A stretch of DNA of 64,000 bases, taken from the NCBI RefSeq assembly GCF_032854445.1, contig NC_088297.1, positions 11,926,163 to 11,990,162 of the forward strand. The letters are read 5' to 3'. The translations under genes and the position numbers were made by a program. A model generated the notes under the pieces. That model worked only from the letters and a program-made list of their open reading frames with translations, had not been told where the DNA came from and ran no database searches. Positions 1 through 64,000 of this stretch are shown here, one piece after another (position 1 is the stretch's first letter; the number at the start of each line of letters is the position of its first letter). The stretch is from Liolophura sinensis (taxonomy: Eukaryota; Mollusca; Polyplacophora; Chitonida; Chitonidae).

Positions 1-365
1 GTGATTGGATTCGGAAAAATATATTTTCGGTAAGCTTCGTACTGTTTTTTTTTTTTTATATACAACGGAAGAAAGGGAGATAACCTAGTTACAAGAAACA
101 TACGTCGTCCGTAGGACACCGAAAAGCGAAGTATTTTGTCTGATGCAGTAAAACATACTAAATACTAGACCCTTCCACTGCCTAACATAAACCGAGTTTA
201 AACCCTGTAGTCTATTGTTCCTGGCTGCGGTTAAATTTTGTAGCCAGGACCCAAGTCGCAGTTATCATAATGAAACATAATTGGCAAATAAAAAGAATTC
301 ATATCTCCTGATGTAAATGCCTGTTCGTTTATTTTAATATTGCATTAGTCACCACGTTACGAAGT

Positions 366-616
366 ATTTATTTATTTACTTATTTGATTGGTGTTTTATG
401 CCATACTCAAGAATATTTCACTTATACGACGGCGGCCTTATGGTGGGCGGAAACCCGCACAGCCCGGGGGATCATCCGCAGGCTGCTGGCAGACCTTCCC
501 ACGTGCGAAGAGGAAGCCAGCATGAGCTGGACTTGAACTCATGGCGACCGCATTGGTGAGAGACGTCTGGGTCATTACGCTGCGCTAGCACGCTAACCAA
601 ATGAGCCACGAAGGCT
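366..616 (-). mobile_element. SINE-1 copy (tRNA-headed, TAAA tail)
   Basis: On the minus strand the tRNA-like head (gcctncgtggctca, ttagcgngctagcgcagcg, gagttcaagtcc) is near 616 and the conserved tail (cgtcgtataagtgaaatat, then accaatcaaataaata) is near 366. The same ~265-bp family occurs more than fifteen times in this window. Confidence 0.8.
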
Positions 617-639
617 ACCCGTATGTATCCTAGGCAGAA

Positions 640-765
640 CGTTGCGGATGGTCGTTGGTTATACCCCCCGGGCTATACCCACTTTTCTCCCACCATAATG
701 CCGGTCGCCGTCGTATAAGTGAAATATTGTGGAATGTAGTCTAAACCACCAACCAATATAAATAA
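640..765 (+). mobile_element. SINE-1 3' fragment
   Basis: Carries only the body and tail: tgcggatggtcgt, cccaccataatgc, and cgccgtcgtataagtgaaat. It lies immediately upstream of the first cysteine-module exon. Confidence 0.6.
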
Positions 766-787
766 TACACATTCGCCTGATTTGTAG

Positions 788-904
788 GTTGCTGGTATGG
801 AGACAAAAACCCTACCTGTCCGACCATCGACACATCCAGCTGCTACAACAACGAGGATCTCTGCTGCAAAACATGCCCTCAAAGAAGAAACAGTGAGACA
901 TCAG
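788..904 (+). CDS. Exon: cysteine module 1 (PLAC-like)
   Basis: An acceptor tttgtag precedes the exon and a donor gtttgt follows. The translation starts with two bases completing a codon, then reads CWYGDKNPTCPTID and continues to a CCKTC motif and a short polar linker. Six cysteines are present. It is 117 bp long and phase 1-1. It is the first module visible in the window; earlier ones may lie upstream. Confidence 0.65.
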
Positions 905-3900
905 GTTTGTGTATTTTCTGCTTGGTATATGCGTGCACAAGTAAGTCATAACCAGTAGACCATACTGGCGTAAAACATACACAAAGCCCCAATGATATGA
1001 CATACGTTGTACTTGTGCTTATTAAAACTTGTGCTTAATGATGGCTAATTAAATGTGATGACACTACAGCATTTTGAATCATTCTGGACCATTTTACATC
1101 AATGCATTATTCTTACCTAATTCCGTTTAGCCATTGTGTCAGGGCGCGTGTAATTTGTTACTATTTGAGCCTTTACACGATCAGCTAGAATAAAACCAAG
1201 AGGTAAACTGACAATAGGCCATATTTCGCCGGTCATATCTCAAGTACGACGTTAAACCCCAAGCATTCATACATACATTACGGCTATGTCTCGACATTTG
1301 CCAACTATCGTACTGTCGTCTCTGCTTTGATTTTACTCCCTCTACGGTATTATTTACATATTTAAATTTATAAATATGGACTACCATAAATAACCTAAAA
1401 TTTTGTCCTCGGAAGTGCACTTTGAGAGGCAATTAAATGTCAGAAAATATTATTTTTGGTGCTGATTTTTTAGTAGAATACCATCCCATGTTCCAAGGAA
1501 ACTCGAAACACCTGCCTAAAATGAATAGAACTCTCACAATCAGAAAAAAAATGGGCAAGTTAATCACGGACAAAATTTATGGTTCTTCGTGGTATTATGT
1601 TTAATTTATTGTTTAAGGCGATTCATCAAGTAAACTTATGTCATGGTGTTTTCTTCATGTTGGCTTTAGATTGTCCGTATGGAGATCAGAACACCGATGC
1701 CTGCCTCATCATCCAGAAGTACCAGTGTTATTCATCGCCTAACAATGTCACGTGCTGCCTGACTTGTGATAGGCTGAAAACCGGAAATCCAGGTGAGGTT
1801 CAAGATTCAGTATTGTTTGCGCATGCGTTATGTGTCTGTAATGAACATTAATATTTTCTCACGTGTTTAAGCTAAGTTTTCTTATGCTTAGGTCTTTTTT
1901 TATTAAGAAATCAACACCACTACTTTTTAAGTAATTTTTTTCCATCTTGATAATGTATGTTTTATACGCCACAGATATAAACACAAATAAATAAAAATCT
2001 CTTTAAATAAGAGCATATCGAAACACCGCGTAAATGTTGAAGTTGCTGAAACTAATCTGGGAATTTCTCCATCCAATGTAATTCGGGTCCACGCTGTAAA
2101 GTCGTATTGTTCATTTCAGCTGTTATTATACCAATTGTTGACATATATACATATATAAATCAGTTTACAAGGGGACTCTATTCCAAGGAATCATTTGCAA
2201 TAATGTGTATGTCAGGGATTGAGGCTGTTCTTGGATGTGAACCAGTTCTTTGACCATATGTCAAATCCTGGTAGCAGTGAAAACGTCTTGAATATGGCGT
2301 TAAACAACAATCAAATAAATAGGTAAATCAGTACACAAATACTAGTAAATAACCTGTTGTGGCTTGTTTTGCCTGTAGTTTGCGAGTGGGGAGATCGCGA
2401 CCCGGCCTGTGCTGCCATTCCTCGCCATTTGTGCTACTCAAATTACAATCAGTACATATGCTGCGAAACGTGCAAACCGGGAGGTGAGTTTTTAGTTAAT
2501 AATTTTCCTGTTAGATTATGTTATAAGCGTCTCCATCTGTGACTTCTGGGAAATTAATCATGTCGTTTTAGAAAACGACACAGCTATCAAGAAAACGAGC
2601 ATCACCTCTCAGCAAAACGAGCATCACCTCTCAGGAAAACGAGCATCGCATCTCAGGAAAACGATCATACCATCTCAGGACAACGACCATCGCCTCTCTG
2701 GAAAACGACAATCTATCAGGAAAACGACCGTCTGTCAGGAAAATGAGCATCTCCTCTCAGCATGCCCCCATAGGACATCGGGCCTTGTTGCGTATGACCA
2801 TTTGCCAACTATCACACTATCGTTGTTGCTTTGGTTTTATCTCCATGGTGCGATGTTTTATAAAGTATCTCACAAAAAACTAGCATTGCCTTCGATGAAA
2901 AAGAGACTTTTCTCTACATCTGTGCAAAGAAAAAAAAGGTGTCGTCTCTCATGACTGAGCTTCGGTTCTGATGAAAATTAAATCCTTTAAACTGAATACT
3001 GATCTTCCCACCGACAACGACTGAGTGAATTACGTAATCTGATTTATTCTTATTGCCGGAAGTTAACTATCTGTGTGCCTTTATGTCTGTCTTGTCTGTC
3101 CTCCTGTTTGCCAGAAACTTTGGCAGAAAAGTTGTATAGGGATTTGATGAATTAGTTTGGCCTTTGGCTGAGTACCAATTCATTAAAAGCGAAGAAAACA
3201 ATGAACTGAAGTATATATACTAAATGAAAGACCATTAGATCTGCTCGGAAAAACAGCTCCTGTTGACTTTATGTCGAATCGAGTGGTAAAAACGTCATGT
3301 GAGATCACTGGTCCTAATATGGCCAAAAAAGGCCACGGTGGAATCCAAAGTTTCAAATGCATCAATCGAACTACTTTTCTCGACATTGTTTAGTGATCTT
3401 TCATCCGACATGTACTTCATGTTAGTGTTCTTATTCTTCACAAGTTGACAAAAAGGACATACCGGTACATGCGGAGTGCTTTCCCTTTGTTTGTAGTTCG
3501 GTGAATTTCTAAATTTAGCTCAGACCTTTGGCTTTCTTAGTGCCTTCAGGTTAAATTTTAGCAAGTCGCATTATTTACAGCTTACAAAAAAAAAATCCAA
3601 ATTCGCCACCGGAGATCCACTGGATGTGTTATTTTATGCTTTTAACGATTCATTTTTATTTTTGGCAGATGACATTTTTTGTCCATTCGGTGATATGAAC
3701 GAGAATTGTTCCACGATCGAGCGTCGATTATGTTATAATAATAACGACACGTGCTGTAAGACGTGTGGAGACTGGAGAGACGATTCTCATCCGGGTAAGA
3801 CAAATAAATACTGTTATAGAAACTATCGTAAGCATGTAGTGTTTATTTATTTATTTATTTGTTTATTTATTTATTTGTTGCTTAACCCAATAATCAAGAA

Positions 3901-6900
3901 ATTTTCACTTGAGTCGCCAATCAGTTTCACGTGTGAAGAAACCGGGGTGCCTGGCATAAACAACCGACGTTCCTTTATGCATTATTTTTTGGCGTCAAAC
4001 ACCAATCAAATAAATAAATAAACCCACAGACATAATCCAGACGGCGTTATGCCTATTTTAACCTCGGGCCATACTTCAGCATTGTTTCTCAAATTTTGGA
4101 TGGATTTTTTCCTACAGGTTGCGAATTTGGAGACAGAGCTCCAGCTGACAACTGTATTCACGTCGTCACCAACCGACATGACTGTTACAACACCAGCGTG
4201 AAGGCAGCCTGTTGCGCCACATGCAACACTCTAAGTAACCCTTCTCAGCCAGGTGAGCAGGCAGACCTTCTCACTTACGACCGGAGAGGAAGCTAGCGTA
4301 AACTTTACTTGAACTCACAGCGACCGCATTGTTGGGAGGCTGCTGGGTCATTGCGCCGCGCTGGCACGCCCTACAACCTCGGCCACATAGGCGAATTGCA
4401 GTTAAACTGCAAAACTGATATATTTTACTCTCATTTCCAATAATATAAGCGTCATGTCCGACATTCGTATACCACTCGTAGTCCGTGAAGGGTGGTCCAA
4501 GTCGATAATCGCAAGATCCATTTCCAAAACAAAGTTTAATACTAGCTCCCAAAGACAAAGGTTTGTAAGAAATTATACAAATAGGAAATAAAGCCGGTAA
4601 GAGAGAAGCGGTCATCAGTTTTCAATGATGCCGGGCAGACAGTTGATATTCCAGGCATGAAATCTATTTTAAACTTCAAATTCATAGTCCATGAATGAGT
4701 TCCAGGTCAAATTATAATTGCAGAAGGTATCTCAGTCGCGCTTTGTTTGCAATTGTTCATAAAGGCATCATGCAGATGCAATAAGCATGGCTGCCTTTAC
4801 GGCCCCTAGCCCCGGGCTAAGTGGTATTAGATACAGTTCGAATTTCACGTGCGCGATTTATCGCATAACCATAAACTCTTTTTGAAACTTATTTTAATAA
4901 TTTTTATTTTGGTATTATAAATATAGTTACGTGATATATTTCAGTTTTGGCGGTGTTCCTTTTTTTTAAGACTGTGAATACGGGGACAGAGTGGAAGGCT
5001 GCACTGCATTTCACTGCGAGATCTCGGATTTAACGAGACGAAGGTGTTGTGAGACATGCTGGAATTTTACTCCTAAAACAACTACAAAAATAACGACTAC
5101 AACAACGCGGGCAACAACATCAAAAAGGACTACAACTACAACAACAACAACGACAACAACAACCCCGATACCAACAACAAAAATAGCAAAAACAACGACG
5201 CTGACGACGAAGGCCACAACATCAAAGCCACAGCCCAAAACAACAAAACTGGAGCCAACAACAACCACGCAAAGGCCAACAATGAAGACAACAGCGACAA
5301 CTCTAAAAACAACAATAAAATCAACAACGACCTCGACAACAAAAAGAACAACAGCAACTCCTCAGCTGACAACGAAGCAAACAAATCCAACCATAAGAAC
5401 AACATCGACTCCAAAAATCACGACAACAAGATCAGTGCCGTCAGTAAAAGTACTGACAACAACACCCAAATCCACGGCGAAAAGTTCAGTAACGTCGCTG
5501 AAGCCGATAACAAAAATAACATCCGGAGCATCCCCGCAGGCCACAACAAACCGGCCATCATCAACACCACCGACATCCCAGCAAACAGGCTTTAAAACTG
5601 GTAAGACCGTTTGTTTGCAGTAGACACGTTAATTTTTTTTAAAAACCATTCCTCAAGTACACCGGCCCGGCTAGTACAGTTGGTAGACCGTCCGCATTGG
5701 GAGCGGTAGATTCAGGGTCAATCCTGGGTCGAGTCACACCTAAGATTTTAAAAGGGGGGAAGTTGTAACTTCCTCTCGTGGCGTTCGGCATGAAGGGGAT
5801 AGTGCAACGACTGGTTGACCCGTATTAGTATAATGGCTCGGGCTAGGCGCCTTACTTTCCTTCGGTAAGTTCTTTCAGTGAAGCAGCACTAGAAAAAAGA
5901 GCGCTGGAGATCTGTCCTGTAACAAGGAGGCACATTGCATGCACTCTAAAGATTCCTTCGTCGTCATATGATTGAAAAAGTACGACGTTAAGCCCCAATC
6001 CCTCAGTCACTCACGCCTCAAGAATATTTCAATTTTACTATGGTGGTGATTATTATGTGTGGAGGAAACCGAAGTGCCCGTTGAAAACAACCGATGTTTT
6101 GGTACTCTACTGATGAAATATTATGTATAAATCGTTAAATATCCGGTAGTATGCGGGGAGTTCTGGCAGCAACCTGCAGATGGTCATGGGTTTTCCCAGA
6201 GCTCTGCCTGGCTTCCTCTCAGTATAATGCTGACCGTCATCGTATAAGAGGAATATTGTTGTGTAGGGAGTAAAACGCCAGTCAAATAAATAACTAATTC
6301 TACCCTGCTGTTAGTTGTGGGTCGTGTGGAAATGTACATATTAAATAGATAGAGGATATTGTACAGTGAAGGTTGAATACCGTAAATGTTGTTCGAATGA
6401 GAGGTGGAAAATTCTACCTTTCACGAGAACAATATTTATGGTATTCAACCTTCACTGTGCAATATTCTATTTATTATTGATATCCTGACATTTTCTCTAC
6501 ATGTATATAAATGCGTATCAGTTTATCTGTTGCATCAGTGAAAAAATAAGCATCTTCGTCGTATTTCTGATTCTATTCATACGCGCTGCAATTTCGTTCA
6601 CGTCCGCGGTCACAAAATCTTTTTACAGTTTTAAACGCTGTCTTTAAGTAATTATACATTCTACAAAGGTGCTTAATGCTCATGCAATATAGGTATTTAC
6701 GTAAATTAAGCACATAAAAAATTTAAATTGTTTTTTGGAGAACTATATATTGCGCGGAAGTGCACGGCCTTGTGATGCGGTCCACGAAGGGTCAACATCT
6801 CCAGCAGTGTAATAGCAAAATGTAATAACAAAAGTGATATCTAACTAGTGAAGATATTATTTTTATCAGTGAAGGAAATATTGTGATTTTACTGATGTAT

Positions 6901-9883
6901 AAATAATAAAGATGACCTTTCAACAACATCAAGTGTGCCACACAACCACACCGGCCGGTACGAGTAATATGATTTCATACTGTTGACAAATAGAAGAACT
7001 TGAGTTTGTTTACTTTGTTTGTTAGATTGAGTTGTATACTTCAGTTTCTTAGATTTGTTTTATAATTTATATAAAGGTGATCTATCCGAATTTCCTTCAG
7101 TGATAAAAGTGCTATTTCGCACAGTTTACAGATATGGCTTTTGTTTTTACATTTGTGATATTTTACACCTAGACGTCACGTCGTGAAAAAAGAAACATTT
7201 GTTTAAATCTGAACTCAGCGGTATGACGTCATAATACATGTGCTATAAACTTTTACATTCCTGCGTCATAGAACAATGACACACGACATCATACATACAC
7301 AGCTTTGAAATATCTAGGTCAGGTGCAATTCCTTTCGTTGACTTGTCTAAAATAAGCCACCTCTGTGGAGGGAGGCAAAAAGAATGACAATATGAAATAT
7401 GTCATTTCTGCACGATTTTCTTCGTTGGTGGGAAGGGGGGGGGGCGGTTAGAATAGACTTTCACACCTTCCTCTTGGTCTTTGTTGTGTAACCTGATATC
7501 GCTGAACCTCGGTACGAAACAAGGTTCAGCGGTATCGGGTTACACAACAAACACCGCTGCGGCGGTGTTAAACCTTTAAATATAAAACGTAGAAGGTATA
7601 CTGTCGGGACTGAGGGGTAAACTGTGTAGTAACAAAGATTTTGGGATACTTAGGGTAAATGAAAAGTTAAACAAAGACCTAAGCTATTCACTTGAAGTAC
7701 ACGTGTCGCGCTTACTCATTTCAGTAACAGAATACACGGGTTTCCGGACCACATCGGCAGTGCTGCAGTCCATTTTTTATGCTGCATAATACAAGTTGTA
7801 TTGTACATGTTGCATGTTGTATTCTGCATGTTGCATTATGCCGCGTGCTTCATGTTTATGCTTCATGTTTGGAGCTGCATATTGTATTCTGAATGTTACA
7901 TCTTGCATGTTGTATGATGCATGTTGTATGCTGAATGTTACATGTTGCATGTTGTATGATGCATGTTGTATGCTGAATGTTGTATGCTGAATGTTACATG
8001 TTGCATGTTGTATGCTGTGTGCTGTGTGCTGTATGCTGAATGTTACATGTTGCATGTTGTATGCTGTGTGCTGTATGCTGAATCTTACCTGTTGCATGTT
8101 GTATGCTGTATGCTGCATGTTGCACATACCTCATTAAAAGCAACCGAGTATCTAGTTCCTGACAATTTATTTTGGTGAGTCACAATTTCTCTACAAATAT
8201 TTATTTAACTGTATGCTGTGTGCTGTATGCTGAATGTTACATGTTGCATGTTACATGCTGTGTGCTGCATGTTGTATGTTACATGTTGCATTTTGTATGC
8301 TGCATGCATGTTACATGTATGCTGGGTGTTGTATTGTGAATGTTACATGTTGCATGTTGTATGCTGTATGCTGAAAGTAATTGGTGTCAGAAACAATCAG
8401 TGCATTGTGCCATATATATTTTAAAATGGGCCGATAGCTTCACAGAGTTAGACTAGTGCTTTATACACATGGATTATTTTTAGTTTTATATCTTTATGGA
8501 ATCGTGGCACATGTATTTTATTTATTTCATACTTGACGAACATTTATATTTCCTGCAGAATATGCTATTGGAGCTGGCGTTGGCGCTGTCGTCCTGGCAG
8601 GAGTTGTCGCCCTTGTTACATGTATCGCCTGTAGGAGAAAGAAAGCTAAAACACAACGTGACCGGAAGGTACAGTATGATGATCTCATTTTTGTGAAGAT
8701 GCCATCCACGGCACCCCATCCCACGCTCACCCCCCTTGTCATTCTGACATGCGGGTATTTCGTACAAAATGTTATTGCTTATTAGCTGAAATGGGTCCGC
8801 TGGTACCATTTCTGATTATTCAAGTCGCTTGCTTGCCCCAGTCAATCGTACAGGAGTCAGGCCCCTATCAGATATAAGACCCCTGACTGTAACTTTGTAC
8901 ATCCTGTGGTACTTTTTGTTTTTCAGGCTTCAGATGCCTTCCATTCGTTACCACAAATAATCACTGTAAGTATTGCGTACTATAAATAAGCAAAGTAACT
9001 CCGAGGAATTTCCTTTTTGAAGATCTCAATATTTTCGACTTCAATGAAGACGTACTCAGGAGAATTGTGACAAGTAAAGAACGTTTTAGCTATATATACA
9101 TGTAGTAAGTTGTATTGACGTATACGTTGCACTCTTACTATAACAACACAATAAATGTATATTACCAGGCTCATCTTTTTGTTAGTTGATAATGTTTTCT
9201 GGGAGTTCAATTCCTACCTTGAACAGAGACTTTAAAGACTCACCCATTCTCATTGTTTCTGGGGCCTTGGTGACAATAAACGATGAACGACGCTTGTTAG
9301 GCTATTTGCCCAGTCGAACGTTCGTTTGTAAGCCCAGAACTTGTCTTTAGCCAATATGACGTGTGTAGATGTAAGTCACAAACTACAGAAAATGTCGGAA
9401 TCTGCGATAGCTGTCCAATGGATTATGCTCCATTTAAGGACGTGCTTAGCGTCTGTGGAAAAAAACATTTTCTTGCTGTAGCTAATGGCTTTTGCGTTCG
9501 TGTGTTTACAAACTCTGGGGCTGTATCAGGGCTTTTTTTCACAAGGATATATAAGAAACGTCTGTGTATCATAAGTGTTTATATGTTAATTCTTTTTTTA
9601 ATAATAATTGCTGTTTGTTTGAATTTTATGTTTATCCCTTTTTTTGCAGGAACACGACGGGGCTAACATTAAAATCCACGGACTGTCTCCTGATACTTAC
9701 AAGGAATTGGGGATTCAAGGTCGTGTCAACATCACCCCAAGACCTTCCCCAAGACATTCCCCAAGACCTTCTCCCGGAATTTCCCCTACAAGTTCCCCAA
9801 GACCTTCACCAAAAAGTTCCCCAGGAATTCTTCCAAATAGAGCACACGGTGGGAACGTTTGCTCACGATTCACCGTATGTTAA
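788..9883 (+). CDS. Single-pass membrane protein with six PLAC-like cysteine modules, mucin-like stalk and Ser/Pro tail (gene span, 5' incomplete)
   Basis: Nine exons can be chained without a frame conflict: 788-904, 1670-1792, 2379-2483, 3669-3794, 4118-4252, 4971-5600, 8559-8668, 8927-8965 and 9650-9883. Together they give 538 residues plus a stop. The first five exons, and the start of the sixth, each encode one six-cysteine module of the form C-x-(Y/F/W)-G-D...C...C-Y...CC-x-x-C. This spacing resembles the PLAC domain of extracellular-matrix and ADAMTS-like proteins. All module exons are phase 1-1, as expected for shuffled extracellular domains. A stalk of about 170 residues rich in Thr and Lys follows, then one hydrophobic segment with a basic stop-transfer sequence, then a Pro/Ser-rich cytoplasmic tail. 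The architecture implies a type I surface protein. No signal peptide or start codon was found, so further exons probably lie upstream. The family is not recognised; the PLAC assignment is by cysteine pattern only. Confidence 0.7.
1216..1275 (+). mobile_element. SINE-2 3' remnant
   Basis: The phrase aagtacgacgttaaacccca with a CATA-type tail is the 3' end of a second SINE family found in fuller form at 5660-6000, 56,268-56,615 and 60,484-60,810. Confidence 0.45.
1670..1792 (+). CDS. Exon: cysteine module 2 (PLAC-like)
   Basis: Bounded by ggctttag and gtgagg. The translation contains CPYGDQNTDACLIIQ, then a CY, then CCLTC, the same six-cysteine spacing as module 1. It is 123 bp long and phase 1-1. 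There is an N-x-T sequon just before the CC pair. Confidence 0.7.
2379..2483 (+). CDS. Exon: cysteine module 3 (PLAC-like)
   Basis: Bounded by gcctgtag and gtgagt. It encodes CEWGDRDPACAAIPRHLCY and then CCETC. It is 105 bp, phase 1-1, and the shortest of the modules, with almost no linker after the last cysteine. Confidence 0.7.
2570..2765. repeat. Minisatellite of ~24-bp units
   Basis: About eight degenerate copies built on aaaacgagcatcacctctcag, in the intron after module 3. Not related to the adjacent exon sequence. Confidence 0.75.
3669..3794 (+). CDS. Exon: cysteine module 4 (PLAC-like)
   Basis: Bounded by tttggcag and gtaaga. It encodes CPFGDMNENCSTIERRLCY, then CCKTC and an acidic linker. 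It is 126 bp and phase 1-1. An N-x-T sequon lies just before the CC pair. Confidence 0.7.
4118..4252 (+). CDS. Exon: cysteine module 5 (PLAC-like)
   Basis: Bounded by cctacag and gtgagc. It encodes CEFGDRAPADNC, then CYNTS, then CCATC and a Ser/Pro linker. It is 135 bp and phase 1-1. A SINE fragment begins about 4-8 bases after the exon end, so the donor site sits directly beside mobile-element sequence. Confidence 0.7.
4257..4391 (-). mobile_element. SINE-1 head fragment abutting a splice donor
   Basis: Minus-strand SINE-1 head and body (cagacctt..., ggagaggaagc, tgaactcacagcgaccgc, cattgcgccgcgctggcacg). It begins 4-8 bases after the donor of module 5, so the donor consensus survived the insertion. 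Confidence 0.65.
4420..4830. repeat. Dispersed repeat family R1
   Basis: Shares long blocks with 36,096-36,290 (ataagcgtcatgtccgac, agtcgataatcgcaagatcc, agagaagcggtcatcagttt) and, more diverged, with 29,400-29,760 (gataattgcgagac, agagagaagc, gctttgattgcaactgttcatgaa). Non-coding; class not recognised. Confidence 0.65.
4971..5600 (+). CDS. Exon: cysteine module 6 fused to Thr-rich mucin-like stalk
   Basis: Follows a long T-tract acceptor ending in ttaag and ends at gtaaga. The first ~35 residues form a shortened six-cysteine module (CEYGDRVEGC ... CCETC). The next ~170 residues are mainly Thr, with Lys, Pro, Ser and Ala, encoded by ACA/ACN runs. This is a typical O-glycosylated stalk composition. 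It is 630 bp and phase 1-1. The opposite strand is also open over much of this stretch, but only because of the low-complexity composition. Confidence 0.75.
5660..6000 (+). mobile_element. SINE-2 copy (tRNA-headed)
   Basis: The head resembles a tRNA: ggctagtacagttggtaga acts as an A-box-like element and gggtcaatcctgggtcgag as a B-box-like element. The body runs to aaaagtacgacgttaagccc. A close reverse-strand copy lies at 60,484-60,810, with the same gaagttgtaac and ttcggcatgaagg blocks. Confidence 0.7.
6160..6296 (+). mobile_element. SINE-1 3' fragment
   Basis: Body and tail only: tggcagcaacctgcagatgg, agctctgcctgg, taatgctgaccgtcatcgta, and a caaataaataa tail. Confidence 0.6.
6341..6476. 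repeat. Foldback (imperfect hairpin), ~55-65-bp arms
   Basis: The left arm contains acagtgaaggttgaatacc. The right arm contains its reverse complement, ggtattcaaccttcactgt, and pairing extends outward to an aatag/ctatt end. The short central spacer suggests a MITE-like foldback element. Confidence 0.75.
7481..7550. repeat. Hairpin with 31-bp arms and 8-bp loop
   Basis: Left arm at 7481-7511 (ttgttgtgtaacctgatatc...) pairs with 7520-7550 (...gatatc-like, then gggttacacaacaa) with only a few mismatches, around the loop gtacgaaa. A smaller GC-rich palindrome, acaccgctgcggcggtgt, follows immediately. Confidence 0.85.
7780..8375. repeat. TGTTGCATG/TGTATGCTG minisatellite in two blocks
   Basis: Composed of short variants such as tgttgcatgttgtatgctg and gaatgttaca, from about 7780-8120 and again 8212-8375, split by ~90 bp of unique sequence. 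The short open frames on both strands here are repeat artefacts. Confidence 0.8.
8559..8668 (+). CDS. Exon: transmembrane segment
   Basis: The acceptor tcctgcag precedes two bases that complete a Glu codon with the phase-1 donor at 5600. The segment YAIGAGVGAVVLAGVV continues hydrophobic to a CIAC motif, then RRKK, a stop-transfer signal. It ends phase 0 at a gtacag donor. If that donor is not used, the frame continues for about 39 codons to a TAG near 8785, giving an alternative short tail. Confidence 0.7.
8927..8965 (+). CDS. Exon: short cytoplasmic-tail exon
   Basis: A 39-bp phase 0-0 exon between tttttcag and gtaagt, encoding ASDAFHSLPQIIT. It was chosen because both splice sites are strong and the phase matches both neighbours. 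Its small size keeps confidence moderate. Confidence 0.5.
9650..9883 (+). CDS. Terminal exon: Ser/Pro-rich cytoplasmic tail
   Basis: The acceptor tttttgcag is preceded by a strong pyrimidine tract. The phase-0 reading starts EHDGANIKIHGLSPDTYK, passes through a PRPSPRHSPRPSP-type repeat and stops at 9881-9883. Protein-like sequence continues beyond this stop in the two other frames: HDSPYVNQRNLETS in one, then GYKYDPGSKDNAYRN in the next, ending with a stop at 10036-10038. The ancestral tail may therefore have been longer and since been disrupted, or the assembly may contain indels. Confidence 0.6.
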   Translation, partial: EHDGANIKIHGLSPDTYKELGIQGRVNITPRPSPRHSPRPSPGISPTSSPRPSPKSSPGILPNRAHGGNVCSRFTVC

Positions 9884-10124
9884 TCAAAGGAATTTAGAAA
9901 CGTCAGCTGCACGCTCTTGTTAATGGGAACGCGTATGACATCAAAGGTTACAAGTACGATCCTGGCAGCAAAGACAACGCCTACCGCAACACAGGCCACT
10001 CCTATGACAACCGAGGCCACGCCCATCCAACTAATTAACGGCTTTCTTCAAGTTCCGGACAGGCCATTCTGATTGGACAAAATTCCGCAAAGATTTAATT
10101 TTATACTAAGTGCGCTTTATATTT

Positions 10125-10210
10125 CTACAGCATACGTTTCCATGGTAGTTAAGGGCAAACTTAGCTAAGTGAGCTTCATGAAACCGGCTCCAGCTCCACT
10201 TGATTTATAA
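10125..10210 (+). repeat. Dispersed repeat shared with 55,777-55,865
   Basis: Both places read acatacgt, catggta-ttaagggc, tttagctaagtg, and tgaaacc-ggtccag with small differences. Unclassified interspersed repeat. Confidence 0.5.
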
Positions 10211-10471
10211 TCTTAGTATACTATAGTCTGGAATCTAACATGTTCATCACTTCCACGTACCTCAGCCTCATGACGAAAGTAACTAACTAAATTTGTACCG
10301 GTATGTATTGTTAGAGTAGCTTATTTTTGTATTTATTTTTCTTATTACTCCCTTGCACTTTTTTTTTTTCTTTAGGCCTCCTGCCACATTATCCCCTCTT
10401 GTAGTGCATATTTCAAGGAGCCACGTTCACCTTTACGCCAATACAACTAGATCCACTAGTATACTCTTGTG

Positions 10472-10477
10472 AATAAA
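10472..10477 (+). terminator. Possible polyadenylation signal of the membrane-protein gene
   Basis: An AATAAA hexamer about 590 bases after the first tail stop and 430 bases after the last candidate stop. It is the first clear AATAAA found downstream. Cleavage-site evidence is lacking. Confidence 0.35.
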
Positions 10478-10975
10478 CCAAGCGGTTCCGCATGAATTAT
10501 TTCGTCGTGGGTATGTTAATTATTTACTTATAAATTGCATGCCGCAAACCGATTATGTAAATCCATGACGCCTTTATATGTTTATTATTTATACGATTCT
10601 TTCAAAATTCTTTCAATAACTGAAATTTATGGGCGTGTAGCAGGCTACGACATAGATCCAAACATCTAAATGATATACATACAGAAAGTAAATAAAACAC
10701 CATTCTGTTTTTAACATGTTTTTGTTTTAGTGTCAGTATTCTAACAAGCGTCTAGTGAAATTGGTAAAAGTCTAATATGTTGTGATATTTTTTAGCTCTG
10801 TAAGTATTAATTTGCTTGCTAAAAGCTATCTCTGTGTTCCCTTTTGATTGTTAGGGTCGCAGCTTGAATAAATATCACTATTAAAATAATTGTCCATACT
10901 ACATTTGCTATAATATCCGAACTGACAAATTGTAACTCGTTTGATTTAGAATGACTATGGTATTTCTATATTATA

Positions 10976-11166
10976 GTTCAAGTCCAGCCCATGCTGGCTC
11001 CCCTGTCCGGGCGTACGTGGGAAGATCATTCAGCAACCTGCGGATGGTCGTATATTTTCCCCCGAGCTCTGCCCGTTTTCCTCCCACCATAATGCTGGCC
11101 GCCGTCGTATAAGTGAAATATTTTTGAGTACGGCATAAAACACCATTCAAATAAATAAATAAATAT
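10976..11166 (+). mobile_element. SINE-1 copy, 5'-truncated
   Basis: Starts at agttcaagtccagcccatgc and runs through cggatggtcgt and ccgccgtcgtataagtgaaa to a (AAAT)n tail. Confidence 0.75.
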
Positions 11167-11204
11167 ATTATAGCTCTCCCAGAGGATGGCTGTGGATGAT
11201 ACAG

Positions 11205-11512
11205 TTTACCTGAAGCACTCCACCGAACGAAATGCTGCCTCGAAGTCGGGAAGCTTCGGATCATGCCTGGGTCGAGTCGTACCAAAAAATTGTTTGACAG
11301 CATTCAGAGGTCAGAGCGAGGAAACAGGACTGGTTGGCCAGGTGTCCGTATAATGTGACCTGATAGGGTGTCATGTATGATGTCTTCAGCTTGAATCGTC
11401 ACTGGCGGCTGCATTTTGGCGGCATGAACTCGCCCTGCCACAAGAAGACGCCTTACACATCTAATGATTCCTCGTTGTCTTATGACTGAAAAATTTTAAG
11501 TACGACGTGAAA
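11205..11512 (+). mobile_element. SINE-2-like copy
   Basis: A tRNA-like head with cctgggtcgagtcgtacc, a body with gaggtcagagcgaggaaaca and tcgccctgccacaagaag, and a 3' end aagtacgacgtgaaacccca. It runs directly into the CATA microsatellite. Confidence 0.6.
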
Positions 11513-11650
11513 CCCCATATATACATACATACATACATACACACACACATACATACATACATACGTACATACCTACCTACCTACCTACCTACCTACCTAC
11601 CTACCTACCTACATACATACATACATACATACATACATACATACATACTT
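11513..11650. repeat. (CATA)n/(CCTA)n microsatellite
   Basis: Tracts of CATA, then CCTA, then CATA again, forming the 3' tail of the preceding SINE-2 copy. Confidence 0.95.
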
Positions 11651-11849
11651 ATAAATTATGTGAATTATTAACTTCCTTAGATTCGTTTTAACGCATGAAT
11701 GATATAGGATAAAAACTGTTGGAGCTTGGCTGTTAAAATGTGTTTGTGGAGTGATATGCAAATATGATATTAAATCCTCAATGAACAGACGTTTTTAAAA
11801 AATGGGGCTCCCAAGTTTGACCAAAGGCTAATTTAATTACTAACGTGCG

Positions 11850-11970
11850 TTTTTGCCGGGGCTACTGCCTGGTTTCCTCCCACCATAATGCTGGCCCGCC
11901 CGTCGTATAAGTGAAATATTCTTGAGTAAGGCTTAAAACACCAATCAAATAAATAAATAAATAATAATTT
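11850..11970 (+). mobile_element. SINE-1 3' fragment
   Basis: gcctggtttcctcccaccat, then cgtcgtataagtgaaatatt, then caaataaataaataaataat. Confidence 0.7.
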
Positions 11971-12129
11971 AATTACGGATTCAAGTGCGCTCAGGGGCTT
12001 CATGCTGTGGTCTATGATTTGTATATTCTTCGATCAGGATTAATGTATATACATCTAATCCCTTAGCGATGATATCAGAGCAGAAATACCTAAACCTTTA
12101 GATCGTATATGTACATGTAGATATATGTA

Positions 12130-12265
12130 TACTTGGGGCTTCACGTCATACTTAACCATTGTTCAATCGTATGATGATGAGGATTCATTAGATGTGTGTA
12201 CATAGACTGTTTCCTTGGGGTGTGAGTGAAGAAATACCATCTTTAAAGTCTTTGGTATGAACCTT
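12130..12265 (-). mobile_element. SINE-2 partial copy
   Basis: Starts with ggggcttcacgtcatactta and ends near aagtctttggtatgaacctt, which match the copy at 56,268-56,615 in the same orientation. Confidence 0.5.
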
Positions 12266-12277
12266 CCTTGTTTTTTA

Positions 12278-12423
12278 CGGTGAGAGGAAAGCGGACAGAG
12301 CCAGGGGAATACCCACGACCATCTGCAGGTTGCTGACAGACCTTCCAACTAACGGCCGGAGAGGAAGCCAGCATGAGCTGGACTTGAACTCACAACGGCC
12401 GCATTGGTGAGAGGCTCCTGGGT
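12278..12423 (-). mobile_element. SINE-1 partial copy
   Basis: Minus-strand body and head: cagagccaggggaatacccac, gctgacagaccttcc, gaggaagccagcatgagctg, cattggtgagaggctcctgg. Confidence 0.7.
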
Positions 12424-12429
12424 AACGGA

Positions 12430-12705
12430 GTCCCATTATCATTTTAAAAGTTTATCGTATAAGCCTACATGCTTGGATCCCAGGTCTCCCGACTTCAAAG
12501 TGGTCCACTTTGCATCTTTTATGAATGTGTTTGGGGTTTCACGTCGTACGTCTATAATATGATAACGAGAAGTCATTAGGTGTGTGCACATATATTGTGT
12601 CTTTATGTGGCAGGATGAGAGCAAAAATACCATTTCTGAAGTCTTTGGTATAAGCCTTCTCGGGTTTGATTCCAGGTATCCCGACTTCGAAGCGGCCCAC
12701 AGTGC
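12430..12705 (-). mobile_element. SINE-2 fragments (two adjoining)
   Basis: Two tRNA-like head remnants, near 12,440-12,515 and 12,640-12,705, each show cccgacttc-aagtgg type sequence. The second is attached to a body beginning ggggtttcacgtcgtacg. Confidence 0.45.
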
Positions 12706-12799
12706 ACCTTCTTTAAACAGGGGAAAGGCCGCCGACTGTCATAAATGCGACTGCACATCGTCAGATATTTGATAAACCTCCTGACTTAAAGCCAGAGTC

Positions 12800-13115
12800 A
12801 TTGACCATCAGACCTGCACACTTTGGCCAGACACCTGCACATTTTGACAACTATACCTGCACACTTTGACAAACAAACCAGTGCACTTTGACTAAAACAC
12901 TTGCACACTTTGACTAACACATTTGCACACGTTGACTAACACACTTCAACACCGTGGCCAACACTGGCGCACTTCACTAACAAACCTGCACACTCTCACT
13001 AACACTCCTGTTCACTTTGAGCAACACAATTGCATTCTTTCACTAACACACCTATAGACTTTGACTATCACACTGGCACACTTAGACTAGCACACATCTG
13101 CACACTTTAAATGAT
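12800..13115. repeat. Degenerate minisatellite of ~22-24-bp units
   Basis: About thirteen diverged copies of cctgcacactttgactaaca. Confidence 0.8.
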
Positions 13116-13559
13116 ACATCCGATACTGACAAATGTTAAAAACCCACGAAATGACACGGATATATTATCTTATAGGAAGCAAATTTTCCTATGAGCTACA
13201 GGCAGATATATCATTCAATCCACGCAATTTCAGCCATGACCTGCAGTAAAAGTAATACACGGTCACACTTTTTCACCTAACCAGTGAGTTTACTTTTTAT
13301 AAAATGTTCTTGGAGCCACTCTGTGTCAATATCGGAAAATATTCGTCATCGAGAATGGCCGGCCAGGAACGTGGTCACCATGAATGTTACTGCCACATGT
13401 GAAGCATACATTGTAGTACTCAAAATGCGCGCAACGGAGCACTATACAACTAAGCATTTTCCTTGAATTGTATACACTGTAATTAAAAGGACAACAGCGA
13501 AGGTCAAGTTTTTAATACGACCATTTAATTGTAGTCTTAATCTAAATGAGCAAAACCAG

Positions 13560-13740
13560 AGCAGAGGCGGCATTGTTATAGACGTACAGCATAGAGAACA
13601 AAACCAGAGCAGCGACGACAGCGTGACAGACGTACAGCATAGAAAGAAAACCCAGAGCAGCGACAGCATTGTGATAGACGAATAGTACAGAGAGTAAAAC
13701 CAGAGCAGCGACGACAGTGTGCTAGAGGGCAAATGACCTG
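13560..13740. repeat. Minisatellite of ~50-57-bp units (3+ copies)
   Basis: The unit contains gacgtacagcatagagaac and aaaccagagcagcgacgaca. One isolated related unit lies at 15,438-15,490. The open frame on the minus strand here comes from the repeat. Confidence 0.75.
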
Positions 13741-13820
13741 CCTTATGACCTACTGTAGTACGCCTACTGAAACGTTCTACATGCCGTAATTCCTTAGCTA
13801 GAGTCGCTTGGTTGGATAAA

Positions 13821-13878
13821 CTAACATTGTGCATCGGACTGTGACGGCAGTGTGACAATTGACAATTGGTCACACACA
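13821..13878. repeat. Left arm of a 58-bp inverted repeat
   Basis: Starts ctaacattgtgcatcggact and ends ggtcacacaca. It is the reverse complement of 15,146-15,203 with one visible mismatch. The pair encloses about 1.27 kb and could be the ends of a non-autonomous DNA transposon. Confidence 0.85.
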
Positions 13879-14924
13879 GGAAGTGAATTCATCGTGAATT
13901 TCATGTTGAAATCTTACACTTAAGTAAATAAAATTCAGCGTCTGTACTTTTCTATTGTGCGAAGTCACAATAACAAAAACGCTTAGTTGTAGTGAGCAAT
14001 GCACTTCTTAAACATCTGTTAAGTTTTTTCACGCATTAGCAGTTTCATCTCTCAAATGAGATGATTCAAGCGTAAAGATGAACAAACTTCAGTAATGATT
14101 AATTCCGCCTAACCGGTAAGTATGTACTTTACAAGCATCAATGTTTTCACGTTTATTTTGTATTTAAAGAAGAAGAAAAAATAAAAACGATGCCAAAATC
14201 AAATGAAAGAGCGTCAAAACTTATCCGCAAATATCTGCCAAAAAAAAATTTTGTTTTTCGATTTTTTGGCAGGAGAATAGGATATTTGAAAATGTTTTTA
14301 TGTTGAAGGTATTTGGGACCACCTTTTGGTGTTGATCGTCGTTACATAGTAATGCTGGTTTAGCGTATATGTAATAAGGATGTGATGCCTGTCTAATGAA
14401 TTTATCTGAATTTCAATCTGATGTTTATATCCAAACAAATGCATTTAATCTGTATTGTAATGATATTTATAAATAGCTTAAAAATACATATATGATCAAA
14501 ACCCAAATGGAACACATTTGTTACCTTAAAAGATCAAATACTAGTGCAAATATGTTAATTAAAAATGTGTAACACCATCATTTATAACATTATTACACAA
14601 AGACTATATATATAGAAAGGTGGTCTCAAATACCCTTCAAACAAAACTTATTTTTCACTTTAAAGATTAATTGTAAAAAATATTGAAGACGACATTTACA
14701 ACTAACTTTTTGCACACTTTCATCATAACTTTGTGTAGTGTTCATGTTTTCTCCACCTTTACATGCAAAAGTGGTTCTAAGTGCGATTGCATACAACATG
14801 CCAGTATTCGCATTGTTCTAATATGATTGCATGTATTAAATGTGATGAAAACCCAACATTTTGAGTAAATATAAACCAGGGACATCTAAATTTATTATAT
14901 TGCAAGTAGTATCACTGCATTATA

Positions 14925-15140
14925 TGAACTGTCATTCAAGAACACGCAATTGAGCAATCAGAAGCTGTGTCGTTGCAAACAGGTCAACCGGATGACCCAC
15001 TCATTGGTTACAAATGTTCATTGTTTCTGTGACGTCAATTGCTTTCACCGGAAACGGAATGAGAGGTAAAATTATCACGAGAAGGGGTAGTGAGACAACG
15101 AATGTGTCAGAAGATCCATCCATTGTGTTCGGATTCGATC
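14925..15140. repeat. Dispersed repeat family R2
   Basis: Shares blocks with 29,768-29,960: gtcaatcaagaacac/gtcattcaagaacacg, tttctgtgacgt, ttgctttcaccgg/ttgcttccaccgg, and gatccatccatt/gacccatccatt. In the second copy it follows directly on an R1 copy, suggesting one longer element. Confidence 0.6.
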
Positions 15141-15145
15141 GCTAA

Positions 15146-15203
15146 TGTGTGTGACCAATTGTCAACTGTCACACTGCCGTCACAGTCCGATGCACAATGT
15201 TAG
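15146..15203. repeat. Right arm of a 58-bp inverted repeat
   Basis: Starts tgtgtgtgaccaattgtcaa and ends gatgcacaatgttag; pairs with 13,821-13,878. Confidence 0.85.
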
Positions 15204-15781
15204 ACCCCATTTTGTTCACACTCATTTTCGGAACTTTTAACTCAACCCATTCTAAAAAAAAATAACCTGTCAAACTTAAATATGTTGTCTGAATGACGCT
15301 AGAATGTGTTCTGTTATTGTGGCACTCTGTTCTGTTAATATAGCAAACATATTCTATTAAATCAACTACAAGATTAAGTTAGACCTACAGAATATATTGT
15401 GTTGAATATGACAGTTTTTTGTTATATTATATTTAAAGATGTACAGTATAGAGAGTAAAATCAGAGCAGCAAAGGCATTGTAATGCCTGACACAATAACA
15501 GAATACATTCGAGCATCACTCAAGCATCAGACTTTCTGTTAAAACTAACAGATTATTTTTAGTTTGTATTAACAAAAAAAGATTAGTAAGCTGGGAAACA
15601 GATCTCCTGTGACCTTACAGCTGTCCCCTCAAGCGACTTAAAAACTGACAGGACATGTACAAGGTCAGCGAAACGTCCGAGCAAGGATGAGTGTCTTAAC
15701 ATGCAGGCGGTGATATAAAACACTACGAGATGAAACTGAAAGATGAAGACAGCCACAGTCCGATAGTTTGGCAAATCTCTC

Positions 15782-15992
15782 ACCAATGCGGTCGCTGTGA
15801 GTTCAAGTCCAGCTGATGCTGGCTTCCTCTCCGGCCGAACGTGGGAAGGTCAGTCAGCAACCTGCAGATGTTCGTGGGTTTCCACCGGGCTCTGCCCTGT
15901 TTCCTCCCAAAATAATACTAGCCGCCGTCGTATAAGTGAAATATTCTTGAGTACGGCGTAAAAAACCAATCAAACAAGTAAATAAATAAATA
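15782..15992 (+). mobile_element. SINE-1 copy, 5'-truncated
   Basis: Begins accaatgcggtcgctgtgag and retains body and tail, with cgtcgtataagtgaaatatt and a gtaaataaataaat tail. Confidence 0.8.
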
Positions 15993-17572
15993 GTTTGGAA
16001 AACGGTTACACGAAATGGGCGAAGTACAGCGTATACTATCAGTTAAACTTAGTTATTGTTTTTTCTTCTAACTGTTCACACAGATTTTTCAATGTCAGCA
16101 GTTTATACACACCCTAGCACAATTGCTTACGCAGAATTAGGTAAAATAAAAAAAATCTGTGATGTTCATTGCAATTTGTTATACATCACTGGTTTAAAAT
16201 TACTCTACCTTGCCCACTCTAAATCATTATATTTGCTAGCCCAACAGTGCTCTTGGTGTAAGTTACTTTTTCTTTCACTTTACAGATGCATAGGACATAT
16301 TTATGGTCCGCTGTGACAATAATGCCATTTTGATGATGTCTGTTACCTGTATTTGTTCTCGCTTGCTAATTTTAACAGAAATAAATTGTGCACTGAACTG
16401 ATTTGTTTTGGGTAGTCATTTTTGTAGTTTTAAAAATGCCATATCATGTTTTTTTCTCGTTATAAAATGTATAAATTCATGTGTCTGTGGAAACTGACGA
16501 GTGGAACGTGAAATGTTCACTCGACCAAGAACAATTAACATAAATGAGACACAATTTTGTGTTTGCCAATGTTTTTATCAGGGTTTGTGACTATGTAAAC
16601 ACTCTTCATATGTATTTTGCTTCTCTAGACGTTGTACTTTTTCGTGCTCATTATCTCGGAAAATACGCGTCGACGAGAGCTATGAGAAACCCGAGATGGA
16701 CAAGGGGTCAACCTTAGATGGATATTAAATCCATGTTGATTGACCTATAATCCTTTTTTATCATCATCGTCATCAGTATTTTCGTCATCATCATCATCAG
16801 TGTCGTTGTCTTTGATATTGCTATTATATGAAATCTCAAATTTCAAAATTTCAAAACAGTGACGAGTATCAACATTTAAGTCAAAGATGACAAATTCTCG
16901 ATATTCTGTTTATTGGTCTTAGCTGGTTTTCTTTACCTGCGTTAACACCTGACAGAAAAGGCAGCACTGTAGCAACTAGGTCTCGATGAAGTATCACATA
17001 TTAAGATTGAAAATCAAAACTTTTCACATTTGGGATGTTGCATTAGCGACATATCGCTATCCATTGAAAGTAAATCGCGCGCACTGAAAAAATCCAAAGC
17101 GCCGCCATTTAACAATTTAACTAATCACGGGCGAAATTTAAAACATCGAAACCTTTCCCGTTGACGCAATATTTCGGTTTAATAGTGGGATTAAACCGAA
17201 CAGATCTCGGAGGGAAAAAAAGTAATGTGATGTCAGAGTTCCAAGATACTGTCAGTATGACTCGTAAAGCCCACTGTACATTTTAAATGTCGGAATTCCA
17301 CAGTAAATTGGCATGTCTGGTGGTTTTCCCCATACACCCATAACACCGATCGTCGTCCGTAGAAGTAGCAAAACGTTAAACAACAATCAATCAACCAATC
17401 ATTGAATGAATGATTGATGACAAAATTATGTCATCCGTGAACTGTCTGACTTTAAAAACATATTATACCATCAGTGTCACCAGCCAGCCTCACCTCTGCA
17501 CTAAGACAGAGACTGGTTCACAGGGCACAAACCGCTTTACGCACAGTTTCTTAATTTTTTAAAAGTACAAAA

Positions 17573-17843
17573 GGGGCCTCCGTGTCTCAATCGGTTAGCG
17601 CGCTAGCGCAGCGTAATGACCCAGGAGCCTCTCACCAATGCGGTCGCTATGAGTTCAAGTCCAACTTATGCTGGCTTTCTCTCCGGTCGTAAGTGAGAAG
17701 GTCTTCCAGCAACCTGCGGATGAGCGTGGGTTTCCCCCGGGCTCTGCCCGGTTTCCGCCCGCTATAATAATGGCCGCCGTCGTATAAGTGAAATATTCTT
17801 GAGTACGGCGTAAAACACCAATCAAATAAATAAATAAATAAAT
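17573..17843 (+). mobile_element. SINE-1, full length with target-site duplication
   Basis: A complete tRNA-like head (ggggcctccgtgtctcaatc, ggttagcgcgctagcgcagc, gagttcaagtcc), body and (AAAT)n tail. It is flanked by a 12-bp direct repeat AAAAGTACAAAA at 17,561-17,572 and 17,844-17,855. This is the clearest definition of the element's ends in the window. Confidence 0.95.
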
Positions 17844-17954
17844 AAAAGTACAAAAAAGCTTCTCAGTATTCTCTTTGGGGGTAAAACAAGGTTTTAAACC
17901 ACAGTTTTCCCAGCGGCCAGTTCAGAAATTAAGTAGTCTGCTGTGGTGACGTCA

Positions 17955-18130
17955 ACGGTATAAATCTGAATACTGATTTTCCCCAGTTGCCTTGCGTCTT
18001 TTCACCATCATTGAAAACTGTTCGTGTTGTTTTCGTACTTTATATACTTTCTTCGTTACGGTGGTTTGTGTTATACGTCGTTACGGGAATTGGCCTGCTG
18101 TCATTGACCTGTTTCGACGCACAGATTGTA
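17955..18130. repeat. Dispersed repeat family R3
   Basis: Related to 26,150-26,400: both contain tgaatactgatttcc/tgaatactgatttca, ccttgcgtctttnca, tatactttctt, and an acgtcgtt...gggaa block in the same order. The open frames over both are therefore repeat sequence. Confidence 0.5.
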
Positions 18131-19488
18131 GTCCGAAAACAGTTTTTTGTTCTCATTTTTTTACATGTCTTTCTGCATTTTGCTTAAAACCATACTCTTC
18201 GCTTTACAATACATTTTCATGTATCTTTTGTTCGACGGACTTTTATAAGACATGGATTTATCAAGGAAATTTTTATAACGTTTTATCCAAAGAGATTAAC
18301 ATTTAATGAACTTTGAGGCGTTTTTAGTTCATTTACGGGCACTCTGTATTGCAGTAAAATCTTATGGGCGAGGTCATTTCATCGAGATGTTTAATCGCTA
18401 AATACCTTTATTGCTCAACTTGCCGCAAGGTGTATATATGTGTTCCCTTGTGGCTGATAATATCACTTAGACATGTTTATAATTAATTGTCAAGATATGA
18501 TAGTTCGTGGTCCACAAAAGTACTTAATTAAATTCACCCTTGGTCAAGCTTGGACTGGTCAGTAAGTCTCTGTATCACGGTTTGCCGTCTATAAATATGT
18601 AAAAACAACATCTTTGCACGTCACTTCACAGAAAACTGGTTCACAATCAAAACTGGAGCGATGTTTGTCCTTGAGCCATGCACATGGCCTAAGACAAACT
18701 ATAGCTGTCCAGACACATGCAGCGTCACATAACCTTGAACATTAAGCATAAACTGGTTCACAATCAAACAGCGAGTAATCTTTCCCCTTAAGGGCAAAGA
18801 ACACACAAGCATGAAGTACTTGTCAGATGAAAATACATTAAATATTGCCTGGGAAAATAGTTTGATTTTTTTTAGAATATTTTTCGACCTTGTGAAATGG
18901 ATTTAAAAAGTTTGGATTCTGCTGTGGCCTTTTCTAGTCATTTTGGGACCAGTGATGTCACTTCAGCTCTTTACCACTGGACACACATAGTCTGCCGTAT
19001 TTCATCATTCAAAATGCATCTTTATTTAGGTCTATGAATGCATGCAACAAATGGACCTTGAAACGAACAATTATAAACCGAGAATATTGCTGTGACGTCA
19101 CTGATACCCTCTTGGTCCCAGCGGACCACCATAGATTTCTGTGTTTTAAATGCATTTTTGTCGGTTAGAAAAATGGTAAAAAATAAATCAATCTATTTTC
19201 CTGGACAGTGTTTTAATGGTCTTTCATTTGATAAATACTTTAATTTGGTGTTTTCTTTGCCTTTAAGCATGGGCATGGGCGTAAAAGATCATGTTCGTCC
19301 GGATACAAGACATATATCTTCAATTAAGCTTACCATAAGGTTGTTAACCGCAAATGATTTTATTTTTAATATTACGAAGAGTAATGAACAGGCTTAGAAT
19401 GTGGATAGCAACTACTTCTCAGAATGTAAGGTTCTTGCCTTCTGGGCAACCATAGATTATTGACGTAGCTTTATTAGGTAACAGATAG

Positions 19489-19798
19489 AGATCCCCTTGG
19501 TGTTCATTGGGCAATACATTTCAGTATATTTACTGTAATTTATATCTTTTTAAAAAATGTTTTATACATTGGTCGATTTGGACCTAATCAACGGAACCTC
19601 CGATGTATTATTCAATACAAAATTTACCAGCTTTACTAGACAGAGATTCCCTTTGTGTTCATTGGGCAATACATTTCAGTATATTTACTATAATTTATAT
19701 CTTTTAGAAAAAAATTATAATACGTTGGTGGATTTGGACCTAATCAACGGAACCTGCGATGTATTATTTAATACAAAATTTACTAGCTTTACTAGGAA
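19489..19798 (+). repeat. 155-bp tandem duplication
   Basis: Unit 1 at 19,489-19,643 and unit 2 from 19,644 share tgttcattgggcaatacatt and ggacctaatcaacggaacct with few changes. A 132-residue frame spans both but matches nothing recognised. Confidence 0.85.
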
Positions 19799-20239
19799 CT
19801 GTACATCTTTGTCCTTTTCACAGCCGTTTTTTGGGCTTAGGTCTAAAAATTTAATCTTCCTTACAAAACAAAAATATTTGAACATTCTTGGACGCTCGAA
19901 GCTCAAATTGCGCTACCACAGCATAGAATCAGCGGTTCAAATTTTCTCCATTTGATCAGTGTATTTGAGACTTTTATATGGATTACATTTAAATGCTAAA
20001 GCCTGAAATCACTTGATCCAACCGTGTCTGTGGTAATCGCCGACGAACGTCATGGACAAAATCGAAGTTGTGCGTTTGCCAAAACCTTTACGTCAACAGG
20101 TTTGGCATGTATTTAGGTGACGATTTTTTTCCTGCCGACATCCGATTTTCTTTATTTATCTACCTGGTCTCTGTAATGGGCTTTATCTGGATATTTGGCT
20201 CATACATTCGTTACCTGGATATTCGCTTCATTCAAGAGT

Positions 20240-23205
20240 TTTGTTTAAAGTGGACGTGTTTCCTCCTGAAATTTGCTTAAGGTGGACATGTGCTTCATAA
20301 TGAGATTTGCTTAAGGTGGACATGTGCTTCATAATGACATTTCCTTAAAGTTAATATGTGCTTCATACCGAGATTTGCTTAAGGTGGACATGAGTTTCAT
20401 ACCGAGATTTGCTTAAGGTGGACATGTGCTTCATAATGAGATTTCCTTAAAGTTAATATGTGCTTCATACCGAGATTTGCTTAAGGTGGACATGTGCTTC
20501 ATACCGAGATTTGCTTAAGGAGGACATGTGCTTCATACCGAGATTTGCTTAAGATGGACATGTGCTTCATACCGAGATTTGCTTAAGGTGGACATGTGCT
20601 TCATACCGAGATTTGCTTAAGGAGGACATGTGCTTCATACCGAGATTTGCTTAAGGTGGACATGTGCTTCATAATGAGATTTCCTTAAAATTAATATGTG
20701 CTTCATACCGAGATTTGCTTAAGGTGGACATGTGTTTCATACCAAGATTTGCTTAAGGTGGACATGTGCTTCATAATGAGATTTCCTTAAAGTTAATATG
20801 TGCTTCATACCGAGATTTGCTTAAGGTGGACATGTGCTTCATAATGAGATTTCCTTAAAGTTAATATGTGCTTCATACCGAGATTTGCTTAAGGAGGACA
20901 TGTGCTTCATACCGAGATTTGCTTAAGGTGGACATGTGCTTCATACCGAGATTTCCTTAAAGTTAATATGTGCTTCATACCGAGATTTGCTTAAGGAGGA
21001 CATGTGCTTCATACCGAGATTTGCTTAAGGTGGACATGTGCTTCATAATGAGATTTCCTTAAAGTTAAAATGTGCTTCATACCGAGATTTGCTTAAGGTG
21101 GACATGTGCTTCATACCGAGATTTGCTTAAGGAGGACATGTGCTTCATACCGAGATTTGCTTAAGGAGGACATGTGCTTCATTCCGAGATTTGCTTAAGG
21201 TGGACATGTGCTTCATAATGACATTTCCTTAAAGTTAATATGTGCTTCATACCGAGATTTGCTTAAGGTAGACATGTGCTTCATACCGAGATTTGCTTAA
21301 GGAGGACATGTGCTTCATACCGAGATTTGCTTAAGGTGGACATGTGCTTCATACCGAGATTTGCTTAAGGTGGACATGTGCTTCATACCGAGATTTGCTT
21401 AAGGTGGACATGTGCTTCATAATGAGATTTCCTTAAAGTTAATATGTGCTTCATACCGAGATTTGCTTAAGGTGGACATGTGCTTCATACCGAAATTTGC
21501 TTAAGGAGGACATGTGCTTCATACCGAGATTTGCTTAAGGTGGACATGTGCTTCATAATGAGATTTGCTTAAGGTGGACATGTGCTTCATAATGACATTT
21601 CCTTAAAGTTAATATGTGCTTCATACCGAGATTTGCTTAAGGTGGACATGTGTTTCATACCGAGATTTGCTTAAGGTGGACATGTGCTTCATAATGAGAT
21701 TTCCTTAAAGTTAATATGTGCTTCATACCGAGATTTGCTTAAGGTGGACATGTGCTTCATACCGAGATTTGCTTAAGGTGGACATGTGCTTCATACCGAG
21801 ATTTGCTTAAGATGGACATGTGCTTCATACCGAGATTTGCTTAAGGTGGACATGTGCTTCATACCGAGATTTGCTTAAGGAGGACATGTGCTTCATACCG
21901 AGATTTGCTTAAGGTGGACATGTGCTTCATAATGAGATTTCCTTAAAATTAATATGTGCTTCATACCGAGATTTGCTTAAGGTGGACATGTGTTTCATAC
22001 CAAGATTTGCTTAAGGTGGACATGTGCTTCATAATGACATTTCCTTAAAGTTAATATGTGCTTCATACCGAGATTTGCTTAAGGTGGACATGTGCTTCAT
22101 AATGAGATTTCCTTAAAGTTAATATGTGCTTCATACCGAGATTTGCTTAAGGAGGACATGTGCTTCATACCGAGATTTGCTTAAGGTGGACATGTGCTTC
22201 ATACCGAGATTTCCTTAAAGTTAATATGTGCTTCATACCGAGATTTGCTTAAGGAGGACATGTGCTTCATACCGAGATTTGCTTAAGGTGGACATGTGCT
22301 TCATAATGAGATTTCCTTAAAGTTAAAATGTGCTTCATACCGAGATTTGCTTAAGGTGGACATGTGCTTCATACCGAGATTTGCTTAAGGAGGACATGTG
22401 CTTCATACCGAGATTTGCTTAAGGAGGACATGTGCTTCATTCCGAGATTTGCTTAAGGTGGACATGTGCTTCATAATGACATTTCCTTAAAGTTAATATG
22501 TGCTTCATACCGAGATTTGCTTAAGGTAGACATGTGCTTCATACCGAGATTTGCTTAAGGAGGACATGTGCTTCATACCGAGATTTGCTTAAGGTGGACA
22601 TGTGCTTCATACCGAGATTTGCTTAAGGTGGACATGTGCTTCATACCGAGATTTGCTTAAGGTGGACATGTGCTTCATAATGAGATTTCCTTAAAGTTAA
22701 TATGTGCTTCATACCGAGATTTGCTTAAGGTGGACATGTGCTTCATACCGAGATTTGCTTAAGGAGGACATGTGCTTCATACCGAGATTTGCTTAAGGTG
22801 GACATGTGCTTCATACCGAGATTTGCTTAAGGTGGACATGTGCTTCATACCGAGATTTGCTTAAGGTGGACATGTGCTTCATAATGACATTTCCTTAAAG
22901 TTAATATGTGCTTCATACCGAGATTTGCTTAAGGTGGACATGTGCTTCATACCGAGATTTGCTTAAGGTGGACATGTGCTTCATAATGACATTTCCTTAA
23001 AGTTAATATGTGCTTCATACCGAGATTTGCTTAAGGTGGACATGTGCTTCATACCGAGATTTGCTTAAGGTGGACATGTGCTTCATACCGAGATTTGCTT
23101 AAGGTGGACATGTGCTTCATAATGACATTTCCTTAAGGTGGACATGTGCTTCATGATGACATTTCCTTAAAGTTATCCAAAATATCCTTAAAGTCAACAT
23201 GTTTT
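20240..23205. repeat. 34-bp satellite with 1,258-bp higher-order duplication
   Basis: About 87 head-to-tail copies of a 34-bp unit in two main classes. Class A is agatttgcttaaggtggaca plus tgtgcttcataccg. Class B is agatttccttaaagttaata plus tgtgcttcataccg. Rare variants recur exactly 1,258 bp (37 units) apart: aagatggac at 20,551 and 21,809; attccgag at 21,181 and 22,439; aaggtagac near 21,265 and 22,523. The array is thus a recent tandem duplication of a 37-unit block. Confidence 0.95.
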
Positions 23206-23264
23206 GAAGACAGTAGTCTTGTGGACAAGTTTTAAATAAAGTTTGCTGTAAAGTGGTGACGCAA

Positions 23265-23474
23265 CAAATGATTTATTTATTTATTTATGTATTTATTTAT
23301 TTTTTGATTGGTGTTTACGCCGTACTCAAGAATGTTTCATTTAAATGTTGGTGAGGAAAGTGAGTAGAGCTGCAGGTTTCGGGCAGACCTTCTCACGTAA
23401 CCTGACAGCATTGATGAGAGGCTCTTGGGTACTGTGCTGCGCCAGTACACTAACCACTCTGCCACAGAGGCCCC
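23265..23474 (-). mobile_element. SINE-1 copy, internally deleted
   Basis: Minus-strand tail (tttttgattggtgtttacgc), part of the body, and head (agcattgatgagaggctctt, tgccacagaggcccc). The central part is shortened. Confidence 0.75.
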
Positions 23475-23862
23475 AAAACGACATGGAGGATTGAGTAATT
23501 CCAGTGAAACCTGCATTTTATAAAAACAATCATGACGTTCATGATGACAAAGCAAATATTTGCAGTAATACATTCCTGTCCCAGTTTTCTCCAAAGCACT
23601 TGTCACCGAAGCCATCTCGGCCATATCTTCGTGGACACGGTCATTAAACCAAGCCTACGTCAAGAAAAGATTTTTTCCTAAACTAATTAAACAAACCATG
23701 TACATGTATGAACGGCTGACACAGACAGATTGTCTTAGTACTGGAAGCGTATCGGCGTGACAAAGTCTTCTTTGTGAATTGTTGAACGCGGTAGGTTTCT
23801 ATGTATTTTTTGATATTCCATCTGCAACAATCGTTGTACTAAATTTAGTATACTTATTATTA

Positions 23863-23865
<3 letters not shown>

Positions 23866-23947
<82 letters not shown>
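23866..23947. repeat. (CTT)n-(ATT)n microsatellite
   Basis: A CTT tract followed by a long ATT tract. Confidence 0.95.
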
Positions 23948-24593
23948 CTAATATATTCTATTATATTGGTCAGATTGCATGTAATATTTATAAATTATAT
24001 GTCCGATTATTTCCTGACAATGTTTCCTACATATTAAACGGTGACTTAATTATTAAATTAATTATTTAATTCATTTTATGAAAGCAGTTTAGATGTTTCT
24101 TTCCGCGTTGTGTAAGTAATCAACGGGACGGTATTAAATCTAATGTATTCTAATGCATGCGCTATAATAAGCATTTTGGGGAAGCGTCTTCAATTTTTTT
24201 CATCCATTACTTCAAATAAAATATGAACTTTTTTAAATTATTATTTATTTTTTTGATCGAATACAAAGGAAACCCTATCTGAGATTGGGAAATAAATAAA
24301 CAAAACCCTTTGGTAAAAACTTATTTCTGGCTTTGCAATCTGGTAAAATTTATTCTCAAAACAATACGTGCCTGACTGAAATAATTTCTTTTCTATATAT
24401 CACTATAAATGGATTCCCCGTTGGAATTTTATGCAAATCGATGCCTCATCGAAACTATCTCGCATGTAGCATTTGTTAGATCATGTGTGTTTTGTAAAAA
24501 CTTCAGTCTAAGTCACAAGTTCTTACTGCCAAAACGTGTGTGTCAAGGTTATTGCATTAAACGTCGTCAGTCTAAATGTCTTAAGTTTTTACA

Positions 24594-25975
24594 ATGAGCA
24601 TAACTCTTGAGTAAGTAAAGTAGACAGAACTCTTGAGGAAGTAAAGTAGACAGAACTCTTGAGTAAATAAAGTAGACAGAACTCTTGAGTAAGTAAAGTA
24701 GACAGAACTCTTGAGTAAGTAAAGTAGACAGAACTCTTGAGGAAATAAAGTAGACAGAACTCTTGAGTAAATAAAGTACACAGAACTCTTGAGTAAATAA
24801 AGTAGACAGAACTCTTGAGTAAGTAAAGTACACAGAACTCTTGAGGAAGTAAAATAGACAGAGCTCTTGAGTAAGTAAAGTAGACAGAACTCTTGAGTAA
24901 GTAAAGTACACAGAACTCTTGAGTAAGTAAAGTAGACAGAACTCTTGAGTAAGTAAAGTAGACAGAACTCTTGAGGAAGTAGAGTAGACAGAACTCTTGA
25001 GTAAATAAAGTAGACAGAACTCTTGAGTAAGTAAAATAGACAGAACTCTTGAGTAAGTAAAGTAGACAGAACTCTTGAGTAAATAAAGTACACAGAACTC
25101 TTGAGTAAGTAAAGTAGACAGAACTCTTGAGTAAGTAAAATAGACAGAACTCTTGAGGAAGTAAAGTAGACAGAACTCTTGAGTAAGTAAAGTAGACAGA
25201 ACTCTTGAGGAAGTAAAGTAGACAGAACTCTTGAGTAAATAAAGTACACAGAACTCTTGAGTAAGTAAAGTAGACAGAACTCTTGAGTAAGTAAAGTAGA
25301 CAGAACTCTTGAGGAAGTAAAATAGACAGAGCTCTTGAGTAAGTAAAGTAGACAGAACTCTTGAGTAAGTAAAGTACACAGAACTCTTGAGTAAGTAAAG
25401 TAGACAGAACTCTTGAGGAAGTAAAATAGACAGAGCTCTTGAGTAAGTAAAGTAGACAGAACTCTTGAGTAAATAAAGTAGACAGAACTCTTGAGTAAGT
25501 AAAGTAGACAGAACTCTTGAGTAAGTAAAGTAGACAGAACTCTTGAGTAAGTAAAGTAGACAGAACTCTTGAGTAAGTAAAGTAGACAGAACTCTTGAGT
25601 AAGTAAAGTAGACAGAACTCTTGAGTAGTAAAATAGACAGAACTCTTGAGGAAGTAAAGTAGACAGAACTCTTGAGTAAGTAAAGTAGACAGAACTCTTG
25701 AGTAAGTAAAGTAGACAGAACTCTTGAGGAAGTAGAGTAGACAGAACTCTTGAGTAAGTAGAGTAGACAGAACTCTTGAGTAAGTAAAGTACACAGAACT
25801 CTTGAGGAAGTAAAGTAGACAGAACTCTTGAGGAAGTAAAGTAGACAGAACTCTTGAGTAAATAAAGTAGACAGAACTCTTGAGTAAGTAAAGTAGACAG
25901 AACTCTTAAGTAAGTAAAGTAGACAGAACTCTTGAGTAAGTAAAGTAGACAGAACTCTTTGAGTAAGTAGAATGT
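24594..25975. repeat. 26-bp satellite, ~53 copies
   Basis: Unit aagtaaagtagacagaactc plus ttgagt, with point variants (gaggaag, gtacacag, cagagctc). The unit has no minus-strand stop in any frame and 26 is not a multiple of 3. Long minus-strand frames of 400-635 residues therefore arise in all three phases, cycling through a 26-residue peptide repeat. There is no sign that these are translated. Confidence 0.95.
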
Positions 25976-26149
25976 CCAGAATCTCTGGCACCCTGGTTCA
26001 TGATTGTGTCCAAGTCCGCTTAACCCGGAAGAGGGACTGTATATTCTTCGTGTTGAATCTGATCGCCACGTTGGATATATGAGCACTTGTAGACAAAGTG
26101 CAACTGAGATACGTATTTTGTTTTCGACAACTGATATTTTGGTATAGTA

Positions 26150-26400
26150 CACGATTTGAATACTGATTTCACTCAGTCGCCAAGAACATACCTTGCGTCT
26201 TTCCAACTGCATTGAAACTGTTGACTGCTTCTCGCTGCATGATTCCGTCCTATTTACGTACTTACTATACTTTCTTAGTTCTTTGGTAGGTTGTGGTAAA
26301 CGTCGTTTTTGGGAACTGACCTCGCGATTATTGACCCTGAACTTCCACCTTGGTTGACGGCTGGTGTACGAATGTCTATTTAGACGCATAGATTCAACGA
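26150..26400. repeat. Dispersed repeat family R3, second copy
   Basis: Shares ordered blocks with 17,955-18,130. It underlies the non-repetitive first part of the long minus-strand open frame that runs into the 26-bp satellite. Confidence 0.45.
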
Positions 26401-26745
26401 GCGTAAGACCGCACACACGGTGAAACGAGCCTCGATGACCGCTTACTGTCATCAAGGCCTCATTAGCAGTGCATGAGAGAGGGGTCATCTACTCTTGTAA
26501 GTATACCGGTATGTCATATATAGGAGCATAAAAAAGCAGAACAATAAAAAATAAACATGCGGCACACATACATGCAGACAAGGAGTACATAGTTTTAAAA
26601 ATACACAGCTACAAGTACTACGCATAGAAAAACACACGCAGAGTACACAAATGGGGAAACCAGTAAGAGAGAAAATAGACCTTCAGGGTACCACGTATAA
26701 CTCCAATAAGATGAATTCGTCCGTTTATTTCATGGTTTAATAATG

Positions 26746-26990
26746 GGGGTTTGTGGCCGAGGTGATTGTCAGCACCATAAATACGGTCGCTTTGAGTTCA
26801 AGTCCAGCCAATGCTGGCTTTTTCTCCAATTGTACGTGGAAAGATCTACCAGCCACCCGCGACTGATCGTGGGTTTCCTTTGGGCTCTGTAGGGTTTTCC
26901 TCCTACCATAATGCTAGTCACCGTCGTATAAGTGAAGTACTCTTAATTGAGTATGGCGTAAAACAATAATCAAATAAATGAATAAATATT
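26746..26990 (+). mobile_element. SINE-1 copy, diverged
   Basis: Head remnant tttgtggccgaggtgattgt, then tgagttcaagtccagccaat, body, caccgtcgtataagtgaagt, and a caaataaatgaataaat tail. Confidence 0.75.
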
Positions 26991-27227
26991 TCTTTAGGGT
27001 GTTATATACCCATTCCGAACCATGCCAACAAAAATTTAATACCATATATATGGAGATGCCGTTTATTGGTTATACAGTGTAATATAAATAACTATAAAAA
27101 ATGCTTAACAATGAAGTATATGTCACAAGTTGATCTTCCTCCTATTGTAATTTCGACTTATTATCACGACGTTTTTATTGTCAAGACATCTTACATAGTC
27201 TATTTCTTAACAATTGTATAATTTCCA

Positions 27228-27355
27228 AATGGTCGTGGGTTTCCTCCAGGCTTTGTCCGGTTTCCTCCCACTAGAATGCTTTCCGGCGTCGTGTAAGTGA
27301 AATATTCCTGAGTACAATGTAAAACACCAATGAGATAAATATATATATATATCTT
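27228..27355 (+). mobile_element. SINE-1 3' fragment
   Basis: aatggtcgtgggtttcctcc, ccggcgtcgtgtaagtgaaa, ending in a TA-rich tail just upstream of the SLC17 start. Confidence 0.7.
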
Positions 27356-27459
27356 CTATTTTGCTGAAAGTTTTTAATTTATAAATTTCTAAAGACTCCT
27401 CCAGTGTGAACAGATGAGAAACAGTATTCGCGTTCAGCAATCCCATTCTTGTTGTTAAC

Positions 27460-27468
27460 CGGAAGTTG
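27460..27468 (+). promoter_or_regulatory. ETS-type site upstream of SLC17 start
   Basis: ACCGGAAGT matches the ETS/GABP core and sits 20 bases before the proposed ATG, a position common in TATA-less promoters. Inferred from motif only. Confidence 0.35.
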
Positions 27469-27487
27469 CGAACGCGGCACACAAAAC

Positions 27488-27536
27488 ATGGAGAGGGAGT
27501 CAAAGACAAGGGAGGACATTACGGACGGCAAGAAAA
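27488..27536 (+). CDS. SLC17 exon 1: start codon and cytoplasmic N-terminus
   Basis: The context acaaaacATGG is favourable. It encodes MERESKTREDITDGKK and ends phase 1 at gtatgt, which matches the phase-1 acceptor at 28,817. It is short, and chosen for phase compatibility plus an adjacent ETS-type motif. Not diagnostic by sequence. Confidence 0.5.
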
Positions 27537-30500
27537 GTATGTTGTTTTTCTTTTTGTTCCTATAGCCTTCTAATCTCTCCTCCTCCACCCCTCCACCGCC
27601 CACCCACCCACATATCAGAAAGGAAACTCATGGGCGGCACACGGTAGTGACACCGTATGTTGAGATGAAAGTCCACATGTGGTCTGAACCTCTTTCTAAG
27701 GTTCTGGTTCCGCTGCTCAAAACTGTTTAAGAATTAATATTAGATTTAACTTAAGGCCAAGTCTTCAATTTTATACTTAGTCTAAAATTAATTTGCGAAA
27801 CAGTATACTAAATATGAACTAAATCTGTTGTTGTTATGATTTGGCTTTTCACAACTGTATTGGCTACTGAGTTTGGCTAAGGTTTAAGAAAAAAGTGATA
27901 TGAGTTAATATCAGTATATAACATGGTTGAAAATGACAGCGTCTTAAATTAATTATTTAACTTTACCATTGTGTTTCCTTTAATTTGCTGTTAACACCTT
28001 GCTCTTTTCATCCTGTACAAATTTGGTGTTTATCTCTGCTAAAGGAATTATTAGGTGATTTGTTTTCGAATATCTCTGTTAAAGAAGTAAATTCGAGTTT
28101 CGTTTTGGTCAATCTCTGTTTACGGAAACTCCCAGATGTGTTGGTTTTTTTATCTCTTTCGGTGTACAGAAATATTCCGTTGTTTTGGACTCTTTTGCTC
28201 ACAGGTAGTCCCGAGGTCTTGTTTTGGTTCATTTATGTTTATAGACGCCCGCTTGGGTTTCATTTTTGTCTCTTTCTGTTTACAGCATTTCGCGAGCGTT
28301 TTGTTTTTGTCTATTCCTGTGTACAGAAATCCCCAGGGGGCCTCCGTGGCTCAGTCGGTTAGCGCGCTAGCGCAGCGTAATGACCCAGGAGCCTCTCACC
28401 AATGCGGTCGCTGTGAGTTCAAGTCCAGCTCATGATGGCTTCCTCTCCGGCCGTAAGTGGGAAGGTCTGCCAGCAACCTGCGGATGGTCGTGGGTTTCCC
28501 CCGGGCTGTGCCCGGTTTCCACCCACCATAATGCTGACCGCCGTCGTATAAGTGAAATATTCTTGAGTACGGCGTAAAACACCAATCAAAAAAAAAAAAA
28601 AAAAAAAAAAGAAATCCCCAGATCTTTCGTTTTTACCTCTTTCTATTTACAGAAATCCCCAGGTGTTTTGTTTTTGTCCATTTCTGTTTACAAAATCCCC
28701 AGATCTTTCGTTTTTACCTCTTTCTATTTACAGAAATCCCCAGGTGTTTTGTTTTTGTCTATTTCTGTTTACAAAATCCCCAGATCTTTCGTTGTTTTGC
28801 CTCTTTCTATTTATAGCAATCCCCAGGCGTTTTGTGTTGGTCTTCCTCTGTTTCATGGGAGTCCTGACCTACTTCGCACTTCGACTGAATCTTAGCGTTT
28901 GCTATTGTTGCCATGGTTACCACTCCACCCCAAAACGTTTCAGACAATGAGAGTTGCTTGAATTTCAGAAACATATCCTCCAAAGATGAAAAGGTTTGTG
29001 AAAAGTTTCTTACTTAATGGATCATAGTTACCATGTAGGGAATCACCAGTTTTAGGTGCACCTGTACATAAGTTAAAAAAGGTAAGAATTAAGTACATGT
29101 ATATTAAATTATTTGTTTTCATTTTTTTCTTACTAGGAAATTGCACGTAAAAATATATTTTCTAGGCTGTGTTTTTGATACTCTATCTTCCAATTTTTTT
29201 TCATGTTTAAAGATGTACTAAAAATGGCGAGTATTTTCGCTATTGTACTTCATCTGAGATGATGATCTCACAGAAAATAGCTCGCCACGATATCGCTGAA
29301 ATATTGCCGATATGGCGTTAAGCCATAATCATTCATTCACAGAAAATAGATATTTTCAAAAATCTCGAAAAATCTCTGCCTAAGATTGGGATTTATCCCC
29401 ACCTTATGTAATGCAAGTGTCAAATCCGACATGAAGTCCGATAAAAGTGCGTTCCAAATCGATAATTGCGAGACAAACAAAATTATGACATATGTATAAA
29501 ATAATACATAAAACGTAAACAAAACATGTAAGAGAGAAGCTGTCTTTCGATTTCACTGAGGTGTGGTAGACAGTCGATAATTAAGACATGGCACTTAATT
29601 CATATTTCACAAACTCTTAGTCAGTGAATAATTTTCATATCGAATACAAATGTGAGTATCTAGATAGCGCTTTGATTGCAACTGTTCATGAAAGCAGATT
29701 GTTGATGTAATAAATAGGAATGCTATACAGGCCTTAGCTTCGGGTTAAGCAGAACAGATCTTCCGAATTGTCAATCAAGAACACGGAATTGACCAGTCAT
29801 AAGCAGTATTGTTGCATTCGGATGTTCCACATATTGGTTGCAAATGTTCAGTCTTTCTGTGACGTTATTACGTCATAATTGCTTCCACCGGCAATGGAAT
29901 GAAAAGTAACGTTGTCAAGAGAAGTGGTGAGACATCGGGTATGTTGGACCCATCCATTAGATACGTCTACCTGTCCAGTACTCCATATGACTCCATAAAG
30001 CGGGCAAGTTCCACGAGGTCATTCCGGTTTGTGTTTTAGTTAAGGACTGAAGAAACAACCGTGTATCTAAGGTCGGAGATTAACCCATCATATTTAGGAT
30101 GTGTATACTTTTATTGTGAAACGTCAAAAAGGATTTTTCTGATCCCTAAGGTTATTCACAATGAATAACACTACCTCTCTTTTTATGGAATTATTGATTA
30201 TGCATTCACGAATAGGTTTTGCCAGGGTGGAGGGATGTCTGAGTATCTTTGGCACACCCCATTCTGACAAAACTAACATGGGAAGATAGGGAAAATAGGA
30301 TAAAATTGGAAATGAGACCAATGGCAAGCCTGGCTAAAACCATGCTCACTCACAGAAATTTCTTCTCATATACTGAAGTCCTGGTACACAATTAGCAGCG
30401 TATTATGGCAGCAAAGGTTTGGTAGGGCAAGGGTTCTCTGCAAGTCCTGCTTGATTAGCTCCACCCTAACTCGCTATTATCAATGCAATATTCTCCAGAA

Positions 30501-33500
30501 TAACAGTCAACCCAAATCTGATAAAAACAAATAACTTAACAGTTAAAAGATATAAACTATAAAAAGTACATACTTTATTATCACGTTGCATATATTTGAT
30601 TTTTTTATTAGCGCGGTGCGCGAGACACGCTCGCTTATATGGAGGCGGTATATTATATGGAGAAAACCAGTGTTCTCGGAGTAAAACCACCCAACTTGGT
30701 CAAGTAATTAACGCACCTCCTTACTTCACCAATGAATAAAAACTGTCGGTATCATTCACAGGTAGGAGAGTTACTTGGGACGCAGAGGACCAAGGTTTGG
30801 TTTTAGGAGGTTACTATTACGGCTATCTCATCTCCCAATTCCCCGGGGTATCCTTGCACAAAGAATCGGAGGAAAGAGAGCATTTGGCCTAGGTCTTTCT
30901 GCCATGTCTGTCCTGACGCTGCTAACGCCTGAGATCTCTCGCCTACATGTCTACGGCCTCGTCGTGTTGAGGGCTCTTCTCGGACTGGCTGCGGTAAGTG
31001 GGCCTGTAATCTTTCGCCTACATGTCTACGGATTGGTCGTGCTGAGGGTTTCTCTGGGGCTGGCTGCGGTAAGTGTGTCTGTGATTTCATGTCTGTGTGT
31101 CTACGGTCTCGTCGTGCTGAGAACTTTTCTTGGACTGGCTGTGGTAAGTGGGCCTGTGATCTCATGTCTGTATGTCTACAGTTTGGTCGTGCTGAGAGCC
31201 TCTCTGGGGCTGGCTGCGGTAAGTGTGTCTGTGATCTCATATCAGCATGTGTACGGTCTGGTCGTGCTGGTGGCTTTTCTGGGACTGGCTGCGGTAAGTG
31301 GGCCTGTGATTTCTCGCCTACATGTCTACGGTTTGGTCGTGCTGGTGGCTTTTCTGGGGGAGGTTGTGGTATGTGTGTCTGTGATCTCTCGCCTACATGT
31401 CTACGGTTTGGTCGTGCTGGTGGCTTTTCTGGGGGAGGTTGTGGTAAGTGTGTCTGTGATCTCTCGCCTATATGTCTAAGGTCTGGTCGTGTTGGTGGCT
31501 TTTCTGGGGGAGGTTGTGGTATGTGTGTCTGTGATCTCATGTATACATGTCTGCGGTCTGAGACCTTTTCTATGACTGGCTTTAACTGTCCACATCTCCA
31601 AAAAGTAGAGTTTTTATTCATGACGACGCATTTAAATCCAATATCCCCCACCCCCACACCGCCCCACCCGACCCCCGCCCTCTCTCTCTCCTTTAACTTG
31701 GACTAAAAATTCTCTTTCCTTATTCAATAGGAAGTCACTAACAGTATGATTTGAAGTCCATATCCCAGCATACATGAGAGCTTAAGACACGATTCAACTA
31801 GTTGTTGCAGTTGGTCGTTGATGGACTTACGGCTTTGAATTGAACCGGTATACAGTATATGTAAAGACTAGAATACATCACCGGTTGAGCCGCGTCGTTA
31901 TTTCGCATACACAAGCGCTTATGACAAAATACAACGGTCGCGCTTTGTAGAATTGCGTCTTGAGCTCCCGTGTATTCCGAGCTTTCGCCAAGAAACCATA
32001 GGACAAACAAGTAGTATCTAACATTTCATTTTATGCATGTTGACATCTTCCAGAATATAAGCTAGCGAATTAATGTTTATGACATTTTCCCTATAGGGCG
32101 TGGCATACCCGGGCATTCACGTGGTCCTGGCGAAGTGGTCCCCGTGTTCTGAGAAGAGCAGGTTGTCGGCCATTGTATTTGCCGGTGAGGTCGCTCAGTT
32201 AACGTCATAGTCGTCTTCTTAACAGTTTATTAATTTTATTTTTTCATATTTATACTTAATATCTATACAATTTTTATTTGTTTTATAATATTTATTTATG
32301 TTTGTTTATATTTATCTATGTTAATTTATTTTCAGTTTATTACGTATATTTTTTAATATTTGTATTTACTTTTATTTTCATATTTACTTTTTATCATCTA
32401 TATTTACTTTTATTATTTCTATCCATGATTTATTTATAATTCCATCGGTGCATATCACCGTTTTAAAAATGTGCCCGTCTTTAAACCACAGGCGTTTGGC
32501 ACATAATTGGCGACACTTCCCACATATAGCACACTGAGTATACTCGCAGAACAAGCTTAATGTGTACGCCATTTTGGTGAAGCCAGTAAACTTTATGTAA
32601 GACTATTGAAGCTGCCCAATCATTTATTTATTTTTTTGATTGGTGTTTTGCGACTTAGTCAACAATATTTCACGTATACGACGGCGGCCAGCAGTACGGC
32701 GGCCCGGCGAAAACCCATGATCATTCACACGTTGCTGAGAGAACTTGCCAAGTACGGCCAGAGAGGAAGCCAGCATGAGCTGCAAAGTCGTGTTAAACGT
32801 GACGCAGCTTAATAGTGTATCTGAAACAGGATTAGGAGCGTGCCCCTAACCATTGTTAGCGGTACATTGAAGTTGGTGTGCAGAGGGTGTGTCGGAATAA
32901 GAATTGTGTGTCGAGAAAGTTGTGACGAAGTTGCGGCACGCTTTGTGCCTGAAGCATGCCAGAATTGTTTGCGGCGAAGTTGTGGCACAACGTTAGCCAG
33001 AACATTGTTCATTTGTTACAGATTGCTGCAAGATTGCCGCAATCTATATAGTGTGCCGAAAAACTCATTTATTTGCGTGAAAAATCTGAAATGTTTATTT
33101 CGAGAGTGAGTAAGCTGTTTGCCGGAAGGATTTTTGTCTGAAAGAGTCATGCTGATCAGGTTTTAGTGTCTGTGCTGTAGTTGGTTATATTTATGAAGAC
33201 CAGTTTCATGATTCATCTTGTTTAAGCCTACATTTGTCATGAGTTTGGCTTCCATCAGGGGATTGTCTATTCTTGTCACCGTCTCTGACGACTTCCAGGA
33301 ACACAGCTTGGTTCCGTGGTGTCTCAGGCCGTGGCTGGTCTACTCTCAGATACCCACTTCCTCGGAGGATGGCCTTCTGTCTTCTACACCATGGGTAAAT
33401 GTGTTTTCTTTGTCGTGTTCTGCTTTCGGTATGGGTAACGGCAATTTCTTTGTCATATGTTCTGTGTAAGGTATGGACACTACATTTTCCCCATGTGGTC

Positions 33501-36500
33501 TGTATACGCTATGGGCAACTGAATATTTTGAGGGGGGGGGGGGGTGCAAAATGATCTGTGAACGCTATGGGTTCTGTGAACGCTATGAACAGCTGACTGC
33601 ATTTGTTAGGCAACTTTTGCTGACATTAATTTACCGATCATTTGTCTCACCATATTGCGGAGTTGCAAGTGGCATCTCTTTCCTTCACAACTCTTCGGAT
33701 GCTGTGGAAAATATGATTAGAAAGAGCTCTATGACAGTTTTGGCAAGTCACATGATAGAGTGGGACGTTTTTACCTTTAGCGATAAAAGAGTTGCAATTT
33801 GAAACTATTAAAACCCAACAGATATACAAATGACGATTATTGGCTCACGTAATTTGGGACATTCATATCGTTGTCTTTGCAAAAAAATGTACCAAATAGT
33901 TTTTGACCCCCCCCCCCCCCCCATTATATGACAGTCCATACTTGATTCTTTGATTATATATCCTTGGAAAAACCTATAAAAGTGCAACCAGCAACGACTA
34001 AATATTATTATTCACTAAAACAGGCGTGTTTGGATGTGGCTTGGCTGTCATCTGGATGCTTGTCATCAGCGAGTCTCCAGGGGAACATCCAAACATTTCC
34101 GGTCAGGAGAGAGAATACATCGAGAAAACGGCGAAACCCATCTCGAAGGTAAGGCAATTAAAGTGTGAGGTTTTAACTTCAAACCATTTTACAGCTCGCC
34201 TTTTTTTCTACTGTTACGAGGCTAGCCTAGTTGTCCTATACTATATCTTTATTCCCTTCCTTTCGATTTTGGTTGGCAAAGGGCACACGTCACAGTCCGG
34301 CATTTGGATTCTGGTGACGTAAAAATACAGACAGAACGAATTTTCAACAGAAGCTGACAAATTGTAATTTTATAGCAGACGTGTCAATCAATTTACGCGG
34401 TCCTGCTTCACACTTGTAAAGATTAAAGAATGTCCATTATCCGTGTTAAAGATTTTTATTTGTAGCCATCTAACGACTACTTGTAACGCCATTACAATAA
34501 TGGCGAGACCACACAGTGTGTTGTGGCGGACAGGCACGTATACATGTAGAGTTGTTATAAAAGCATGCATCGCGTCAACATGCGAAACATGGAAATCTAT
34601 CATTACATCTCCAACTTCTGCAAATAACAGTCTATGAGCACTTCTCAGTCCAAGAGCCTCACTGGTTGCTTAATGTCTCTCCTTGGTCTAGCTGGACTGA
34701 CTGTAGGAATGTCAGTGGTACTGGTCAGTTCGAGTTCAGTTGTCAGTTGCTTCTGATCGGAGGAATAGCATGTAGGTTGAAATGAGGAATCAGTCTGCTG
34801 TCTGATATCTGTCGCATTAGGTTTCTGATATTGCAGATGTTTAAATGGGTGGTTCTCAGCTTACTGTGAGTAGAGATCAGGGCTTGATGTCTGATTAACA
34901 TATTGCAAATCACGGCTATTCCTTTAAACACTAAACCATTCCTTGTTCGCACAAGAAAGGGACGAGGGGCTATCTGACGAATAACAGTTCCTTTCTGTAC
35001 CCAGGATTTCTGTTCCCTGATACGCATATTTGACCCAGGGCTCAATGGCAGTAGAGATCGGCCACCTGTGTCATGATACTGCTTCTGTTTCCTCCTCTGT
35101 TTCAATTTTCAACAGATTTTCAGATTTTCCAGCGTTTCTAAACAAATCTTTTTATGGGCAGATTTGAGCGAATGTTGACGATTCATTAACAACTGTGCTG
35201 GAGAACTTCAGTTCTCAAAAAGTGAACTACGGTACAGTCCAAGATATGGATCATCACCACTGTCACAGGATTTCTTTAGTACCCTCTTCACAATCTACAC
35301 CGCTTTTTCTACTAGTCCATTAGACTGGGGGTACAATGGGCTGGATGTCGCATTGGTAGATTTCCACTCTCTAGAGAACTGTTTGAATTCACAAATGTTG
35401 TAGCATGGTCCATTGTCACTAACAACTTTATCTGGTATACCATGTCTGGCAAATACAGATTTTAATGCCTGGATCACTGGTTTACTTCAGGATCCACTGA
35501 GTTGAAAATCAACAGCAATTATGGAGGTTTTGTGTTCAACATAGCACAAATCGAAGGCAACGTTTTCCCAAGGCTGTACAGTTACTGGGTGTGGCAACAA
35601 TGGTTCACTCTGCTGCTTTGTTCTCTATGTAATACATAGTTCATAGTATTTCACTACATTTTTCACTACAGTGTAACACTTCATGGGCTCTACGTTTACA
35701 CTTTTCTTCGGCAAGGTGACCTTTGTGGATTTTTGTCAGCATAAGGTCACGCACTTTGATCAACTGGGATCACAATTCTAGTGTCTTTAAACACGAACCC
35801 GTCAGTGGTGGTCAGTTCATCCTTGTAATTACAAAATTGAGAGATCTCAGTTGGACGAGATTTTTTCGTTAGGGCATCCATCAAGAATCACTCTGACAAG
35901 AGTGACATCACAGTATCATTAGCTGTTTGAGTTCTGATGTCATCTAGTCGTTCCTCAGACACCTGTACATTTGACAGTCTGCCATCAGCATATGCTTGTG
36001 CATCAGCCTCTGCACTGCTGTACTTTCTGTTTGTTGTAAGCTCCAGATAAAGCATCTGTTGTAAACATCAGCTTTCCAGGTGTACAATACATAGATAAAT
36101 ATAAGCGTCATGTCCGACTTTCATATACCATTCCTAGTCCGTAAAAGGCGTTTCAAGTCGATAATCGCAAGATCCATTTCCTAAACGTTACACTAGACTC
36201 CCAAAGACAAGGTATGTAAGAAATTATACAAATAAGAAATAAAGCCGGTAACACACAAGAGAGAAGCGGTCATCAGTTTTCAATGATGCCGGGCATCATA
36301 CTTTCGCAATCGCAGTCGGAATCGTTGTAGTTTTTGAGGGTACTCAGTCAGTCCCTTTTTGAATATGGCTTCTAAGGGCTTGTGATTTGTTTCAATTTCA
36401 ACAGCCTGGCCATGTACTAAGACTGAAATGTACTGAGGAAAATGTTCACATGCATAAGTAATGGCAAGAGTTTCTTTTTCAATTTGTGCATGTCTACACT

Positions 36501-39500
36501 CAGCTTGTGTCACAGCCCGGATGCATAGGCAATTGGCAACCACAAGTTGTCGTCATGTCTTTGTAAGAGTACATCACCAATTCCATTCTTACTTGCACTA
36601 ACTGATACTTTGACTGGTTTCGTCTGGTCATAAAATTGTAACAGAGGCTCACGGGAAATGGCTTCTTTAAGACCTTCCGGGTCATCTCCTGTTCATCTGT
36701 CCAGTCCCACTGTATGGTTTTGTTCAGGAGCTTACGCAGTGGTGCAGTTCTTGCTGACAAGTCTGGAATGTAACCACCATGATAATTTATTATGCCTATA
36801 AAACGCTGTATATTCTTCTTACATTCAGATCTGGCAAAGGCATTGATGGCTTTTCTTAGGGTCACGTCTGAGTCCATTGTTTGAGATTGTATCACCTCAC
36901 ACAGTATAGACATTTGGTTGGACTGAGTTTCAGGTTATTGTCTCTGGCAATTTTCAACACCTGTCTTACGTGGTTATCTTGTGGCTCTTTCTCATTTGTA
37001 CAAATAATGGCATCATCTATGCATGTATCGACTCCATCAGCAAAAATCGAGTGTATCTGTCGATGATAAATTTCCGGGGCGGTGGAGATACTAAATGGTA
37101 ATCTCAAATAGGGATATCGTCCAAATGGTGTATTGAACGTACATAGCCTAGACCTTTCCTCATCAAGAGGTATCTGCCAGAATCCTCTAGAAGCATTCAG
37201 TTGTGTGAAGTAACGAGCATCGGCAAACTTGGACATTACTTCATCTCTGGTGGGTTAATTTTAGTCCTCTCTCAAGATGACTTTGTTCAAATTTTGTAGG
37301 GTCCAAGGATGTGCGTAACTTTCCATTAGGCTTGTTAACTACAACCGTTGAACTCACCCATCCTGTAGGTTCACTTATTTTTGTAATTACATTTATTTGC
37401 TCTGTTTGTTCATGTACCCCTTTCACCTGGGGCTATTGGGATTTTACGACATGCTTCTACCACAGGGGTGCAGCTTTCTCTCAGCTTTGTGTTGACTTTA
37501 GCTTTCAATCATCCAACTTCCTGAAACAACTCTGGAAATTCTGAAAACACATTAGTTTCATGGTTTGGCATTGACAGCAAACACTCGTTTAATTAGTTTA
37601 ATCATACTGTCTCTCGTTTTCCTGTCTGATATTGGCTGAACATCCCCTGTGCTGATAATAAAGATAATAATAAGTCCCTCTTATCAGTCCCTAGTGTTCA
37701 ATAGCTGGTACACATTGTCCAATAGCTGGTATTTCACTACCATGAAATGTAATTAGTTAAATACAGATTTGGGCAAAATATTCACATCTGAACCAGTGTT
37801 CAACTTAAGATGAACGACAATGGTACAATCCATGGCTCCATGCTTGACTGGGAGTCTATTTTATCAGCAAAACCCGTTGACTGAGTAGACTCTGTACAAT
37901 CCTTATTTCGAGAGCTGTTTTCAACAACATGAACTTTTTTGGTTTTGACACATTTTCTGAAAATATCCAATATTCGAACACCGATTACGTTTGTCCATGT
38001 GCTGAGCACTTTCCACGTACAGCTTGGAGATATCCACATGGGCTACATTTGAAGCCATTATGTTTTCCCTCCTTTGATTTGTGTGTTTATATGTTTTATT
38101 TTCAGTGTTACTTACACCACTTTTATATGTCTGTCCTTTCTGTTTACCTTTGTGCTTGCTGACTGCATGGCTGACTTATCGTCATCCGTCATAACTTTCA
38201 GCTCATTACTGGCAGTTTCAGATGCTCTGCGTGACGATATAGCCTTATCAAAGGTTAAATGTGCCTCACTTAACAGTCTTATCCTTGTCTCTTCAGAGTT
38301 AATTCCCTCTGTAGTTCTTTTCTTCAGGATACTGTCTGTTAAAAGACTGCACTCAAAATTCTTTATGAGTAGCTATACCCACAATCCTTAATGAGAAGCC
38401 TAATGAATGTCAAGAAACTATCAAATGGGTTACCTGGTCGCTGAACGCGATGGCCCAGTTTATGCCTCTCAAATGTGGCGTTTTTCTTCGGCATGCAGTG
38501 TTCTGCGAAATTTCACCATCAAAGATTCTATTTGATCACTCTCGTCTTCTGTAAACGTGAATACATTGTACACTTCAATGGCATTTGTGCCGGCAAGAGT
38601 CAAGAATGTTGCACATTGTAAAACTTCAGCTTTTTTCGATTTCTCTGACATTATCATGTACAACCTATAATGCTGCAAATTCTCCGATACATTTCTGTTG
38701 AGATTCAGAGGTTTCGGTGTTGGCAAGCCGTCTTGACTAATGTTGCACTATGCAGAAATTTCTGTGCTCCGCTGTTGTCATCATGTAATGATTAAAGACT
38801 GCCCTTTATCAGTGTTAAGGATGTTTACTGGAGTCATCAACAAGTACTTCAAGCCACTCGACAGACAAAATGAAATAAATGTTTTGAAAACATTTGTTCA
38901 TGTAAGTGCACGATGTCCCTCCCTATTGCCGGGAGAACGTTGTCTAGTGTTTCCGCGAACATGGGATATTACTTTGTGAATGTGGCGTTGCTTGAGCCCG
39001 TTGTCCTGGCACATCAGGTTTTTGGAAATGTCCTATGACCATGTACTGTCCAATGAAAAACGAAATCATTCTATAAAGCTTAAACCGGAAGTTTTGAGAT
39101 CAAATTCTTGTCGCTAAAGGTAAAAAAAGTCCTACATTACAATGTTTAGCAAACTTTTGTTAACATCAATTTACTGATCACCTGTGTCATCGTGTTTTGG
39201 GGGCAAAAAGGACATCACTTTCCTTAAGGAACTTACGAAGTCCACGAACACTCAGCTCTTCAATTTTCTCTGTCGTTTATTTATTTATTTATTTGATTGG
39301 TGTTTTACGCCGTACTCAAGAACATGTCACTTATACAACGGCGGCCAGCATTATGGTGGGTGGAAACCGGGCAGAGCCCGAGGGAAACGCACGACCATCC
39401 GCAGGCTGCTTGCAAACCTTTCTACATACAGCCGGAGAGGACGCCATCATGAACTGGACTTGAACTCACAGCCAACGCATTGGTGAGAGACTCTTGGGTC

Positions 39501-42500
39501 ATTACGCTGCGCTAGCGCGCTAACCAACTGAGCCACGGAGGCCCCTCTGTCGTTTAACTACTCCAAAAAACTTTCTGTGAAACTTTTTAGACCCCCGTGT
39601 TATGGTATATGTTATTAAAAATAGTTACCTAACATTTCTGAAAGATCACATGATGCTGTAAGACTTTTTTTACCTTTAGCGACAAAAGAGTTCGAACTGG
39701 AAAGTCCCTGACTATGGTTAATGATACTTGACGATTCACTTACAGAAACTGAAGACGCCGTGGGGGTCTCTGCTGAGATCTGTACCCTTCTGGGCTATCG
39801 GTATCACCCGTCTCTGTAACCTCTGGGGAATGTTCACACTATTTTCCTATCTCCCCAGATACATAGAACAGGTGCTACATTTTGACACCAAAGAGGTAAG
39901 CTTGAGTGTAGAATAGATTTATTTATTCCATATTGTTACCTGGACAAAGCTTCCCTGGTTCATTCATGTGGCCTTAAATGTATTCTCCTCACCTGTTTTA
40001 GAAGGCCTCCTCAGTTTCACTCACGGCCATAGCGGTCGGGGTGGGGAATGTGAGGGAGGGGGAAAAAGTTACTTCAATATGTTTCAAGTATTAGCATCCG
40101 TTTGTATCTGTTGGTATATCCTGTTATTGCCCCAAAGGGGATTAGAAAGTGCCCACTCGTAATACCCATTAAATGAATAAATAAATACAGTAGACTACTT
40201 TGATTTTTAAAACCATTTTTTACCCGTACCTTGATTTTCTCCTCATTTTTCAGAATGGCCTCCTCTCCGCCCTGCCGTATCTTGCCTGCTGGATGTTTAT
40301 TATGGTAGCAGGGTTCTTGTCTGACTCCCTCAGAAAAAAACACATGTCGACAAAAAATGTGAGAAAGTTGATGACTACTGCAGGTTAGTGAAAGCTTGGG
40401 ATATTGCCCATATAATGCAATATCCCGGTTCACAACGTGGATTTCATTCAAAATGACAGGACTTATACGTGAACAGGAGTCTATTCGATAACCTGCAAAT
40501 ATCGCTCTACAGGGTGACTTCGCGTTACAAGACTGATACGCCGAAAGCTTCTCTTTCTGAGTATTGGGTGAGCGGGTCAGGTCAAAGTGGTTAAGGCACT
40601 TGCCTTTCAGTCACAGGGACACATGGGGTCCGGCTTCAAAAACAGGCCTTGGACAGCGAATTTTGTAAATTTCCCTTCTCACTGTTCTTGGGGCCATTGT
40701 TATCAGAAGCTGTCAACGACGCTCGTGTGGCCGTTTGCGCAGTATTCTTTGGTCAGTGTTCCTTGAATAGCTGTACGTCACGCATGAATAATAAATGAAT
40801 TTTTTTAGCCTATATGTAGTTTCTTTTTTTTTAGTTTTGAGTCCGTATTCATCACTATTTCAGACGTTACATCAGACAAAAAACAAACAGACCAAGAAAG
40901 TCCGGACGGATCGCAATTGTACATTGACTTAATTTTCAGGTCTTGTTGTTGTTGCACCGATATCGCCAATATTCATAGAACACTAATAATATAATTATCG
41001 TTATAGGTATGGTTACTCCCGCCGCCTTACTGGTTGCTGTTAGCTACACCGGATGTGACGTCACAGTTAATATTTTGCTTCTCACTCTGGCCGTTGGATT
41101 TTCTGGATTGTCTTTCTCTGGTTACTATGTCAACCATCTGGATATTGCACCGAGATTTTCAGGTAAACAACAATAGTTCTGGTTACCATGTCAACACCTG
41201 GACATTGCGTCGAGATTCTCAGGTAAACGACAACAGCAATCTTGGTTACTATGTAAACAGCCTGGACACTGAGTTTAGATTCTCAAGCAAACAATTAGAA
41301 GCTAGTCCTTTAAGAAGGTTACTTTCCCGATAGGAATTAAGAACCACTTTACTTAAAGTGAATGCATCAAGTCAAAAATAATATGTGTCTGAAATGAAAG
41401 ATTTATTTATTCATTTATTTATTTGATTGGTGTTTTACGCCGTACTCAAGAATATTTCACTTACAAGACGGCGATCAGCATATGGTAGGAGGAAACCGGA
41501 CAGAGCCCGGGTGAAAACCCACGCTCATCTGAAGGTTGCTGTCAGACCTGAAATGAAAGATAGCATGGAACTGTGTCCATAAATGCTTCAAATTTTTTAT
41601 ACATTTTTTCACCGAGAAATTCCCCGCAAAAACAATTCTTTTCTAAGGCTGGTTTTTGAGATCATAACTTCTAAAGTTTTTTCACATTATTTTGATCACC
41701 TAAATTCATTCAAACTTATTAGAATCGTCTCAAGGGATGTCATCAGAGAGGATTTTACAGAAAACAACTGCTTTCGAGATGGTCCGTAGGCACATGAGGG
41801 AAGCTCAATATGAAGTTATGTCACGCCACATTAATCAAACATGGCCCGAAAAGGCCACCATATTTTATCCTAATTTTTACACCGCATCAAACACACTAAA
41901 AAAATAATGAAAATAGTTTTTGATACGGTTTTGCGGTGGGGTCTTTGGATAGCAGTGAATTTATCACATCGTTTATATTCACTTTAATAGATTAATTAAT
42001 ACACAATTCAAATACTGACTAGCCATCAGACACCGGTTTCGATCGGTAAATTTCATAGACATCAGTAAAAATAAGCTCAAAAGCTCGATTTCTCTCTATT
42101 GACTAATACTAGCATCTGTCTACTTTTTTCTTGTCAGTTTTCTTATCATAGTTCAAGTGTTCTCTTTGTGGCCTTTTTTTTTGCCCATGTCAGTTACATA
42201 GTTCATGACCACTGATGTCTCTCAGGTGTCATGTATTCTCTATGGCCTCTGTTTTTGCCCATATCAGTTATACAGTTCATTATAACTGATGTCTCTCTGT
42301 TGTCAGGTGTTCTCTGTGACCTTTCTTTTTGTCCGTCTCAGCTACATAGTTCTCGGTCACTGATGTCTCTCTGTTGCCAGGTGTTCTCTGTGCCTTTCTT
42401 TTTTGTCCATGCCAGATACACAGTCCGGGACAACTGATGTCCCTCTTGTGTCAGCTGTTCTTTATGACCTCTGTTTTTGTCCGTGTCAGCTTCATAGTTC

Positions 42501-45500
42501 TTGACCACTGATGTCTCTCTGCTGTCAGTTGTTCTCTGTGGCCTTTCTTTTTGTCCGTGTCAGCTACATAGTTCGCGGTCACTGATGTCTCTCTGTTGCC
42601 AGGTGTTCTCTATGGCCTTTCTTTTTGTCCATGCCAGATACATAGTCCATGACAACTGATGTCCCTCTTGTATCAGCTGTTCTTTATGGCCGCTGTTTTT
42701 GTCCGTGTCAGCTACATAGTTCTTGACCACTGATGTCTCTCTGTTGTCAGGTGTTCTCTACGGTCTCTCTTTTTGTCCATGCCAGATACATAGTCCATGA
42801 CAACTGATGTCCCTCTTGTGTCAGCTGTTCTTTATGGCCTGTCCCTTTGTTTATGTCAGTAACACAGTCCGTGACCACTGAAGTCGTCAGGTGTTCTTTA
42901 TAGCACCCATTTTGCCCAGGTCAGTTACTGATGATCACTGATGTCTCTCAGGTGTCAAGTGTTCTCTGTGGCCTTTCTTTTTGTCCGTGTCACCTACATA
43001 GTTCTTGACCACTGATGTCTCTCAGGTGTCAAGTCTTCTCTGTGGCCTTTTTTTGGTCAGTGTCAGCTACATAGTTCATGACCACTGATGTCTCTCTATT
43101 GGCAGGTGTTCTCTATGGCCTTTCTTTTTGCCCATGTCTGTTACATAGTTCATGACCCAATGATGTCTCTCTGTTGTCAGGTGTTCTCTATGGTCTCTCT
43201 CTTGTTTATGTCACTTGCACAGTTCATGACCACTGATGTCTCTCAGGTGTCATGTGTCCTCTGTGGTCTTTCTTTTTGTCCGTGTCACCTACATAGTTCT
43301 TGGCCACTGATATCTCTCAGGTATCATGTGTCCTCTATGGCCTTTCTTTTTGTCCGTGTCACCTACATAGTCCTTGACCACTGATGTCTCTCAGGTGCCA
43401 TGTGTCCTCTATGGCCTTTCTTTTTGTCTGTGTCACCTACATAGTCCTTGACCACTGATGTCTCTATGTTGTCAGGTGTTCGCTATGGTCTCTCTTTTGT
43501 CTATGTCCCTTGCACAGTTCATGACCACTGATGTCTCTCTGTTGTCAGGCGTTCTCTATGGTCTCTCTTTTGTTTATGTCACTTGCACAGTTCATGACCA
43601 TTTATGTCTCTCTGTTGTCAGGTGTTCTCTGTGGCCTTTCTTTTTGTCCGTGTCACTTGCACAGTTCATGACCACTGATGTTATCTCTGTTGTCAGGTAT
43701 TCTCTGTGGCCTTTCTTTTTGCCCATATCAGTTACATAGTTTATGACCCAGTGATGTTTGTCTGTTGTCAGGTATTCTCTATGGTCTCTCTTTTGTCTAT
43801 GTCAGTTACATAGTTCATGACCCACTGATGCCTCTCTGTTGTTAGGTGTTCTCTGTGGTCTTTCGTTTTGCTCATGTCGGTTATATAGTCATGACCACTG
43901 ATGTCTCTCAGGTGTCATGTGTCTATGGCCTTTCTTTTTGTCCGTGTCACCTACATAGTCCTTGGCCACTGATATCTCTCAGGTATCATGTGTCCTCTAT
44001 GGCCTTTCTTTTTGTCCGTGTCACCTACATAGTTCTTGACCCCTGATGTCTCTCAGGTGTCATGTGTCCTTTATGGCCTTTCTTTTTGTCCGTGTCACCT
44101 ACATAGTCCTTGACCACTGATGTCTCTCTGTTGTCAGGTGTTCGCTATGGTCTCTCTTTTGTCTATGTCCCTTGCACAGTTCATGACCACTGATGTCTCT
44201 CTGTTGTCATGCGTTCTCTGTGGCCTTTTTTTGGTCCGTGTCAGCTACATAATTCTTGGCCACTGATGTCTCTCTGCTGCCAGGCGTTCTCTATGGTCTC
44301 TCTTTTGTTTATGTCACTTGCACAGTTCATGACCATTGATGTCTCTCTGTTGTCAGGCGTTCTCTGTGGCCTTTCTTTTTGTCCGTGTCACTTGCACAGT
44401 TCATGACCACTGATGTTATCTCTGTTGTCAGGTATTCTCTGTGGCCTTTCTTTTTGCCCATATCAGTTACATAGTTCATGACCCAGTGATGTTTGTCTGT
44501 TGTCAGGTATTCTCTATGGTCTCTCTTTTGTCTATGTCAGTTACATAGTTCATGACCCACTGATGCCTCTCTGTTGTTAGGTGTTCTCTGTGGTCTTTCG
44601 TTTTGCTCATGTCGGTTATATAGTCATGACCACTGATGTCTCTCAGGTGTCATGTGTCTATGGCCTTTCTTTTTGTCCGTGTCACCTACATAGTCCTTGA
44701 CCACTGATGTCTCTCAGGTGCCATGTGTCCTCTATGGCCTTTCTTTTTGTCCGTGTCACCTACATAGTCCTTGACCACTGATGTCTCTCTGTTGTCAGGT
44801 GTTCGCTATGGTCTCTCTTTTGTCTATGTCCCTTGCACAGTTCATGACCACTGATGTCTCTCTGTTGTCATGTGTCCTCTGTGGCCTTTTTTTTGTCCGT
44901 GTCACCTACATAGTCCTTGACCACTGATGTCTCTCAGGTGCCATGTGTCCTCTATGGCCTTTCTTTTTGTCCGTGTCACCTACATAGTCCTTGACCACTG
45001 ATGTCTCTCAGGTGTCATGTGTCCTCTGTGGCCTCTCTTTTTGTCCGTGTCACCTTCATAGTTCTTGACCCCTGATGTCTCTCTGTTGTCAGGTGTTCGC
45101 TATGGTCTCTCTTTTGTCTATGTCCCTTGCACAGTTCATGACCACTGATGTCTCTCTGTTGTCAGGCGTTCTCTGTGGCCTTTTTTTGGTCCGTGTCAGC
45201 TACATAATTCTTGGCCACTGATGTCTCTCTGTTGTCAGGCGTTCTCTATGGTCTCTCTTTTGTTTATGTCACTTGCACAGTTCATGACCATTGATGTCTC
45301 TCTGTTGTCAGGCGTTCTCTGTGGCCTTTCTTTTCGTCCGTGTCACTTGCACAGTTCATGACCACTGATGTTATCTCTGTTGTCAGGTACATAGTTCATG
45401 ACCCAGTGATGTTTGTCTGTTGTCAGGTATTCTCTATGGTCTCTCTTTTGTCTATGTCAGTTACATAGTTCATGACCCACTGATGCCTCTCTGTTGTTAG

Positions 45501-48500
45501 GTGTTCTCTGTGGTCTTTCGTTTTGCTCATGTCGGTTATATAGTCATGACCACTGATGTCTCTCAGGTGTCATGTGTCTATGGCCTTTCTTTTTGTCCGT
45601 GTCACCTACATAGTCCTTGGCCACTGATATCTCTCAGGTATCATGTGTCCTCTATGGCCTTTCTTTTTGTCCGTGTCACCTACATAGTCCTTGACCACTG
45701 ATGTCTCTCAGGTGTCATGTGTCCTCTGTGGCCTTTCTTTTTGTCCGTGTCACCTTCATAGTTCTTGACCCCTGATGTCTCTCTGTTGTCAGGTGTTCGC
45801 TATGGTCTCTCTTTTGTCTATGTCCCTTGCACAGTTCATGACCACTGATGTCTCTCTGTTGTCAGGCGTTCTCTGTGGCCTTTCTTTTCGTCCGTGTCAC
45901 TTGCACAGTTCATGACCACTGATGTTATCTCTGTTGTCAGGTGTTCTCTGTGGCCTTTCTTTTTGCCCATATCAGTTACACAGTTCATGACCCAGTGATG
46001 TTTGTCTGTTGTCAGGTATTCTCTATGGTCTCTCTTTTGTCTATGTCAGTTACATAGTTCATGACCCACTGATGCCTCTCTGTTGTCAGGTGTTCTCTGT
46101 GGTCTTTCGTTTTGCTCATGTCGGTTATATAGTCATGACCACTGATGTCTCTCTTTTGTCAGGTGTTCTCTGTGTTCTTTCGTTTTGTCCGTGTCAGCTA
46201 CATAGTTCTTGACCACTGATGTCTCTCTATTGCCAGGTGTTCTCTATGGCAACTCTGTGGGCTACATATTTCATGGCCACTGGTGTGCGTCTGTTGTCAG
46301 GTGTTCTCTGTGACCTTCCTTTTTGTCCATGTCAGTTACATAGTCCATGACAATTGATGTCTCTCTTGTGTTAGGTGTTCTTCATGACCTCTGTTTTTAT
46401 CCATGTATGTTATATAGTTCATGACCACTGATGTTTGTCTGTTGTCGGGTGTTCTCTACGGTCTCTCTTTTTGTCTATGTCAGTTACACAGTCCGTGACC
46501 ATTGATGTCCCTCTGCTGTCACGTGTTATCTGTGGCCTGTCTTTTTGCCCATGTCAGTTACATAGTTCATGACCACTCAAGTTTTTCTGTCGCCAGGTGT
46601 TCTTTATAGCATCTCTTTTATTGCATGTTAGTTACGCAGTTCATGATCACTGATGTCTCTCTGTTGTCAGGTGTTCTCTATGATCTCCCTTTTGTCTATG
46701 TCACTTGCACAGTTCATGACATGTGTTCTCTATGGCCTTTCTTTTTGACCTTGTCAGTTACATAGTTCATGACCCACTGATGTCCCTCTGTTGTCAGGTG
46801 TTCTCCATGGTCTCTTTTTTGACCGTGTCAGTTACTTAGTTCATGATCACTGATGTCTCTCAGTTCATGATCACTGATGTCTCTCTGTTCATGATCACTG
46901 ATGTCTCTCTGTTGCCAGGTGTTCTTTATGGCCTAAGCAATGGAGCTGCCTCTGTTTCTGGATTCGTTGCGCCTTACCTAGTCGGCTACATCTTGGAAGA
47001 AAAGGTGAATGTCCTTAAAATCTCATTTTGGAAATTTGTGAAAATGTTCGTCCCCTGATGTGTGTGATGTCCACTAGTTTCTTACATAAAGCGATATTTC
47101 AACTGTTGTTTTCAAGGCCATTCACATCTATATGCAGGTCGTGACATGATGGTTAAAAGCTTTTGTCTTTCAATCGCTATGCGAGGTCAAACCCGGCTGT
47201 AGATAGGGAAATCGTACATTCCACGGCCCTCACTACTTGTGGGGAGACAATATGCAGATCACAACGCTCTTGGGGCCGTATGCATATTGCCCCGTTCGTT
47301 GGAAGCCAGTTGTCTTCAGATAAATAATGGGGGGAAAATATGCATATGTCTACATCGCAAAGGAAGAAAGTTCGTCAGTAACTTGTTCATAGTTGATAGT
47401 TTACCTCAGGTACTCACATTTCTTCCACTGATAATACATAGCGATACCATCTACCTGATCCGTGGTCGAGGGTTTAGCGTGCGAGCGCAGCCGACAATGA
47501 CTCAGGAGCCTCTCACCGATGAGATCGCTGTGAGTTGAGGTCCATTCTGGTCCTCTTCGGTCGTTCGAGGGAAGATGTGTCAAGGGTTTAATCTCGGTTT
47601 CCTCCCATCATAATGCTGGCCACCGTCCAAAATGTTCTTGAATACGCGTAAAACATCAATCTAATAATAAAAAACAGGAATAGTACTTCTTCCCAAGTTG
47701 TGCCAAGTTGAGAAAACGGTCAATAAATTAGATGTCAGATAATTATGAACACGTTCTTCCACCAATAATCACATGGGGGGTATTGAAGCCACTAAAATAT
47801 ATTTTATTTTATTCAGCAAACCCAAGAACAATGGAGGATAGTTTTCTTTATTTGTGCCGGTATTTACGTCTTTGGGGCGATAATCTTCGTGATTTTTGCT
47901 GACGGCCAAGTACAGCCTTGGGCTGTGGCCGCCATTGAAATGGAAATTAAACAAGCAGTATCTGTAATGGGCCAAGTGGCGTACGGTTTGCCCGGAAAAC
48001 CGAACATTCCGGAAAAGCCAGGGAGACCAAAGGAGGAATACGTGAAAAAATTAGAGGACCGTCCGAAACAAGAGGGCCTTCCGAATCCAGAGATCCCAGT
48101 GAAACCAGAGAACCTACAAAATTCAGAGAAGGTGCACAAGCCAGAAAACCTTCAGAATTCAGAGAAAGTGCACAAGCCAAAAAACGTCCAGAATTCAGAG
48201 AAGGTGCACAAGCCAGAAAACCTTCAGAATTCAGAGAAGATGCACAAGCCAGAAAACCTTCAGAATTCAGAGAAGATGCACACCCCAGAAAACCTTCAGG
48301 ATTCAGAGAAGATGCACACCCCAGAAAACCTTCAGGATTCAGAGAAGATGCACAAGCCAGAAAACCTTCAGGATTCAGAGAAGATGCACAAGCCAGAAAA
48401 CCTTCAGAATTCAGAGAAAGTACACAAGCCAGAAAACCTTCAGAATTCAGAAAACCTACAGAAACCAGAGAACCTACAGAAACCACAAAACCTACAGAAA

Positions 48501-48632
48501 CCAGAGAACTTTAAGAAGCCAGAGAACCTGCAGAAGACAGAGAACCTACAAAAGCCAGAGAACCTGCAGAAACCAGAGAACCTACAGAAGCCAGAGAACT
48601 TGCAGAAGCCAGAGAACCTACAGAAGCCATAG
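27488..48632 (+). CDS. slc17a5-like: SLC17-family anion transporter, sialin/VGLUT type, with KPENLQ-repeat C-terminal tail (gene span)
   Basis: Exons: 27488-27536, 28817-28993, 30762-30993, 32097-32184, 33299-33394, 34024-34148, 39746-39895, 40254-40383, 41007-41162, 46919-47004 and 47817-48632. From 32,097 onward every junction matches in phase. The family is a 12-TM MFS carrier that moves organic anions with H+ or Na+ at the plasma membrane or in vesicles and lysosomes. Diagnostic features: the TM1 end RLNLSV; ILAQRIGGKRAFG in the TM2-3 loop; YPGIHVVLAKWSP with the conserved His in TM4; ESPGEHPNISGQEREYIEK in the central loop; GFSGLSFSGYYVNHLDIAP in TM10; and QTQEQWRIVFF...VQPW at the end of the core. 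Beyond the usual ~480-residue core there is a ~220-residue polar repeat tail. Two single-base frame disruptions are present, at 28,898-28,900 and 30,845-30,848. Four exon edges are amplified in adjacent introns. The substrate cannot be inferred. Confidence 0.9.
28030..28830 (+). repeat. Acceptor-junction minisatellite upstream of the TM1 exon
   Basis: Units of ~40 bp, paired as ~81-bp dimers, contain tctatttacag, aaatccccaggtgttttg and tttttgtc. The true junction at 28,816/28,817 reads tatttatag|caatccccaggcgttttgtg, so the unit covers the pyrimidine tract, the AG and the first ~15-20 exon bases. Copies become more diverged towards 28,030. A full SINE-1 is inserted at 28,337. Confidence 0.75.
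28337..28609 (+). mobile_element. SINE-1, full length with TSD and poly(A)
   Basis: Complete head (ggcctccgtggctcagtcgg), body and tail, here ending in a pure A tract rather than (AAAT)n. Flanked by AGAAATCCCCAG at 28,325-28,336 and again from 28,610. The target is itself a unit of the junction minisatellite. Confidence 0.95.
28817..28993 (+). CDS. SLC17 exon: TM1 and start of first luminal loop (frame-disrupted)
   Basis: Acceptor ctatttatag. It reads IPRRFVLVFLCFMGVLTYFA to RLNLSV, the family TM1 hallmark. After the T run at 28,898-28,900 the family continuation (AIVAMVTTPPQNVSDN) is in another frame, so one T appears to be extra. Three N-glycosylation sequons (NVS, NES, NIS) follow, as expected of the TM1-TM2 loop. 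The end is ambiguous: gtttgt at 28,994 gives phase 0, but the next identified exon begins phase 1. Either a further small exon exists or a different donor is used. Confidence 0.75.
29400..29960. repeat. Dispersed repeat families R1 + R2, adjacent
   Basis: 29,400-29,760 resembles 4420-4830 and 36,096-36,290; 29,768-29,960 resembles 14,925-15,140. Their adjacency here suggests both are parts of one longer, unclassified interspersed element. Confidence 0.55.
30762..30993 (+). CDS. SLC17 exon: TM2-TM4 start (frame-disrupted)
   Basis: Acceptor atcattcacag. It reads VTWDAEDQGLVLGGYYYGY (TM2) up to QFPG, where the G run at 30,845-30,848 appears one base short. The family continuation ILAQRIGGKRAFGLGLSAM is found one frame over. 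It ends LLGLAA at a gtaagt donor, phase 0, joining GVAYPGIH of the next exon. The last ~68 bases of this exon, plus the donor, are repeated seven more times downstream at 75-bp intervals. Confidence 0.8.
30926..31560 (+). repeat. 75-bp donor-junction minisatellite (8 splice donors)
   Basis: Eight units of exactly 75 bp, each containing tacatgtctacgg-like exon sequence, ctggctgcg or gaggttgtg, and then gtaagt or gtatgt. GT positions are 30,994, 31,069, 31,144, 31,219, 31,294, 31,369, 31,444 and 31,519. The first is the SLC17 exon end. Because 75 is a multiple of three, the frame stays open until a TAA in the unit ending at the eighth donor (about 31,479). Confidence 0.92.
32097..32184 (+). CDS. 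SLC17 exon: TM4 (GVAYPGIH motif)
   Basis: Acceptor ccctatag, donor gtgagg. It encodes GVAYPGIHVVLAKWSPCSEK then SRLSAIVFA. The His and the W-(A/S)-P...E-(R/K)-S pattern are conserved in SLC17. Phase 0 in, phase 1 out. Confidence 0.92.
32622..32782 (-). mobile_element. SINE-1 copy, truncated
   Basis: Minus-strand tail (tttttttgattggtgttttg) to gagaggaagccagcatgagc; the tRNA head is missing. Confidence 0.75.
33299..33394 (+). CDS. SLC17 exon: TM5 and following loop
   Basis: Acceptor acttccag, donor gtaaat. It encodes TQLGSVVSQAVAGLLSD then GGWPSVFYTM, matching the family GxQLGxxxSxPxxGxL...GWPxVFY pattern. Phase 1-1. Confidence 0.92.
33600..33805. repeat. Fragment of the TIR element seen at 39,092-39,702
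   Basis: Shares aacttttg-t-acat-aatttac, a catcnctttccttnan block, and the terminal gtttttacctttagcgataaaagagtt. Only the right terminal repeat is visible. Confidence 0.55.
34024..34148 (+). CDS. SLC17 exon: TM6 and central cytoplasmic loop
   Basis: Acceptor aaaacag, donor gtaagg. It encodes VFGCGLAVIWMLVISESPGE then HPNISGQEREYIEK. The SP-x-x-HP-x-I-S-x-x-E-x-x-YIE string is a clear SLC17 signature. Phase 1 in, phase 0 out. Confidence 0.93.
34395..34740 (-). mobile_element. Probable 3' LTR remnant of Ty3/gypsy element
   Basis: About 70 bp (gattaaagaatgtccattat, ccgtgttaaag) resembles 38,757-38,830 on the other side of the coding remnants (gattaaagactgccctttat, cagtgttaagg). The position is as expected for decayed LTRs of the minus-strand element. 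Boundaries are approximate. Confidence 0.4.
34743..38726 (-). pseudogene. Decayed Ty3/gypsy retrotransposon (gag-pol relic)
   Basis: Read on the minus strand, fragments occur in the standard order. A Gag-like start (MPTPKPLNLNRNVSENLQ) begins at 38,726. A possible Gag or protease part lies at ~37,800-38,039. Reverse transcriptase pieces span 37,426-36,500, including LNASRGFWQIPLDEE and a CIDDAII active-site motif. An RNase H piece lies at 36,543-36,280, an integrase core (SDNGPCYN ... SSPLYPQSNGLVEKA) at 35,477-35,295, and an integrase C-terminus at 35,105-34,743. Frames are broken throughout, and an R1 repeat splits RNase H from integrase. It lies antisense in an SLC17 intron and is clearly inactive. 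Confidence 0.88.
36096..36290. repeat. R1 repeat inserted in the gypsy relic
   Basis: Nearly the same as 4438-4632 (ataagcgtcatgtccgac, agtcgataatcgcaagatcc, gagaagcggtcatcagtttt). It interrupts the retrotransposon between RNase H and integrase, so it arrived later. Confidence 0.75.
38757..38830 (-). mobile_element. Probable 5' LTR remnant of Ty3/gypsy element
   Basis: Resembles 34,395-34,470 in order and content; lies just upstream (on the minus strand) of the Gag-like start. Confidence 0.4.
39092..39702. mobile_element. Non-autonomous TIR element containing a SINE
   Basis: Left end cttgtcgctaaaggtaaaaa and right end tttttacctttagcgacaaa are reverse complements over ~28 bp. The interior is non-coding, and a full SINE-1 is nested at 39,280-39,544. 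Confidence 0.7.
39280..39544 (-). mobile_element. SINE-1, full length with TSD, nested in TIR element
   Basis: Complete minus-strand copy from (TTTA)n to gccacggaggcccc. Flanked by CTCTGTCGTTTA at 39,268-39,279 and 39,545-39,556. Confidence 0.93.
39746..39895 (+). CDS. SLC17 exon: TM7
   Basis: Acceptor cacttacag, donor gtaagc. It encodes TPWGSLLRSVPFWAIGITRL then WGMFTLFSYLPRYIEQVLHF. The TPW...S.PFWAI and LP-Y---VL-F patterns are typical of the family. Phase 0-0. It is separated from the previous exon by an intron carrying a Ty3/gypsy relic. Confidence 0.92.
40254..40383 (+). CDS. SLC17 exon: TM8
   Basis: Acceptor catttttcag, donor gttagt. It encodes NGLLSALPYLACWMFIMVAG then FLSDSLRKK and KNVRKLMTTA; NG-LSALPYL and RK-x-x-x are family features. 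Phase 0 in, phase 1 out. Confidence 0.92.
41007..41162 (+). CDS. SLC17 exon: TM9-TM10
   Basis: Acceptor cgttatag, donor gtaaac. It encodes MVTPAALLVAVSYTGCD then LAVGFSGLSFSGYYVNHLDI. The AVGFSG...GY-VNHLDIAP motif is diagnostic. Phase 1-1. The last ~45 bases and the donor are repeated twice more, imperfectly, just downstream. Confidence 0.93.
41116..41290 (+). repeat. Donor-junction triplication after the TM9-10 exon
   Basis: Units of 61-63 bp start at ggttactatgtcaac (41,120), ggttaccatgtcaac (41,181) and ggttactatgtaaac (41,244). Each continues ctggacattg-like sequence and gagatt-tcag|gtaaac; the third has agcaaa in place of the donor. The first is the real exon end. Confidence 0.85.
41403..41547 (-). 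mobile_element. SINE-1, 5'-truncated with TSD
   Basis: Minus-strand tail and body only, with the tRNA head missing, yet flanked by the 14-bp repeat CTGAAATGAAAGAT at 41,389-41,402 and 41,548-41,561. Consistent with 5' truncation at insertion, as in LINE-driven retroposition. Confidence 0.9.
42130..46918 (+). repeat. ~74-bp acceptor-junction minisatellite, ~65 copies
   Basis: Unit: gttgtcaggtgttctctatg, gcctttctttttgtccgtgt, cacctacatagttcatgacc, actgatgtctctct. The last copy merges into the real acceptor and exon start at 46,918/46,919 (ctgttgccag|gtgttctttatggcc). Larger blocks recur: an identical gttag-gtgttctctgtggtctttcg segment begins at 43,846, 44,581 and 45,501. Short open frames in this interval are repeat products. 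Confidence 0.92.
46919..47004 (+). CDS. SLC17 exon: TM11 start
   Basis: Acceptor ctgttgccag, donor gtgaat. It encodes VLYGLSNGAASVSGFVAPYL then VGYILEEK, matching the family GxSNxxA--xGFV-P--VG pattern. Phase 1 in, phase 0 out. The first ~20 bases and the acceptor match the ~74-bp unit repeated across the preceding 4.8 kb. Confidence 0.9.
47458..47665 (+). mobile_element. SINE-1 copy, diverged
   Basis: tccgtggtcgagggtttagc head remnant, gagcctctcacc, ggtttcctcccatcataatg, and a degraded tail. Confidence 0.65.
47817..48632 (+). CDS. SLC17 terminal exon: TM12 and repeat tail
   Basis: Acceptor ttattcag. It starts QTQEQWRIVFFICAGIYVFG and runs through TM12 to VQPW, where family members usually end soon after. 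The frame continues with a GKPNIPEKPGRPKEE linker, then ~9 copies of a 12-residue unit (KPENLQNSEKVH) and ~12 copies of a 6-residue unit (LQKPEN). It stops at a TAG that arose within a repeat unit. Strongly charged and probably disordered, on the cytoplasmic side. Confidence 0.9.
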   Translation, partial: QTQEQWRIVFFICAGIYVFGAIIFVIFADGQVQPWAVAAIEMEIKQAVSVMGQVAYGLPGKPNIPEKPGRPKEEYVKKLEDRPKQEGLPNPEIPVKPENLQNSEKVHKPENLQNSEKVHKPKNVQNSEKVHKPENLQNSEKMHKPENLQNSEKMHTPENLQDSEKMHTPENLQDSEKMHKPENLQDSEKMHKPENLQNSEKVHKPENLQNSENLQKPENLQKPQNLQKPENFKKPENLQKTENLQKPENLQKPENLQKPENLQKPENLQKP

Positions 48633-49060
48633 AACCTACAGAAGCCATAGAATCTACAGAAACCAGAGAATCTACAGAATACATAGGACTTTCAAGGCAT
48701 GGAGCCCACAGAAAACAGAGAACCTGCAGAAGGCAGAGAACCTGCAGAAGGCAGAGAACCCACAGAGATCAGATAACCTACAGAAGGTAGAAAACCTCCA
48801 GAAGGCAAAGAACCTACAACAGGCATAAAACCTACAGAAGGCAGAGAACTTGCAGAATGCAGAAAAATCTACAGAAATCAGATAACCTGCAAAAGCCAGA
48901 GAACCTATAGAGGTTAGAGAACCTACAGAAACCAGAGAACCTTGAGGAGCTAGAGGACTTACAGAAGCCAGGGAACCTGCCCTGGGCGCTGGAACCTGCC
49001 GAAGCCCGAAAACCGGCCGAAGCCAGAGAAACTGCCCCAAAGTAGAGAACCTACTGAAGC
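48090..49060 (+). repeat. Coding repeat array (36-bp and 18-bp units) running past the stop
   Basis: 36-bp unit aaccttcagaattcagagaa plus ggtgcacaagccagaa; 18-bp unit ctacagaagccagagaac. Coding up to 48,632. After that the same units continue for ~430 bp with GAG-to-TAG changes and frame slippage. Confidence 0.9.
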
Positions 49061-49888
49061 TAAAGAATACTCAGCAAAGTGAAAGGTCCAGTCATAAAGA
49101 AAATGAACATTTGTACACACAAGCGACCCGCTTGTAACAGGACTATTGTTCCGCGGTCCTAGCTGAAAACGTAATCGGTATTCTTGAACTTATCTGGTAG
49201 GGGAATACTCGGTAAGGTCTACTTATGCCGATTGTATTTCGTCTCACGGTAACCAAGTCACAGGGCGGTCATAGACATTCATTTTTCTATATGTCCTGGC
49301 GCAAGGACATTCTGCTTCTGGCGCAAGGGCATTCTGTTTCAGGCGCATGCGCATTCTGAATGCCCCAAATATGCCACACAAAGAAAGCATATGCTCAAAC
49401 AAATTACATCAACAATATCTCCAGCCGTAAACTACACAATATTTATTCCCTCGTGTTCAAAATATATTTGTAATATAGTATTACTTGGATCCGATGAACT
49501 AAAACCTGATGAAAACAAAATTGTCTTAAAAACTGTGCATAAATTTTTTGCTGAATCGAAGAGATTTTAAATCGATTACGTAGCACTGAAATTTCTTCTT
49601 ATATTAAATGACAATGATAAATATTATTTCAGTAAGTAGTCATTATGTCCTTGCATTATAGTCTCACTTTATTACATATGGTATGATTCATTCTTTTGTC
49701 GTGTAAATACTATTGTTGTTGCATATATTACATACATATGTGTATAGTTTATTCGGTCTGTTATCTATCTGTATCATTTCTTTTATTTATGTTTGGAAAC
49801 CAATTCTTGGTTTTGTCCTGCACATATGTTATATGTTGTCGAGGAGACCCCGAGTGCCCATTGGGCTGTGGGGAATCCTCGTTAAACA

Positions 49889-49894
49889 AATAAA
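49889..49894 (+). terminator. Possible SLC17 polyadenylation signal
   Basis: AATAAA about 1.26 kb after the stop. It is the clearest signal downstream; an ATTAAA near 49,603 is an alternative. Confidence 0.3.
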
Positions 49895-50508
49895 GGATTA
49901 CATTACATTCTGTAACTGCATAATTCTATGCTGTGACTCCAAACAGTTTACCACAGGATTCTATTCTTCGTGTATAAACCAAACAGTTGGTTTACTACAG
50001 ACAACAGTTATTTGTTTAATTTATTTATTTGATTGATGATATACGCCGTAGTCAATGCACAGACCACAGTGGTTACAATTGTAAAACAAGTACTGCTGAT
50101 TCATAAAATCAGTTCATAGTTTTGCAGTGGTGTCATAGCTGCTCTGAGCCAATCATCAGCACACTCTTTTGTCACGTGACTAAAGTACTGGCACTGAAGA
50201 AGATTTTAGCATAAAAACTGAAAAATTTTGCTTTTTGCTAAATTCTTTTTTGCAAAGGTAATCAGAATGTATCTAGTCTGCAAATAAAATAGTTTCTATG
50301 TCCTGTACTATACTTTGAACTTTTGGAATCGGCAAAAATGAGCATTTCATCCTTTTAGCTCCATGTCATTTATCACTTCCTGTTCCTTCCTAGCAACCTG
50401 GGTGCTGGGAATTGTGAATTTCAGTTTGCAAGGATAAACCATGCATTTGGGTGAGAGTGATAAAGTTACTACTGAAAACTGTTTCAAGGATTAAGGCTGG
50501 GGGCTCTG

Positions 50509-50515
50509 ATTATAT

Positions 50516-50574
<59 letters not shown>
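50509..50574. repeat. (AT)n microsatellite
   Basis: An almost pure TA tract of ~65 bp. Confidence 0.97.
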
Positions 50575-50679
50575 TTTTTAATAAACAGTTTTCACATTTG
50601 AACTTTAAAGTCAGAAGACATGGAAATTTCCACACAAAAGACTTTAAAAAGGGTACTTATTGTTGCTCCGCTTGGCGTT

Positions 50680-50925
50680 CAGCGCTGAGAGGTTAGAGCA
50701 AGGAAAGACGACTAGCTGGCCATGTGTCAGTACAATGTGAGTGGGTGGAATGTCATGTCTGTTGTCTTCGGCATGATAGTTTGGCGTTTTAGGGACTTAA
50801 CCTCGCCCTGCCACAAGAACACGCTATATGTGTACTCACACTTAATGTCTCTTCGTCGTCATATGCTACTTGTATGTAAAATACCTCAGTATGGGCGACG
50901 TAAAACGTCAAACAGGAACATAGAT
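50680..50925 (+). mobile_element. SINE-2-like copy
   Basis: gctgagaggttagagcaagg, ctagctggccatgtgtcagt, tcgccctgccacaagaacac, and ggcgacgtaaaacgtcaaac share order with 11,290-11,510 and the reverse of 56,268-56,520. Confidence 0.55.
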
Positions 50926-53716
50926 ATTCACCTTGGACGGTTGTGGTCTTTCGACTAACAGCACAGGTATTACGTCATAAAGTAACACGAGTCAAAATGG
51001 GACTGAGTGTAATTAGTTTCCCATTGATCGATATGTCGCTATGGGCACGGCACGAGGGCTTGAGGCTGATGAGCCAGTCCGGGGTTACATGAGGCTCCCC
51101 TACGAACAAAGCCCCATGAAAGCGCCGGACAGATGGTCATTCCAGCTGCGATGACCACTGACTAAATACTCAGTCCATTCGCACCACGGGAAAAAAGCCC
51201 AAAGAAACACAATCATGCACAGAGAAACCCCTTTGGTAAAGTGTCACGCTGTTTGGTATCACAGCTTGTGGCTGCACGAAATGTCAAAACGGAGTAGATC
51301 CGAGGGGTGGGACAGGCAAGAATTCTGGAAAACAGCGGGTAAACAAAGTAGTCGGGTAGAAGAAGAATGGGCTGGGAACATGGTGTATGGAAGGGGAGGG
51401 GTATTGTACTTGGGGCCTTTGGGTAGAGTGAGGTGCTGGTTATTGAGTAAGTAGCATAGCATTACATATGTGAAGCATGTCTCTTTCACCAATGTAGAGT
51501 GAAAAAAATGATTGTAGGTAATTTGTAGGTTCATAAATAATGGAGTTTTGTAGAAACATTCCTGTTTACTTATCACAAATCGCACTCCACTCTGCCCCTG
51601 CGACATAGCTGGAACAAGCTGAAACATGTACACGGTTAAATGTTTAAAATCACTCAACTACACCGAAGAGTGTAAAAATAACAAGGAGTGTCACGAAATA
51701 AAGCTTATGGACATGCTGGAATATGCTTTTCAAGGGAAGTAACTCTTATCACCAATACAATCATACCCACACAACCCGCACTAATTTCCCTTCGTCTATT
51801 ATGCGGAACCAGGAAGATTTTGCCTGCGTCTAGGAAAATTCATCGTGTCTCTGGTATAACGTCCTTAATGAAAGCGGAAACAAATACACAATCCTTATGT
51901 ACATGTCACTACAATAGAACATGCTGACAATGTGCCATATCTGTATGTTAGCCTTGTGTAGGCCTATAGGTGATAAATGACAGACCGAAATCACACGTAG
52001 CTAGGCCTGATGTTGCCGAACAATGTGCAGCCTTTCCTCACATACTACAGCTGGCTATTAAATGATATGAACCAAAACACAAAATATTCCACTTTTTTGG
52101 GGCAAAACTATTGACTGCATGCATTATAAACACCACGAGGTGACCCTGCGACGCATGCACTGCATTATTTTGCTCATCGGTCGAGGCCACATGATTTTTA
52201 TCGCCATACTCTCCGGCCAAAATTAACCGTTCGTCTTCCACCACCCCACAGCTGTTACCATTACACCTCCCATCCCACCCTATCCCTGTACTCCCATACT
52301 CCCTTACGCCCCACCCCCAACTCCAGTCGCTTCCAGCTCTCCCATTTTCTGCATTAGTGCAGACCAGCTCACTCAGCACTAATGGTCAGTGAATACATGT
52401 TGGTCGTCTCCATGGTTACTGACCGGTTATAGCATGTATACCGCATAGTTGGGAATCGTCCAGCTAGGCTATGAGGCAAATTTACAGCGTACGAACATGA
52501 GCATGCATGTACATGTAGCCGTACTAAACCCGACATTTCACGAAAAGTATAAATAAAAAATGAAAATAACTAGCTGCATTAGTAAATTTCTTCACATACC
52601 TGACAAAATTTCTTTAGTACGTTATGACCATGGTAGGTTAAAAACGAACAGCATACCGGTACACTAAAAACAGACAAAATAGTACATTTGCTACAATGTA
52701 TGACAAATACTTTCTTTCTTAAAATATCCGTCGTTTAATTTAGTTGCTGCATGTATTCCGCTAAAGATGTTATTTTATCAATCAGAACATTGTATTAAGT
52801 TTAGTCCAAATTAACACTGTTACTTTGTTGTAAGTAAAAAAATATTAGGCCTATAATCGTGTATTTGTTTTGGAGGACCAGTATACTTAAAGCTTTTTTA
52901 ATCAATGTAAATTACATTAAAATAATGTAAATGTTTTAGCCAGTGAGAAATAGGTACCGGGCTTTGTGTCAGAAAGCATCTATTTTTTTCATAAAGGACA
53001 TGACTGACTTTTTCCATCCATATAAACGACACATTCTACATGCATACATACTTTCCACTGGGTATGAAGCAAAAAATAAAAGGGATATAATAATGTTATA
53101 AGATGAAATACAACAGCAAGCCTTCATTTAATGAATTTAATATTATCAATTTTAGCATGTGATACAGATCTATATATTGCGTATATATTGTATATACATA
53201 GGCTTACGAATTATTTAGATATAGTTATATTAGGCAAGATGACATTTTTAATGAAATATTTACATCTGCATGTATTACATGCTGAAATTCACAATTATAG
53301 TTCATTAAACGAAATCTTTCTGATGTATTCATCTTCTTTAAATAAAATTTGGTGTCTGTTTATATTCGATATACTTATAATTTTCATTTTGTTTATACAG
53401 TGTGGAATGTATGTAACCATGCTTCTATAGTACAATGTTGATGTGTTTTTGTATGCAGAAAATATAACCTGTCCATTACAATAAATAAACGTTTTTTTTC
53501 ACCCAAAAAAACGGTATTTATTTCACACTAGCTAAAAAAACATTTACATTATTGTGTTGTATCAACGAAACAGTGCACCATTCGTGTCCGGTCTGATCAT
53601 TTTTATAGGACAGCAGTACATAACTGGCAAGTAAAAGGCCTATGAAGGTTGACAAAAACCGCCGAGCTAGAGGGATTGTAAATTTCAAGTCAAAGCTCGG
53701 GCACTGGCAAAACTGA

Positions 53717-53802
53717 CCAATCAACACTTAGGAAAAGTGACCAATCAGTGGGCCGGAAAAGTATCCAATCACTATGCAGCATTACCCGTAAAACCGACCA
53801 AT
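53717..53802 (+). promoter_or_regulatory. Four CCAAT boxes in the histone promoter
   Basis: CCAAT pentamers at 53,717-53,721, 53,741-53,745, 53,765-53,769 and 53,798-53,802, three of them at exact 24-bp spacing and three preceded by GA. They lie 125-210 bp before the H3 start. CCAAT clusters bound by NF-Y are typical of S-phase histone promoters. Confidence 0.7.
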
Positions 53803-53911
53803 CTCAGTCGGTTCGGACGTGAGTGAAAGCCTAGAAATAGACATGACATTGCATGATCGTCATATCCCGCTTACACCAGTGACCGAGGACGCACGTCAGG
53901 TGAAATATTGA

Positions 53912-54337
<426 letters not shown>

Positions 54338-54379
54338 ACCCCGAAAAACACTCAACCCAGTCTGCCGACTACATTCCCA

Positions 54380-54401
54380 ACGGCCCTTTTAAGGGCCAAC
54401 C
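54380..54401 (+). terminator. Histone mRNA 3' stem-loop
   Basis: Forty-odd bases after the H3 stop, GGCCCT-TTTA-AGGGCC forms a 6-bp stem with a 4-base loop, followed by AACCA. This is the layout bound by SLBP in non-polyadenylated histone mRNAs. The purine-rich cccgaaaggg 20 bases on may be the U7 target. Confidence 0.88.
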
Positions 54402-56265
54402 AACTCTTCCCGAAAGGGTACTTCCAATCTGAGCACTTTGAGTTTAAGGTATTATAAAATAAAACTGGATTTTGTGTAATATATACTGGGTTATATACAT
54501 AATTTATGATACCCACGCTTTCGCCCCGCCCAAACAAAGGGCGCCGCCATCTTGGATTTCACTCGGACCGCGTGGGTTCACAGCACTTTTGTGTTCAGGC
54601 TTGCATACTGAGTTGGTAACATGTGGTGGAAATGCCTGTGTAAGTAATGCGTGATTTAAGCATGACGCACGCCTAATTTTAGAGTCGTTATCTATAATGT
54701 TAAAGGAAAACAACGGGAAATACCGGATATGACCGTATACAGCTATTGCATCACACGACCCCCTCAGTAAACCTTACGTACATGTCATTGTCTTCGTTCA
54801 TGTTGCGACTTTTCCCGCCAAATTCTTACGTAAACAAAGCAGGTAGATAATAACTGAGCGCCATTACACGGCGGGGAATATACAATTCACAAAATTATCA
54901 GAATGTAGCATGTGAATTGTATATTCCTAAATAGTGCATGATGACATGATGATGAGGTCAGGTGTAGTTTTGATAAACCTGACGTCATTTATTATAGCTT
55001 ACATGTTTGATTGTGAAATATGCATTATGACTGATTTAACCAGTTCAAACTGGTTCTTGTTTTGGAGTAATGTTTTTTTAACAGAATGGGCAGGTAACTT
55101 GTTCACATTTGGTCAAGACTGTTCAATGTTCAGCCTGTATCCTATTCAGATCCAGTTTTAACCGGTTTATGCATCCGTTGAGATTCCTGTTTATTCTTAT
55201 GCATGTATGTGTCACAAACCTGTCAAAGAAATAGCAGTATTCTAAACAAATCTTACACATTAAGGTGTTCTGTATTTGATATTCACATTTGTGAGAAATT
55301 TTATTATGAAATTATATGTACTACCCTGCCAAATGAAATGTTTATTTGGCCTGAAAGTGGTGTCCTATCAACTCTTAGATGTATACATTTTTGTAAAGTG
55401 GAGAAGTTTTACAAAGGTAATGAGTCACTTTATATTCAATATTGAATGCTACAATTTATCAATATGTTCCATTAACATCAACTTATTCTTGGCTTTTTTT
55501 TTTGATTTGAAAATTTTTAATTTCAGGAAGCCATAATTATTGTTGAACATCCTGATACATGTATGTTAGAAGTTTACTTGACCTGTAACAAAACAATTAA
55601 TAATGTTACTTAGTAACTAGATCAAACTGGTTTGATCCAGATAAATCATATATCACTTCACCAGTAAAAACCATCATTCAAAGATTTTAAAAATTTGTCA
55701 CCAGAGGAAGTAAGTTTTGAAGTTGTAGATTATCAGTTAAATAGCTCTTAGATATGTACACTTTATATCTCTAGAACATACGTCGTCATGGTAATTAAGG
55801 GCTTATTTAGCTAAGTGCGCTTTTTGAAACCAGGTCCAGTTGGATTTGAAGGTTTTACTTAGGCTGGTACTGTTGTAGGTATTATTAACAATACGATCTG
55901 TGACAAGGAAATGTTACAAAGTGTAAATCGACCTTTAACCCCAAGCATACAAGCCTACACATACATACAAAGTGTGAAGAATATATAGAAATTGTAGCAG
56001 TTTTATCATAACTGATTTCAAACATGTGAAAAATGACTACTCAATTTAATGTGCACTCTACCAGATCAAAGTTTGTATTCAAGGTTTGTGGTTTCTATTT
56101 CCTGTTATACAATTGTTATTTTATTATTTGTTTTTTTTAACACAAATAGTAATAAAGTTTTATTGATAACAGTAAAAAGGTAACAAATTTGTTATTTATA
56201 CTTGGGGTATGCTAGTATTAGGTTTTTGCCATTATGGAATCTTTGGTGACAGTAATATGTATGTA
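54400..56265. other. Intergenic, no recognised gene
   Basis: AT-rich sequence with short open frames of no recognisable type. A dispersed repeat copy lies at 55,777-55,865. Confidence 0.5.
55777..55865 (+). repeat. Dispersed repeat shared with 10,125-10,210
   Basis: catacgtcgtcatggtaatt, tatttagctaagtgcgct and tttgaaaccaggtccagttg match the first copy in order. Confidence 0.5.
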
Positions 56266-56267
56266 TG

Positions 56268-56615
56268 TATGTTTGGGTTTAATGTCGTACTTAGCAATTT
56301 TTCAGTCATATGATGACGAGGAGTTATTAGGTGTGTGTACACATAATGTGTCTTTTTGTGGTAGTGCGAGTCCATGCCGCCAAAGTGCTGCCACCTCTGA
56401 AGAATTATGCAAAGACACCAGACATGACACCCCAACCAATCACATTATACTGACACTGCGCCAACCAGTCCTGATTCCTTGCTCTGACCTCTTAGTGCTG
56501 AGAGTCAAGCAAGGCAGCAACAAGTACTATCATTAAAGTCTTTGGTATGACTGGACCTGGGTATGAACTGGTGATCTCCTGACATCAAGTTGAACACCCT
56601 AACCATTAGGCCACA
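56268..56615 (-). mobile_element. SINE-2, near full length
   Basis: On the minus strand the head near 56,615 reads tggcctaatggttagggtg (A-box-like) and ccagttcatacccaggtcc (B-box-like). The body contains gagagcgaggaatcagg-like sequence, and the 3' end near 56,268 is aagtacgacattaaaccc. Confidence 0.75.
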
Positions 56616-56766
56616 AACGTACATGTATATGTGATAAGTTTGGATGGCAAACAGCTGATGTCTGGCAAAAATATTCCAAAAATAAATCATGGTATCATGT
56701 GAAACTAAATTAAATTGTCTCTAGTGTCCCCTGCCTGTAGGATAATTTACATGTGACTTCATTTTG

Positions 56767-57028
56767 ATTTATTTATTTATTTGATTGTGTTTTACACCGT
56801 ACTCAAGAATATTTCACTATACGACGGCGGCCAGCATTATGGTGGGTGGAGACCGGGCATAGCCCGGGGAAAACCCACGACCATCCGCAGGTTGCAGACA
56901 GACCTTCCCACATACAGCCGGAGAGGAACCCAGTATGAGCTGGACTTGAACTCACAGCGACCACATTGGTGAGACTCCTAGGTCATTACGCTGCGCTAGC
57001 GCGCTAACCAACTGAGCCACGGAGGCCC
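56767..57028 (-). mobile_element. SINE-1, full length with TSD
   Basis: Complete minus-strand copy from ATTT repeats to ccacggaggccc. Flanked by GACTTCATTTTG at 56,755-56,766 and 57,029-57,040. Confidence 0.95.
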
Positions 57029-57039
57029 GACTTCATTTT

Positions 57040-58410
57040 GTGACTGATTCTGAAGTGTATTTTGGACCAGGGAAAGAGTAAGTTCCGTTTAGGGGCGAAT
57101 ATGGTAAAGTCCACTGAATCCACTGCACGTTTTCACCAGTGTGATTCAGGGTCCAAATCAAGCGCATAACCACAGTCTTGTTTAAAGTTTTATATCAGAC
57201 CAGTGGATTGATATAGTATGTTGTGAATCCTCTGTATACTCTCATCAATGGGAATCTAGGTTCAAACCAAGCCTTGGTCATGGCATCTTGTATACAGTGT
57301 TTCCTTGGTGTTTTTTGGATTAAAATAAACACATGTTTTGAATCCATTATACTTTCTCATGGGTGAGGTTTTGCATTCAAACACAGCTTTTTGCTTTTTC
57401 ACTTGTCCATTAAATGAAGGTATTACATCATGAATCCACTGTAGCCTTTCACCGGTCATATCAATAGTTCAAATCCACTTTCTGTTGTATTTTGTTCCTG
57501 GTTTTTGCTTCGTAAAAGCATGAAGACAAAATGTAGGTTGGATCCAACAATTTTCTCTCGCCATAGGGGTCATGTGTTCAAATCTTACTTTAGCAAGCCG
57601 GGAATAAGGGATAACTTGATCCAGTTCAAACTAGTTCTATCTTGTTAGCATGCTGAAGTGGGCAGGCAACTTGTGTAACCTTTGTTCAAGGAGTTAGGCA
57701 GCATCCTATTCCAGTTTGAAAAATCAGTTTCAGCATCAGCCAAATGTCCTGTTTATTATTATACTTCTTGTATTATGTTAAAAGTCTGCGACATACATAG
57801 TACTTAACTTGTAAAGACAAGGATATTCACCGAGAGTAAAATATTTGAAATCACACATTTTTAGTTTGTCAGTAACATGCCCTGGTCACTCCTCCACCCA
57901 TAACACTCATCACCCTACCTGAGTATCATAGAAAAATTCTTCATTATGATGTCAAAAAACAGTCAAATAAATAAATAACCATAGCTTTTCACTAACAGGC
58001 TTAGAGTTCAAATCCAGTTACTGCTAGCTTCGAATCTGTGTTATGTGGAGACATATTCACACAATTCACTTTACTTAGTGTACTTCCTCTAGCAGTGTGA
58101 GCTCTCCTCTCCCAAACATCATCAGTGGCAAAAACCTGACTCTGGTAGACAGGTCAAATAATTAAGCTTGAGTGTATTGTAAATGTTAATAATATTGATG
58201 ATATGAATGGATGTATCATTGTGTATTTGTATAAATTATCCAATCCTGCTTGTGGCAGATTAACACTGACAAGCTACAAGCAAAAATCTGATAGCTTTTT
58301 GAAGTTTATGGAATCATGTTATATTCCTAATGTTGTTTAGTTTTCCAGGTAGAGCCATTGAGATGATCATCCCCATGTTATGTTTACACATTCCTAACTT
58401 CGTCAATCTT
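57040..58410. other. Intergenic, no recognised gene
   Basis: Weakly repetitive text, with several approximate recurrences of tgaatccact...cttttcacc and ggttcaaa-cca near 57,100-57,620. This suggests an old degenerate tandem repeat. No exon seen. Confidence 0.4.
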
Positions 58411-58414
58411 CGCA

Positions 58415-59115
58415 CTGGCCAGACCCAAGAACAGACATCATTGTGAATTTAACACAATGTTGTGATTACTAACTCTATGGTTAAACCCCATAAAAGGCAA
58501 TACATTTTGAATGTAACATAATGTTGCGATGACTAACTCTCTGGTTACACCCAGAAATGCATTACATTATGAGTGCAACATAATATGATGACCAACTCTG
58601 TGGTTACATCCAGAAATGCAACACATTATGAATGTAACACAATATGATGACTAACTCTATGGTTATACCCCAGAAGTGCAGTACATTATGAATGTAACAT
58701 AACATGGTGATAACTAATTCTGTGGTTACACCCAGAAATGCAACATATCATGAATGTAACATAATATGGCGAAGACTAACTCTGTAGTTATATCCAGAAA
58801 TGCAGTACATTATGAATGTAACATAATATGGTGACAACTAATTCTGTGGTTACACCCAGAAATGCAACACATCATGGATGTAACACAATATGATGACTAA
58901 CTCTGTAGTTATATCCAGAAGTGCAGTACATTATGAATGTAACATAATATGGCGATGACTAACTCTGTGGTTACACCCAGAAATGCAAACACATCTTGAA
59001 TGTAACATAACATGGCGATGACTAACTATGTAGTTATATCCAAAAATGCAGTACATTATGAATGTAACATAATATGGTGATGACTAACTCTATGGTTACA
59101 CTCAGAAATACAGAA
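58415..59115. repeat. Minisatellite of ~58-61-bp units, ~11 copies
   Basis: The unit contains gaatgtaacataatatggtg, atgactaactctgtggttac and acccagaaatgcagtacatt. Confidence 0.88.
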
Positions 59116-59357
59116 ATGTGAAACTGACTATACAGTTATTTGTGTGATCAAATCCTATTTATGAATCCCAACCTGTCTTGAATGGATGTTATACATAGAG
59201 GGTGATATGCAGTGTGTTTACTTCATAAAACTCATAATAAAAGACATTGCAGTGCAAAAGTATTGAGCTCACCTGCAGAAAGCATTTTTAACGGTGCTTT
59301 TTTTTCTTTATTAAAAAAAAATTATAATAAAAGTTTGAACTTAATGTGAATTGTAAA

Positions 59358-59512
59358 AGAAATAAATTTGATCTTTAAACCAGGTAATAAATAAATTATG
59401 TGCAGAGTGAGCAGATTAATATATAAAACAATCTGCTGACTGCACTAATTTATTGATATATCTGCTGACTGAATTCATTTATTACTTGGTGTAAAGGCAA
59501 AATTTATTTCTT
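59358..59512. repeat. Foldback element, ~65-bp arms
   Basis: The left arm gaaataaatttgatctttaa...caggtaataaataaatta pairs with the right arm ...ttcatttattacttggtgta and aaatttatttctttc, with a short AT-rich centre. Confidence 0.75.
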
Positions 59513-60483
59513 TCACAGATGTGTGAGCAAGTGCTGTTGTGAAGAGCGTTAAGAGAAAAATAATTAGTGTTGTTGTTGTTATTGGTGTTGTTTTGTTTTG
59601 TTTTTTGTTTTTTTGTTGTTTTTTTATTTGTTTTTTGTTTTTTAATGACGTCCTCCTTTGGTTTTTATTACATTGTAGAAGAAACCTTGGTGCGCTTAGC
59701 CCTTATGAAGGGAGATAACCATGTACTTAAACTTAGCAGCAATGTGAAGTGATATGCGATCCTAGTTCTGCTGCCAAGCCGAATGCTCCAGCTAAAATTT
59801 CCTTTTTCTTTTTTATCTCTCCACTTACTACTCTTCTCTGTGTAGATCTCATGTATGTCTACACCATAGCGCCTGTAAATACACCATAAATGCACATTTC
59901 AACGCCATGGAAATTTACAGGAGAGTTATTTTCATTTAGTAGGCAAAAGCCTTGGGCTTTGAGGTGTTCATACATAATTGCCTCCCTTTCATCAGCCAGC
60001 TGAAGGCATTGAGCTTTAAATCTTGTTTTAACAAATATATCACTGCACATTTGCCGAATAATATCCCATATCAGCACATGTAGCTTACACTTTACTCGAG
60101 AACTTACAAAAATCCCATCATTTTTAGAACTATATTGTGGCTTGAAAGCGGGTACGGTATTGGGACTATAGAATTTTGTCACCATGGCAACACCAATGAA
60201 GGGTAATAGAGTAATTTCTTTTCAAAAACAAACACCACGACGTTTTTTTCAAAACTTTGACACACTTGAGTTATAATGTTATTCATCCACTGTCTCAACA
60301 CTCTTTGACTCGGTATCTAAATAAACCACCAATGAGTCACTCGGTACATGTATAAGTAGGGCCCTGTGTAGGACTAGGATCGCTGCATGGTCGTGCCTAA
60401 ACTCCGCCTTGAAGCTGATGGATGCGACGTCATGTAATATCAGAAAATCATTGGTGTCATGTGTATGCATTATCATGCGAGTT

Positions 60484-60810
60484 AGTGCTTGGGGTTTAAC
60501 GTCGTACTCAACAACTTTTCAGTCATATGACAAAGAAGGAATCCTTAGAATGCCTGTAATGTTCCTCCTTGTTGCAGGAGGGAGTTCCACCGCTCTTTAT
60601 CTAGTGCTGCTTCACTGAGACGTCTTACCGAAGGCAAGTAAGCCACCCCGCCCAAGACATTATACTGATACGTGTCAACCAGTAGTTGAACTGTAACCTT
60701 CATGCCGAACGCCCAGCGATGAAGCTACAACTTCCTCTTTTAAGGTCTTAGATGTGACTCGACCCAGGATTGACCGTGGATCTACCGCTTCCGAAGCGGA
60801 CACGGACATA
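60484..60810 (-). mobile_element. SINE-2 copy, near full length
   Basis: Reverse-strand relative of 5660-6000: actcgacccaggattgaccg and taccgcttccgaagcggaca (head), aactgtaaccttcatgccga (body), and ggggtttaacgtcgtactca (3' end). Confidence 0.75.
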
Positions 60811-60923
60811 TAAATAAGACTGTGGGTGAATGTACATCATCAGGCTGGTATTTTAGAAAGCTCCTTAAGCCTAAAGGTCATTTTTATGCCTATTCTTCTC
60901 ATGTTAGGTCAGCTTTTTGTGGG

Positions 60924-61262
60924 GCTTCCCTGATTTAGTTGATTAGCGCGTTAGCACAGCGTAACGACCCAGGAGTCTCTCACCAATGCGGTCGCTGTGA
61001 GTTCAAGTCCAGCTCATGCTGGCTTCCTCTCCGGCCGTACGTGGGACCTTCTGCCAGCAACCTGTGGACGGTCGTGGGTTTCTGCCCGGTTTCCTCCCAC
61101 CATAATGCACCATAAACTGGTTAGCACGCTAGCGCAGCATAATGACCCAGGAACCTCTCACTCATGCTGGCATCCTCTGCCCGGTTTTTTCCCACCATAA
61201 TGCCGTCGTATAAGTGAAACATTCTTGAGTCTGGCGTAAAACACCAATCAAAAAAATAAATA
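60924..61262 (+). mobile_element. SINE-1, chimeric with duplicated head
   Basis: A SINE-1 head and body run to ctcccaccataatgcacc. A second head then begins (ctggttagcacgctagcgca, taatgacccaggaacctctc), followed by a shortened body and one tail. Two partial copies are fused in the same orientation. Confidence 0.8.
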
Positions 61263-61484
61263 CATAAATTTAATTCCAGGAAAAGGATATTTGTCAATCA
61301 TCCCCAACAAAAATGTTCCTTATGACCTTGTAAATGACCACGCCAAGGTCGACCTGCTAAAAGGAACTGTACAACGTTAAACCCCAAGCACTTGCTCACC
61401 CTTAAAGGAAGAGTTCTCCAAAGGTTACCTCATTTGGTTAACTTTTGACCAAATAAAAGGACCATTCTAAAATACCAGCCACGG

Positions 61485-64000
61485 TATTTGTGGTGCATAC
61501 CATCACGTCATGTGTACCATGTGTATAACACTGAGTGGGTGGGGTGTACATCATCACGTCATGTGTGTCGTGTACATAACACTGTGTGGGTGGGGTGTAC
61601 ATCATCACGTCATGTGTGTCATCTACATAACACTGTGTGGGTGGTGTGTACATCATCACGTCATGTGTGTCATGTACATAACACTGTGTGGGTGGGGTGT
61701 ACATCATCACGTCATGTGTGTCATGTACATAACACTGTGTGGATGGGGTGTACATCATCACGTCATGTGTGCCGTGTGTATAACACTGTGTGGGTGTGGT
61801 GTACATCATCACGTCATATGTATCATGTACATAACACTGTGTGGGTGGGGTGTACATCATCACGTCATGTGTATCATGTACATAACACTCAGTGGGTGGG
61901 GTGTACATCATCACGTCATGTGTGTCATGTACATAACACTGTGTGGGTGGGGTGCACACCATCGCGTCATGTGTGTCATGTACATAACACTGTGTGGGTG
62001 GGGTGCACATCATCACGTCATGTGTATCATGTACATAACACTGTGTGGGTGGGGTGTACATCATCACATCATGTGTGTCATGTACATAACACTGTGTGGG
62101 TGGTGTGTACATCATCACGTCATGTGTGTCATGTACATAACACTGTGTGGGTGGGGTGTACACCATCACGTCATGTGTGTCATGTACATAACACTGTGTG
62201 GGTGGGGTGTACACCATCACGTCATGTGTGTCATGTACATAACACTGTGTGGGTGGGGTGTACATGATCACGTCATGTGTCCCGTGTGTATAACACTGAG
62301 TGGGTGGGGTGTACATCATCACATCATATGTGTCATCTACATAACACTGTGTGGGTGGGGTGTACATCATCACGTCATGTGCGTCATGTACATAACATTG
62401 TGTGGGTGGGGTGTACATCATCACGTCATGTGCGTCATGTACATAACACTGAGTGGGTGGGGTGTACATCATCACGTCATGTGTACCGTGTGTATAACAC
62501 TGGTTGGGTGAGGTGTACATCATCACATCATGTGTGTCATCTACATAACACTGAGTGGGTGGGGTGTACACCATCACGTCATGTGTGTCATGTACATAAC
62601 ACTGTGTGGGTGGGGTGTACATCATCACGTCATGTGTGTCATGTACATAACACTGTGTGGGTGTGGTGTACATCATCACGTCATGTGTGTCATGTACATA
62701 ACACTGTGTGGGTGGGGTGTACATCATCACGTCATGTGTGTCATGTACATAACACTGTGTGGGTGTGGTGTACATCATCACGTCATGTGTGTCGTGTACA
62801 TAACACTGTGTGGGTGGGGTGTACATCATCACGTCATGTGTGTCGTGTACATAACACTGTGTGGGTGGGGTGTACATCATCACGTCATGTGTGTAATGTA
62901 CATAACACTGTGTGGGTGGGGTGTACATCATCACGTCATGTGTACTGTGTGTATAACACTGAGTGGGTCGGGTGTACATCGTCACGTCATGTGTGTCATC
63001 TACATAACACTGTGTGGGTGAGGTGTACATCATCACGTCATGTGTGTCGTGTACATAACACTGTGTTTGTGGGGTGTACATCATCACGTCATGTGCACCG
63101 TGTGTATAACACTGAGTAGGTGGGGTGTACCTCATCACGTTATGTGTGTCATGTACATAACACTGTGTGGGTGGGGTGTACATCATCACGTCATGTGTGT
63201 CATGTACATAACACTGTGTGGGTGTGGTGTACATCATCACGTCATGTGTGTCGTGTACATAACACTGTGTGGGTGGGGTGTACATCATCACGTCATGTGT
63301 GTCGTGTACATAACACTGTGTGGGTGGGGTGTACATCATCACGTCATGTGTGTAATGTACATAACACTGTGTGGGTGGGGTGTACATCATCACGTCATGT
63401 GTACTGTGTGTATAACACTGAGTGGGTCGGGTGTACATCGTCACGTCATGTGTGTCATGTACATAACACTCTGTGGGTGGGGTGTACATCATCATGTCAT
63501 GTGTACCATGTGTATAACACTGAGTGAGTGGGGTATACATCATCATGCCATGTGTGTCATGTACATAACACTGTGTGGGTGGGGTGTACATCATCACGTC
63601 ATGTGTGTCGTGTACATAACACTGTGTTTGTGGGGTGTACATCATCACGTCATGTGCACCGTGTGTATAACACTGAGTAGGTGGGGTGTACCTCATCACG
63701 TTATGTGTGTCATGTACATAACACTGTGTGGGTGGGGTGTACATCATCACATCATGTGTGTCATGTACATAACACTGTGTGGGTGGGGTGTACATCATCA
63801 CGTCATGTGTACCATGTGTTTAACACTGAGTGGGTGGGGTGTACATCATCATGTCGTGTGTGTCATGTACATAACACTGTGTGGGTGAGGTGTACATCAT
63901 CATGTCATGTGTGTCATGTACATAACACTGTGTGGGTGGGGTGTACATCATCACGTCATGTGCGTCATGTACATAACACTGTGTGGGTGGGGTGTACTTC
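61485..64000. repeat. 51-bp satellite, ~49 copies, continues past window
   Basis: Unit gtacatcatcacgtcatgtg, tgtcatgtacataacactgt, gtgggtggggt. Because 51 is a multiple of three, both strands carry long open frames: up to 787 residues on the minus strand, as a 17-residue repeat, and several on the plus strand. Larger blocks recur: gtgtaatgta at 62,891 and 63,350 (459 bp, 9 units), and atgtgcaccg at 63,091 and 63,652 (561 bp, 11 units). No start context or splice evidence supports translation. Confidence 0.95.

Follow-up and report, generated by a model that had tools for sequence, protein, structure and literature searches.

Tandem arrays spanning exon–intron borders in an SLC17 gene and other genes of the chiton Liolophura sinensis

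The Window and Its SLC17 Gene

The DNA analyzed here, hereafter the window, comprises 64,000 nt from the chiton Liolophura sinensis (GCF_032854445.1, NC_088297.1, positions 11,926,163–11,990,162, forward strand), a marine mollusc whose assembly was first published under Liolophura japonica, a name later corrected to L. sinensis. The gene examined within the window is a sialin-like member of SLC17. Exons 3–10 of this gene (eight exons) form a single open frame with AG/GT borders, and their protein could be aligned with sialin over 313 residues (PDB 8dwi, E 6e-73) and also matches MFS_1. An open frame colinear with sialin results when the exon-adjacent splice sites are used. Exons 1 and 2 each carry a 1-nt frameshift, and thus the window copy may be a pseudogene or contain assembly errors. 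The gene model is as follows.

27488..27536, + strand: exon 0, with start codon, a putative short N-terminal coding exon (sequence and splice signal alone)
28817..28993, + strand: exon 1, first membrane segment, 1-nt frameshift near 28897 (translation, borders)
30762..30993, + strand: exon 2, 1-nt frameshift near 30845 (translation, borders)
32097..32184, + strand: exon 3 (translation, borders)
33299..33394, + strand: exon 4 (translation, borders)
34024..34148, + strand: exon 5 (translation, borders)
39746..39895, + strand: exon 6 (translation, borders)
40254..40383, + strand: exon 7 (translation, borders)
41007..41162, + strand: exon 8 (translation, borders)
46919..47004, + strand: exon 9 (translation, borders)
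47817..48632, + strand: exon 10, including the stop codon and, toward its 3' end, an 18/36-bp tandem repeat within the coding sequence (translation, TRF, ORF, borders)

Besides the repeat within its last exon, the gene holds two AT-rich 19–20-bp repeats in intron 3. TRF arrays with a period of 15 or more make up 25% of the window.

Arrays at Four Exon Edges

Four exon edges of the SLC17 gene, namely the acceptors of exons 1 and 9 and the donors of exons 2 and 8, were found to be tandemly amplified into the adjoining intron. All four arrays had been described, splice signal included, in the first-pass annotation, and TRF and BLAST confirmed each of them. Every unit comprises an exon edge plus the splice signal; judged by eye, the intron share of the unit is short in three of the arrays and long at exon 9 (∼57 of 74).

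28264..28850, + strand: junction array, exon 1 acceptor, ∼41-bp units with ∼38 nt of exon edge plus AG (TRF, BLAST, copy comparison)
30927..31560, + strand: junction array, exon 2 donor, 75-bp units (∼60 exon + 15 intron), 8.5 copies (TRF, BLAST)
41117..41294, + strand: junction array, exon 8 donor, 60-bp units (∼45 exon + 15 intron), 2.9 copies (TRF, BLAST)
42153..46918, + strand: junction array, exon 9 acceptor, 74-bp units (∼57 intron + 17 exon), ∼60 copies (TRF, BLAST)

The exon 1 copies are located at 28264–28322 and 28610–28850, the array being split at ∼28331–28609 by what we take to be a SINE-like, tRNA-derived insertion; a text search of the literature for a SINE sequence returned no match. 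At exon 9, the final copy extends into the exon, where the BLAST match to the exon edge reaches 16 nt inside. The GT is intact in all seven surplus copies at the exon 2 donor and in one of two at the exon 8 donor, and the AG in 41 of 59 surplus copies at the exon 9 acceptor.

Junction Arrays in Other Genes

Exons outside the window gene were chosen by homology from SLC17 paralogues, kinesins, and two dynein stretches, giving 266 exon ends. A PF07690 family search yielded 13 matches, all within long open frames, and these loci (L002–L014) were excluded from the junction statistic. Eight more junction-spanning arrays were present among the 266 ends, for a total of 12: four in the window gene, four in SLC17 paralogues, and four in kinesins, one of the last being probable. 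The process is therefore not confined to one gene, the setting in which the first-pass annotation had described it. One of the kinesin arrays lies at a donor of a KIF5-like gene and has a 73-bp unit. Donors account for four of the 12 arrays and acceptors for eight, with median copy spacings of 27–118 bp. Under a stricter TRF filter (unit of 25 or more), arrays occupied 20.6% of the 82.7 kb of kinesin loci, 9.2% of the 88.6 kb of SLC17 paralogues, and none of the 4.25 kb of dynein, in which no junction array was found at 16 exon ends. An exon-heavy unit make-up was considered as a general feature and set aside; striking in SLC17, it became mixed after the kinesins were added.

Excess Over Random Placement

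Within the window gene, four randomly placed founder units (collapsed gene, not wholly exonic) would be expected to span 0.28 junctions, whereas all four were observed to do so; the probability of this outcome, 2e-5, is a post hoc value, the gene having been chosen for its arrays. The 18/36-bp last-exon repeat and the two intron 3 repeats fall below the unit floor and were left out of this test. Both null scripts count three junction arrays in the window gene (P 0.002 in one run), overlooking the exon 9 array because its TRF call stops short of the exon; this array was added by hand from BLAST.

Outside the window gene, a strict count gave eight arrays against 3.68 expected by random placement (Poisson P 0.034), and a lenient count including two doubtful arrays gave 10 (P 0.0015 or 0.0047 in two runs). 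Dropped from the strict count were two contig arrays, C8:680668 (exon at 559, 2.2 copies) and C3:19741111, the edge of which was probably over-extended by the script. Units under 25 bp, including the exon 10 coding repeat, were omitted from the junction statistic. An earlier null with raw TRF edges returned 5 vs. 2.24 expected for kinesins (P 0.057), 3 vs. 1.39 for SLC17 with the window gene excluded (P 0.15), and 6 vs. 1.82 for the whole SLC17 set (P 0.006).

At the beginning of one scaffold, strong donor 9-mers clustered at 700 bp were amplified in 16 of 88 cases vs. 13 of 114 for reversed controls (OR 1.7, P 0.22). Clustering with a 150-bp gap gave 25/115 vs. 14/133 (P 0.022), a setting that splits single arrays. 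Donor triplets, counted by eye, formed 10 distinct arrays on C1 and four on C2, compared with six and none for the reversed control; the donor word is itself about twice as common as the reversed control word. The first-pass annotation had implied that such arrays should be more frequent at junctions than at random positions. In these samples the junction excess was modest, at most ∼two-fold, at the homology-chosen exons, and not clear for the donor 9-mers at 700-bp clustering.

Decay and Homogenization of Copies

Surplus copies that mismatched the seed at more than 36% of positions were not counted; of the remaining 210, 166 still have the splice dinucleotide. This retention might seem to favor selection for spare, buffering splice sites, an idea raised in the first-pass annotation, but across the same 210 copies the dinucleotides are kept no better than neighboring bases (identity 0.883 vs. 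0.889 at the other compared positions; bootstrap difference −0.029 to 0.033), and we regard buffering as extremely unlikely. Because surplus splice sites decay like the remainder of the unit, neither buffering selection nor decoy purging is seen; purging, considered as a candidate in its own right, is unsupported by this equal decay of dinucleotides and flanking bases.

Neighboring copies are closer to each other than to the in-use copy in nine of the 12 arrays, and in the other three the in-use copy is not set apart (nine arrays were re-averaged, six yes and three no, and the remaining three were read off as yes). Neighboring copies differ by 7–30% on average.

Origin of the Arrays

We consider it likely that the chiton arrays are mirages, i.e., minisatellites spanning an exon–intron border, that arose in a genome rich in minisatellites, by slippage or unequal exchange, and are tolerated at junctions. 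At the outset, replication slippage or unequal exchange would produce a tandem duplication that happens to take in an exon edge together with its neighboring splice signal. The copy next to the exon would go on serving as the splice site, leaving the protein unchanged, which is why arrays at junctions would be tolerated; the surplus copies would end up in the intron, free to multiply and drift, with the inner copies presumably ignored by splicing. In a host this rich in minisatellites, a few per cent of exon ends would be struck. Slippage or exchange is the mechanism we infer, and for the most part the arrays look like a side effect of the abundance of tandem repeats in this genome. The earlier view that several junctions were amplified independently beside existing introns, as a form of intron growth, was right.

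Exon–intron borders could instead be prone to tandem duplication in themselves, e.g., through polypyrimidine tracts resembling T-rich exon sequence or through R-loops at splice sites. The junction excess inside and outside the window gene and the donor triplets (14 distinct arrays vs. six reversed) point this way, as do the acceptor arrays of C1 exon 1 and C9 exon 7, whose units, by eye, link a T-rich exon stretch with the intron AG. Against this stand the small size of the excess, the post hoc selection of the window gene, donor 9-mers not clearly more amplified than reversed 9-mers, and a donor word itself twice as common as its reversed control; we hold a junction-specific process to be unlikely, if worth keeping in mind. 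Similarly doubtful, and a shade more so, is the broader proposition that in chitons minisatellites arise preferentially at exon–intron borders (∼two-fold over intron interiors), making junction amplification a general engine of intron growth, independent in lancelets and molluscs and acting at thousands of junctions per genome.

It is very unlikely that introns were gained via a duplicated AGGT-bearing segment, with the arrays as relics or drivers of that gain. The intron between exons 8 and 9 is flanked by CAG|GT at both sides, carries an array at each end, and in paralogues may be in place, shifted, or missing; however, the exon 8/9 introns of two tested paralogues bear no trace of exon-edge copies, and AG|GT occurs at only four of the 12 in-use junctions. 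The Rogers model, in which a new intron takes both its sites from AGGT copies, does not fit, the introns adjoining arrays being mostly common to paralogues without arrays there. HiFi coverage of only 14x and the two frameshifts could suggest an assembly artifact, but the divergence between neighboring copies, the recurrence of arrays across many genes, and a mean HiFi read of 8.3 kb, which exceeds every one of the 12 arrays in length, make this highly improbable.

Relation to Known Systems

Although the first-pass annotation knew of no named class for such arrays, “mirages” had already been named from amphioxus, where they are known in Adh3, the globins BflGb6 and BflGb9, TnC, and PGBD5 (PMC3087553, PMC3902484). 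Like the chiton arrays, amphioxus mirages are tandem repeats across 5' or 3' exon–intron boundaries, retain splice signals in many but not all copies, and, in the globins similarly, have a homogenized interior from which edge copies are excluded (PMC3087553, PMC3902484). The chiton units join exon edge, splice signal, and intron in tandem (four arrays in the window and eight elsewhere, one of them probable), affect both donor and acceptor borders, and have lengths within the 10–160 bp reported for amphioxus (PMC3087553, PMC3902484). Unlike those of amphioxus, they occur in a mollusc, four to a single gene and eight among the 266 exon ends sampled elsewhere, and reach ∼60 copies and 4.8 kb, compared with three and six units in two haplotypes of BflGb6. 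Further traits by which mirages are known are undisturbed mRNA splicing, to which the sialin-like open frame of the chiton gene speaks indirectly, and length instability between alleles or tissues; the chiton arrays were read from a single assembly. A lancelet host, which the literature might suggest, was considered and rejected on the strength of eight tandem molluscan haemocyanin units; that the host is no cephalochordate is a difference in the range of reports rather than in a defining structural trait.

The human IFI6 (6-16) minisatellite (Turri et al., 1995, cited in PMC4526556) likewise lies at an exon end and, according to the citing account, supplies repeated donors; two downstream repeat units are said there to act as splice donors, whereas the chiton arrays were examined in genomic DNA. 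Potato RdRp shares a duplication across an intron–exon border, but a single one that created a new intron, in contrast to high-copy arrays beside existing introns (PMC4974935). The 24-bp AGGT repeats of fission yeast (Zhu and Niu, 2013, cited in PMC4974935) also comprise several tandem copies bearing splice signals, with an intron lying across them; as cited, they are exonic in origin, whereas the chiton unit takes in part of an existing intron.

Implications

Within the literature searched, the mirage reports found were from amphioxus, gene by gene (PMC3087553, PMC3902484); to that extent, new here are mirages in a second phylum, at high frequency and with up to ∼60 copies. Such arrays may be turned into false exons by gene predictors, as the authors suspected for lancelet PGBD5 (PMC3087553, PMC3902484). 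Their abundance in the chiton, even in a KIF5-like gene, suggests that mirages follow the minisatellite load of a genome and are not a lancelet peculiarity. The chiton also offers numerous natural arrays of near-identical splice sites for asking how the spliceosome selects the exon-adjacent site among up to ∼60 copies.

Junction Arrays in the Window Gene

The sialin-like SLC17 gene of the window (plus strand) has ten exons by translation, every internal border being an AG or GT, and probably an additional small first exon. Exons 3–10 form a single open frame with one stop, which is terminal; their product matches Pfam MFS_1 (E 6e-35), and its full length of 313 residues can be aligned to residues 176–486 of sialin (PDB 8dwi, E 6e-73). 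One-base frameshifts in exons 1 (~28897) and 2 (~30845) may mark a pseudogene or an assembly error, and the gene, with two frameshifts, may be degenerating, in which case selection at this locus would be relaxed. An 18/36-bp coding tandem repeat with a KPENLQ-type peptide (48101–48978) lies at the end of the last exon and extends beyond the stop at 48632, and intron 5 holds minus-strand retrotransposon remnants (36280–37254; Pfam RVT_1 and RT_RNaseH).

The first-pass annotation had described four exon edges of this gene as amplified into neighboring introns, and TRF and BLAST located tandem amplification into the adjoining intron at two acceptors (exons 1 and 9) and two donors (exons 2 and 8). 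The exon-9 acceptor array (~60 copies) occupies most of a 5.8-kb intron. An element at ~28331–28609, which we take from its appearance to be a tRNA-derived SINE, interrupts the exon-1 array; because it breaks the array, the array would be at least partly older than the insertion. Random placement of four founder units in the gene gives 0.28 junctions spanned and a probability of 2e-5 for all four, a post hoc value for a gene selected for having junction arrays. Since the gene was chosen for its arrays, exons picked regardless of repeats were examined elsewhere.

Minisatellite Load of the Genome

TRF arrays with a period of at least 15 cover 25% of the window, including three large ones outside the gene.

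Minisatellites outside the gene (TRF)
20236–23154: 34-bp unit, ~86 copies
24602–25969: 26-bp unit, ~53 copies
61501–63997: 51-bp unit, ~49 copies, reaching the window edge

The 26-bp unit includes the donor-like word GAGTAAGTA. With a 25-bp unit floor, the share taken up by arrays is 20.6% in the kinesin loci, 9.2% in the SLC17 paralogue stretches and 0 in the 4.25 kb of dynein. This load does not show in the repeat table of the assembly paper, where the category "other (simple repeat, microsatellite, RNA)" amounts to 0.08% (PMC11068029). The species name of the Liolophura assembly was corrected to L. sinensis (PMC12441733).

Elsewhere in the window, several open frames at 1564–5623 share a repeated cysteine motif, C..GD....C...CC.TC; the one piece searched (4970–5623) matched no Pfam family. 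A histone H3 open frame without introns (53912–54337; Pfam Histone) is possibly an H3.3-like retrocopy.

Junction Arrays in Other Genes

The SLC17 sample comprised 46 exon matches including the window gene, 30 yielding loci, plus seven fetched stretches; motor exons (the best 30 of 54 matches) made up the kinesin sample, and two stretches (4.25 kb, out of 59 matches) the dynein sample. Outside the window gene, the merged sample contained 36 arrays with units of 25 bp or more, together with 266 exon ends, the latter counted even where little adjoining intron was in the sequence. Eight of these arrays span a junction by strict count.

Junction-spanning arrays outside the window gene (strict count)
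SLC17 exon 1, acceptor arrays: scaffolds C1 and C3
SLC17 exon 7, donor array: C3
SLC17 exon 7, acceptor array: C9
KIF5-like, donor array: C11
Kinesin, acceptor arrays: C8, C9 and C1 (the C1 case probable)

The SLC17 paralogue downstream of the window has two junction arrays of its own.
C3:12004000–12019000 (loci L045, L046): exon 1 acceptor; exon 7 donor with a 117-bp unit, 13–14 copies

Within the 73-bp KIF5-like donor array (loci L053, L058), far downstream, lies a second exon-tail copy matching query 265–323. It is identical across the compared segment to the in-use copy (the exon-adjacent copy taken as splice site), and may be a spare exon or the product of recent copying over a long range. 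Scaffold C8 also carries eight molluscan haemocyanin units in tandem (PF14830).

With each array collapsed to one unit and founders wholly within exons disallowed, 3.68 junction-spanning arrays are expected outside the window gene vs. the 8 seen (Poisson P 0.034). A lenient count including two doubtful cases reaches 10 (P 0.0015, Poisson-binomial; 0.0047, Poisson), and the results are weaker with raw TRF edges. There may be a junction-specific push towards amplification: the window gene is still an outlier, and the SLC17 paralogue and kinesin sets each separately lean towards excess at junctions. In our reading, junctions are amplified about as often as the overall abundance of minisatellites would predict, with a two-fold excess possible.

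An annotation-free check used exact 9-mers at the start of C1, among the matches listed (100 per word), with 700-bp clustering. The strong donor words CAGGTAAGT and AAGGTGAGT fell at 46 and 42 distinct loci, 6 and 10 of them amplified, vs. 57 and 57 loci, 7 and 6 amplified, for their reversed controls. Among these matches the pooled counts were 16/88 vs. 13/114 (P 0.22), becoming 19/99 vs. 14/118 (P 0.18) with 300-bp clustering and 25/115 vs. 14/133 (P 0.022) with 150-bp clustering, which breaks single arrays apart. The test is blunt because many of the 9-mers are not real donors. Three copies spaced 34–64 bp gave 316 genome matches for the donor word vs. 171 for the reversed word, whose total occurrences were 9807 and 4849, respectively; by eye, the matches listed held 10 (C1) plus 4 (C2) distinct triplet arrays for the donor word and 6 plus 0 for the reversed word.

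Known Systems and Possible Intron Gain

Tandem repeats spanning exon–intron borders, for which the first-pass annotation knew of no named class, are called mirages in amphioxus. Canestro et al. in 2002 reportedly wrote the founding mirage paper, and Turri et al. in 1995 are said to have described a human IFI6 minisatellite with multiple donors. Amphioxus mirages are described in Adh3 and the globins BflGb6 and BflGb9 in passages of one paper (PMC3087553), and in TnC and PGBD5 in passages of another (PMC3902484). The globin passages report units of 10–160 bp, AG/GT present in many copies but missing from some, unstable lengths, and RT-PCR suggesting regular splicing (PMC3087553). Among the open-access papers listed in searches on mirages, minisatellites and molluscs, none was recognized as reporting mirages outside lancelets.

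The globin authors offer an intron-gain model in the same passages (PMC3087553), and part of a study on a potato gene describes a boundary-crossing duplication with intron gain (PMC4974935). The exon 8/9 intron invites such a reading, being patchy among SLC17 paralogues: it occupies the same place in three C3 genes, window gene included, lies ~three codons upstream in two C9 SLC17 genes, and is absent in four paralogues. However, in the two paralogues examined, the intron between these exons contains no exon-edge copies.

Behavior of Copies and Proposed Mechanism

Among the 12 arrays, the in-use copy is set apart from the other copies in nine and not in three, and its standing apart in the nine agrees with homogenization within the array that excludes the edge. 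The splice dinucleotide is intact in 166 of 210 surplus copies and decays there just as fast as other bases do (identity 0.883 vs. 0.889; difference interval −0.029 to 0.033). By simple scoring, the in-use site is best or equal-best in all four donor arrays, and is equaled or surpassed by inner copies in seven of eight acceptor arrays. Strength alone therefore cannot guide the choice of the spliceosome, which is probably set by position relative to the exon.

From the anatomy of the arrays we infer tolerated junction amplification, which the measurements fit. In a minisatellite-rich genome, tandem duplication would occasionally take in an exon edge; when the splice signal is included, the copy adjoining the exon body would still work, the protein would stay the same, and the remaining copies would become intron. 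Because duplications inside coding exons would change the protein and in most cases be lost, the junction would be the place at which amplifying exon sequence carries no cost.
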